Shown here: in pieces, positions 1 through 64,000 of the stretch
Layout of the letters: each line of letters opens with the position of its first letter
Position numbering within the stretch: the stretch's first letter is position 1
Assembly (NCBI GenBank): GCA_947034895.1
Contig: OX344761.1
Span: forward strand, 82,167,839 to 82,231,838
Direction of reading: 5' to 3'
From: Rhytidiadelphus loreus
Taxonomy: Eukaryota > Streptophyta > Bryopsida > Hypnales > Hylocomiaceae
Length of the DNA: 64,000 nucleotides
Notes under the pieces: model-generated
Seen by the model: only the letters and a program-made list of their open reading frames with translations
What the model was told of the DNA's origin: nothing
Database searches by the model: none
Position numbers and translations under genes: made by a program

Positions 1-211
1 TGTCCTCTTATGAAATGAAGTACAGTAAAAAAAGAATTCATATAGAAATATATTACCATATCAAAAGAAAAAAATAGAATATGTACCCAATTTCTTCATA
101 TAGGAAAATAGTCACAATTTCTTTTAAGAACTACATACTACTAGGCCATACTGACATTCAAAATTTGGACTCCTACTAATTTGAAGTTGTGTTTGGGGTT
201 GAAAAAATCAA

Positions 212-281
212 GAGGTCCACCAAACACCAAAAAAACAACCATCGGATCCGACGGATGTATCTTCACTATTTCAGGGACCAC
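212..281. repeat. About 70-bp imperfect palindrome, core TCGGATCCGA (member 1 of 6)
   Basis: The core at 242-251 is a perfect palindrome. Matching arms GGTCC (214-218) and GGACC (275-279) are symmetric about it. It lies in what should be the intron that follows the transposase exon ending at 471. Confidence 0.6.
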
Positions 282-470
282 CACAATTCGAATACTTTAA
301 AAAAAATTATCAACAAATTAACAAAAAAAGTAAGTGGTTTCTTTATATTTTGGCAACAACTGTAAATTATAGAAAATTACATGAAACAATATAGGTTTTG
401 GGTTGTATTCAAGAAATGCATCTCCTCAAATAAATATACTTGCAAACATTGAAATAATGAATTCACTCAC

Positions 471-2634
471 CATGTCCATGAAGCCTCCCCATTGCCGGTA
501 CCGAAAATGCCATAATTCTAGCCAATGGTCTAAGTGATGAAGCGATTCTTCATTTGCAGCTCCAGATGATAGCCACCAAGATCATATTGCAATGTATCGT
601 GTCTCTGCTTGGTCCATATTCTTGGAATCTTTGTACTGTTTACACAGAGAAATATGTTGATGTTGAAGTGCTTCTTTGATATACTTCTGGGTGTGTTTAT
701 GAAGAGAACTACTCCAGTGCAACAAACATGTTCTCTCACGATTAGCCATAACCTCATTGGCAGAGCCATTTCCGTAAACTATACGAACAGCGTTCCAATT
801 GGCCATGGCACTATCTGCCATGAATCCTTTAAAGTTTGGCTGAGGCACTCCATGTTGCTCCATGACAGCATTTAAACTCTTCCAAAACTGTACCTACACC
901 ACGGTATCTTCGGATTGCATATCACACATTGCAATGGTCATCACCTTTTTGTATTCGGCATCGTATACGTGGCAAGCCATTGTGGTCCAATCCTTCACGC
1001 GCTTCACGTGATCAAACATCAACCACGCATTCTGTAGATTCCCTCCTGGTTGCATGCGCTTCACGAGGTCCACTCCACTACCAGGTCCTTCCGTGAGCAT
1101 TTTAAAAATGTAAACCTTCTCCTTGCCTTGACCTGGAAAGACGTTGTCATGTATGAATTCGAACTTTGACTCCTTCTTCATTGTCATGATGTTGTCAATG
1201 ATCCCTCCTCGATTGTTTGAGCGAAATGACGAGATCACATTCCGAATACTTGGAGATGAAAGATATTGGAAGCGGTCCATCACTTCTTCCATTTCCTCCC
1301 CCTTCAACATCTTCTTCTCTCCTTCTCCGTTGTGAAATAGATGATTAGTCAGAAACTCTTTACTAGCAGATAGCACAATTGCTGAGTTTGTGGCCAACGG
1401 TGTTTTGGAAACTTGCTCTTCTATAAGTCCAAAGATTTGCTGTGTGGAATCTTTGTACATCCCCTTCGCAACCGGGTGGTTGGGCTCTCCGAAGTGAATA
1501 GCGGCCCTACTCATTTCGGGATTATCACCAAAACAGTAGTACATCCTACCATTACAAGCGCTAGCTAAGACAAGAAGGTGGTATCTTGCACACCTTGCAA
1601 ACTAGAGTTGAGTCTTTAGGAGGACTATTCCCAACTGCAAAAGGATATGATGTGAATCCGGTCCACTCAGTTTCATTCTTCTTGGATGTTCGACTTAAGT
1701 AATCACAGTAGGGGTTCACACAAGCAAGGTGGCCGGCACAGAGAGACTTACGGAACTTGAGATTGTCGGAGTTGCTAATGTTTGTAGTTACAAGCCTACA
1801 CCACGGGTGTCCATCATACCGTTTGTCCATTCCTTCCAAGCTCCTCGCCGCTGATGAAGATGAAGTAGATCGGCATGGTGGCAGTTCAAAGATGACATCA
1901 CCGTCAAAAACTACCGGAAGAAACGATACAAGATGGTGTTTCATGACAGTTAGATCCATTGTAGACAACTCATTTCTAGATCGACGCATGTTCGCTAGTT
2001 TTCGCAAACAATCCATTATGCTTACTTTGGTAGTTGGATATGCAAGCAACGGAGTACTAGACAATATAGATTGCCCCTGACTACTCAAAGGGCTGTCAGA
2101 TATAGAGTTCAATACAACCTTCTTTCCAATTGTAGTTCCAATAGAACATCCTGGATTTCTAAGAGTCAACTGAGGAGACTCTCCTTCGGATTCACTAGAT
2201 ATTTCTATGATTGGATCTAATTTCTCTATCTTCACAGCATGAAGGAATGAAGACTGAAGAATAACCGGAGAAGATGGAGGACCTGCACTAGGTGAAACAA
2301 GTTTTATTGCAGACGGCATATCTACTGTTGAATTCTCTGACTGCCGACTCCAAATCTCAGAGGAAACATTGAGCATGGGAAGAGGAAGGCCGTATGCTCT
2401 ATAGTTGCCAGGGGAAAGGTACCAGCTATGTCCTCCATCTTCCGCGGATTTCACAACAGACACAAATTCACTCACTTTTCCCGACTCCGACATCCTTTCT
2501 TCTTCAACATAGATAGAAGACTCTACAAATCTAAATCGGACGTACAAAAGATGACTGGAAACTCTAGCCTGACCCCCATCTTCTATTGGAAATAGAAGAG
2601 GTACCTCATGCCCATCTACCCGAATACAAGCCAT
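471..2634 (-). pseudogene. MULE-type transposase-like gene with WRKY/GCM1-like zinc finger, copy 1 (decayed)
   Basis: Read on the minus strand from ATG at 2634 (MACIRVDGHEVPLL). About 270 residues of unknown N-terminal sequence include an acidic Ser-rich SUMO-interaction-like motif (PIIEISSESEGE). A zinc-binding region follows: CVNPYCDY, then CKVCK, ending in a GxPNHPV segment, which resembles WRKY/GCM1-type fingers of MULE transposases. Next comes an RNase-H-like part (FDHVKRVK, GFMADSAMANWNAV, CLLHW) of MULE type. The exon ends at a good donor (GTGAGT, complement of 465-470). The gene is broken by a 4-bp TAGC duplication (gctagcta at 1560-1567) that shifts the frame, a TAG at 894-896 where copy 2 has Gln, and a TGA at 582-584. 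Exon 2, with the SWIM finger seen in copy 2, is not visible below 471 and may lie before the window. Family assignment is by motif only. Confidence 0.75.
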
Positions 2635-3402
2635 TTTGAGAAATCATACACGGAGCACTCAGAGAAGAGGTCTATCAATATTCCTATGCTTGGTATGAGC
2701 GCTCAATTGAACTTCTATACCCTAACACTGACCGTCACCGTCAAATCTACAGAATGACAATGTAGTTGCAGTAGTCCAACCGTTATTTTCATTTGTGTTT
2801 TGAAATGGAGCTTTCAAATCAGTGAAATCACTTTTCCGTCAAAAAAAAGCCGCCACCTCTCTCACTTACAGTACCATTATGTATCACAATATTCACTTAC
2901 CATGTATTATTATCCACGGCCGTCGAGGAATATAAAATTCCTGTAATATGCCGTCACTTCCAGTTAGTAATTTCTATCTCCACTACCCTTTACATTTTGT
3001 AAAGTATTCCTAAGCTTGCCTAGAAATCTGACAATTTTAGCCTTGTCTGCCGCCGCCTTCTAGGATCATTTTACATTCATTCCTTAGAAGAGATTTAAAT
3101 TCAATAAGGCCGCCTCTTGGACCCCATTTCCCATCGTGCGAGGTGTCAGACCTTGTTATAAATATGCGTCACCTGAATGTTTAATGTTCTCGGCGCACCA
3201 AGCCGACTTTCATCTTCCACGTTGCCAGAACCATTACGAACCTCTTCGACCACTGTTGTATAGTACGTCACATTGTAGGGTTCAAGACCATTCCTTCAAA
3301 CACTATAAAAGAAGGCATTTCAACTCATTAGATTCATTTGCTCGTTCAGTTTTAGTATGCACCGCAGTTGAGAGTGATTGTTTCTTTAGAGTCATCTTTC
3401 TT
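2635..3402. promoter_or_regulatory. Divergent intergenic promoter region with TATA box for the ParB-methyltransferase gene
   Basis: This is the only spacer between the minus-strand transposase start (2634) and the plus-strand gene start (3403). A canonical TATA box, TATAAAAG, lies at 3304-3311, about 90 bp before the plus-strand ATG. A second AT-rich candidate (TATAAATA) occurs near 3157-3164. The same head-to-head layout recurs at 24490-25236 in copy 2, so a shared bidirectional control region is plausible. That last point is inference. Confidence 0.45.
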
Positions 3403-6400
3403 ATGCTTGTAGAGGATTTTGTCACACCGGATCCTTGTAAGTTGGTTTCAAAGAGTAAGAGTAGGCGTAGGTCCTTGTATTTCTCAACGTCTAGAGAATT
3501 GAGGAGATCCAGAATGACCCGTGGAAAGAAACTGATGTCCAAGACAAGCCATTCCACCCAGGAGGATCTTTGCAAAGTGTTACGCTTTGATGTTGGAGGT
3601 ACCAACGAGGAGGACAATGTAGGCGTGCAGAACTTGGATGCGACAGAGGAGATGTCCATAGATACAACAGGTGGTCAACATCGAAGAGGACAACCAACCG
3701 ATGCAAATGTAAGTTACAGTTGCTTGGCACCATTTCTTTGTTTTCTTTGTGTTTGCATGATCACCATGATTTCATATGTTGAATGATTGCAAGGATCATA
3801 GACATCTCTTGATGCTCTTCTTGTGCTTGCAAAGTCTTTACAGTTCTTTGACTTCTATCTTCAATGTTTAAACATAGACTGGTACTTGTAATGCCTCTGA
3901 ATCATTTCTAGTTGAATGAAGCTTTATTTGAATGATGCACAAATGAATAGTTATAGACATTGAAGAAATGACAACAGTTCATGTTATAGTTTAGAAGCTC
4001 GGTAGTTGCCAAACAATTCAGAGAGAAGGAATTTCTTAGGTTTTATAGATATAGAGGCAATAGAAACATCAGTATAACACTGATAAAGCTACCCCTTTCT
4101 TCTAGGCTTTCTAGATTCAATCTTAGAGTACGAAGTTCAATGAAAAGGGTAGTTGTAGAAGCTAAAGTAATACCTCCATAAGACACCTGTGTCCAAAATT
4201 CTACACCTCCTCAAGTGTGTACTACCCGTACATGTGTTTTTTCATTGTATCAAACATGTTCAAGTAGTGTACATTTTAGGTGATGGGTTTTTGTAGTGCC
4301 CGTTGCATTATAACTTCATAAATTCCTAACTGATTCAAAAAATCATTAAACATGAAGAACAACTTGTATAGTTGTGTTAGGTTAGAATTCAACTTTCATT
4401 TTGGTTAGAACTGACTTAAAAATATTTAAATAACTCTCACCTCTTACCTTAGAATAATAACTCATACCTTATTTTAATAACTCTTACCTTATCACAGGGA
4501 AGGTAGCAAGCTTTACCTAATGCAACACCAGGCAAAGTGTGTTAAGTTTCCCACATTCTACTGGTCATGAAAGGGTAATATGAGGCATCATGTGGTAAAG
4601 TGCAAATTCAAGAAACATGTAAAACACAAACACGCAAAGTCTAGTATCTTTTCCACATAGTATTACATTTCCAAAAAGACCTTGGTTTTACCATGTGGTT
4701 CTTTGTTGAGGACATTATCCCATAAGCATTCTCTTTGGTGAGACTCCCATCAAGTAGAATACACAAGTTCCTCCACCTCCCAACCTTGAGCCATAATTCA
4801 TCTGTAAGAGATTAAATGTATGAATAGTTTAGGGTGTTAAATAGTATGTTTTGTATTGTACAATATTATTTGGTATAATGTATACTATACAGTATTATGT
4901 ATTACGGAATATACGATAATGTATAGAAGTATTGTTAGTCTCACCTGTTTGTATGTTGTAATTTGTCTCTGCTTTAACCCATTCCCATATCCCATTCCTT
5001 AAGGCAATTCATTATTAGAATACCATGAGATAATTGTCAGAATGCATCACCATGTGGTAATGGCCAAATTTTAACCGCATTAAATTTCCAACATATTCGG
5101 GGAAAAACGTGAAAATACTTTAATAAATCCCATATGGGAACAGAGTATACCTTCCTCGTGTATAACTGAACCCAGTGTCGCCCTCGAACGCACTTCACAT
5201 TCTGTTTCGTAGCCTCACGAATCAAAGTTCCTCCCGCTTCCAGAGCATTTTGTAGGAGTTCCGATTCGAAGTGATACTCGAGCTTTATAGAATCAGTGTC
5301 GAATTCATACATTCCTTTCACTACTAGAAAGGCATGTCCACAAGAACAGAAAATCAACTAATTTGTGTTATTTAGAGTAGTACAATGATCATTTTGATCA
5401 TATCTGTTGAAAAACAACAGAATGGCAAATACTTTCTGTTGTTTTGGATAGTTCAATGACCAAATCAACAAGTTTCTGTTGATTTGAATTTTTTTTGAAA
5501 TCTTTTTGGAATCTTTTTGAAATCTTTTTGAAATCTTTTTGGAATCTTTTGGAATCTTTTGGAATCTTCGGGAATTTTATGAGAATTTTCTAGATTCTTC
5601 ATGGAATCTTTTAGGAATTTAAATATAATGATTAAAAAAAATTTTGAACATGTGAAATTAGTGTTTTTTCAATTCAGCAGACTTCAGAGTCCATTTACTC
5701 ATATTAGAACACATTTTTTCACAAAACTTGTGACTAAGAAAAGTTGTAGATTTAAGCTATCTTTCACCTCCAAAAATCCGTTTGGGATTTAGATCCTCCA
5801 ATCAAAAGTTATAGATAAAAATCAGAGAGGGTAGTTATGAACATTTATTTAACATTGTCAAACATCCTCTCTGATTTCTGTTCATAACTTTTGATAGGAG
5901 GATCAAAATCACGAACAGATTTTTGGAGGTAAGAGATAGCTTAAATATACAACTTTTCTTAGTTACAAGTTTTGTGAAAAAATGTGTTCTAATATGAGTA
6001 AATGGACTCTGAATCCCGCTGAAAATATGGAATTATTTTTAAAAAAAATTTAATCATTCACAAATTGGTATTTTAAAAATTCAGTAGACTTCAGAGTCCA
6101 TTTTCACATAGTAAATCTACTTTTTTTCTTAAACTTAGAACTAAGAAAAGTTGGAAAACAAAATTAAATTTCATCTCCAAAAATCCGTTTGCAATTTCGA
6201 TTTTCCAATAAGAAGTTATGGGCAAAATTCAGAGAGGGCCATTTTCTTTTCACTTTTTAACACCCTCTCTGATTTTTGTCCATAACTTCTTATTAAAAAA
6301 TCTAAATCAAAAACGGATTTTTGGAGATGAAAGATAACTTTATTTTTCAACTTTTCTTAGTTCTAAGATTTTAAGAAAAAGTCAATTTACTATGTGAAAA

Positions 6401-9400
6401 TTAGCCCTAAAGTCTGCTGACTTCACAAAGCACATAAAAAATTACTTAGAAAGAATTGAAATGCATTTTTTTTACTATCTAAGACATGCAAATTCAAAGG
6501 TGGCTTAGTGGATGAAACCTTGGAATTTAATTCCAAGGTAGGGGGTTCGAATCCCCCCGAAGGCAAGGTGCCCGTGGCTGCCTAGTTGGCAGTGCCACGA
6601 GGCATTAATTATTTTTTTAATTTAAAATTTAAAAAATTTAAAAAAAAAATTGAATTATTTAATTTTCTTATTTGTCCGAAACAACAAAAAAACAAACAGA
6701 TTTCAGTTAGATTTTGTCCGAAACAACAATCCGTAAATGACTGAACTAACAACAGTTTTCGGTTGAATTTTAGTTCTTTTGGTCATATCCTTTCTAGTAG
6801 TGTTTAAACAATTAATTCTTCCGCTGCGATTGCGGATCTCTGCTCTTTCTTGTTTTCGAATCTGAGCGTAGATTCTTCTCGCCCTGTTGTACGTGTCCGA
6901 CTGGAGGGGGAAACATTCAAACAGACGTTTGAATTTTCCAAAATGATGGTCTGGCCGCAGACAGAACGCGAGGCGGGAATCTCGAAGAGGCAGGGTCTAG
7001 AGTGAATCCTGGAGCTTCGTAAATTAGAAATCGGCCGTCTTACCGTTTTGAACTTCAAAAAAATCTCGGTGGCGCGCTGTGCCGAAAAATCTCGGTGGCG
7101 CTCTGTACATGCCGAAGATTGGATGGCTCCCGTGATTTCTATGATTTCCCAAAATCCGCTAGCTAGCTAATTTTAGAATTAAGTACATGACATGGAGTCC
7201 AATGGCTCACCGAACCGGCAGCAAGGACTTGATTCATTCCCGAAATCATTCTGTACTACAATTGCGTGACCGTGAGTTCGGAACATGTTTGAATGTTCTC
7301 GACACTCTAGTTGCAAGTTCTGAACAGAGAAGATTTTCCCGATACTATTGTCTTTGTGCAGATGGACAGCATGGTCCGGACGACTCGGAGCCGTGCGCGC
7401 GAGGGAGGAAGTTCACAGCCAGAAAGTAGCGACAGCAGAGGTGGCTGTCGTGGGAAGAAGGTATTTTATTTTTGGTTCTTCAAAGTTCTATTTCAACGAG
7501 GCCTTGTAATTTGTGAAGTTGTTCCATTCCCAGAATATTTTGAGATTGAAAATCACAGCGTGCTTGGTACTCCAGACTTCTTGCCAAGGGATCTTAGTAG
7601 CTTCCGTAGCTAGTCGAATGGACCGACTGATATCAGAAACAGATTCCAGTGTCCTTGCCGAAATGAGCAGTCCTTTGTAGAGGTTGAGGTTTCCAGGTTT
7701 TGGTTTCGCATTGGTTTCGTCCAACCAAATGCTAAATGGACCGACTGATTTCAGGTTTTGGTTTCGCACTGGTTTTGCATTTGGACTGATTTCAGGTTTC
7801 GCATTTGGTTTCGCGACAGTTGAGCTATCCGGGTCTTGGTTTCCGTTTTGCATCGATTTTCAAAGCGGGGGGGTGCCGCTGAGGCCTCCGATGCCACCGT
7901 CGGATCCGACTGTCCAGCAGCAGCAGTCCGCGGGACCCCTCGTTTCTTGACCAGCGTGCTCCTCATCCTCGTTTCTTGACCAGCATGCTCCCGATCCTCG
8001 TTTCTTGATCAGCGTGCTTCCGATCCTCGTTTCATGACCAGCGTGCTCCCGATCCTCGTTTCTTGACCAGCGTGCTCCGGTCCTCGTTTCTTGACCACCG
8101 TGCTCTTGATCCTCGTTTCTTGACCAGCGTGCTCCTGATCCTCCGTTTCGCATCGATTTTCAAAGCGGGGGGTGCCGCTGAGGCCTCCGGTGCCACTGTC
8201 AGATCCGACTGTCCAACAACAGCAATCCGCGGGACCCCTCGTTTCTTGACCAGCGTGCTCCCGACCAATTTCCGTAGCTTTCGGCCGGCTGGTCTTGTCG
8301 ATGCCCCCACATCAAGTCTTTTCTGTTGTTAGTTCTGGGTTCATTCCTTTGATAGATCCCTTGCTCATGCCCTTGACCTACATTTTGAATATGTCGAGTT
8401 TTTTTATCAACATACGTGATTTCTGTTGCAAGACCTTCTGTTTTTTTGAATAACTTTGGAAAATTGGGGGTATTGCTAGTAGTTTCCGGGTGACCATCGG
8501 ATCCGACGATCAATAAAAGTTTATCTGGTTGACCCTTAAGAAATCATATCTTCTTTCTCCTTTTAATTTTAGTTGCAGGCATTCATTTAAATTTTTGTCC
8601 CCTCCATTTCATTGACCCCTACAGTTCAATAGCAGTATTTTGGTTTAATACCCTTTTTTTTATGTTGGATGCTTAGAAAACAAATGATTAATAAATTGGA
8701 AGCAATTGACAAGTGAACTACTCACATAGTTGTGTCTTTTTTAATGAAGAAGGATCATCATTAACAAATAATTTCTCATACAATTAGCTAATTAGGTGGA
8801 GACCTCTTAGTCTCATATTGTGCATGTTAAATTCTAAAGGGGGGCCAGTGAATAGAGACTTCTCCATCGTCGGATCCGACAATCACTTATATTCAATCTT
8901 CTTATCCCCCCACAATTGAGTTAAATTTAGAGGAAATAATTTTATCTTTTTTGCTTCTAGTGAAAATTTTGAACGAGTATTGCTTTGTAACTCAAGTTGT
9001 CATCAGTTTATTATTTCAAAGTTATATTTAGATTTATTCTAAAGTTCCCAACATATTAATGCAATAAAATCAGTTTAGTTCTTCAAAGTTCAGCTTAAAT
9101 TTTATTGTAAACTCCATGCATTGTGGAAGCTTCATTATAAACATATTTTTTTGGAAATTTTGTGTCTCTTTGCTCTTGTACAATTAGGATCGTCTAACTG
9201 AAATTGAGTTTATGGAATGTGATGTTTTGACAATAGGGAGGACGAAGAGGCAGTAGTTCAGTACCCGATCTTCAACTTGAAAGTTTGCCCACTTCTCATG
9301 GAGAAGGTCCTTCTGAGCCATTCACACCGGTAAATACACCCATGGACGTCTCCAGTGATGCAAAAGAGTTTGAAGCTGAGAAGGAGGACGTGGTAAGTTT

Positions 9401-12400
9401 TGATGACGTCATGGATGCTGCAGACCGAGCAGTGGATGCCTTTGAGACCTCGGTATTGAGTCGTGTTAGTGACACTGGGGCGCGTAGACGTCGTGAGCGT
9501 TTGGCTAGAATCATGATGGTGGCTCAGGATAGGAATAGGCCGATTAGGTTTATGTCTCCTGAGACTGAGTACAGTTCAGATAGTGAAATTTCCATCACTA
9601 TAGATGGTCCAGCAATGCAGGACATCTCTCAAGGTGATTGTAGCACAATTCAAGGTAGACAGGAGGTTGTCATCATTCATCTTAGTTCAGACTCGGAGGT
9701 GGATGTTGACATCGACTGATCCATCATTGTGGAAATTTTTGTGCGGAAAGTGATGTGGAACTTTGGTTGTCTAATACACATAGTGTTTGACTTGTTTTCA
9801 TTCCCATAATGGTTAAATCTTACTTTGTTGTTACATTTGGAGCCCTTGAGTAATTGATGAAAATTATAGATGCGTGCATTTCATTTTTTCATTAGATTCT
9901 GCTATTTCAAGTCTGTGACTATTAATTTGTTCTTTCTTGTATTGGCAGATGCATCTCCTTCCATTTTATCACAAGATGAGACCATCCTTGAGACCCAAGT
10001 CAACGATGACACCCCTCAACCGGACATTGGTTGTGAAGATGAAGGGGAGTTCGTGGAAGACGAGGTGGAGATAGATGTCTTGGAAGAAGAAGATAAAGAC
10101 TTGGATGAGGACGAATTACGGTCTTATCACAAGGTAGATGCGGTGAGGACCATTGCATCTTTGAGGATGAAGCCAGAGCATCTCTTTCGAATGCGGATCC
10201 CACTTTGTCGAATGGTGGCCATGCCTATGGTAAGACCGACGCTTGCTTGTGACTTGAAATTGCTTGAGATGGAGTTTAACAAAAGATACCGAGATGGAGC
10301 TGCAGTTTTTTATGTGACAACAACCAACGAAGCTGGAGAGGGTTCAACATTCACTGAGGAGGAGATGGAGGGTTGGGATCCGTTGTGGAAGAAGAGGAAT
10401 GACATCTTTAATGCCGAGGTAGAGGCCGTGCCTGAGTTGAGGTTTTTGAAAAACCTCAAGTTCTTTGTTTGTGATGGCAACCACAGGCTTCTTTCTTGGA
10501 TGAGTTATATAACCCGGAAACACTCAAAGGATTGGGACTGGCATTCCTCCATGGACTCCATTCTATTGGATACCAAAGGGAAAACAGAGTTGGTCATGCA
10601 CGTCATGCATGACATAAACAAGTGAGTAATTCATGCAATCTTTGTAGTACGGCATTTCATTTGATTTTTATTTGGGAACATTTTAGGTGCAGTTGTAAGC
10701 ATTTTAATAAATTGTTTCCTTGAAATATAAGTCCACCAAGGGTTCACATGTGAAAACGAATCTGGTCCATACTTTATATCGCATTCAAAAGTATGGACTT
10801 CTTCCCATCGAGCGATTCAACGAGATGTTGAGGCCGTCGGAACTCAAACGTTGTGGGGCACCTAAATCAAAGAGGACATGGTATTCTATGCCCCTTGAGG
10901 TCTTTACAACTTTCCTTTTTCGGGTGAGAAATTTCTTGCATCTTATTGTTTTTATTTATTTTGGGGTCTATTTGAATTCAATTATTTCTTTACATTTTGA
11001 CTTAAATTTTTTTTTTTTAATTTAAATTTTTTTAATTTTTATTTATTCTTTTTATTGGATTTGTGCAGCAAGAGATATCCCAAGCAATGGATGTTGCAGT
11101 TCGAAAATACAATGAGGTCACCCCTCAACAGGATAAGACTTCTGAGGGACTTGCACACGCAATGAGAGCTGGAGCAAAGGAGAAGACAGGGAAATTAAAT
11201 GTGAAGATGACAAAGTTGGTTACGGTGGCCAATCCGGCTCTTAAGCCCGATTTTTTGGCAGAGGTATGTTTCATCTATGAATTGTCATCAATGGCAGTAA
11301 TCTTTGAGGGACTATAAATTATAATCAATTTTGTGGATATCTGAGCAGGTGGAGAAACATTGGAACGCAAATGAGGTCCCTGAAATGACTCTAGAGAAAC
11401 TTCAAATGGTGGCCACTTGCAATACCACACCTTTCCACAAGACGAAGTTTCTAAAGTGGTGGAACTCCTCGATGCCATCATGCGATGCTAGACGTCTTCC
11501 ACCGAGACCTGTATCAGAGCTCCTATTGGGCCCTTTCTTGAATAGATGCGTGTGGTATGCTAGGGTATGTGTTCATTCCAAAGTTATTTGATTTTCAGAA
11601 CTTATGAGTTTTAAAAAAAAATGTGTATCCTATTAATTCCAGTACCACAATGTATATTTTTTGGAATGAATAAGTTCTCGGATTTTGAAGATTGAAGACG
11701 CAGCCGTTGAATACTTTGAGGATGTCGTCAAGCAAGACAACATCAACATCAACATGAGCGCTCAATTGCAACCCGAGACTTTGTCGGATTATTTAGAGGG
11801 GTGGAGGAGGAAGATCTGGGATCAAGGCTTTTTGGCACACCTTAGAGGAACAAACTACTTCAAGAAGAATGATAACTTCCTGACTTACGAAGGAGGGAAA
11901 CAAGCAGTGCGAAGGGTTCTATTCCGGTATGTCTCAACTACAATCAAAAAATGAGATCCATAATGCATAATAACTTTGCAGTTTCATATGTCTTTGTTTT
12001 TTTGTGAAGCATATTTAATAATTTCATTAAACTAGAATCATAATCCTGTTACAAAAATGGGGAGTCCCTAACGTACCTTTTCGAGCACTGTCGGATCCGA
12101 CGGTACTCGGAATGGTTCGTAAGGGACCCCCTTATTTTATCCCGTCTAAGTCCTAAAATGATTCTTTTTTGGGCCACTTCAAAGTTCTATGATGCTATAT
12201 TTCAACTTGAAGTTGTAATGGTAGTTGGGCCTTGGCTTGGTATGGTGTTATTAGTCTTTGATGAACATTGTGTTGTCTTATTTCTCAGATACTTCAAACA
12301 CGAGCTAGAGGCAAAAGGAGCAATTCAAAAGAAAGATTTGCCACCATTTCTCTCAAATTTTCTGGATCGTAGTTCCGCAGATTGTATGTACATGCCAAAT

Positions 12401-14490
12401 CAACTCCGAACATTCACCACGGCTCACCTTAGTGGCGGTGGTTGGTACATTGATTGCCCCATTTCCTACACACATCCATCAGAGGTACAAATGCGACTGT
12501 CTTTAGGGGGACTTGGGACTATTGACATGGATGTGGACGAGTTTGCAGGGCTCAGTGATAAACAAAGAGAGAGGGCCATTGAAAGGAGGGATAGGAATGA
12601 TAGGAAGAAAGCAGCTCGGCTCCAAGTGGCTCTAGACAACAAAGAAAAAAAGGAGGCAGAGCGTGTGGCCAAATTGGCAGAGAAGGAGAAGGAGAAGGAA
12701 AAGGAGAAGGAGGAGAAGGCCAAAGCAAAAGGGAAGAAAAAGAACGAGGATGGAGACTTCGTTCCGGCATCATCAACTGTGGATCAAAACTCGCAGATGG
12801 AAGGGGATGTTCACATTGGCATGAAGAGGAAAACTGTGTTGCCAGATTTCAGTGAAGACGTTGTGACACAAGGAATACAAGTGATCGAAATTGGTGACGA
12901 TGACATTGTCACCTCGGAGGAGTTGGTGCTCAACGTCTCCATTGAAGAGGTTGTCGACAATGAGAAAAATGAGGGTTCCAATTGCTACACCGAAGTTATG
13001 ACTTTTCTGAAGAAGGTGAAATACCCGTTTTTTAATTCAGAGTTTGATCTTATTATTACTTAGTTGTACCTTCCTCTTGGGAATGACTTATCAACTGCCA
13101 TTTTGTATTTGTAGATGGCGGAAGGGAAGGCCAGGGTGTATGATGGAGTCCTGAATCGGTGGCCGGGATTCGACCTGATGCTCTTTGACTGCCAAGAGAA
13201 TCTACCAGTGCCGGGGGTGTCGACTCCAGCTTCTCACGTGCCTTACTGGAACTCCGACCCAGAGTACAACATGATCAATGAAGCATTTTTCTTTGCAGAA
13301 AAGCATTTGCAGGACCATGGTTGCATTGTGCTGTTCCATTCGTGGAGCGTGGACGCCAAAAGCACCATTGCAGGATTATGTGAAGGGTACCCCATCATGG
13401 TGATGAAGAAAGAATGGATGGGTATGAATCGGGTGCATTTGACTTCAGCCATAGACAAAACGAGCACGGTATGGATTTTTGATTCGTTAACAATGTATTT
13501 TGTACTTCTCATATTATAATTTTATTCGATTTTGTTATGAATTTATTTTTCTGATTCTTGCAAACTTTGAAGTTTGGCATCTCACTCTTGGTGAAAGACC
13601 TTGGGGAAAGAGGAAAATCCAAATTCTGTTTTAAACGCTCAGCAACAATGTTGAAGGCCAAAGTTGATCTCAAGCATGATGACTTGCTGATGAACTACAC
13701 CACCGAGGATTCCATGTTGATGAAAGACATGGATCGAATGCCATGGCGAGGGCCTCGAGAGAAGGACGCCCGCTTATTACGGCACATCATTGAAGGAACC
13801 ACCGACGAAGGAGACGTGGTTCTCGATTGCACAGCATCCACGGGTGAGTTTTGTTTTGAATATGTGTATGTTCCATCTATATGCCGTACACAAAATTATT
13901 GACGTAGTGATTTATTCTATTTTTTCCAGGAGCCTCTATAACGGCATGTCGGGCAACGGGGCGGCACATTGTGGCATTGGAGGCAGATAAGTCGATTTTT
14001 GCAGGCATCCTTCAGCTCATGAAGAAGACAATCCCTCCAATTGCGACACCTGTAGCTACCAATATGGCACCGGTTGTAGTTTCACAGGATCCGGACGCAA
14101 TGACTATAAAAGTGCGGAAGTTCGTTCGGCGAGATAGACCTAGTAAGTAAGTTTCTTTGTTTTTGAATTATTGCTTTGCATGGTACTGGTGTGGTTAGCT
14201 GAATCTAACATTTAATCATTTATGTTTGCAGCAGCGAAGGATTGATGGCGGATGCTGTGAAGAAGAGACGAAGACTTATCTTGAGTCCAGAGAAGTCATT
14301 TGATCTTCCAGTCTATGCAGAGCAGCTGGCATCGGCGTTTGCTGAGTTTGGTACTTCAAAGTCCAAAAGCCGTAAACCTTCATACGCTCTAAATGTCTTG
14401 CAGTTCATAGACGGATCAGCATCCGAGGGTAGGGAGACTTCTGATTCTTCTAGTGACAAGGATTCTACTACCGAGTCTACAGCAACATAG
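3403..14490 (+). CDS. ParB/sulfiredoxin-like domain fused to a DNA N6/N4-methyltransferase-like domain, 13 exons
   Basis: Exons placed by splice sites and frame: 3403-3708, 7362-7460, 9237-9633 (or 9654), 9949-10621, 10732-10923, 11069-11263, 11349-11564, 11691-11926, 12289-13015, 13115-13468, 13573-13843, 13930-14146, 14232-14490; about 1,380 codons. Exon 1 is basic (KSKSRRRSLYFS). Exon 3 ends near a SUMO-interaction-like motif (EVVIIHLSSDSE). Exons 4-6 hold a ParB-like domain: RIPLCRMV, then FFVCDGNHRL around residue 440, then MHVMHDIN. A Lys/Glu-rich helix (EKEKEKEKEE) and a second SIM-like motif (QVIEIGDDD) follow. Exons 10-12 form a methyltransferase fold in beta order: a motif-IV-position LFDCQENLP (about residue 1035), then motif I VVLDCTASTGAS and HIVALEAD (about 1214). 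All junctions are in phase except exon 4/5, which is off by one base, so the copy may be slightly damaged. The catalytic DPPY/SPPW signature is not intact. Exon linkage 1-3 to 4 is inferred from phase and order. Confidence 0.65.
5151..5312 (-). other. Short unidentified exon-like open frame in intron 1
   Basis: A 54-codon frame starts at ATG 5312 (MYEFDTDSIKLEYHF) and ends at a possible donor (AAG|GTATAC). The CACTA element is inserted four bases upstream of this ATG. I do not recognise the protein and see no second exon. It could be a captured gene fragment or chance. Confidence 0.25.
5673..6024. repeat. Long hairpin 1 inside the CACTA element
   Basis: About 170-bp arms meet near 5848. For example, ATCAGAGAGGGTAGTTATGA pairs with the complement around 5868-5890, and the outer ends both carry the ACTCTGAA/TTCAGAGT pair. 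The RNA would form a near-continuous duplex. Confidence 0.7.
6080..6424. repeat. Long hairpin 2 inside the CACTA element, related to hairpin 1
   Basis: A second inverted repeat with arms of about 160 bp meets near 6250. It shares motifs with hairpin 1, such as CCAAAAATCCGTTTG and the AGAGAGG centre, so the two hairpins look like a diverged tandem duplication. Confidence 0.65.
6494..6604 (+). mobile_element. tRNA-related SINE head or tRNA pseudogene
   Basis: Pol III box A (TGGCTTAGTGG, 6501-6511) and a perfect box B (GGTTCGAATCC, 6544-6554) lie at tRNA spacing. The T-arm (GGGGG/CCCCC) and anticodon arm fold well, with TTA in the anticodon position, but the acceptor stem does not pair. The tail runs into an AT-rich tract after 6605. 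It is nested in the CACTA element. Confidence 0.55.
7867..7942. repeat. About 75-bp imperfect palindrome, core GTCGGATCCGAC (member 2 of 6)
   Basis: The core lies at 7899-7910. Arms GGGGTGCCGC and its near complement GCGGGACCCC sit symmetrically around it. Intron 2. Confidence 0.6.
8167..8240. repeat. About 74-bp imperfect palindrome, core GTCAGATCCGAC (member 3 of 6)
   Basis: The core lies at 8198-8209, with one base changed from the perfect palindrome. The G-run and C-run arms are symmetric. This is part of the second duplicated block. Confidence 0.55.
8466..8537. repeat. About 72-bp imperfect palindrome, core TCGGATCCGA (member 4 of 6)
   Basis: The core lies at 8497-8506, with GGG near 8468 mirrored by CCC near 8533. 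GGGTGACC on the left is echoed by GGTTGACCC on the right. Intron 2. Confidence 0.5.
8838..8911. repeat. About 74-bp palindrome, core GTCGGATCCGAC (member 5 of 6)
   Basis: The core lies at 8869-8880. A run of six G at 8839-8844 is mirrored by six C at 8906-8911. The arms between are only weakly complementary. Intron 2. Confidence 0.55.
12059..12132. repeat. 74-bp imperfect palindrome, core GTCGGATCCGAC (member 6 of 6, best preserved)
   Basis: The core lies at 12090-12101. The left arm GGGGAGTCCCTAACG matches the complement of CGTAAGGGACCCCC on the right, and most of the 31-bp arms pair. It sits in the intron between exons 8 and 9. Confidence 0.7.
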
Positions 14491-15600
14491 ATTCATGAGA
14501 TCGACGAGTCTTATGAGTCAAAACATTATGTATTGATTTTCATGATGATTGGATTTGTGTGTTTTATGGCTACATATTGTATGATTGAATTAACTTGACT
14601 CCCCTGCATTCCAGGTATTGTCTAGTACTTGAATATGATCCACGGGAACTTTAATGCTAGAAAACTAAAAGGAAGAATCAAATAAATGTACACCAATTCA
14701 AATGCTCGAACATAAAAAATTAAGTTGAAGTAGAAAAATATATTCTCACTAAGTGAAGTGTGTACCCCCCTTAAATGTAGTGTAAGCTAGAACTCGAGTC
14801 CCAACCTGCAAAGTAGAATATCCAGAAGTGAAGGGACTAAACAAAAGATCACCCTAAACCCAAAATGAAATCTTTTTTTGAAACATAGTGTTTGACAATT
14901 AGAAAGAATTTTATGTAACCAAAGTGATGCTTCTAAAATATTAGTACCCTTAACAAATTATCCCCTTATACAAACCCTATAACCTCTACCTCAGTAATTA
15001 GGGTGTCCTAAAAAAATTAACATAAGCTGTGAGAACGACAAATATATATTCATGCTATTCCTTATACAGGTGTTTGCAAAAAAAATGGGGTGGAAAGAAG
15101 TTACTTTATCAATAGTCTTTTAGAGCAAGATGGGGTGTGAGATGAAAAGATCATTTCAAAACAATTACCGTACCATACGGAAACATCGAATGTAAAAAAG
15201 CTAAATCCTTACTTATACCCCTAAATAAATTCAATACAAAAAAGGAGTAAGAGAAAGCAAATAATGTTTACACCATCCAAAAAGCCTTTATGAACGGAAT
15301 ACAAAATTTATTCACACCATCATGTGAGCGTTTAAGATAATAAAAGAGGGTGTCAAAAGAAAACTAAATCAATACAAACCAATCCATGTATTTATAAGAA
15401 ATATTAGACTATCCCTTAAAAGGAATACTCCACTAGAAGTGTCTTATTGAGAAGAATACAATATGAGCAAGTGACGCTTGGGCAATTCCTAAATAGGCAA
15501 GGAGTCCTTAAAGCAAATGCAAATGTTGAAGCGTGTTTTTTTTCTTCAATTCATAAGTCACCTAAAACTGGAAAGAATAGTGAGCTAACCATTCATTGAA
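14491..15600. other. AT-rich downstream region, no gene seen
   Basis: This follows the TAG stop of the methyltransferase gene. I see no long frame, RNA gene or clear repeat. Confidence 0.4.
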
Positions 15601-17449
15601 ATGCAAATTCACTACATGCACGGTCATAGGTACATCCACGGTCATGGGATCCTCACTAATTTTTCCAAATTTTTTTTTCATGCTCACAAGCTTACAAGCT
15701 CACAAGCTCACGCTTTCAAGCTCGCACGCTAGCAACCCTGATTAGGGAACTAGAGAGAACCAAGGTAGATTTGATTGAAAAGGCAAAAGATCTTGACAAC
15801 ACTCTAGCCTTGAAAGAGAAAGTTGAAAAAGTACATATTTAATATGTTCCCTACTATTTAAAATTCTATAATATATATAATTAAATATGAAAAAATAATT
15901 ATATGTTTGGATAATTTTGTTTGGTCAATGGTAAGGTAAATTCTCTGAATTGTGGACCTTCTCTAGTAGAAATCATATTTTTGCCTAAAATGTACATAAT
16001 GTGAGCATAAGATTCTAGGGTTGGATTTAGGTACACATATAATTAGTGTTTGGGATTCTCTTAAAATTTTATTCACATAGTCATTAAAAAATAAGAACTT
16101 TCTTCAAAATTCTTTTTGAAGATTTTTTGATGCATATACTTTACAATTGTCATGCTCCAAAAAAAATTCTATTCAAGCCTTGGGACAAACTAGAAGCATG
16201 AAACATAAGTATTGCAATCAATAGCTACGCTTGTTGTAACATTTAAACTATCATATCACTAGGTTGATGCCCTTCAATAAATTCATACTTGTCTTTTAGT
16301 ATAGCTATTGAGTATTGAGAATCTAATATTTTGGTTTGTATTGTGCAGGAACTAGCAGAATACAAAAGAACAATGCAAATTGAGGTGAAAGCATCCTACT
16401 TTGTATTGCCTTGTGGACATTGGATTCTTGATTCACATTAGATTAAGAAAGGGATTAGAGTTCTTATTGAGAGTAAGTATCTTCTTGCCTTGTGAAAATG
16501 TGGTAAGGACACTTCTCATTGAATTTTGAAGTCAATGTCTATTTGGCTAGCATTTCACATCTTTCTCAATTCGCTCCAACCTTTTGTTGGCTTCAAACCT
16601 TTCATAAGATTGGTCCTTTGACTACTTAGAACTGATTATGATTCTTTGGATTTGGGTAACCATAGTGCCCATTCTCCCAATTTTTATATAAAGATACATC
16701 AAAAGTATATTAGTTGAAAAATGTAGCAAGAGAATATAATGTAAGCAAGGTTGCATATGAGTGGTCAACTTCTTTGATAATCATTGTGCTTTATGCCATT
16801 AATAAGGCGTGGGTGGGTTCATGGAATTTTTTGTAGTTTAAGCAAATGGTGGATTTATAGAGACTTATTAATGTGGAATCGATTGTAGCTAGGAAAGGAG
16901 AAGATGAGAAGGCAACGAGAATCAACAGAGTTGAAAGAAAACTTTCAAAATGAAATTCTAATGACAACTCAACAACACGTGGATAGAGAGATAGAATTGC
17001 AAGATTTTTGTCAAAGAGAAAAGGATGCATGCTGAAAAACCATTGAGGTACATAAGATACTCTATAGAACTACATTCTTCACATCATTTTGCATTTTTTT
17101 AAACTATAAATTTGGTCTTGATTTCCTTTATTTTATCAAGTGTCAAAAAGTAATAAACTCATCCAAATTTTGAATTTGAGCTAGCAAGGTATTTTTTATT
17201 ACAAAGTACAATACATCTATCATTATACAAAATTGAAGTTCTCAACCTTTTGTAAAATATGGTAGGCATACCAAAATTAACACTAATCTTAAAACCAACA
17301 CTACATAATACGTTCATACATTTATGGCCTCAAATATATGATAGGTGTATAAAGTGTTGGTTTAGAGTATTTATACCTCAATGTATACAGGGAACTAAGA
17401 ATCTTAGGACCAATTTCTTCTAATGCATAGATTTGTTTGATTCTTTAAC

Positions 17450-18367
17450 CCCTAAAGGACCATGGCCATTCTTCTATCAAAATCTACTCAAAACTGCCAT
17501 TTTTGCTGCATTCATCCAAAAACACAAAAAAAAATATTTTTTTTAGAATCTAACCATAGGATCTTGTGCTTTACTAGTCTAGTATCATGTGGTAAAAATT
17601 TAATGGAGTTTGACCGTACAAATTGGAAGATACTAGCATTCAAAGTTGAAAAAAGAAAGTTTTTTTGAACACTAGCCTTCAGTTTCAGATGACTTTGAAT
17701 GCCATTTGTGGAAAAAATTTACACCATGGACCTTGAATTAAAAAAATTTTGTGTTGAAGAATTGAGTTGAGGGTCTAGATTTTCTTTTTTAAATACGATT
17801 GATTTTCATTCTTTAAAAAATTGTTCAATAGAGGTAGGTCTAAGATTGAAAGAAAAACTAAATCGTTAATAGCTCTAAAATGGGATTGAAATGCAATAAT
17901 CTCAACGGTGAGATTGTTTTAAATAGAAAATTTAACCTTGTCAAACAATTTTTGTTGAAAAATTGTGAAAATTGCATTCAGAATTGAATCCTATAAGTTA
18001 TTTTTTCAAGAAGATGTTCAAATTGCCCAAAAAACAAGATTGTTCATAACTTTCACATTACTAATCCAAATGGAATGAATCAAAGCTTCACATGTAGAAA
18101 AAAATATGATCTTTAATAAGAAAAAAATTAAAAAATTAATTTCAAATTTTTGTAGATTTATTTTTCTGCCCGGTGACGTGAAAATTATGTTTAAGATGCC
18201 ATAACTTTTGCTCATGGGCACCAATTGAAATAAAATTTATATTCCCATGAAGCTCATTAGTTTTCCTGTCTTTTGAGAAAGTTTCAAAAAAATTCACTAA
18301 AAATTGAGATCATATGAACTTGCCCGAAATCCATTTTGTCCCCGAGGGGACAATGGTCCTTTAGGGG
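17450..18367. mobile_element. piggyBac-like non-autonomous element (TTAA target)
   Basis: Inverted ends CCCCTAAAGGACCA/TGGTCCTTTAGGGG are flanked on both sides by TTAA (17446-17449, 18368-18371). TTAA targets and CCC-initial ends are features of piggyBac elements. It is 918 bp with no coding capacity. Related copies or fragments occur at about 30395-31278, 35400-36290, 38010-38610, 47590-47830 and 58870-60010. Confidence 0.65.
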
Positions 18368-18477
18368 TTAATGAATTCTCAAAACGGGATTCCATTTCAA
18401 AAATGGAAGTTGGCACGGGCATTGCAATAGAAAGTTATGGAGTATAAATACCTACTCAAGCACATGACTATTGACTA

Positions 18478-18932
18478 CTACACTAAAGATGATATTTAGT
18501 GTTGAGTGACATTTAGTGTTTTTACCCCCCTACTAGCTACAACACTAAATCTGAACTTGTCCACAATTAGTGTTAGACTTGAATGTGCCGGCTGCAAACT
18601 TCAGAGCCTTGTAACTTTTGCATTCCTTCTTCAAATAAGGAAAATGAGATGTTTTTCGGCATTTACAATTTTTGTAGATGCCGAAAAACATCTCATTTTC
18701 CTTATTTGAAGAATTTTTGCAAAAGTTACAAGGCTCTGAAGTTTGCAGCCGGCTAGCCCTAATCGGTCCGATTCTGTCGGTGAACAGTGATATTCCGTCC
18801 GATATGACAACTCTAGTTCACATTTAGTGTTTGAATTGACATTTAATGTTACTTACTTTCATAGGGTAATTGGCTTTTAGTGTATGCCTTCGTATTTAGT
18901 GTACAAGACACTAAATATCATCTTTAGTGTAG
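18478..18932. mobile_element. 455-bp MITE with about 26-bp inverted ends
   Basis: The ends CTACACTAAAGATGATATTT and the complement at 18913-18932 match. A TA dinucleotide flanks both sides, which suggests a Tc1/mariner-like or related MITE. Short ATTTAGTGT motifs are scattered inside. A long hairpin fills its centre. Confidence 0.65.
18587..18753. repeat. Near-perfect hairpin of about 75-bp arms
   Basis: The left arm starts GCCGGCTGCAAACTTCAGAG and the right arm ends with its complement at 18753. The loop is about 15 bases around 18670. The arms differ by only a few bases, so the transcript would make a long duplex resembling a young miRNA or siRNA precursor. Confidence 0.75.
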
Positions 18933-19785
18933 TAATTAGAACTTAGTGTCTTTCAAGATTATTAGATATCATTGCCTATCTATATATTTATGTCTTGATT
19001 ATTAGTGCTCTACAAAGTTTTTTGTACTAATTTCATTCATTTGTAGTCCAATTCATATTTCATTATTGATCGTAGGACATGATGATGCTTCACACAGAGG
19101 AAGTCAAGAAATTGAAGGTATTGAGGTGCTATGACCAATGGTGATTCTTGAAGAAAATCTCTCTATCAATGTATATGGTACATTCAAGTAAACTTTTTTG
19201 AGAGGACAAAAATGAATGTTTAATTTGAATGTCATTACTATAAATGATGCTAAATTGTATTCATTAAGTCAAATTCACTTTCATTGATGCTATTTTTGGT
19301 AGACAAATAGAATTTTCATTTAAGTAGGACAAAGGGGATGATGATCCCATGTTTCTAAAAAGAAGATTTGAGTCTAAAGAAAGAAACATATGTACTCATA
19401 TAGCAATAAAAGATAATCCTATTAATATACTAGACTTACTAGATTTACTTGGAGATAGCATGTATTTCTCATCAATTAAAATGCTCGTTATTTGGTTTAA
19501 AGTATTGGTCTACATATGAACAAGCCTTTAAATACTTTGAACAAAAACTCTTCTAGTCAAATTTTTTTTGCCTTTGTTAGACAACGACGCTAGTTTGTGA
19601 GCTTAAAAGCGTGAGCTTTGGAGCTATGAGCGTATATTTTGTGAGCCCAAGGATGTTTTTTGAAATTGTTGCAAATTTTAGGCTCCTATAAAAAAATTTC
19701 CCATCTCCTAAAAAATTATGCGGCAATTCATTGATCTACCAAAAAAATTTGGGGCCCTAAAACCATGGACCTATTACCACGGATT

Positions 19786-20848
19786 TGTCTCGGGGCCCCT
19801 TTGTAGGGGTTAGGGTTGGGTTCACACTTTGACTTCCTTACTTAAGCCATGTAAACGGTTGACTTCAAGATGGAAACTTTGACCTTGAAATATCCCATAA
19901 CCATTGTCAAATACAACATGAGATCATATAAGAGGATTTGCATGGAATAACTTGACATCTGAAATTTGGGAAGCAATTGACTAACACACACCATTGTGCA
20001 AGACCATTTCTTTTCAAATTTAAGATTTTGCCAAGTTGTTGAATTGAAACTGGAATTTTTGAAATTCATTTATCAATTTTATGGTGTCAGGACTTAGGGT
20101 CTTCTTTATGAATATAATTTCAGAATATGAAAGGGCTACACGTCATTTTATGAATGGCCACGGGTGACGTGGATCCCTAATTATATGACGTGGCAACTTC
20201 ATTTGTTGACCTAAAGAAGTTTTTTTTTGTGGCATTGTGTTCAAGGTTAATTCCCGTGGCCTTAAAAGAAAGGGCCAAAATTAACCAAAAGTGGGTGAAC
20301 ATCAATATCATATTTGTTAATTTTTGGTGTATAAAACATTAGTCTCAATTGTACTCTCGCCACCGAGATGCATATTGAACGGTCAAGTTCTATGTGAATA
20401 ATCTCAAGTCATAGGCTTGGGCTCAGAAAATAAAAAAAAATTAAAAATCATATACATATAAAGATATATATTATTCATGATCAAATATTCTGTTTTGGCT
20501 GCAGAAGACAACAACTTGAACTGTCCTCTCGTTACCGAGACGACTATAAAGGGAAAACATCTCTGGAAAACAATAAAAAACTTCAGATCTAAAAAGGAAG
20601 GGAAAAAAAATTGAATTTTTTTTTTGGTCAGGGAGAAAATTCACGTTAACATTCACAGTTTCATGGCATGATTAGAAAGTTCTTCCTGATAAAAAGGCAT
20701 TGTATATACTATATTTAGTATTCACATTGGACTTGGGAAAACAAATATTGCGAGAACAACATGGAGTATATTTAAATAAAACGGATAAATGTATCAGTTC
20801 AACATTAAAGTCTATGCTGAAGCCGTTCTACATAGTTGTAGTAAACAA
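19786..20848. other. AT-rich spacer, no gene seen
   Basis: No frame with recognisable content. It lies downstream of the minus-strand transposase copy 2. Confidence 0.35.
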
Positions 20849-23800
20849 CTACTCACGAATTCTAATCATTCCTGCCTTTTCAAGAAGTTTCATCACTTCA
20901 TCCATACTGAGGCTTGGGGCATGGATGAACTTATCGATCTTACAGTCAACCTTGCATAGGTATCTAAAAATATAATATAGATGTTTGCAATTAACGTATT
21001 TGCCTCGCTTACCAATGGATGCAGACACCATACCACTAAAATAAAGACAAGTGCACGATGGGAAATTAGAAAGGGTGATCCGATACACCTTGTGCTCAGG
21101 TTCGATGCCTGATTGGAGAGTGATGATAGCTCCAAGGCCTGGGTATGGCAAGATGTTTACTCCAAGAATGTTTCCGGTAACATTTCGGGCACTCTCCCAT
21201 TGGTTACGGTGCTCATCTATAGGAGCCTTTTCATTTCTGCGAATGCTTTTGCCATTGCGAATACACGGAGGCTTGTCTGCATGAGATGGTCTTGCGTAGT
21301 TCCATTCAACAACCTCAAATAGTTTTGAGGATGTGAAGAGTCATCGAGGAGATAAGGATTGTCTTTCTTGGAGGCGAAACCCGGCTTCTTCAAACAAAAT
21401 GATCTCATCAGAAGTAAGGGCAGTACCGATCATCACTGGCCAGAACTTAGGGATTTCCGGTCGAGACAAAATATGAGACCTCCTCGGATCCATCACACAG
21501 CGCTTGATATCGTCTGGACAAAACCAGAACTCATCTATCTCCACCCTTGTACCTTTGTACTCGTGCTTCTGCCCTTTATACAGCGGAGCAGCAGTAGCTT
21601 TAGACCCTCGGACAATGTTCATCTTGCACTTCAACTCCGTCTTAGACTGATTGGCATGGCACTTCCTCTTGGATTTTACAGAGATGCGGGCTATGTGCCA
21701 AAGCGAAGTGTCACAGTCTGTCTCGAGCACGTGCTTGACATGAGGCATCCGGGTGGTATCGTCTTGCACATCACAGACAGAAACATCCGTAGATTTTCTA
21801 TGCACTCGCGGGTGTGAGTAATTAATCTTGTCAGGACGATGCGAATCTCCTTCAGATCCAATAGGTACATCCAGCGCCCGCTTGGTTGATCCGAACACTT
21901 CTTCCCCTTCTAAGTGAGGAACTCGTGTACAAACTGCCTCCGCCCCTGGCATACTACATAAAGCATCGGTAATTTGTTTGCCGTCCATAGATGCAACGGC
22001 CCTCTTCAACTTTAAGTCTGCTCGAGATGGTCCATGCCCAAATCGCCCACCATTGAGATACACCTGATAGTTGGTCATTTGCATAAAAGCACGAACCCAA
22101 TCGTCACATGTTGCGACATACAGATCTATCCCACGCTTGCCAGACATTTGTAGCCACTTGTTGTGAACAGTCTCGGATAGGTTGCAAGACGGAATGTCCG
22201 CCAATTCTTTGATTGATAAATCCTACAAGAATGAAATTTGGTAAATTAGACTTCAAGAATCATTAAACAGATGAAAAGAAGAAAAGCATTTTCAAGGACA
22301 ATAAACTCAGAGGAAGAAAAAACAAAGACTCACTATTTCCATGAAGCCACCCCACTGGCGATATCTGAAGTGCCAAAATGCTAGCCAAAGCTCAAGCTCC
22401 TTCAGAGATTCAGCAGATGCAGCACTAGATGAATACCACCATGCCTTGATTTGAAGGTACATGTTCTCCGCTTCTTCCAGGGTCTTCACGTCTTTGTAGT
22501 CCCTACAAAGCTTCACATGTTGACATTGCAATTCACGCTTAATTAGTCGCTCTGTGTGTTGCTTCATCGACGTAGCCCAGTGAAAGAGGCATGTGCGCTC
22601 CTTGTCAATCATCTTCACAGAAGCATCGCCTGATCCATAAACAATGCGGACAGCATTCCAGTTGGCTTGGGCACTGTCCGCCATGAAGCCTTTAAAATTC
22701 AGATTCAACAAGCCATTCTTCTCCATTACCCTATTCAGACACCTCCACATAATGACTTGCCCTTCAGTATCTTCCGACTGCATGTTACAGACTGCAATTG
22801 TCATCACTTTGCAGAAGATAGGGTCATATACGTGACAGGCGATGGTGGTCCACCCTTTCACCCTTTTCACATGGTCAAACATCAACCACGAATTTGACAA
22901 ATCTCCCCCTGGTTGCATCCTCTTCACGAGATCAACGCTGCTACCAGGTCCATCCACAAGCATTTTAAAAAGGTACACTTTATCTCGACCTTGACCAGGA
23001 AACACACTATCATGAATAAACTCAATCTTAGCTTGCTTTTTCATTGCAAGTATGCGGTCAATTTCCCCTCCTCCGACTCTAGAACTACAAAAAGAGGCAA
23101 TAATATTTCTAACGTTTGGAGAACTGAGGACTTGAAATTTATCCATAACTGCTTCAAGAGCCTTTCCATGAAGCATTTCCTTTGGACCTTCGCCCGAGTG
23201 CACTAAGAATGTGTCTAAAAACTCCTTGCTAGCAGCTAGAGCAATGGACGATGTTTTAGCAGTAGGGGTCTTGCATACTTCTTTTGCAATGAGCTGTGAA
23301 ATGGTATCCACAGAATCTCGACATAGACCATCTGCCACTGGGTGGTTGTGAGATCCTAGATGGATGCAGGCTCGTGTCATTTGGTTGGGACCTACAACGT
23401 AGTAAATTCTACCGTCGTAGAAATTGATACAAGTAGGTGAAACCTTGCACACCTTGCAGACAACAGTTGAGTCCTTAGGTGAACTCGATCCTACATGGAA
23501 TGGAGTGTTTGTGTTACCTAACCACTCTGTCTCGTTTCTATGAGAGCATCTTTTCAGGTAATCGCAAGAAGGGTTAAGGCATGCCAAATGACCAACACAA
23601 GATGCTTTTCAAAACTTTAGCCCAAAATCATTGTGGATATTTGAGGTCATAGTACGGCACCATAAATGACCGTCGTAACGTTTATCCATGCCCCCATTGT
23701 CTTAGAAGAACTAGAAGAAGTCGAGGAACGACATGGTGGGAGCTCAAAGACAATGTCACCATCAAAACTAGTCGGAAGAAATTGGACTTTCTGGTAATCG

Positions 23801-24489
23801 ACTGACGCAAAATCGAGATTAGCAAGTTCGTTTCTACATCCTCTCATAAGCGCCAATTTCTGAAGGCACTGCATCACACTAGGACATTGACTATCTGTCG
23901 GATATAGAGGTGGGCGTGATAAAAACGAACTTCCTGCACTACTATCACGCGCACTGCCAGATTGGGTTGTCTCCACCATCATTGTAGCATCGAGCGAACA
24001 AGAATTAGCTGATTGACGACCAAAATTTGTAGGCCCTCCCTCCGAATCGCTTGATAACTCCACGATTGGACTCAAAAACTCTCGTAAAGAGGGATAGACA
24101 TTGACAGGACTGAATGGATCATCCGAGGCAGAAGGGCATACAAGCTCACATTTAACGGCTCTAAAAATAGGAGCTTGAGCTGTAGATGCATCAGATAAGG
24201 GGGTAAGGATCTCAGTAGAAGCATCCATAACGATTGAGGGTAGACCAAAAGACCGATGACGACCCGATTGTAAATTCCACTCATATCCATGGTCATTGCT
24301 AATCCTGGACATTAGAATCGACTGAAGAAGTATTCCGGCCTCTGAATATATCTCGTCCTCGACATAGATGGAGGACTCCAAGAAACCATACCGAACATGA
24401 AGGAGGTCACTAGACACAATAGCTATACCAATATCATTCAGGCGAAGAAGAAGGGGAACCTCATGACCATCAGCTCTTACGGACGCCAT
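20849..24489 (-). pseudogene. MULE-type transposase-like gene with WRKY/GCM1-like and SWIM zinc fingers, copy 2 (decayed)
   Basis: The start at 24489 matches copy 1 (MASVRADGHEVPLL). The order is: unknown N-terminal region with SIM-like PIVELSSDSEGG; zinc-binding region CLNPSCDY, CKVCK and LGSHNHPV; RNase-H-like core (FDHVKRVKGWTTIACHVYD, GFMADSAQANWNAV, CLFHW); an intron from about 22333 to 22223 (GTGAGT...TTGTAG); then a long exon ending in a SWIM finger (CTC, then CKH, before LYYIF). WRKY/GCM1, MULE and SWIM in this order is the known MULE transposase layout. Lesions are a one-base deletion near 23695, TGA at 23609-23611 and TGA at about 21341. Copy 1 lacks the first two, so the two copies decayed independently. 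Confidence 0.8.
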
Positions 24490-25236
24490 CAGGGTACTAC
24501 GACTAGAAGACATTAGATTTGAAACTACTATGCAGTGAGTAGAAATGACGTTATTATGTAGAAGTGTTGCCCTATTCCACTTATAGAGTACACATGAAAT
24601 AGGAACCCTAAATTCAAATTCAGTTGCTAATCTACCACTTCTAAACCTGATCTATACGGCTGTGCCAAAAAGATTGCACACACAGATCTCCAAGGTACAA
24701 TTTAAAGAACTATTAATAGGGCAATCTCCGTAGCAGTAGATCTGCAATGTCCTTCAGTAATTACAAAAACAAATTGAGGATGGCAAATACTACATTTCAC
24801 TATTCCTAGGCATTGGTACGTAATGACCAATTATGTACTCGTAATTAAGAGTTGATGAAGCCTTCATGTCATCAAATTATAAAGGGATCCAAAAGAGAAG
24901 TAGTTCTAGAATATGTTGAACTAACTCCCTACTTGTAGTCTCAGTTCATTAATATGATTTTTGAAAACAATGAAATCAAGATCTAAACCCTATTAGAAAG
25001 GATATGGTGGACCATAATTACCGTCGTGATATTTTAGAACTTGATATGCAGTGGAGGTCTGGAGGATGCTCACTGTGCTGAAGGTATATAATGAGAGAAT
25101 ACCATCCCTTTTCCTAATGGGAATAATTAGGCTGTAACATGAGGAATTTGCATCCATTTCCTTCCAGAGATTGCAGGTCCTCAGATGTCACACTATTGGT
25201 CCAGCGAGAAATATATATATGTAGGGATTGCTATAG
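24490..25236. promoter_or_regulatory. Divergent spacer of copy 2
   Basis: This lies between the transposase start and the plus-strand exon 1 of the ParB-type gene. A TATATATAT run at about 25210 lies close to the plus-strand ATG. It is equivalent in position to 2635-3402, but I saw no long shared sequence. Confidence 0.35.
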
Positions 25237-26227
25237 ATGCCACCTTGCAAAAATGGTCTTTCATGTAGTAGTCAGAGTGTGAAGCGAAAGAAACGTAAGC
25301 TATTATTCAGTAGTCCGAAGGAGTTGAATAGATCAAGAATGGCACGCGCCGTGGAGAGAGAGAGGCAAAATCGAAGAGTGATATCATCTACTACAGTAGA
25401 AGAAGTAGAATCCTTGCAAAGGACGGGAGGAAATAATATAGTAGATTCCTACGTGCAGTCAAATTCCACATCTCATTATTCACGAAGAACACAAGATGAA
25501 GACACGCACCGAGCGACCAATAGCAACATTGAGGTACCTTATATGATCCCACTTCCATTTGCAATATGAGCTTGCAGTTATGTGAGAAAGAGGTATGGGC
25601 GTAGCATTGCATGTAGCCGTATGGGAAAAATGATGTTCATTGGGGTCTCTAGATGTCCTGATACTGATATTACAAGATCTCTAATGCCACACATAATTTC
25701 TAAAGCATCCAATGATTAATCACAGTATTCACATAGTCTATATAATCTATACACATAATGGATTATATATAGCATGCAAGAATTCGAAATCGTTTTTCAT
25801 GATTTAGATTAAAATATTATTGGTAAATTGTCGTCCTTACACAGAACACGGGAAAAAAATAAATGCTTGATCCAAATAATTTAGTTTTATTGCCGAGGTT
25901 GGAGATCTGTAAACATTGTAACGTCGGAGATAATATAATAAAAATAGAGAGCATAAACCCATATACCCTTAGAAACATCAGAAGACCGGGATATGTATTA
26001 TTGGACTCGTGCCAAGTAACTAGCGTGAGTTCCGCCTACTCGACGGACAAGCAAGCAGTTCAAATTTGACTAAGTAAAGATTGTGCTCGCCCTTGTTTCT
26101 CGTGGAGTCAAAAACGTGGTTGGAGCTTTCTCAAATTGGCGTCATGGAGACTAGGAGAGCACGAGATTTGTCGTGTCAAGCCCAAGCGGAAGCGGACGGA
26201 GTAGTTGCAGCCCAAGATACAACCGAG
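25237..26227 (+). pseudogene. First two exons of ParB-methyltransferase gene, copy 2
   Basis: Exon 1, 25237-25533, starts MPPCKNGLSCSS. It shares with copy 1 the motif RKLLFSSPKELNRSRMAR (copy 1: RSLYFSTSRELRRSRMTR) and ends at GAG|GTACCT in phase 0, as in copy 1. Exon 2 ends at 26227 (ACCGAG|GTAATT), also phase 0, and contains METRRARDLS, comparable to MVRTTRSRAREG in copy 1. Its 5' acceptor is unclear. A counterpart of copy-1 exon 3 was not found. The next intron is filled by the 97-bp satellite and a giant hAT. Confidence 0.5.
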
Positions 26228-26279
26228 GTAATTTGCACTGCACTCCTTTTCAATTATAATAAGTTCCTTGATTTACATT

Positions 26280-29200
26280 ACAAACCCGAGGGGAGAGAGG
26301 ATGGTGCCCTCGACACCGAGACTAGAAAGGATCTCCCAAATGCATTCTCCTTTGTCTGCGTTGCACCTCCATGGGAGGGAAAACGTTGTTGTCGCCACCG
26401 AGACCGCTCAGGTAGGCTTCACCACCTGCTCCCCACTCAATTTTTTGGGGTTTATAGTCCACCGCAAGGAGAGGGAGGACGGTGTTGTCTCCACCGAGAC
26501 CACTCAGGTAGGGTTCCCGAGGCAGCTCTCCATTCATTTTTTCTAGATTTCCAGTCCAGTGTTTGGCCAGCCAAGAGGGCCATCTCGCCACCGAGACTGC
26601 TCAGGTAAGATCGGGCTCGCTGCTCCCCGTCCATATTTTTTAGGTATCCAGTCCACCGGGTGGGGAGGCACGAGGGCCATCTCGCCACCTAGACTACTCA
26701 GGTAAGGTCGGGCAAGCTACTCCCCGTCAATTTTTTTTCTTGAGGGTCCAGCGTTTGAGGAGGCACGAGGGCCATCTCACCACCGAGACTGCTCAGGTAA
26801 GGTCGGGCTAGCTGCTCCGCGTTCATTTCTTTTCGGTCTCTAGTCCACCGGGTGGGGAGGCACGAGGGCCATCTCGCCACCGAGACTGCTCAGGTAAGGT
26901 CGGGCTAGCTGCTCCGCGTTCATTTCTTTTCGGTATCTAGTCCACCGGGTGGGGAGGCACGAGGGCCATCTCGCCACCGAGACTCCTCAGGTAAGGTCGG
27001 ACTAGTTGCTCCCCGTTCATTTCTTTTCGGTATCTAGTCCACCGGGTGGGGAGGCACGAGGGCCATCTCGCCACCGAGACTGCTCAGGTAAGGTCGGGCT
27101 AGCTGCTCCCCGTTCATTTCGTATCGGTCTCTAGTCCACCGGGTGGGGAGGCACGAGGGCCATCTCGCCACCGAGACTGCTCCGGTAAGGTCGGACAAGC
27201 TACTCCCCGTCTATTTTTTTTCGGTATTTAGTCCACCGGGTGGGGAGGCACGAGGGCCATCTCGCCACCGAGACTGCTCCGGTAAGGTCGGACAAGCTGC
27301 TCCCCGTTCATTTCTTTTTGGTATCTAGTCCACCGGGTGGGGAGGCACGAGGGCCATCTCGCCACCGAGACTGCTTAGGTACGGTCGAGCAAGCTGCTCC
27401 TCGTTCATTTCTTTTTGGTATCTAGTCCACCGGGTGGGGAGGCACGAGGGCCATCTCGCCACCGAGACTGCTCAGGTAGGGTCGGATTAGCTGCTCCCCG
27501 TCCATTTCTTTTCAGTATCCAGTCCACCGGGTGGGGAGGCACGAGGGCCATCTCGCCACCGAGACTGCTCAGGTAAGGTCGGGCAAGCTGCTCCCCGTCT
27601 ATTTTTTTTTGTTGAGGGTCCAGCGTTTGGGGAGGCACGAGGGCCATCTCGCCACCGAGACTGCTCAGGTAAGGTCGGATTAGCTGCTCCCCGTCCATTT
27701 CTTTTTGGTATCTAGTCCACCGGGTGGGGAGGCACGAGGGCCATCTCGCCACCGAGACTGCTCAGGTAGGGTCGGATTAGCTGCTCCCCGTCCATTTCTT
27801 TTCAGTATCCAGTCCACCGGGTGGGGAGGCACGAGGGCCATCTCGCCACCGAGACTGCTCAGGTAAGGTCGGGCAAGCTGCTCCCCGTCTATTTTTTTTT
27901 GTTGAGGGTCCAGCGTTTGGGGAGGCACGAGGGCCATCTCGCCACCGAGACTGCTCAGGTAAGGTCGGATTAGCTGCTCCCCGTCCATTTCTTTTCAGTA
28001 TCCAGTCCACCGGGTGGGGAGGCACGAGGGCCATCTCGCCACCGAGACTACTTAGGTAAGGTCGCACAAGCTACTCCCCGTCTATTTTTGTTCGGTATCT
28101 AGTCCACCGGGTGGGGAGGCACGAGGGCCATCTCGCCACCGAGACTGCTCCGGTAAGGTCGGACAAGCTACTCCCTGTCTATTTTTTTTCGGTATCTAGT
28201 CCACCGGGTGGGGAGGCACGAGGGCCATCTCGCCACCGAGACTGCTCCGGTAAGGTCGGACAAGCTGCTCCCCGTTCATTTCTTTTCGGTATCTAGTCCA
28301 CCGGGTGGGGAGGCACGAGGGCCATCTCGCCACCGAGACTGCTTAGGTACGGTCGAGCAAGCTGCTCCTCGTTCATTTCTTTTTGGTATCTAGTCCACCG
28401 GGTGGGGAGGCACGAGGGCCATCTCGCCACCGAGACTTCTCAGGTAAGGTCGGATTAGCTGTTCCCCGTCCATTTCTTTTCAGTATCCAGTCTAGCGTTT
28501 GGGGAGGCACGAGGGCCATCTCGCCACCGAGATTGCTCAGGTAAGGTCGGGCAAGCTGCTCTCCGTCTATTTTTTTTTCGGTATCTAGTCCACCGGGTGG
28601 GGAGGCACGAGGGCCATCTCACCACCAAGACTGCTCCGGTAAGGTCGGACAAGCTACTCCCCATCTATTTTTTTTCGGTATCTAGTCCACCGGGTGGGGA
28701 GGCACGAGGGCCATCTCGCCATCGAGACTGCTCCAGTAAGGTCGGACAAGCTGCTCCCCGTCCATTTCTTTTCAGTATCCAGTCCACCGGGTGGGGAGGC
28801 ACGAGGGCCATCTCGCCACCGAGACTGCTCAGGTAAGGTCGGATTAGCTGCTCCCCGTCCATTTCTTTTCGGTATCTAGTCCACCGGGTGGGGAGGCACG
28901 AGGGCCATCTCGCCACCGAGACTGCTCCGGTAAGGTCGGACAAGCTGCTCCCCGTTCATTTCTTTTCGGTATCTAGTCCACCGGGTGGGGAGGCACAAGG
29001 GCCATCTCGCCACCGAGATTGCTCAGGTAAGGTCGGGCAGGCTGCTCCCCGTCTTTTTTTTTTCGGTATCTAGTCCACCGGGTGGGGAGGCACGAGGGCC
29101 ATCTCGCCACCGAGACTGCTCAGGTAAGGTCGGACAAGCTGCTCCCCGTTCATTTCTTTTCCGTATCTAGTCCACCGGGTGGGGAGGCACGAGGGCCATC

Positions 29201-29804
29201 TCGCCACCGAGACTACTTAGGTACGGTCGAGCAAGCTGCTCCTCGTTCATTTCTTTTCGGTATATAGTCCACCGGGTGGGGAGGCACGAGGGCCATCTCG
29301 CCACCGAGACTGCTCAGGTAAGGTCGGATTAGCTGCTCCCCGTCCATTTCTTTTTGGTATCTAGTCCACCGAGTGGGGAGGCACGAGGGCCATCTCGCCA
29401 CCGAGACTGCTCCGGTAAGGTCGGACAAAATGCTCCCCGTTCATTTCTTTTCCGTATCTAGTCCACCGGGTGGGGAGGCACGAGGGCCATCTCGCCACCG
29501 AGACTACTTAGGTACGGTCGAGCAAGCTGCTCCTCGTTCATTTCTTTTCGGTATATAGTCCACCGGGTGGGGAGGCACGAGGGCCATCTCGCCACCGAGA
29601 CTGCTCAGGTAAGGTCGGATTAGCTGCTCCCCGTCCATTTCTTTTCGGTATCTAGTCCACCGGGTGGGGAGGCACGAGGGCCATCTCGCCACCGAGACTG
29701 CTCAGGTAAGGTCTGGCAAGCTGCTCCCCATTCATTTCTTTTCGGTATCTAGTCCACCGGGTGGGGAGGCACGAGGGCCACCTCGCCACCGAGACTGCTC
29801 AGGT
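26280..29804. repeat. 97-bp satellite array, left part
   Basis: More than 30 tandem units of 97 bp, each with GGGGAGGCACGAGGGCCATC, CGCCACCGAGACTGCTCAG and GTAAGGTCGG. The first units (26280-26550) are diverged. Two sub-types differ at CCACCGGGTGG versus CCAGCGTTTGG. A higher-order period of 291 bp (three units) is visible, for example 27476 versus 27767. Short frames in it are repeat artefacts. Confidence 0.95.
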
Positions 29805-29839
29805 CAGGGTTGTCCCCGTCACGTCGTGTCCGTCCGTCA

Positions 29840-30131
29840 GGATGTTTGGAAGGACGTCAAGATTCAACCCGGGCGTCCGTCAGGATCTAATCTGAACGAG
29901 AACCGTTCACAGCGGATGAAAACTACGGAAATGGATGGACGTTCTTCGTCGACGGGCGAGCTTCCGTGGACAGGCACGGAACGGGCGTGATGGACAGGTA
30001 TCTGGACGGGCGGGATTTAGGGTATCTGGACGGTTTCGATTGACGGGTATGTGGACGGAAAATTGGACAGGCGGGTGGACGGGCATCTGGACGGGATGTG
30101 GACGGGAGGGCGGGCGGTTGTGTGGACGGGT
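29840..30131. repeat. Subterminal GC-rich array, left part
   Basis: Degenerate repeats of GGACGGGCGGGTGGACGGG type. The nested hAT cuts this array; the other half lies at 36786-37085. Confidence 0.75.
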
Positions 30132-30394
30132 ATCTGGACCAGGGTTGTTCGCTGCGACAGCGCGACACCGCGACAGACAAACGTCACGCGACGTCTAGTA
30201 GAGCTCGCGCGACGTCACGAAAAGTCAAATTTACCTTTGACTTTTTATAAAATTACCCCCCTCCAACTGGATGCCATGTGGCATCTACATGGCAAACTCA
30301 AGGGGCGCATACGGGTACTAGGCGACTGCATGTAGGGGCGACTGGAGGTAGGGGCGAGTGGAGGTAGGGGCATCCTCTTGTAGGAGTGATTTGT

Positions 30395-31278
30395 AGTGCA
30401 ATTCAAAACTGCCACTTCTGCTGCAGTCATCCAAGAAAATAGAAAAAATATTTTTTGGAGAATCTAACCGTAAGATCTTGTACTTAAGTTGTCTAAGATC
30501 ATGTGGTAAAAATTTCATAAAGTTTGGCTATATAGATTGGAAGATATTAGCATTCAAAGTTGGAAAAAAAAATTGAACTTTGGCTTGCAATTTCAGATGA
30601 CTTTGACCACCATTTGTGGAAAAAAATTGCACTATAAACTCTAAATTTTAAGAAATCATGTTGAAAAATTGAATTGAAAGTTTAAGCAAAAGATTTCAAT
30701 AGAAACACACTTGATTTCATTCTTTAAGAAATTGTTGAATAGAAGTTGGTCTATGATTGAATGAAAAACTAAATTGTTAATAGCTCTAAGTTGGAATTGA
30801 AACACAATAAGCACAATGGTGAGATTGTTCTAGTAGACAAACTTAACTATATTAAACAATTTTCAAAAAAGTTGTATAAATTGCATTCAAAAATATATTA
30901 TATAAGATGTTTTTTCAAAAAATTGTTTAGATTGTCTAAAAGACAAGATTGTCCATAATTTTTTCATTGCTAGTCCAAATGGAATGAATCAAAGCTTCAC
31001 ATGTAGACAAAAATATAATATTTGAAGGAAAAAAATTTAATATTAATTGACTTATTGTAATTTTTTTGTTGCTTGCTGACCTCTATTTTCAGCTTAGGGT
31101 GGCATAAATTTTGCTTTTGGACACCAATTGAAGAAAAATTTATATTCTTACAAAGATGATGTACTCTTCTATCCTCCAAAAATGTTCAAAAAATGAAAAT
31201 GAAAATTGAGACTATATGCACCTACTTGAACTCTTTAAAGTCCTTCAAAAGGACTCAAGTTGGTCCTTTAGGGGTTAA
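30395..31278 (+). repeat. piggyBac-like family member, left end altered
   Basis: Shares AAACTGCCA, TCTAACCGTAAGATCTTGT and the right end GGTCCTTTAGGGGTTAA with the complete copy at 17450-18367. Confidence 0.5.
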
Positions 31279-31954
31279 AACTCAACTTTATTTTTGTACA
31301 CTTTACACACATTAGTTTAGAAGCAAATAAATTAAAGTACATTGTTTGGAAAAAAATTACAAAATATTTGCACAAAAGAATTCAAATTCAAGATTCAATA
31401 CATAGACCTTGGCACCTAGCGTTTTGAATATTTAATATTTTTTCTAAATGGCACATCATATAAAAAGTGGTTAATATATTTACTTTCCTTTTCAAAATTT
31501 AGAAGCATGAAATGTGACCTATGTTTTTATTTGTACTAACATAATAACAACATACCCTATTACAAAACATCAATGGGATAAACAACTTCAGGGGCTTTAT
31601 CAACCATGAGTAGCTTTATCACCTATCTACATATTAGTTGCTTATTTGAATCAGGTTCAATGACTATATCCAACTTCCTCACAAAGTACCTCATTACTAA
31701 TGTGTTTTCAAATATTCCATTGTCATATTTGAGTAGTTGCGTGGATTAGTGTCTCTATAGTAGCACCTGCGGCCTTACTATAGGTAACTAAAATCAAAAG
31801 AGTCCTTTTATTAATGACCACATCGTCAAATATTTGTTTCTACTAAGGATCTCTCATTAAAAAGCATATAATCTCTGTCCTCACTTGTTGGTGACCAACT
31901 TTGAATTAGAAGCACATGTCATTATGTCACCATATGCTTAGTGATGTCAATTTT

Positions 31955-33362
31955 AGTTGCCCCTAGAAACCCCCAAACGGCCCAAATTTGCCAATTTTTG
32001 GACAAAAGGAAGGCCATTCTTTCCACCTCCACCCGCACTTGCCCCCTACCCGAGGTCGCCCTTAAGCACTTGCCCTGACCCACGTTCTCCTCCATGAGAG
32101 GTCACCCAAGACCCGAAGTCGCCCCTAGAAACCCCCAAACGGCCCAAATTTGCCAATTTTTGGACAAAAGGAAGGCCATTCTTTCCACCTCCACCCGCAC
32201 TCGCCCTAAGCACTCGCCCTGACCTGCGTTCTCCTCCATGAGAGGTCGCCCAAGACCCGAAGTTGCCCCTAGAAACCCCCCAAACGGCCCAAATTTGCCA
32301 ATTTTTGGACAAAAGGAAGGCCATTCTTTCCACCTCCACCCGCACTCGCCCCTTACCCGAGGTCGCCCTTAAGCACTCGCCCTGACCCACGTTCTCCTTC
32401 ATGAAAGGTCGCCCAAGACCCGAAGTCGCCCCTAGAAACCCCCAAACGGCCCAAATTTGCCAATTTTTGGACAAAAGGAAGGCCATTCTTTCCACCTCCA
32501 CCCGCAGTCGCCCTTAAGCACTCGCCCTGACCCGCGTTCTCCTCCATGAGAGGTCGCCCAAGACCCGAAGTCGCCCCTAGAAACCCCCCAAACGGCCCAA
32601 ATTTGCCAATTTTTGGACAAAAGGAAGGCCATTCTTTCCACCTCCACCCGCACTCGCCCCTTACCTGAGGTCGCCCTTAAGCACTCGCCCTGACCCGCGT
32701 TCTCCTCCATGAGAGGTCGCCCAAAACCCGAAGTCGCCCCTAGAAACCCCCAAACGGCCCAAATTTGCCAATTTTTGGACAAAAGGAAGGCCATTCTTTC
32801 CACCTCCACCCGCACTCGCCCCTTACCCGAGGTCGCCCTTAAGCACTCGCCCTGACCCACGTTCTCCTTCATGAAAGGTCGCCCAAGACCCGAAGTCGCC
32901 CCTAGAAACCCCCAAACGGCCCAAATTTGCCAATTTTTGAACAAAAGGAAGGCCATTCTTTCCACCTCCACCCGCAGTCGCCCTTAAGCACTCGCCCTGA
33001 CCTGCGTTCTCCTCCATGAGAGGTCGCCCAAGACCCGAAGTTGCCCCTAGAAACCCCCCAAACGGCCCAAATTTGCCAATTTTTGGACAAAAGGAAGGCC
33101 ATTCTTTCCACCTCCACCCGCACTCGCCCCTTACCTGAGGTTGCCCTTAAGCACTCGCCCTGACCCGCGTTCTCCTCCATGAGAGGTCGCCCAAAACCCG
33201 AAGTCGCCCCTAGAAACCCCCAAACGGCCCAAATTTGCCAATTTTTGGACAAAAGGAAAGCCATTCTTTCCACCTCCACCCGCACTCGCCCCTTACCCGA
33301 GGTCGCCCTTAAGAAGTCGCCCTGACCTGCATTCTCGTCCATGAGAGGTCCCCCAAGACTCA
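31955..33362. repeat. Satellite of about 135-158-bp units, 470-bp higher-order period
   Basis: About nine units with CCCCAAACGGCCCAAATTTG, CAATTTTTGGACAAAAGGAA and CTCCTCCATGAGAGGTCGCC. Blocks at 32353 and 32823 repeat 470 bp apart. Long minus-strand frames here are artefacts of the repeat. Confidence 0.9.
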
Positions 33363-33779
33363 AAGTTACTTGAAAAACTCATTGGATTGCAATTTTTGGG
33401 TGATGAAAGTATAAATTGACAACTTCATTATAGTCAATTACTTTTGTTTTAGTTTGCTAGGTACATTAGTGGACGTACCTTGTTAGTTGAGCTAAGTAAA
33501 TGGGCCTTCATGAGATCAGATTTCATAGCTTTGACACCTAATCTCATTTATTAGAAATGAAAGCTCTTCTAAAAATCTAGTTGCTTTGGATTCTCTATAG
33601 TACTACTTGTATTTGATAATATCTTGTTTGATCTATTAATTAGCTCTAGTATATAAATTTTATGGCAAGATGTCATCTTCTATTGAACACTCAAGTTTTG
33701 CAAATATGCAATTTTGTTAAATATATATCAATGGTTCATTTTCATTTATTCGGTTGGGATTATATGATATGAAATAAAT

Positions 33780-35400
33780 CAAATAAGAAAGATCATACAT
33801 ATCTCTCCATCTATTTTTTTGTATTTTAGAAATCATTTGATAAATTATATACTTATAGAATGACTATTTGAGATTTGTTTAAATCCGTAGGGGAAATTTT
33901 CATTTAAATCTCTTCCCCATTAATTTAGAAGTGAATATGGTAAATAATTCATAAGTACAAAGATGTTTGGAGAATCAAGAAAATTAAATGGAGAAGGTAT
34001 TGCAAATATTTTCATGCATTATTTTGTATTTTGAAATACACTTCATAAATGATAGACCCCTTTAGTAGGATAATTCGTTGAAATTTGCATAAATTAAATC
34101 AAAAGGGGAAGTTTTCATTTAAATTCCTTCCCCACTAATTTTTTAAATTAAAGATGAAGGTGGTAAATAATTTATAAGTAGTTGAGTACAAAGAAGCTTG
34201 GAGAATCAAGAAAATTAAATGGGGAAGGTATTGCAAATATTTTCATGCATTATTTTGTATCTTGAAAAACAATTTATAAATGATACACCAATAGGATAAG
34301 TCTTTGAGATTTGCATTAATCAAAAGGGGAAGTTTTAATTCAAATCTCTTCCTTCTAATTTTTAAATTAAAGATGAAGGTGGTAAATAATTCATAAGTAG
34401 TTGAGTACAAAGAAGCTTGGAGAATCAAGAAAATTAAATGGGGAAGGTATTGCAAATATCTTCATGCATTATTTTGTATCTTGAAATACACTTTATAAAT
34501 AATACACCCATAGGATAAGTCTTTGAGATTTGCATAAATCAAAAGGGGAAGTTTTAATTCAAATCTCTTCCTTCTAATTTTTAAGTTAGAGATAAAGGTG
34601 GTAAATAATTCATAAGTAGTTGAGTACAAAGAAGCTTGGAGAATCAAGAAAATTAAATGGGGAAGGTATTGCAAATATCTTCATGCATTATTTTGTATCT
34701 TGAAAAACAATTTATAAATAATACACCCATAGGATAAGTCTTTGAGATTTGCATAAATCAAAAGGGGAAGTTTTAATTCAAATCTCTTCCTTCTAATTTT
34801 TAAGTTAGAGATAAAGGTGGTAAATAATTCATAAGTAGTTGAGTACAAGGATGCTTGGAGAATCGAGAAAATTAAATGGGGAAGGTATTGCAAATATCTC
34901 CATTCATTATTTTGTATTTTGAAATACATTTGATAAATAATACTCCCATAGGATGATTATTTGAGATTGCATATATTAAATCAAATGGAATAATTCTTAT
35001 TTAAATCTCTTTCTTCTAATTTTTAAGCTTGAAATTAAAGTGGTAAATAATACATGAGTATGATGAATTGATGATACTTGGAAGATAGTGAAATTCAAAA
35101 TGAAAAGCTCTTTCTAAAACCTACATTTTATTATTTTGTATTTTAAAATCTACTTCATAAATAATACCCTGGTAGGATGGCTTTTAGAGATTTGCGTAAT
35201 TCAAGAGGAGAAGCTCTAATTTAAATCTCTTTCCTCTATTTTTAAATTTTAGATGAAGGTGGTAAATTATACATAAGTATGATGATGCATAGAGAATAGA
35301 GAAAATCAAATAGGAATGTTTTTATACAAATCTTCAGAGGGTGTTCAAATTTAAAATCCACTTGTTAAATAATACACTGATAGGATGTTAATCTCTAAAT
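33780..35400. repeat. 219-bp AT-rich satellite
   Basis: About seven units with GAGAATCAAGAAAATTAAAT and CAAAAGGGGAAGTTTTAATT. The central units at 34243, 34462 and 34681 are exactly 219 bp apart, and the outer units are more diverged. Confidence 0.85.
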
Positions 35401-36290
35401 TCTCATTGTCTTCACAAGGGGCAAATGGATTTTGGCCAAGTTCCTATATGGTCAAATTTTTATGAAAAGATAGGAAAAAAAAATTAGCTTTCTAGGAATG
35501 TAATTTTAATTTTAATTGGTGCCTAGGAGCAAGAGTTATACAACAATTAGCTTTGATCTAAATTAAATCATTTGGATGAGCAAAAACAAATCTTGAAAAA
35601 TTTGAATTAAAAATTAATTTTTTTTCTCATATATTTTATTTTATTTTCATACGGAAAGCTTTTATTCATTTCATTTGGATTTATGATATGAAGAGGTTGC
35701 CAAGAAGTTGTAGAGCATCTTGTTTTGCAAGCAATTATAATATTGATTTGTAAATTATAGGTATAGGATTTGTTTTTGAGTTCAATTTTCAGAAAAATTC
35801 AAAACAAATAGGTCCACCAAATCAACATTGATTGTTAGAACAATCTCACTATTGGAATTCGTGAGTTTTAATTCCATCTTAGAGCTCTTAATGATTTAGT
35901 TTTTCCCTCTATGATACCTTCTTCTACTAAATAAATTTTTAAATAATGAAAATTACATTATATTTTAAACTTTTATTTTTTCTATATTTTCAACTCAATT
36001 TTGAATGATGAAAAAAAACTAAATTCAAGATCTACAATTCAAACTATTTAAGTTAAGAAGATTTGAAGTCTTAAACTAGTTTGCCATTGTGCCAAAAAAA
36101 CACAATTTCTTCACTTTGAATGCATTTATCTTGCAATCTATGTGGTCAAAATGTCTGAAATTTTTTCCATGCATTCTCAAACTATTCTATTGCAAGATCC
36201 TATGGTAACATATGGAAAAAAAATACCATTCTAAATTTTTTTTGTCTTTGCAATTTGCACAAAAATGGCAGTTTTGAGTGTTTTTTGACA
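35400..36290 (-). repeat. piggyBac-like family member, inverted
   Basis: Reads as the complement of the family consensus and ends in AAAATGGCAGTTTTGAGTG. Together with 30395-31278 it gives the nested hAT inverted subterminal repeats. Confidence 0.45.
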
Positions 36291-36296
36291 ATTGCA

Positions 36297-36500
36297 ACAA
36301 GGAGGTCGCCCCCCTGGACCAGCAGTCACCCCCCTGGACCAGAAGTCGCCCCCTTGGACCAGAAGTCGCCCCCTTGGACCAACAGTCGCCCCCTTGGACC
36401 AGAGGTCGCCCCTCTGGACCAGCAGTGGCCCCCTTGGACTAGAGGTTGCCCCCCTGGACAAGCAGTCGCCCCCTTGGACCAGAGGTCGCCCTAATTTTAG
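36297..36500. repeat. 21-bp minisatellite
   Basis: About nine tandem copies of GTCGCCCCCTTGGACCAGAA with small changes. Confidence 0.85.
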
Positions 36501-36785
36501 AACCCGTACTCGCCCCATTTGTACTTGCACGCGCCCCCATCCGCGGTCGCCCAAGGCTGAAGTACATGCGCTCCTACCCGCAGTCGCCCAAGTTGGCTTT
36601 CCACGTCATTTTGTAAACCTTGCCACGTAGGCAAAATCTATTTACCGTGGGGTAAATTTTTTTACCCCTCCGCGACGCGATGTCAAGTAAACTCGACACT
36701 TGGTGACACGCGACACGCGACGTCAGACGTCATACACGACGCCTAAACCCAAAAATATGTCAGACAAGACAACCCTGATCTGGAC

Positions 36786-37085
36786 GGGCGGGATGGACGG
36801 GTATGTGGACAGAAAACTGGACGGGCATCTGGACGGGCATGTGGACAGAAGGGTGGGCGGTTGTGTGGACGGGTATTTGGACGGAAAACTGGACGGGCGG
36901 GTGGACGGTTCTCTGGACGGGTAAGTGGACGGTTCTCTGGACGGGCATGTGGACGGGCATGTGGACGGAAGGGTGGGCGGTTGTGTGGACGGGCGGGATG
37001 GACGGGTCTTCGGATGGAAAACTGGACGGGCGGGTGGACGGGCATGTGGACGGGCATCTGGACGGGTAAGTGGACGGGTGGGATT
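36786..37085. repeat. Subterminal GC-rich array of the giant hAT, right part
   Basis: Same GGACGGGCGGG-type repeat as 29840-30131, separated from it only by the nested hAT. Open frames rich in Trp-Thr-Gly are artefacts. Confidence 0.8.
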
Positions 37086-38937
37086 GGATTTTTTGCCTAA
37101 ATGCCCGAAGCACCCAAATTTGGTGTTGGCAAAACTTCGAAGTCAAATAAAACCTAACCAAATTGCTATTTTTAGTAGTATCCAAGTTGCTATTTTTAGG
37201 AAGTTCTTCTTGAAGTCTAGTTTTAGCATCAATAGTCTATTCTTAAAAATAAATGATAGTGATTTATCGTTCCAAGACTTTGTGCAAGGGTACCCATTGC
37301 AATCTTAACTTCTTGTAGCATTGAGAGCTTTTGGAAATGTGCCTCGAAAACACAACAAGATCTTGGAGAAAACATCACATTCAAATTTGAAATTTAATTA
37401 AAAGAAAAATATGGAGTATACTTTTAAAAGCCATAAATTGTTTGGGGTTATACATGTTAGGCAATTCAACCTCATGTTTTTTGGGTCTAAATTTTTTTTA
37501 ATTTTACTTGTGAAAATTGAAAAGAGGATTGGAAGACTTCACATCATTTTTGTAGTTTTAACACCCTTATGTTCAAACATTATAATCTTTTACTCTATAA
37601 GTGATATTGTTGTGTTTTAGCAACCTATGAGATTGCTAACATGTCTTGTTTGAATTTATACGGTTACAATTTTTTGCAAATTGATACACCTAGTCTCCTA
37701 ATAAAAAATGTTGACATTTTGTTCAATAATGCCATAATGCCATTTGAGAGAAAATGGAAAATGTTAAATACTTTAATTTGTAAACTTTGGAGTTAAAAAA
37801 AAAATGAGGGAGTAGTCAATCATGTGTCCAACTAAAAAAAGATTCAAACTAAATAACTAATAGAAAAGAAGTTACAAAATGTGAATTATTTAGGGTTTAA
37901 TTCTAAAGACTTAGAGGAGATTTCATCAATTATGAAGCAATAGAGATTTTTTTTTATTATTTTAGGCTTTGGTAAAGAATTTCCATTGTTTTTATTTCTT
38001 AGACCCTAAAGTAACATACTCTCATTGTCCTTGCTGCAAGGGACAAAATGGATTTTCGATAGGCGCCCATGATCTAATTTTTTACTCAAACTTTTGAAAA
38101 CTTTTTCATAAGAATGATAAAATAGAATTATAGAATGATAGATAAACTTATGAGTTTATTCATAGTACAATTTCTATTCCAATCGGTGCCTAGGAGCAAG
38201 GGGTTAGGGATAGGCCACAAGAACAGAATAACCTCAAACAGGGGAGATCGGGACACTGGGCGGTCCAGGACTCCGGGTAGACAAAAAAATCCACAATAAA
38301 ATGAAATACAAATTTGTATATTTTTTTCTAGTTGCATTATATTTTCTTTTAAATGGGAGGCTTTCATTCATCCCATTTGGATTAGGAATGGAAAAGTTAT
38401 GGATTTTTCTATGGAGCGGGCAATCCTAGCCTCTTCTTTAAATAGATTTGGAGCTTTCACTTCGAATGCTAATAACTTTCAATCCATACGGTCAAACATC
38501 ACAAATTTATGGTCACGTCATCTAAGACAAGTGCAGAACAAGATCCTTTGGTTCGATTAAAAAAAAAATTGGAAAATTTAATTCATAGGTGAACATAGCA
38601 AAAGGGGTGGTTTAGGGTGGTTTGGGCCAAAAAATGGACTTCAGACTTTAGGGCAACACCCAAAATAAAGATAGAACACTCTTTTACCTACCATCTAAGC
38701 ATACAAGCTTCTTCTATACTATTACAAAAAGGTACAATAGATTACAAAAATAGACAAAGGCGAAGCAACAATACACAAGGTGGAAAGAAAACGATAAATG
38801 TACATACTTTATAAATCCGCTGAAGTACATAGTAAACTAATAAAGACTTTATATAATTACATATGTTTGCTTTGTACAACTTCCGGTATTTAATTCTATA
38901 CATCTATCTAGTTATACACAATCTAGTCCAAAACTAT
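37086..38937. other. AT-rich stretch without genes
   Basis: Contains a piggyBac-like family fragment in inverted sense at about 38010-38610 (GGGACAAAATGG, CAATCGGTGCC). Nothing else was recognised. Confidence 0.4.
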
Positions 38938-41172
38938 CTATTCTACTTCTTCGATTACAACGCCTCGTGCTATGCTGTTTCTCAAAAACTGTTGCAATTC
39001 TCGTCGCGATTGCAAAGTCGTCAATAGCTGAAATGCGTCGATGTCGTATCTATTATGTAAGTGGGAATAAATGGCACTCACGAGAGCTGGCTCATGGAAG
39101 GTATTGTCTTCAATGTACGTCATTTGTTCCTCAAAACTCAGTTCACCCTCAAATCTGACTGGCGCGCCTTGAGAGTTAAACATGATGCGCTGTGGATGTG
39201 GCGCACGCACAAAAATGGAGCGGTCTTGGTCCCAATGTCCACCCGCAATCTGACCAAAATATAGTCGACGCCCTGGATCACCCTCTCCAAAAACCCTTTT
39301 GATCACCTCTGTCACTTGGGCATCACTCTGCCAATGTATCTCAACGACCGTTCCTGCCGGGAGGTGTCGGTTGTCGTGGCCCCACTTCCAAAGCCATGTC
39401 ACGTCTGAACCCCAATGTACTCTATTACCGAGGCCCGGTAAATTTTCTTCATTGTACTCGTACGCTGCAGGCATGTGGTCTTGAAGGCCAAACGTTTTGT
39501 ACAGTCGTGCATGAAATGGAGCTCTACATTGCGCACATCTCTTTATGGTGACCATGTGAGGAATGAGACACCTGGGGTGGTATAGATGGCCACATGTACC
39601 AAGATTCCATCCACCTTCTGGGCCAAACGGTTCTTGGCAAATTATACATGTTGTTCCATCTTGTACAAAAGCTGGAACGGACGGCCACACTAGTGGTGTA
39701 ATGCCATCGCGGTTGGGTGGCCCGTACCGTTGGCGCTCGATATTGTATTGGAATTCCAAGTCTGCACGGGAATTCCAATCGATGCTTGAATTCTCGGCGA
39801 ACACTGGCAAATCGTCGGTGAACATTTCTTCCACCCGAGGCCATGAGGTCAAGCCAAAATAACGTTGACCGCCATCATTGAATTCCGCAGCCACTCTCCT
39901 CACTTCACGCTGCATTTGCTCAGCCTCGTTTAGCGCCATGCTGCATGCCAACTTCATGTTGCACATTTGAAGCAGCATCTGTTCCTTCTGAGGATTGTGG
40001 ACCAACCGCATGTTTTGAGCACTCATTGCGGTCATGGTCTGTTCCATGTCAGTTTGAGCTGCAGTCAACACCGCCACATCTGCCTCAGCGTTGTTGGCAC
40101 GGAGTTCCAAAGCACGCATGGCGCTTGTTAATTCTTCCATGCTTGTGCGAGTACTTCCAACCTCTGCTTCAGCCTACTTAGCACGTGCACGCATAATATC
40201 CAACGAGGCACTTTCTGCACTTGGAAAAATGGCCCGTGGTCGTACCACAAACTCAGGTGTATTGCTCGGGCCTGCTCTGTCTTCGTCTGCCCCGTATGTA
40301 GCACGTTCCACTACAACATCGAGTGGTGGAACTGAGTCTGTGCTGAACCGCCTGTTGCGCTCTACAAGCTCTGCTTCACGTGCGATGAGGCGCACGTTTT
40401 CATCTACAAGGGCCCGCATCCTTGCACTTTGAACTTCAAACTCTGCTGCATGAAGTCGTAGCGCTTCTTCTTTTTCCGCTTGCAGTGTTTGTACTAATTG
40501 GCGCAAGCGAATAAGTTCTTCACTGTCAGCTTGGGCTCCACCAATCACATTTTGTTGGTTGACATTTGCACCGCTGCTTTGACCAACTTCTACTTCCATC
40601 AACTCCGTCCTTGGCTGCTCCACGGGTGGAACCACATCCATTTGCACATTTTGAATAGCAAGCAATGGCATGGCAGGAATTTGTGCATTGTCCAGTGGCA
40701 CGGCAGGATTTGTTGGAATGTGGCGAGTTCTATTTGGAAACTTGTTGTCCCGCTGTCTGCCCCAAAAGCTTCTCCAATCCACATCCTTGCCAAGAAAAAC
40801 CTCCGCATATGCCATTTGGTACAATGAAAGTGTCCCGTCCTTCTTCGATCTTGAACCCCAAAGTGCCAATGACACTTCAATCATCCTCTTCTTGAAGTGC
40901 GGATGGGTGCACTGGTCAATATTCACCACGCCAGATTTCACGTGCACCTCGTACCGGTCGTGTGGCCAATGGCGGTTGATGTGGGCCCAATCTACAAACC
41001 GCCGACATGTCGCTCTTGTCCATGGTGATTCTGCCTCCAACCACCCAGGCTGTGCCATAATCGTCGGGGCATTAAGTGTGCCCCAATCCAAAGTTGCTCT
41101 ATTTCCTCTCTTCTTTCTACCGCTTCCCTCACCTCCAGGTCCCTCACCTCCTGCTACATCCTCTGCATCCAT
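38938..41172 (-). pseudogene. Cargo gene: novel N-terminal domain, coiled coil and RING-H2 finger (one stop codon)
   Basis: Start ATG at 41172 (MDAEDVAGGEG); 745 codons to 38938. Residues about 30-160 hold a Trp-rich domain (PWTRATCRRFVDWAHINRHW, later YAEVFLGKDVDW) shared with the genes at 55634 and 60167. I do not recognise this domain. A coiled coil spans about 220-420. A RING-H2 finger (CIIC, CGHLYHPRC, CAQC) lies near 504-550. A C-terminal domain of about 190 residues follows. RING-H2 proteins are usually E3 ubiquitin ligases; that role is inferred. TAG at 40174-40176 interrupts the frame at RARAK*AEAEV; the frame is open on both sides, so this is a recent nonsense change. A TATA motif (TATAAG, complement of 41379-41384) and a GC-rich array lie upstream. 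Confidence 0.75.
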
Positions 41173-41439
41173 TCTTGATACCTGCACAATGACACACACG
41201 ATACTGTATGCGAATACAATGACAATTTGCTTTGCCTTTTGTTGCGTGAAGGCAACTGAAATGTGGCAAAACAATGTCAAATGTATAACACTTCCCCTCA
41301 AATTGCAATGCGAAGCTTTCTCAAGCTAGGACAGTGCAATTCAAAAGAGGAAGCAAGGGCAAATGTGAAAAAATGTCACTTATACCCCCCAGTTACCGAC
41401 CCGGTTAGCAAGGGTAATTAACACCTAATCAGCCCGTCC

Positions 41440-41975
41440 CCCCCCAAATCCAGACCGTCCACGGCGGGGGACAGCCCTGGAATGGACGGCCGATCCGTCC
41501 ACGGACGTCCGGCCTCGGGTCGGAACGCCGTCAACGGGTTCGGGGTGCCGTCTCCAGGTTCGGGGAATGATTACACCGCCGCCCGAGAGTTCGACGGACG
41601 GCCTTTCCGTCCTCTAGACGAGCTGCCCGTCCCCTCGACGGCCTTTCCGTGGAAGGGGACGGGTTTTCCGTCCCCTCGACGGCCTGGGTGTGGGAGGGGA
41701 CGGGCATTCCGTCCCCTGGACAGCCTGCCCGTCCCCTGGACGGCCTGGATGTGGGAGGGGACGGGCATTCCGTCCCCTGGACGGCCTGGATGTGGTCCTG
41801 GACGGGCTTTCCGTCCCCTAGACGGCCTACCCGTCTCTTCGACGGAAAGCCCGTCCAGGAGGATGGTCTGCCCGTATCCTCGACGGCCTATCCCTGGTCG
41901 GGAACGACTTGCCCATCCTCGCGACGGCCTGTTCGTGGTCTGGGACGGCCTTTCCGTCCTTTGGACGGCCCTTCA
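41440..41975. repeat. GC-rich minisatellite array upstream of the RING gene
   Basis: Degenerate units of about 20 bp around GACGGCCTTTCCGTCCCCT. The array ends in a T-run at 41988. It lies about 60 bp upstream of the TATA motif of the minus-strand gene. Confidence 0.8.
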
Positions 41976-44240
41976 CAATATATAATTTTTTTTTTTTTTT
42001 TTTTAAATTGGTTCAGGGTGGAAGTTCTGACAAAATCACGTTAAATAGAAAAGTAATTTTCAGATTTTCAATTTTTCACCATGTGTATATATCACAAGGA
42101 CAATGACATTAGAATTCATCATAGTGTAAACTTAATTTCCATTTCATGATATATTTGTTTTGTACTCAATGTAGTAGACATTAAAAACACATTCGAAGTT
42201 CAAATCGCAATAATGAAATTTCAATTTAGGGTTGTGTTGGGGGATTTTACATAAAATAGGAACTAGAGAAAAGGACCTTTTGTTTGATAGTTAGACTCAA
42301 ACTCCCAAAATATCAATTTTGGGGAGAAATCTTAGATTTAGAGTAAGGAGCAACAACTTCCTAAAATACACTAAAGGAGCATATTTTTATTTTTTTATTT
42401 TTTCTAAACTTGGAATTACTTGGAGGCAAATATTGGAAAGACTACAAAATCAATTGGATACACTTTGTAATTCAACATGGTAGGTCCCAAGAAAATGAAA
42501 TGAACGCTTCCAACTTCTTTCCATGTCATTGAAGTGATTGAACTGCCATTAAATTGGCACTAAATGATGCCGTTGGGTGTTCAGAGGGTGAAGTTTATTG
42601 TAAATATCTTGCAATCTACAATTCTACATAGGTCAAGTTTGTGAAATTTCTTCCGATCAATTGAACACTAGTCTAGTACTCTAGTATGAGATCCTACATG
42701 CTACAAGCAAAGGTGCACCTTAGAGGCCTAAACACATTTTTTTTTTTTTTTAATTCTTTGCTATAGAAAATTAGAAATGGCAATTTATTCAGATTTAGTA
42801 TGGAAAAGACTCAAAAGAGGCCTTGCGACTTCAGATAGTTTAGTGACTAACATACGATACTACATAAGCAATTAATAAACAATCCATAAGAAAAACTATA
42901 GTAATTCACCGCTAGTTGTTTTATAATTTAGAAGCCATAAAAAAAATATAGGCACCACAAAAATGTCAAGTTCATGTACTCAATGTTGCATTTTGATTTT
43001 GAGAATAAAAATAAAAGGCAAATGCCATATGTTATTATGTTATTGTTTTAGAGTTTCCCTTTGTGTGGAAGACTACATGGAACATTAGAATCCATTCGTC
43101 CTTTTTTTTCCTTTATCTTACGGACTTACACCAATCCTCTCTTATTTGTCATAGTTACATAAACTTGAACATCAAATTCTCTTAAAATTGCAACAACGTC
43201 TAGGGTTTAGGGTTTAGGGTTTAGGGTTTAGGGTTTAGGGTATAAGCCTATAGGATTTACTTCAAAACCTAGGTTGGACCGGATACTACGAAACATGTCC
43301 TTCATTTCGGTAGTTGGCATTACAAGTGCAAAACTCATTCAAGATGTAGTCTTTGAAGTTTGAATTGGAAAAAAATAGATTAATGATTTAAATTCAAAGT
43401 TTTAGAAAACATATTGAAGACACCAAAAAATGGCATAACAATATCTGTAAAAGGTAAAACATTCTTAAGTATAGATGTATAGGGCTACATTTTTTTTATG
43501 TAGTGTATGAATGGAAAGAAGAAACAATGTTTTACATGAATCAATGTTTTACATGAATCAATGATATGCATATGACATATGTTGTTTAGGAGGTCTTTCA
43601 CTTATTTGATAATTAACCATTTTAGAGTATTAATCTTACTACCTTTAACTAGAGCATTTAGAGGGTTGTTTTTGTCTTGGTCTTTGTATATTTGATCCGT
43701 TCTCAGTAAGTTATTGAATGTTTGTACGATTGAGACTTTGAATTGAGTATACTAGTATAGACAGGGTTTAAAATTCAACAAAATACTAAATTGTCATGTG
43801 CACTTACATGCAAGGAAGGATGGAATCAAAATACAATAATTCCAAAGGTGAAATTGTTCTACGTATAATTGATAAAATTCATTTGAATTCAAATTTGAGC
43901 CCTACAGATTATAAATTATTTTAAGGGATTGCGAGATTTTGAGGTTTTGGGAATAAAAACATTGCCCAATGCCAACGACTTTTGTGAAAATGGGTGCAAT
44001 TAGAATCAATAGAATGAATCAAATGTTAACATGAACATCCAAATAGAACATTAAAGGACCGACATTAAAAAGTTTTCAATTTGACCTTTGGTGATTTTTT
44101 TCTATGTATCTCCCATTATTTACGTGCAACAAAATAGAATTCCATTCTAAATGAGCAGTAAACCTCGTTTTCAGCATTTGAATGTCATCCCTGGTATTTA
44201 TTTGTCCTCTAATTGAAACAAATAAATACATTCAGTTAGC
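41976..44240. other. AT-rich spacer between two divergent cargo genes
   Basis: No gene was recognised. It holds the interstitial telomere-type repeat. Confidence 0.4.
43200..43241. repeat. Interstitial plant telomere repeat (TTTAGGG)n
   Basis: About six head-to-tail copies of TTTAGGG inside the giant hAT. Confidence 0.95.
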
Positions 44241-44384
44241 ACTCCTAAACTACCCGCCCCCGTAGACTAATGCCCGATTGAGAGGAAGGACACCTGTCCT
44301 GACAAGTCCGAGAGTGCCGAACCACATAAATGAAAAATTCGTGGAACAAGGATTAGAAATGAATTCCACTTGTTCGAACGTCCC

Positions 44385-44705
44385 GCTTGACGACCTTTCC
44401 GCCCTCTCGACGGCCTTCCCTTCCTCTCGACGGCCTGTCCGTCCTCTCGACGGGCTTTCCGTCTCTCGAGATTCAGATTGTCCTCTCGACGACCTGTGCC
44501 GTCTCTCGAAAGTCTTCACGTCCTCTGGACGGCCTGGCCCGCTGGACGGCTGGTCCGTGGGGGGGGACGGCGTGGACGTCCTCTGGACGCCCAGGGTTTA
44601 GGCTGGACGGTCTCAGCCCCTGCACAGCCGTCCGTCCTCTCGACGGCTGGTCCGTGAGTTGGACGGCCCTGGACGCCCTGTCCGTCCTCTCGACGGCCTT
44701 TCCGT
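44385..44705. repeat. GC-rich minisatellite array upstream of the kinase gene
   Basis: Units around CCTCTCGACGGCCTTTCCGT, similar to those at 41440-41975. The array ends 15 bp before the TATA box. Confidence 0.8.
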
Positions 44706-44719
44706 CGACGTGAAATGGG

Positions 44720-44727
44720 TATATAAA
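44720..44727 (+). promoter_or_regulatory. TATA box of the kinase gene
   Basis: TATATAAA lies just after the GC-rich array and about 200 bp before the ATG at 44929. Confidence 0.6.
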
Positions 44728-44928
44728 GACTGTTTTTAGGGTACTTTCGCCACAGTCTCTCCTGCTCTGACGGTGCTCTCTTGTCTTGGATTGGTTGCAA
44801 TCCTTGCTTGCGAGCGCGGGTGCTGGGTAGAGGCTGGTTTGAGGAATAAGGGGGGCGGTTTTTCACTTTGTGGAAGCCGAATTCCTAATTCCTATCATTT
44901 TGATTATTTGTTACTTGTTACTGTCACG

Positions 44929-46608
44929 ATGGCTGGTCGAGATTTCTCAAAGAGAAAAGTTGATGATTGGTACACAGGTATTGGAAATGCACTGATGATG
45001 GACCCGGATGCAGAATCACCAGAGCCCGTTTCAGAGGCCGTAGTTGCTGAAGGGTCCGTAGCTGCAGAAGGGGCCACAGCTGCTGGGGGGGGCGGAGAGT
45101 CTTCGAAGGGGAAAAAACAACAACGAAGGAGGCACAAGTCTACAAATCTGGAGAAGTGGCCAAGCAAGGGTGCAACGCGAAAATTGCATGAAGTGGCGTT
45201 GGATTTTTTTGAGCAGTATTCGATTTTGCAGTTGAACACAACATACGTCTCGCGCGGATTACAGGGAGTGGATGTCATAAAACAAAAGTTCCACCACATG
45301 TTTTGGACAACAATGAGCGCGGATGAGTGGCATGAAGACCGCACGAAAGAATGCTTCGATCATTGGTTGGAGTCACAAGTGCAAACGTGTATCTTCAACC
45401 TTGCCCAAGTTGCGGAAAAAATAAAAGGCTTTCAGAAGAGTGTAGTGCCCAAACAACAAGCATTGAATTTGTTGCACAAGAAGGTGTATTGGTGGCATGA
45501 AGCAATGCGTGGACTGTCTTCAAACAACATCTGTTCCGCTCCGTGGTTTCAACGAAGTCAAAATTTGGCCTTTGGTCAACAGGCTGCAGGAGGAGTGGTT
45601 TTTCTTGAATGCGGAGTGGTGGTGGTTCCTTTGTCTGGCCATAGCAAACAAGGGGGGCATGGGAGGGTGCGCAAAGTATGTGTTCAAAATTCAAAACATA
45701 TTCCGGAGAATATGGAATTAGCTGGGAAATCAGCTTTGCGCGTGGATGAATTGAAGAAGTCCAGGGAGAAGTTGTCCATCGAGGCATTGGTATGTCCATG
45801 CGAGCATCCAGGGGTCATCAAATTCTTTGCTATAAATGATATGACCATGGAGTGTTATTCGCAGTGGTGGAATGGCGGTACTCTCGGCGCCATGTTTACA
45901 CTGGATGAGAAGAACCGAGATCCAGATGAAATTGGAGAGGTGGCTTACGATGCAACTCCACAAACAATGCAAGCCATGAAACGCCTCATGGCATATAGAC
46001 GCAAGCGCACTGAACTTGCGTGGGCAATGATTTGCATTGTGGATGCAGTGCAACAATGCTCTGTATTGCACAACGACATCACACCGGAGAACATTATGCT
46101 TCATTTTCCGAATGATGATGGCAGAACCGTGTGGATTGGTCTATGTGATTGGGGAATGGGTAGCCGCATCAACGAAGAAACCCCTTCTCTTTACCAATTC
46201 AATTGTCCAAGGAAGTTGCAGGCAACCCGAGCGCAACGTTGGTGGGTGGCTCCTAAGTTGATGTACTTGACTGGAGAGACAGGAACTTCATCATCTCCTA
46301 CTCGCAGGGTTAAGCCACCGTGTGTTAGTATACACACAGATGGATACTCCATAGGCAAATTGGCTATGAAGGTATGGAAAAAAGATCGCGGAAATCTAGA
46401 GATGATTCCGGACCATACGGCATTTGGTGCATTTCAAACCATGTTGGGTGAATTGTGCAAGGTGGAGCCACTACAACGACGCTCGGTGACATACGTCATG
46501 CAACGTCTAAGTGGTGCTCCAACGTTTTGGACACCAGCTGTGGATTGCTATCGCGAGGCTCGCAAAGAACAAGACCTTCAAGAAGAGCAGGCGCGCAATG
46601 AAGATTAG
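44929..46608 (+). CDS. Cargo protein-kinase-like gene, intact single exon
   Basis: 559 residues from MAGRDFSKRKVDDW. An in-frame ATG at 44773 gives a longer product, but the sequence between looks like leader, so I prefer 44929. An N-terminal Ala/Gly/Glu tract and basic stretch (KGKKQQRRRHKS) come first, then an unidentified helical region (about 70-230), then a kinase domain: G-loop-like GGHGRVRKV (about 243), catalytic loop HNDITPENIML (about 380, Arg of HRD replaced by Asn), DWG in place of DFG (about 406), and VAPKLM in place of APE. The Asp and Asn expected for catalysis and Mg binding are present, so activity is possible. The frame has no lesion, unlike the transposase beside it. It ends with TAG. 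Confidence 0.85.
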   Translation: MAGRDFSKRKVDDWYTGIGNALMMDPDAESPEPVSEAVVAEGSVAAEGATAAGGGGESSKGKKQQRRRHKSTNLEKWPSKGATRKLHEVALDFFEQYSILQLNTTYVSRGLQGVDVIKQKFHHMFWTTMSADEWHEDRTKECFDHWLESQVQTCIFNLAQVAEKIKGFQKSVVPKQQALNLLHKKVYWWHEAMRGLSSNNICSAPWFQRSQNLAFGQQAAGGVVFLECGVVVVPLSGHSKQGGHGRVRKVCVQNSKHIPENMELAGKSALRVDELKKSREKLSIEALVCPCEHPGVIKFFAINDMTMECYSQWWNGGTLGAMFTLDEKNRDPDEIGEVAYDATPQTMQAMKRLMAYRRKRTELAWAMICIVDAVQQCSVLHNDITPENIMLHFPNDDGRTVWIGLCDWGMGSRINEETPSLYQFNCPRKLQATRAQRWWVAPKLMYLTGETGTSSSPTRRVKPPCVSIHTDGYSIGKLAMKVWKKDRGNLEMIPDHTAFGAFQTMLGELCKVEPLQRRSVTYVMQRLSGAPTFWTPAVDCYREARKEQDLQEEQARNED

Positions 46609-47958
46609 ATAATAGTGTATTACCATATAGTTGCAAAGTTAGTGTTTACTTAGCACATGCGGTTATTATAATGTAGGCTTGAGGACATACGTAGCAATGT
46701 AGCACACTTTGTGGCTTCAATGCATTTTGTACTCATTTTGGTTTATATAAAGATATAAAAGTATTTTACCAAAACATTGAGTTGTAAAGAACTTATTGTC
46801 TTTCCTAACTTTATCATTTAAATTGAGTTTAAACAAAAATCTTATATCTTTAGTACTAAAAACTCTAAATTGTACATCATTATAAGAAATTCCAATTAGT
46901 TTTGTGCACAATTGTAATTGTCATCATTTTTGTTGCACTTCGTGCCATAAATAAGTAAAAATAGAAAAAACAACTCACGAGATTCTAAATTTTTAGTTTT
47001 TTACAAGAGGTCCAAATATCAATAGAGATTTCTAGTTGAACCAATTTTCAATTGGTTATTTTAGTTTTCACACCCGAAACTAATAAACAACCACAAAGAC
47101 GGGCTTGAAGTCAAATTTCACTATCAAACCAAATTTATATTTTTATTGAAAATCAGCATAATATTTTAATATTTCTCCCCACTCATAAGAATTTATTTTA
47201 AATTTATTTTATTTTTTTCAGCAAAATTAATGGAAAAATGAATTTATTGTGATTTTATAAAGCTAAACGTGGAAATCAAATTTTATCAATTAGAATATGT
47301 ATCAGAATAACCGGAAACTCTTACCATAAAGTCATAAACAAAGGAATGAATGAAAAACATAGTTTTAGAATTTTAATTTAAATTAAATTTGAAAAAAAGA
47401 AAACATACATGAAAAAAACACCAGACTATCAGATTGTGTTATTTGGATTTTAACACATGGAGTTTTCAATTGCAATAACTCTTTCAAATTTAGACCTCGA
47501 TTCTTTCGTATTCACAAAAAAAAATTCAAAAACAATATTGCTCCAAACTCCAGAGGCCTAATTTTCCATAAATCGTAGTGAAAGTTAATTTGAAATTGCA
47601 AAGCCCGCATTCAGAAAACTAGTTCTTCCAAGTTTGAATGCTAATATCTTTCAATCTATTCGGTCAAACTTCATGAAATTTTTTCCACGTGATAAAAAAC
47701 ATGTGAAGTACAAGATCTTACGGTTAGATGTTGTAAAAAAACTTTTTTTCCACTTGTTGAGGCAAATGCAAGAGAAAAAACAGTTTTGCGTCCCTTTTTG
47801 TGTAATGACTTTGGGACTGTAGGGGTAAATAGTTCCATGAGAATGAAAGGAACAAAAGTCATATTTCATATTAATGCTGATTTCAATATGCAAGGTATTG
47901 AGCCTCTAAAAAATTTGCATTTGAAAATGTGAAGACCCTATTGTCATTTCAAAAACAT
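46609..47958. other. AT-rich spacer
   Basis: Holds a piggyBac-like family fragment (about 47590-47830, inverted sense). No gene seen. Confidence 0.4.
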
Positions 47959-50900
47959 TCAACATCTTCCATGCCTAAGAATGCGCACAGAAGTATTTGC
48001 ATTTGCTTCTTGTACTATTGGTTCATTACCACCAATTTCTTCGAGTGGACCTTGTCGAGGCACCGGCCCCCTGTAATCACTATCTCCTGGAACCTCACCA
48101 TCTTCACCTATAGTACCACCGATGGATGCACCATCATCATTGGAATGATTGGATGGTACACTATCACTTTCGCTGGAGGCCTCATCATTGCGGTTTCGTT
48201 GTGGTCGAGCTATAGAAGACAACGTCCGAAGAGGTCGTTGGCCCGTTGCGTCCATAATGCCATCTGTATTGGGCCCTCCCGTTTGAACTTCTCTTAAAAA
48301 TGGTTGGGAAGCCGCTTCTTCCCTCCTCAGCCTTCTACGTGCTCTAGTATTCACACGTTCACTGGTAGTACCTTGTGGTCGGGGACGCTTCCCTCGATTA
48401 TTGGCATGTATAGGTGGCCGCAATAAATTCGTATTTCTAGTCACACGTTGTGACACCATACCAGCCAATCGTGTACCTACCAACAAAGTTGGTTCGTGTG
48501 GACGAACTTCGGAACTAGACGGCCTTGATGAACTTTGGATTTGTAGATTTTCCAATACTGGCATCTGCCGTTGTGCAACCGAGACTCGATTTGGAGGGGG
48601 CATATGTGCTTCTCCACCTTGAGGGGGCCCTTCTCTACGAGTGGTCCTCATGGGCAAGGACGGTGGTACTACTACTTCTTCTTCACGTCCTCTTCCAACG
48701 TCAACCCCATCTCTGTCTATTGTGGCATCAATTTGTACATCCATAGGGTCTGGACTTAGTGGTCTCGGTGCCACAACGTCCTCATTTGTATTGCCCCCAC
48801 TTGGCCCAGCATTCCACGTTTGTGGCATTCGTGGTGAACTTCCTTGATGTCCCTCGGAGGCATTGTCGTTATTATCCCCCTCTTCAAAGTCAAATACAGA
48901 TGCATCAATTAGAGGACGCACTCCTCCAAACCCACCAAATCTATCAAACGGTGGCTCGTCATCGTCATTGGAACTATCATCTGAATCGTCATCATCTGGA
49001 TCAGAGCGAACCGAACCACGGTCTAGACCATCAGATTCATCTGTCATGGAATCCTCTGACATCATGTTTTCAGTGTACCACCTTGTCGGATTTGCTGCAG
49101 CCCTTTCTCTTAGAGTCTTGGAATTGGTATAAATGTAAACCAATTCCTCAGCACGCTCAGATGTCAATCTATTGCGTGATTTGTTGTGGACAAACGAATA
49201 CATGCTCCAATTGCGTTCACATGACAATGCAGAACACACTTGTGCGAGGATCTTTTTGGCAATTGGTGCAAGTGTACGAGCACCGGCTCCGAGAAGGTCC
49301 CACCATTCGTGAGGCTGCAAGTTCAAGGTGTTTACATCAGGGAGTCCACTGAAAATGCCTCGCCGATCTCTAAATGCTTGGTACTCAGACAAAGCTGACG
49401 CAAATGCTTGATCTCCAACCACCAATTTGCGCAGAACTCTCAATATGGCTTCTCTTGCCTCATCATCATCCATTAGCAAGACTTTGTCAAGTAAAAAGGG
49501 ATTCAATAGAGCCCCGGCGTAATGCAAATCCGTCCTCAGCATGTCCCAACGCTTGTAGAAATCATCGATGGTGGAAATTGCATACCGTGGCTCTAATGAA
49601 AATGGTGGATCCCTCAAAGATAAAACATGCTTTTCCACCTTTTTCATCACAAGCTATGCCTTGTCCAAGCACGGGTGCTTTCCATCAAACTCTCGAAGAG
49701 CGATCAACACGGGCTCCACTATGTGTACAAAGTTTAAACATCTCCTCCAAAATTCATCCGTTCGTACATATCGTCGCACATCATTAGCTTTTCTTTTCTT
49801 TTCACTGGATGCCAATCTCCGCGTGTACTCATTCCACTGCGGATCGTGGACTATTGATTCTACCGCTTCCCTCACCTCCACCAAACGTTCGATCACGAGG
49901 AACATGGTTGCAAAGCGTGTTTGAACGGGATTTTTCAAAACGTGATTAGGAGAATGTCGTCGAAAGATTACAAGTGGCATGTGATGCGTTCGAATGTATT
50001 TCACAATTGACTTGGCTTTCTTGACCATACTTGTAATCCAATCTTGTTTTCCCCAATCTTCAAGTAGAAGGTCAAGTGCATGTGCTGAACACCCTTGAAA
50101 ATATATGTGTGGAAATCTACGCATTAACAGAGCGCCAGCCGCCAACATGTTTGCTGCATTGTCTGTACAAACTTGTACCACGTTCTGTGCCCCTACCCCG
50201 TCAATGTAATCACCCATGCAATTAGCCACGTAAGTAGCATCTTTGCATTCGCCTGTTGTGTCTATCGATCCAAGAAATACCTCTCCACTTGTACATGCCA
50301 ACATGACATTCATCAATGGTCGATGTGTCACATTATCCCATCCATCAGAGCATATTGTAACGCCATACTTGTGGATTGGTGCCCTTGTCTTCTCTGCTAC
50401 AATTGCTGCCACTTCATCTTTTGTAGATTTTATGAGCTTTGTACGAAGTGCATGGTACGCTGGAGGTTTGTAGCCAACTCTCGATTCCGATGTTGATTTC
50501 ACTGCATCCAGAAAAGCAGGATGCCTCACTACATTGAATGGTATATTGGCTTCATAGAAAAACTTAGCCCACTTCTTGTCTAGTACTTGCTTGTTTGATG
50601 CGTTCATTCCATCTTGTACAGATAATTGCCTAATCGATCGACTATGGGTCAAATTAGGAATGGGCGCCTCCGATGATCGTACTTGAGAGCTTTGGCCCCC
50701 AGTGTTTTCTCCTCCATCATTTGCTGAGATTGAAGCATCAACTTATTGCTCGCTACGTACTACACTTGGTAGTATCGTTGATGGTGATGTCACTTCCACG
50801 TCGCGTCCAGGTCCATGCGAAGTGTCCGTAGGTATATGTCCTCCACAATTCCAAAACATTACCTTCACGGCTGCATTGACTTTAGTGCACGCCCTCACTC

Positions 50901-51048
50901 CCTGGACGGTGTCGTTTTGTCTGTATCCCAAATGGAAAAGCAACCGATCCTTTCGGTAGCTTAGCAAAGTTTCGCAAAACTTGCAAGCAACTTTTCCATC
51001 TGGCCGTAGTGTGTACCAAGGTTCCCACTGTGATCTTCCTCCACCCAT
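47959..51048 (-). pseudogene. hAT transposase with BED finger and long disordered tail (two stop codons)
   Basis: Start ATG at 51048 (MGGGRSQWEPWYT). Order: BED-type zinc finger (CKFC, then LLFHLGY and VRAC); DUF659-type hAT core (GVTICSDGWDN, VQVCTDNAANM, FQGCSAHALDLLLEDWGK); C-terminal hAT dimerisation region (EWWDLLGAG, SALSCERNWSMYSFVHNK, RAEELVYIYTN). A low-complexity tail of about 360 residues, rich in Asp, Ser, Pro and Arg, follows; known hAT transposases usually end near the dimerisation domain. Two in-frame stops, TAA at 50743-50745 and TAG at 49654-49656, fall where homologous frames continue. It lies at the right end of the giant hAT and is presumably its own former transposase. 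A TATA motif lies at 51263-51271 on the same strand. Confidence 0.85.
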
Positions 51049-51364
51049 TGTTCTTATCTGTCCTCCTCTACCTGCCCTTGCACCAAACAAAAGATTAGTA
51101 TTCTATTTGAAATGTGATGTGGCAACAACACTTGTTGCTCTCACAACAAGTGCCGCCACAACACACTCTTCTTGGACTTCGCTCTACCGCAATGGTTGTA
51201 CTCCAACCAAGACATGAAAGGCAAAATCAGCAAGGGAAAGTAATCTTGAATAGGCGGAAGTCCTTAATATACACCTTGAAGCCCTCCCTAAAACCCTCAA
51301 ACCCTAAACCCTAAACCCACCTAGACGGACATCCGGCTGATGGGATAGACACTAAACCCCGCAG

Positions 51365-51700
51365 CCCCGCACCCTAAACCGTCCAAGCGGCGACTGTCCC
51401 GTCCAGCGATATTCCGATCCAGGGGACGGGACGGTTTCCCGTTCAGAGGACGGATTCGCGTCTAGGGGACGGATTACCGTCCTGGAGACGAGAATTTTGT
51501 CCAAGAGACGACCTCTTCGTCCAGGGGACGGATGGGCTCTCTGTCCAAAAGACGAATGTCCATTCGGCGACGGAATGACCGTCCAGGAGACGGCCCGACG
51601 CCGTCGCAGACTGGACAGACTTCATCCGCGCCGCGGATGGTCCCGTCAGTATCGGCGATGGGCTCTGACGCGTCCGGACGGACGCGTCATGACATCCGGA
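51365..51700. repeat. GC-rich minisatellite array upstream of the hAT transposase
   Basis: Degenerate units around GTCCAGGGGACGGATT and near copies, up to the right end of the giant hAT. Confidence 0.75.
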
Positions 51701-51739
51701 CGTAAAAAGCCAACGTCACGTCCGGATAGACAACCCTGG

Positions 51740-53480
51740 CTCAGGTAAGGTCGGGCTAGCTGCTCCCCGTCCATTTTTTTTTCGTGAGGGTCCAGCGTTT
51801 GGGGAGGCACGAGGGCCACCTCGCCACCGAGACTGCTCAGGTAAGATCGGGCTAGCTGTTCCCCGTCCATTTTGTTTTGTTGAGGGTCCAGCGTTTGGGG
51901 AGGCACGAGGGCCATCTCGCCACCGAGACTACTAAGGTAAGGTCGGGCAAGCTGCTCCCCGTTCATTTCTTTTCGGTCTCTAGTCCACCGGGTGGGGAGG
52001 CACGAGGGCCATCTCGCCACCGAGACTGCTCAGGTAAGGTCGGGCAAGCTGCTCTCCATTCATTTCTTTTCGGTATCTAGTCCACCGGGTGGGGAGGCAC
52101 GAGGGCCACCTCGCCACCGAGACTACTCAGGTAAGGTCGGGCTAGCTGCTCCCCGTCCATTTTGTTTTGTTGAGGGTCCAGCGTTTGGGGAGGCACGAGG
52201 GCCATCTCGCCACCGAGACTGCTCAGGTAATGTCGGGTTAGCTGCTCCCCATCCATTTTTTTTTGTTGAGGGTCCAGCGTTTGGGGAGGCATGAGGGACA
52301 TCTCGCCACCCAGATTGCTCAGGTAAGGTCGGGCAAGCTGCTCCCTGTTCATTTCTTTTCGGTATCTAGTCCACCGGGTGGGGTGGCACGAGGGCCATCT
52401 CGCCACCGAGACTACTAAGGTAAGGTCGGGCAAGCTGCTCCCCGTTCATTTCTTTTCGGTATCTAGTCCACCGGGTGGGGAGGCACGAGGGCCACCTCGC
52501 CACCGAGACTGCTCAGGTACGGTCGGGCTAGCTGCTCCCTGTCCATTTTTTTTTTTTGAGGGTCCAGCGTTTGGGGAGGCATGAGGGCCATCTCGCCACC
52601 GAGACTGTTCAGGTAAGGTCGGATAGCTGCTCCCCGTCCATTTTATTTTGTTGAGGGTCCAACGTTTGGGGAGGCACGAGGGCCATCTCGCCACCGAGAC
52701 TACTCAGGTAAGGTCGGGTAAGCTGCTCCCCGTTCATTTCTTTTCGGTATCTAGTCCACCGGGTGGGGAGGCACGAGGGCCATTTCGCCACCGAGACTGC
52801 TCAGGTAAGGTCGGGCAAGCTGCTCTCCGTTCATTTCTTTTCGGTATTTAGTCCACTGGGTGGAGAGGCACGAGGGCCATCTCGCCACCGAGACTGCTCA
52901 GGTAATGTCGGGTTAGCTGCTCCCCATCTATTTTTTTTTGTTGAGGGTCCAGCGTTTGGGGAGGCACGAGGGCCATCTCGCCACCCAGATTGCTCAGGTA
53001 AGGTCGGGCAAGCTGCTCCCCGTTCATTTCTTTTCGGTATCTAGTCCAGCGTTTGGGGAGGCATGAGGGCCATCTCGCCACCGAGACTGCTCAGGTAAGG
53101 TTGGGCAAACTGCTCCCCGTTCATTTCTTTTCGGTATCTAGTCCAGCGTTTGGGGAGGCACGAGGGCCATCTCGCCACCGAGACTGCTCAGGTAAGGTCG
53201 GGCAAGCTGCTCCCCGTTCATTTCTTTTCGGTATTTAGTCCATTGGGTGGGGAGGCACGAGGGCCATCTCGCCACCGAGACTGCTCAGGTAAGGTCGGGC
53301 AAGCTGCTCCCCGTTCATTTCTTTTCGGTATCTAGCCCACCGGGTGGGGAGGCACGAGGGCCATCTCGCCACCTAGACTACTCAAGTGGGGTGGCCAGGC
53401 CGCTCCCCCTTTGAACTTTTTCGGTATCCAGTCCAGCGTGAGGGGAGGGAGGACGGCCCTTTCGCCACCGATATGGACCC
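51740..53480. repeat. 97-bp satellite array, right part
   Basis: About 17 more units in the same orientation and phase as 26280-29804. Diverged units at 53390-53480 mark the far edge of the array. Confidence 0.95.
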
Positions 53481-53584
53481 ACAGACACGGGTCGGATCGT
53501 TCGATTATTGTTTTTCCTTGATACAATCCACACGTCCGCATTACTATTTCTGTTTCTAATGATTTTTTCTCGTTATTTGTGTAG

Positions 53585-54874
53585 GGGTCTTTGTTGGGAG
53601 CTACAATGCATCTTCCTTTGCAGTCGGTCATCTCCACATTGGTGACTGAGGTGGAGCTTCCATCAAGTGTTGATTTAGAGACTGCTGTCGAAGTTATGCC
53701 CAGTGATGATGGAGTGGTGGGAGGCCCACTATTGGGCGGAGAGGATGCCATTCGAAGAACTCAGAAGATGGACTATGTGGCAACCATTACTAGTTTGCGG
53801 ATCCTACCTCATGGTCTCACTCATCGAAAGGTCCCCCTATGCCGTCTGGTACCCATGCCCATGGTGAGACCTTCTTTGAGTTGCGATCTAATCAAACTTG
53901 AGCAAGAGTTCATTCATGGCTATGACGAGGGAGCTCGAGTCTTTTATGCTTCACTGTCAGATGAGCAAGGAGAGTCCGGGTTTTTCACTGATGTAGAGAA
54001 GTCGGAGTGGGGACCCATTTGGAACAAGGTCAATGATGACTTCAATGCAGAGCTGAACAATCATTTGGAGCTCAAGCATTTGGTGGATGCTAAATTGTTT
54101 TTATGCGACGGAAACCACAAGCGCATCGCCTGGATGAGTCATATTAATCGACTTCATAGTACTGATCCCGTATGGCACATTTCTGTGGACACAATTTTGT
54201 TGGAAACCAAGGGACGTGTGGGTGCAGCCATGCAGGTCATGCACGACATTAATAAGTGAGACTCTGAATCCCATTCAAATTCATTTATTTTCTTCTCATT
54301 CCGTTCTTTGATGTTTTCTAGTATACTTCATGTGTACTAATTTCATGTCCTTTATATTTCACTCAGACACACTGAAAATTCCCATGTGAAAACGAACCTT
54401 GTGCATACACTCTATCGTGTTCGCAAGTACGGGTCCATGCCCCTTGAGAAATTCAAGGAACTTCTAAGTGCAGAGGATGTCAAGTTCTGCCAGTTGAATG
54501 CTCGAAAAACGTGGTACTCTATGCCTTTGGAGGTCTTCACCGGCTTCATATTTCAGGTGCGTTGTAACTTGTTTGCACAATGTATTATGATCCATCTTTT
54601 TAGTTTTCTAAATTTTGGGATTCATCAATAACATTCTGTCATATCATATCAATTTAACAAATTTCTCTTGATTTTTCAGCAAGACATAGCGGCGGCTGCA
54701 GATGCAGCTGTTCGAAAGTATCACGAGGATACTATTGAAGAGGATAAGACTGATTTGGGGGTTGCAGCAGCAATGAGGACTGCTACCAAGGACGCCACAG
54801 ACAAGCTCTATAAGAAACTTTCTAAAATTGTTTCCGTGGCAAACCCGGCATTAGGTGATGCATGGCTCGAAGAG
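53585..54874 (+). pseudogene. ParB-like exons of copy 2, truncated by a hAT insertion
   Basis: Three exons, 53585-54255, 54367-54556 and 54680-54874, match copy-1 exons 4-6 in order and phase, and the third is exactly 195 bp in both. Shared motifs include PLCRLVPMPMVRPSLSCDL, LFLCDGNHKRIAWMSHI and MQVMHDIN. The junctions keep the frame, unlike copy 1 at exon 4/5. After GAAGAG|GTATGA the following intron is cut at 55008 by a hAT left end. The methyltransferase exons, if kept, would lie beyond the window. With 25237-26227 this forms one interrupted gene. Confidence 0.7.
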
Positions 54875-55149
54875 GTATGATCACATTCTCTAGTTCCAGA
54901 TGATTTTGGTAACTGCCTCTTGTACTAGGATTGAATTCAAGTGCCTCTGAGAGTTAGTTATTCTAGTGATTTTACAACAGTGTCATTTTTTCAATGGCTC
55001 TATCAATCAGGGTTGTTCGCTGCGACAGCGCGACACCGCGACAGACAGACGTCGCGCGACGTCTAGTAGAGCCCGCGCGACGTCACGAAAAGTCAAATTT
55101 ACCTTTGACTTTACAGGAAATTACCCCCCTCCAGGTAGATGCCACATGG

Positions 55150-55460
55150 CATCCACTTGGCAAACTGGAGGGTGCGTACGGGTAGGAGAGTGCGGGTAGG
55201 GGCGACTGCGGGTGGGCGACTGCGGATTTCTGAGGGAGACCGTGGGTGGGCGACTGCGGGTTTGGCAGGGAGACCGCGGGTTCAAGAAGTGTTCTTGGGT
55301 GGGCGACCGCGGGTGCGCAAAAGGTACCTAGACCCGGTGGTGGACCCAAAGTCGCCCAATTTGGACCCGTTGTCGCCCACGTCGGACCCGCAGTCGCCCT
55401 ACCCAGACCCGCAGTCGCTGGATACGCAGTTGCCCTATCCGTACTCGCCCCCCTAGACCG
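55150..55460. repeat. GC-rich minisatellite array upstream of the RING relative
   Basis: Units around GGGCGACTGCGGGTT and complementary GTCGCCC blocks. It is followed by TATATAG at 55474-55480. Confidence 0.75.
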
Positions 55461-55473
55461 AAGTCACTCGCCC

Positions 55474-55480
55474 TATATAG
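55474..55480 (+). promoter_or_regulatory. TATA box of the RING relative
   Basis: TATATAG lies just downstream of the GC-rich array and about 155 bp before the ATG at 55634. Confidence 0.5.
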
Positions 55481-55633
55481 CCAGTAGCCCATCATCATGC
55501 TATCACCTTCATTTTCCATTGAGGCTTTCTGTCTTGCAACCTTTGTTGGCTGCATGCGTGACCCTTTTGGATAATATATATACTATTTTTTGCTATCATT
55601 TGGTTCTTAGAATTTTGCACGTCCGCAAATCTC

Positions 55634-58126
55634 ATGGCAACTGGAGGTAGCAGTGATGAGTCCCTTCCGGTTTTTTCCACTGTACGCACTCCTGGTGCAA
55701 TTAGGAAGGCTGCCAAACACAAGACTAGAAAAAGGAGGGGTAACATTCACAAGAAGCGATGGCATGTGTTGAACAATGATAACCACCTAGCTTTCAAAGA
55801 GTGGAACGAGGAGCCAGAGCCTTGGAGTATGCAGGTGTGCGAAGACTACATTGAATGGTGTCACATCGGGAAGTTCTTTTCGGCATGGCGCCATCATCAC
55901 AACCGACACAATAACAAGGCAAATTTGAAGTATTGTGAAAATCCAGCTTTCATACGAAGGTGTTTAGAATTGTGGCAGGTCCTCTACAAAACCCCTTTTG
56001 TAGATAGGAATGAGGCCCCTTTGTTCATTGCTAGAGGTGCCTATGCTGAGGTCGCCTTGAACAAACAAGTTGACTGGACCACGATCAAAGAAAGTACCTA
56101 CGTAGAGCGTCCAGAAGTTGGAATAATTCCAAGAGGGGTTCTCAAATTTCCGGAGGGTGGACTTGGGCCTTTTCGAAGTGATCCACAAAACAAAGAAACT
56201 CAAGAGGTGGACACGGAAGAATCAGAAGAGGATAATGATTCAGATGGCACACGAATTCCTAAGCTTGTACGAGTGAAGGAGCAGATTATCACCCCCGTCC
56301 AAGTTCCAGTTCTAGTTCCAGTTCCAGATCCAAATGTTCAAGCCGCTTCATCATCGCGGGGAAAGAAGATGAAACATCCTGCCAAGGTGCGACGGTCCAC
56401 CATGAAAATTAGATTGGCATCAGCCTCAACCACAATTGCGACTCCAATCTTGCCACCACAAGACGCCAGCAACGTCTTCGACTTTGCTTTAAGTGACGAC
56501 TCACCCGTATGTGCCACAAGTCACATTCCCATTCCACAGTCTGAATCTGATGTTGTTCACAATGCGATGACGTTGGCGAAGGCTCTCGACCTCTTGAAGA
56601 CCAAGGATGCACAAATTGCAACCTTAGAAGGTGATGTGAAGAAATGGCGGTCTACATGTGAACAAAAAAATGCTCTCATTTCTCAACAATCCAAAGAATT
56701 ACAAGGCCTTCAAGAAAAAGAGCGTCAGACTTTCACATTGTCGGACATGGACGAAATCTTTGTTGAGCAGGATCCACATCACTTGGACAAGCTTGTTGGG
56801 ACCTCACCAGCGATGTCATTCACCTTTCTCCCCCTGCCAAGCGTACGAAGCGTTCTTCAATTCTTCCAATGGCACCACTTCCGTTCGTCTCAAGATATTC
56901 TAGCAATCCGCACGTTGATGGTTTGCAAGGGACTCAGGATTCACTTTCGTTTCCTGCCATTCCACATCTACAATCATCAAAGGAACTTGATTTGGCTGAG
57001 GAAAATAGAATGCTTCGAGAGAAGTTGACAGTGTTGGCAGCGACATACTATCATTGGAAGGTCGCGTGCATTCTCTCCGTGGATCGATCTCAACAAGTTG
57101 CGAAAGAGCTAGACAAAGTTTCGAAGAACTTTGTAGCAAATGCCCCTAAATGAGAGAATGGATTGACATCATGGGCATTGATGGAGGACATGTTTCCAAA
57201 TAACATGTCCATGCTTGACGTGGCGGAAAAAAATGTCATAGACTGGGCACAAAATGGTTGGGACCATGGAAATCAGATGTCTAGTCACTTCAACGAAAAA
57301 GACCAAAGTCTATTGTGGCCAAAGCCAGCTCATTTCGTCTTGGATCATACCAAATGCCCCATATGTCTAGAACAATTTGGGCCAGAAGGAGGATGGGCAC
57401 TTGGATCATGTACACATGTGTACCATCCTCAGTGTCTCATCACTCAATGTCTGATTAGACGACGATGTGTGATTTGTGCAGCACCATTCCATGATCGCTT
57501 GTATACCATGTTCAACTTGATGACTTACATGCCACCTTCTTGGGAACACAATAGAGACACGATTTTGGGGACGAGACTTGCTTTGGAGTTGGCGAGAAGG
57601 CCTACATGATCAAGAAATGGGAGCTGCTGCCTCACAATTGAATTGGGAAACGGACCCGCGTGAAATTCTAAGAGTGGCAGTCAACCTTATGGGAAAAGGA
57701 GCTCACAATGCAGGGAAGAGGGCATTTTTTTTTCAATGCCTTGGTGGATATTTTGATAAGACATCCCAAACCTTCAAGTGGGGTGCTCATCCGGAAGGAC
57801 ACCGTTGGAATTTTGAAGGTGAACAAGGGGCTAATCGTGATGAAAATGCCACTCCAGAAGACTTGAATAGTATGGCTTACCTCGACTCAACATACGGGCC
57901 TTATTATCAAAGCCAAGCACTCGATTATCTATTGGAGTTACACTCTCCGCAAACTAAAAGGACACTTGAAGCTCTCAAGAACTCCAATGTCTTGGAATCT
58001 ATTTTAGAAGCAGATGGACCTGCTTCAAGGACTCGTGCTAAGAAGAAACTCGTTGTTGGAGAGTCCAATGATTACGAACAAGGTGCAACGAGTGGTTCTC
58101 AGAACAATCCAATGGACTTGAACTAA
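55634..58126 (+). pseudogene. Cargo gene relative: novel N-terminal domain, coiled coil and RING-H2 finger (frameshifted)
   Basis: ATG 55634 (MATGGSSDESLPVF). The same N-terminal domain as at 40.9 and 61.4 kb is present (PWSMQVCEDYIEWCHIGKFF, RRCLELWQVLY, YAEVALNKQVDWTT). A disordered middle with a Pro-Val repeat and a coiled coil follow, then a RING-H2 finger (CPICLEQFGPEGGW, CTHVYHPQC, CVIC) and a C-terminal domain (RFWGRDLLWSWREG onwards). Lesions: a frameshift near 56805, after which the original frame reads SDVIHLSPP; TGA at 57151-57153; and a frameshift near 57555. It ends at TAA 58126. The lesions differ from those in the 38938 gene. Confidence 0.75.
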
Positions 58127-60166
58127 ATATTTCTATGAGATACTTACTTCAACGGTGGTTCTAGTTAATCGTAGTAGTATACAAGATGTAAGGCCCATAG
58201 TATAAGGGCCATAGTATATCCATACTCGCACAATGTAGTACTCTAGCAAAAGTTAGGGTTAAGATGTTGGCTTCTAAAACTATACCGCCTTGGCTGTGTA
58301 TTGTACTACTATGCTTATCGACAACAACCTTCTATTGCTTTGGTTTTGAAGGTTTGGGCATACTTATGGTAGCCGACCCATACCTGATCACCCTCCTATT
58401 CCTGGCCAATAGACTGTTGGAATCCCAACCATAGGCTGTTTTAGTTCGTAGAGTTCAGGGAGCAATTCTGGCACGTTATGATTGGTTGCAATGCTGTGAA
58501 TATTGCAATCAGCCCTTGGTCGACTTTGCAATAGCCTACATCACCATTGTAGGTTGAACATAATCTTTCACTAAAAAAATCATAGTAATTACATTTTTTG
58601 TAATAAAATTCTGGAAAAATATGCAATCCTTCCAAATACTATTTCTGTACAAGAGGAAAATTTAGCACTCAGAAAACCTGTGCTCCAAATATGCGTAATT
58701 GCTTAAGTGATCAGGTATGGGTCGGCTACCATATACATTTGTAGCCTAAAATGTAATTGGTGAAATGCAAATACATTTGTTGTAATGCCTCACACAATGA
58801 TTCCATACACGGTCCCCACAAAATTGCTATCTTCAAATCTTTTAATGAATTTTTTCCTTTTGGATTTTTTTCTCATACAACATGTTTTTGTTTACATGGA
58901 AAAATTTGATTCATTCCATTCAGATTTTTTATGAGAAAGTTATGGACCATTTTGTTTGGCGGGCAACTTGAGTCTATAGCTTCTTCTTTTAAAAGTTGCT
59001 TGTAGGATTTGTTTCTCCAGGCAATTTCTACAATCTAAAAAAAAATTAGGTCCGGTCACATAGTTAACTTCACTTGATAGCACACTCTCACCATTTTCAT
59101 TTCATTTTAGAGATATTCATTATTTAAATTCTACAACTACATCTTACCTACTTCTACTCAACAATTTCTTAAAGTATCCAAAATTGTTTTTGAAAATTGT
59201 TTTTTTCCCACACATAACCATAGGATCTTACACCTTACTAGTATGAGAATGTGTGGAAAAAATTTCAGAATTTTTCATCTTACAGATTGCAAGATATCCG
59301 CATTTAGAGTGAAAAAAAACAATTTTTTCAGCACATTGCTGGACTACATTATTTGACTTTTAACATTTTTCACTTTAATTTCTTGCACTACAGAGTTTTG
59401 AGCTTTAAACAAATATAGTGGAGAATTGAGTTGAGAGTCTAAATAAAAAAAAGGTTTTCAAAAAAACTTAATTTTCATTCTTAAAAAACTTGTAGAATAG
59501 AAGTACATATGAGATTGAATGAAAATCTATTTTCTTTCTAAGATAGAATTAAAATGCACTAATCCCCACGGTCAAATTGTTGTTGCAAGCAAACTAAACC
59601 ATGTCAAACTTCTTTTCTTGAACAATTGCCAAAATTGCGTTCTTAAATTAATCTTACAAGGTATTTTTCCCACCAGAAGCTCTAATTGCCCAATAAACAA
59701 GATTGTCCATAACTTTCTCATAAAATATCCAAATGAAATGAAAAAAAGCTTTCCGGATAGACAAAATTATAATCTATGAGGGAAAAAAACTTAGAAAAAT
59801 AAATTCAAATGCTTGTCACATTTTTTTGCTGCCCATTCTCCCCTGCTTTGGAGTTTGGACTATATGGGCATAACTTTTGTTCCCGGGCACCGATTGGAAA
59901 AAAAGTTATATTACCACAAAGGTAATCGTTTTTTCTATCTTCAAATAAAGTTTCAAAAATTCAGTCCCAAATTTCAGCCCGTAGGTACCATCTCTGACAT
60001 CCATTCTTGCAAAGACACCAAATTCATAGCCCTCGTATTCAAAATATAATAAAAACATATGTACATTTCAAAAACAAAGGTGTGAATTTCTTTATTCCAC
60101 AAAACCTTTGGAAAATCAAAAATTGGAAGGCCAAATTGTTTTTTTCTACCACACTAGATCCAACCA
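58127..60166. other. AT-rich spacer with piggyBac-like fragments
   Basis: About 58870-59190 reads in inverted sense and about 59190-60010 in direct sense relative to the family at 17450. No gene was recognised. Confidence 0.4.
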
Positions 60167-61657
60167 CTAAGCATTTTTTTCACTATTCACAAAGTCACTT
60201 TCTTTGGGCTCCGGTCTCATTCTTTGAAGTTCCGCACGGGTGGCACCTATGCCTTCATAGGCCCACTTGCGCCATTCCTTAAAATAAAGGATGTGGCGCT
60301 CCAAGTCCAATATGCCCTCGTGCAACAACTCTTGTTTTTTCTCCAGTAGCTTCACCAAATAAAAAAGCGTTGCTCTTTCTTCTGTATTGCTACCATAATC
60401 CGGAGCTAAAGCCAAGATGCCCTCTTTTTTGGCTTCTTTTAAGGCATCATCATAATATTCCATCTCTAGCTCACGTATTTGAAGATTCAAGCTTCTCCTT
60501 TCGCTTTGATGGGACCATTTATCACGTTGCAAAAGATCAAGTTTATTTTGAAGCACCGCTAAATCATCGGAAATGTGTGCTCGCCCGTCTTCGATCTTCT
60601 TGAAATAATTTACTCTACTTTTGTTTAACTTAGAGTAAATCTTCTCATTTTCAGCAACGGCGTTTTCAATCGCCTCTAACTCCTTCTTCAACCCATCCAC
60701 AACAGTTGGATTCACTGGAAGATGTTGTACCTTCTCTTTCAAATTCATAAGATCCGCTATTGTTGAAGTCAAAGCTGCTCGTGCACTTTCGATCTTAGTG
60801 CCCAACATCTCCAAATTGTCTTCCGAATCATTGTCACTACTTCCGCTAGACCCAATGTCTGCACCAGAACGGTCCACATTGATCGGTACATGAACATCTT
60901 CGCTTTGTTTTTGAATCTTGGACAATGATTGCGGCTCCTCAAGCTTCCTCTTTCCCTTCTTGTCAACTTGAACGTCCTCAGCCGCCTCTTGTTTTTCTTT
61001 GCCAATGTCTTCGTCGTCACTCTCAAAAGAATATCCATCGTATTCGTGAGTGTGCTCATCTGAGCTAGAAGTTGAAGACCATTGAACTTGGTCATCACCA
61101 ACAGCCAACTTGCCAGGCTTTGCCTCTAAAAGCTTCTGATTTGCTTGAAGAAGTCCTTCTTCATCCAGCACTATCGGTCTGTCCGGGCGGTCACCGATAG
61201 GAAGCTCCTTCAAGGTTGTCCAATCTACCTTTTTCTTCAATTGAACTTCAACGTACACCATTTGCACAAGATAGAAAGAGAAGTTGTCATTTCGATAAGG
61301 CTGGGACTCCAAATAGAGTTGCTGCCATACCTCCAAACACCTTCGCTGGAAGACAACACTCTTGCAGTAAGCCAAATTTGCCTTATTAGCCTTCACGTGC
61401 AAAGGGTGTCGCCAAAACGGGAACAACTTGTTGATGTGGCACCAATCCACATATTTGTTTACAGTTTCATATGTCCAAGGCTTTGGTTCTACTTCCCATC
61501 CCAAAAAGGCCTTCATCTTTGGATGCAACAAGATGGATACATGCTTCTTGCGAGGTTTGCCGCTCCTTTTACGATCCTTGTCACGAACCGCCTTTTTGTT
61601 GAGCCGAAGTCGGTATCTTGACATATCGTGTGGCGGTTGAAAGTCCTCGCCCTCCAT
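60167..61657 (-). CDS. Cargo gene: novel N-terminal domain plus coiled coil, no RING, intact
   Basis: 496 residues from ATG 61657 (MEGEDFQPPHDMSRYRL). A basic start (KRSGKPRKKH) is followed by the shared domain at about 50-165: PWTYETVNKYVDWCHINKLF, RRCLEVWQQLY, VYVEVQLKKKVDWTTL. An acidic Ser-rich linker follows (about 200-290), then a coiled coil of about 190 residues to the C-terminus (for example LVKLLEKKQELLHEGILDLE). No RING or C-terminal domain is present. The frame is intact. Function is unknown; the coiled coil could let it pair with the RING relatives. It lies convergent to the gene at 55634-58126 within the third hAT. Confidence 0.75.
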   Translation of the reverse strand: MEGEDFQPPHDMSRYRLRLNKKAVRDKDRKRSGKPRKKHVSILLHPKMKAFLGWEVEPKPWTYETVNKYVDWCHINKLFPFWRHPLHVKANKANLAYCKSVVFQRRCLEVWQQLYLESQPYRNDNFSFYLVQMVYVEVQLKKKVDWTTLKELPIGDRPDRPIVLDEEGLLQANQKLLEAKPGKLAVGDDQVQWSSTSSSDEHTHEYDGYSFESDDEDIGKEKQEAAEDVQVDKKGKRKLEEPQSLSKIQKQSEDVHVPINVDRSGADIGSSGSSDNDSEDNLEMLGTKIESARAALTSTIADLMNLKEKVQHLPVNPTVVDGLKKELEAIENAVAENEKIYSKLNKSRVNYFKKIEDGRAHISDDLAVLQNKLDLLQRDKWSHQSERRSLNLQIRELEMEYYDDALKEAKKEGILALAPDYGSNTEERATLFYLVKLLEKKQELLHEGILDLERHILYFKEWRKWAYEGIGATRAELQRMRPEPKESDFVNSEKNA

Positions 61658-61929
61658 AACGATCACTTCGTCTCAAAAGTAGCCAACTAAGTACTATGCG
61701 GTTTAGGGTTGCAAGCCTAAACCGTAGGTGTAAAAAATGCTAAACGTAATCCTATCACATTTAACATTTACAAAAATACAATGTTCTCGTGAAACACCCT
61801 ATGTCATCCAAGCGTGAATAAAATGAGCCGTGCAAAGGGACAAAAATCCCCCCCCAACTCAAACCCCTAGCTTATGTGCACGCATTCAGCCACGTCAGCA
61901 CGTGAAAGACAGTGCGCAGACTGCCAAGG

Positions 61930-62250
61930 AAAATTTAATGGCGACTGCGGGTGGAGGAGAACGTTGATGTACCCGAGGTCGCCCCTGGGGCGCGTGCGGG
62001 TCCTGAAGTGGGGCGAGTGTGGGTCAGCCCAGTGCTCCAAGGCGACCGCGGGTCCGGAAGTGGGGCGACTGCGGGTCAGCGCAAGTGCTCGAGGGCGACC
62101 GCGGGTCCTAGAGTGGGGCGACTGCGGGTCTGGACAGGTGCTCCAACGCGACCGCGGGTCGAAGGAGCCCGGGCGAGTGGGCGACCGCGGGTCCAGGGCG
62201 ACTGCGGGTCCTAGGCGACCGCGGGTCCTGGGCGACCGCGGGTCCATCTA
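61930..62250. repeat. GC-rich minisatellite array upstream of the coiled-coil gene
   Basis: Units around GCGACCGCGGGTCC and GGGGCGACTGCGGGTC. It lies about 270 bp upstream of the minus-strand ATG. Confidence 0.8.
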
Positions 62251-64000
62251 TTAATGCATGGACTTTTCTTTTCTTTCTTAGTACATGTTTATAGATTGTG
62301 ATATTTTTTTCCATTTTTCCTTGCGCTGGGAAAGTGGCGATACTAAATGTTACGGAGGGGCTCCAAGCTTCAACATTCATCCACGTACTGGATAGAAAAT
62401 GTGATACTAAGTATCTAAAATTCTATTTTCATTTACATTGTGGCGATTTCATCGAAGACTTTTCTAGAAGTTGAAGTTTTTCTAGCAATTTCATCCAAAA
62501 TTTTCCTAAAAAATTCCTATAGCTTATAGCTAGCCTAAATTTTTTGTTGCTTTTGAGCACCAAATCTCAAGGGAAAAAAAAGGATTGTGAGCTCAATCCC
62601 ATTTGTGTTGCAAAATTTATGGAATACTAGTTTATACTTTATACTATATTTGGGGAGCCATTAGGGTTGAGGTCGGTTGTGGTACAAATGGATTCCTTAT
62701 TGATTATCTGAACAAAAGTTAAATCTTTGCAATTGTTTTAGAAGAAGTTCTTGTTAACTAATTTTTTTCTTATTAATTAATTTCATTGTTAATTCTTAAT
62801 TTTATTGTAAATGACTTATTTCATTGTTAATGACTAATTTTATTGTTAATAACTAATTCAATTGTTAATAACCAATGTTATGATTATTAAGTATTAACCA
62901 TTGCAATTGTAACAATAATGTCTTTGTAATTGTTTTGACATGAGATGTTCATTATGTATTTTTGGATGTAGATTCAAATTACATACTATGTTACACACAC
63001 TAATTTTGGTAAATTACATGCCTAATAACTAAATTTCTTGTACGGACACAAATCTATAAATGAAAGTCATTGTTGGACTTATATCATACTCCAACCATCT
63101 ATGAAAGAATGTGTGTTTTTATCAATTTGGATGACATATACCAAAAAAAAGAATATGGTAGGAAAACATTATGCTACTAGGAATAATATATATGGTAAAA
63201 CCAGATTTACATTTATTATTGAATTCATCCAAGTTTTCTCGAATTGCGTGTTTAATAAATGACAAAGATTATGGCTACATATCTTTTTTGCAATATCCAC
63301 TCTTGTTTCATTGTCTCAAAAAAAGAAAAGGGTCGCAAGAAGTCAATGAACTTCCTTTTTCCAAATAAAATAAATAGGAAGAGAGCGAAAAAGGTTAAAT
63401 AAATAAATAAAAACATCTCTCATCTATTTTGAAATAGGTAAAGTACGAATAAAAAGGAAAAGTCTAAAAAAGTCTAAAATGTATGTTTCCTATATTTGAA
63501 TTAGAATAAATAGGAAAAAAAAACCAACTTGCTTTTATTTTTGGAAATAGAAAAAATAATAAGAGAATGTAAATGATGTATGACTTACATTTTTTTAGGG
63601 ATTGAAAAAACAACTATTTGAATTCAATGACCATGAAAGTAAAACTCCTTTCAAGTGCATACTAGCACATTTTATTCAAGAAATAATACAAGTCTTCAAC
63701 ATCAATTACCAACTAATTTATTTTCATTTTCTTATTTTCCTTGCGTCCATTATATACTACGGAATCAAAAAGGACCAAGAACATTTGAATTCAAAAGTTG
63801 TTATACTTTGCATAACAATGTGTAAAAGGCCATATTCAATATATACAATTTGACAAATAGCCCATTGAGTAATTGTTTTTCTAAAGACAAGGCGCGTAGC
63901 ATAAAATTCCTTCATATATTATAGGAAAATATTACAAAGTAAGCAACACATAATTGGCCACCAAGCTCATTGCTTGCAGCACTAAACTCTTGCTCTAGAC
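62251..64000. other. AT-rich end of window, no gene seen
   Basis: Simple AT-rich DNA with short TTATTGTTAAT-like repeats near 62770-62880. No coding signal. Confidence 0.4.

Follow-up and report, generated by a model that had tools for sequence, protein, structure and literature searches.

Proteins that join a ParB-like part to a DNA methyltransferase are known from two kinds of mobile DNA. PMC12477816 describes a ParB-like/DNA methyltransferase accessory protein of 1104 aa in the Ectocarpus transposon Sola1-1_Ec32, and refers to further such proteins in green and red algae. In phages, fusions of ParB with N6_N4 methyltransferases are frequent, according to PMC12704722. In the titles and abstract openings that we surveyed, neither plants nor Mutator-like elements were reported to carry such a gene. 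A preliminary description of the locus studied here had called such fusions familiar from bacteria and phage and not from plants; we likewise found no earlier plant report, but the architecture is already known from algal transposons (PMC12477816).

Our locus lies in a 64-kb stretch of DNA (the window; C1:82167839-82231838 of a 407-Mb assembly). We call the genome plant-type because of a TTTAGGG array at 43206-43240 and because the preliminary description spoke of a plant gene. According to PMC12477816, the Ectocarpus protein shares with ours a length of about 1,100 aa, the labels ParB-like and N4/N6-type methyltransferase, and a position as cargo of a giant DNA transposon on the strand opposite to the transposase. 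The comparison is one of architecture, not of sequence, and it has clear limits: here the carrier is a Mutator-like element with a 10-bp target-site duplication in a plant-type genome, the ParB half is a candidate, and the DPPY motif is replaced in every copy read. With the phage ParB-CTPase and N6_N4 methyltransferase fusions of PMC12704722, our gene has two domain labels in common. It differs from them in that its sequence shows no detectable match to phage ParB, in the distance of some 600 residues between its two parts, and in its introns.

Two further comparisons are with single components. CcrM (6pbd) and DpnA (5hfj, 5hek) share the motif X/I/II block with our methyltransferase-like domain, which in contrast to them has no DPPY and carries DCTASTG as its motif I. 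Terminal inverted repeats, a 10-bp target-site duplication and a weak SWIM-like transposase C-terminus are likenesses to Mutator-like transposons (MULEs), from which the present element departs in being 18.6 kb long with extra genes and in having scanned transposase pieces that Pfam does not recognise.

A spliced gene with ten exons

Positions 9949-14490 (+) contain a single spliced reading frame of 10 exons and 9 introns, with a product of about 1,110 aa. The gene, its two regions of interest and a small neighbouring reading frame are placed as follows.

9949-10621, 10731-10923, 11069-11263, 11349-11564, 11691-11926: + strand, reported gene, exons 1-5 of 10
12289-13015, 13115-13468, 13573-13843, 13930-14146, 14232-14490: + strand, reported gene continued, exons 6-10
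10110-10619: + strand, ParB-like candidate region with CDGNHR (by motif; exon conserved)
13115-14146: + strand, beta-class methyltransferase-like domain (by PF01555 profile, PHROG matches and alignments)
7362-7460, 9237-9719: + strand, small two-exon ORF of 193 aa, with its stop at 9717-9719

The exon chain is real. Within 9237-14490 (+), the longest stop-free stretches are 339 and 251 codons and exceed chance, since the maximum in 300 Markov simulations was 247. At least 10 in-phase introns had been proposed earlier; the spliced frame is borne out, but the introns number nine, in ten exons. An initial 12-exon model (1285 aa) joined the small upstream ORF to the gene, and was dropped in favour of 10 exons after its relatives had been read. 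The Pfam and protein-database searches used this longer model. The small ORF is probably a separate gene upstream of the reported one, because it ends in its own stop and because the next exon opens with an ATG of its own in the relatives.

The gene is cargo of a giant transposon

The reported gene is cargo of a large, many-copy transposon and not a settled host gene. The element extends beyond the left edge of the window, so that coordinates below 1 denote positions outside it.

-2860 to 15740 (window part 1-15740): giant transposon with terminal inverted repeats, delimited by copy similarity limits, inverted repeats and target-site duplication
15680-15740: right terminal inverted repeat; its partner is CAACGACGCTAGCATGCGAGCTTGGAGCG at -2860, its own end the inverted CAGGGTTGCTAGCGTGCGAGCTTGAAAGCG
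15741-15750: right target-site duplication ATTAGGGAAC, with a perfect, identical 10 bp at -2870 to -2861
1-2643, the 3' part continuing to about -1481: - strand, broken Mutator-like transposase, by match to the copy at 20.8-24.6 kb
3457-3708: + strand, partial small exon 'X', ending in a donor-like site
5318-6803: nested 1.49-kb insertion with CACTACTAGAAA ends (CACTA-like) and TTT flanks

Starting 2860 bases to the left of the window, the element is 18,601 bp long with the nested insertion included. Six copies from elsewhere in the genome were fetched with their flanks (a, b, c, d, e and g), the sequences of c and d falling short of the left end and that of d also of the right. Similarity to the window ends on the left at -2861 (a), -2831 (b), -2863 (e) and -2861 (g), and on the right at 15741 (b), 15748 (c) and 15739 (e); it stops earlier on the right in a (15259) and g (15626). 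10-bp target-site duplications flank the element in all three copies whose two ends were recovered (window, b and e), the pairs in b and e being identical at 9 of 10 positions. Copies a, b and c do not have the nested insertion. Between the same element ends, transposase (-) and reported gene (+) lie on opposite strands. This position, within the inverted repeats and 10-bp duplication of an 18.6-kb many-copy repeat, suits the early suggestion that the gene may serve its own element.

Mutator-like transposons have terminal inverted repeats and target-site duplications of about 8-11 bp. Both are present here, the latter at 10 bp. No Pfam match to a MULE transposase profile was obtained from the six transposase pieces scanned, which did not include 23650-24651 or the part left of the window. 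The second transposase copy in the window has a weak SWIM match (E 0.041, 13.9 bits against a cut-off of 19.6). Our designation of the element as putatively Mutator-like thus draws on duplication length, inverted repeats, this sub-threshold match and, in part, a gene layout that we take to be that of MULEs. The transposase pieces of the first element are 36-66% identical to the second copy; their reading frame shifts near 1570-1600 and is broken by an in-frame stop codon at 894-896. Each of the two transposases in the window has a frameshift and a stop. Within exon X, the stretch 3457-3606 matches an exon at 25.2 kb, with 33% identity over 52 aa of that exon as query (E 0.004, in a search within the window).

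That second transposase belongs to a second, diverged element of the same kind.

19582-54874: second element; its left terminus at 19582 is related to that of the first
20852-24651: - strand, transposase, related to that of the first element
25237-25533: X-like exon, by sequence match to X
53586-54255, 54367-54556, 54680-54874: ParB-like exons, by homology to the reported gene

The order of transposase, X and ParB-like gene is that of the first element. The second element is broken up by other repeats, and its right end was not found within the 64-kb window. Over the N-terminal region, the protein encoded at 53586-54874 is 54% identical to that of the reported gene, and the two genes share two introns and a third donor in equal places and phases. 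They differ at 111, 83 and 180 first, second and third codon positions in 299 codons, a distribution that indicates constraint on the protein. Because these intron positions match in a copy with only 54% identity, the element lineage has long been in a eukaryote. The preliminary description had said so of the gene itself, a statement that applies to the lineage but not to the window copy, which is damaged.

Copy number, decay and selection

A 421-base piece of the gene gave 343 first-look candidates across the 407-Mb genome, of which 40 were scored; both counts are lower bounds. The scored matches comprise the window locus at 100% and 39 others at 84-98%, distributed over contigs C1-C5. The family therefore has many copies, and it falls into at least three subfamilies.

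The window copy lacks four bases that hold the in-frame ATG, which stands at the exon start in 7/7 other copies (sequence compared in a, b and c). Its intron at 10622-10730 (+) has a canonical donor and a non-AG acceptor, where 7/7 other copies have AG. With its start codon missing and a splice acceptor that is non-canonical, this copy is probably dead and no longer functional. Copies a, b, e and g each yielded all 12 exons of the initial 12-exon model, copy c 11 and copy d seven; a further copy, f, was read for exons 2-7 only. Lesions occur in seven of the eight copies read over at least six exons: besides the window copy, these are a, b, c, d, e and g, which have stops, frame changes or lost exons. 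The eighth, f, has one odd acceptor. In the group at 84-87% identity, the ParB-like exon is open in 10 of 12 copies, and the methyltransferase exons are also open in three of the seven read (L060, L062 and L065). No fully intact copy was found among those read, these last three having been read for the ParB-like and methyltransferase exons only.

Substitution ratios (NG86) for the ParB-like exon were calculated after stop-containing or frame-changed copies had been dropped or not entered (a, L022, L025, L027, L052 and L055). Between subfamilies, dN/dS is 0.059 (16 pairs), 0.087 (24) and 0.098 (24). The within-subfamily values are 0.148, 0.138 and 0.368, and the highest of these means weak constraint in that subfamily. 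The methyltransferase exons, with stop codons and exons of unequal length skipped, give 0.139-0.225 in nine chosen pairs of the 28 possible. Purifying selection thus acts across the subfamilies sampled, and the ancestors of these copies kept the protein working.

Selection on the protein would also be expected of a domesticated host gene with a role on host chromatin. That reading has to accommodate a gene enclosed by terminal inverted repeats and a target-site duplication, present in many copies, and bearing lesions in the window copy and in others read, and we regard it as highly improbable. For the window copy itself, the element ends and copy number led us to reject it. Recent transfer from a bacterium was likewise set aside, on the element ends, the copy number and the introns.

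A methyltransferase-like domain with an unusual motif IV

The domain encoded by 13115-14146 matches PF01555 with E 2.3e-6 and 28.2 bits (Pfam cut-off 26.7); against the whole 1285-aa model the match is under that cut-off (E 8.2e-5, 23.1 bits). It is confined to the block of motifs X, I and II. Methyltransferase families in PHROG match down to 4.4e-9, and structure profiles give weak matches to CcrM (6pbd, E 0.0062) and across the CcrM/DpnA range (0.0062-0.0095). By these similarities, we assign the C-terminal domain as a bacterial-type relative of the beta-class (PF01555) methyltransferases. The X/I/II block reads PREKDARLL...VVLDCTASTGAS...HIVALEAD; the preliminary description had recognised a beta-order methyltransferase by VVLDCTASTGAS and HIVALEAD, both of which do fall inside a real PF01555 match.

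In N6_N4_Mtase enzymes, the catalytic motif is [DNS]PP[YFW] and motif I is FxGxG. Here motif I is DCTASTG, not FxGxG, with the X-I-II order retained. A pattern scan for the DPPY-type motif [DNS]PP[YFWH] found none anywhere in the model protein. The motif IV position reads FDLMLFDCQEN, and the DCQE that follows the predicted beta-4 occurs in 13/13 copies read (the window, a, b, c, e and g, then 7/7 further copies; d and f are without that exon in the fetched DNA). Since it is kept in all 13 copies and the exons are under purifying selection, DCQE appears to be a conserved oddity and not one copy's decay. Motif IV of the domain is also unlike that of the six phage relatives aligned (MAFFT), which have DPPY (four), DLPY (one) and DIPY (one).

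The same alignment bears on whether the protein marks the DNA of its own element as an active N4/N6 methyltransferase, with other residues serving as motif IV. MAFFT sets HVPYW of our domain under the phage motif IV, at similar spacing to the next strand; the variation among the phage enzymes makes some drift normal, and the domain is under selection. However, HVPYW is without an acidic or polar first residue and is kept in 12/13 copies, against 13/13 for DCQEN after predicted beta-4, and the canonical pattern is missing from the model protein. We consider an active enzyme of this kind quite unlikely. Given DCQE instead of DPPY, ordinary N4/N6 methylation seems less likely than a changed reaction or a non-catalytic, AdoMet-binding role; classical methylation by this protein would be possible, and is not favoured. 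The gene had earlier been proposed to mark the DNA of its own element. Its tie to the element stands, but as no copy read has the DPPY motif, it is doubtful that the protein marks DNA.

The ParB-like region

At the N-terminal end, a CDGNHR-type ParB/sulfiredoxin motif had been reported. CDGNHR is present, but no ParB domain (ParBc, PF02195) was matched by any profile in Pfam, PHROG or NCBIfam, or in a PDB profile search. We compared the region with ParB-like domains from ten phage loci. In hhalign, the GNHR stretch pairs with the GHQR box of the ten phage domains at chance level, with 121 of 200 shuffles (two sequences) and 85 of 150 (18 sequences) reaching the real score. A 13-column matrix built from the ten phage ParB sites gives the GNHR site -0.1 bits and prefers another position of the protein, whereas the phage sites themselves score 16-28 bits when left out one at a time. 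AlphaFold2 models of the region from two sequences have mean pLDDT of 38.9 and 38.2, too low for a fold search. Searching phages with the ParB-like exon (tblastn) returned 11 weak records, none named ParB, and nine phage loci with methyltransferase genes have no evident ParB part, as judged by annotated gene lengths only. Across 21 copies, the position of the box II arginine (GxxR) is R in 14, K in four and M in one, with two unread; of the 19 readable copies, 14 thus have GNHR. 'ParB-like' is accordingly a label given by motif and precedent, not a result.

These comparisons would suit a transposon protein whose methyltransferase-like domain is dead and serves as a structural or AdoMet-binding module only, with an unrelated N-terminal fold and 'ParB' as a chance motif. 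Profile tests at chance, the low matrix score of the motif and the missing DPPY all speak for such a protein, while its architecture and size, which equal those of the algal ParB-methyltransferase cargo, and the retention of GNHR in most readable copies speak against it. On balance we think it unlikely.

Proposed function

We favour, with some though not firm confidence, the view that a giant Mutator-like DNA transposon carries this as an accessory gene, with a nuclear role on the element's own DNA. The protein would act in the nucleus on the DNA or chromatin of the element, aiding its persistence. Binding to DNA or chromatin may fall to its N-terminal part (ParB-like at best) and charged middle, and binding to AdoMet to the methyltransferase-like domain. 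The job might be to shield the element from host silencing, or to aid transposition; we propose this by analogy with what has been suggested for the algal ParB-methyltransferase cargo proteins. Against this explanation, the link to those proteins is one of architecture only. No sequence relatives beyond this genome were found in a database of 5.8 billion proteins (E up to 1), in viral contigs or in prokaryote genomes. The negative ParB comparisons, the lesions in most copies read, the weak constraint in one subfamily and the lack of a Pfam MULE match in the scanned pieces also count against it.

More tentatively, we speculate that a lineage of giant Mutator-like transposons in plants retains, under purifying selection, a bacterial-type AdoMet enzyme of its own, with DCQE as a new motif IV, a proposal that is more probably wrong than right. 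Such an enzyme could perform a new base-modification chemistry, or be an AdoMet-sensing DNA clamp, in either case to escape host silencing. The conserved Cys-Gln after beta-4 resembles C5 methyltransferases. With many copies and an unusual shared active-site motif, an element-specific base modification would be directly testable with long-read data. If it is true that transposons of a plant-type genome encode a DNA-modification-type protein of their own, this adds a player to the contest over transposon silencing, and one that could be misread as a host gene or as bacterial contamination.

Other features of the window

Several further loci were observed. Two arrays of a 97-bp GC-rich unit (26575-29808 and 51739-53471) reach a similarity of 85-89% where they align over the greatest length; many units contain the strong donor consensus CTCAG|GTAAG (18 and 11 exact), with an acceptor-like TCTAG site after it. 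The genes at 38938-41325 (-), 55634-58126 (+) and 60167-61672 (-) are three diverged members of one family, 28-43% identical in their N-terminal domain, and two have a RING finger; they are possibly cargo of another mobile element.

A single-exon ORF at 44740-46608 (+) has a partial protein-kinase match (PF00069, E 2.2e-7, 31.0 bits against a cut-off of 31.7). At 47959-50742 (-), a hAT transposase extends over two ORFs (DUF659, 4.1e-41; hAT dimerisation, 5.8e-9) and has a long C-terminal extension. Copies of a repeat of roughly 0.9 kb, 66-76% alike, lie at 17440-18376, 30403-31278, 35459-36288 and 58829-59960, the first with 24-bp inverted ends. A MITE-like repeat of 459 bp (18476-18934) has perfect 27-bp inverted ends, and a short interstitial array of the plant-type telomere repeat TTTAGGG occupies 43206-43240.
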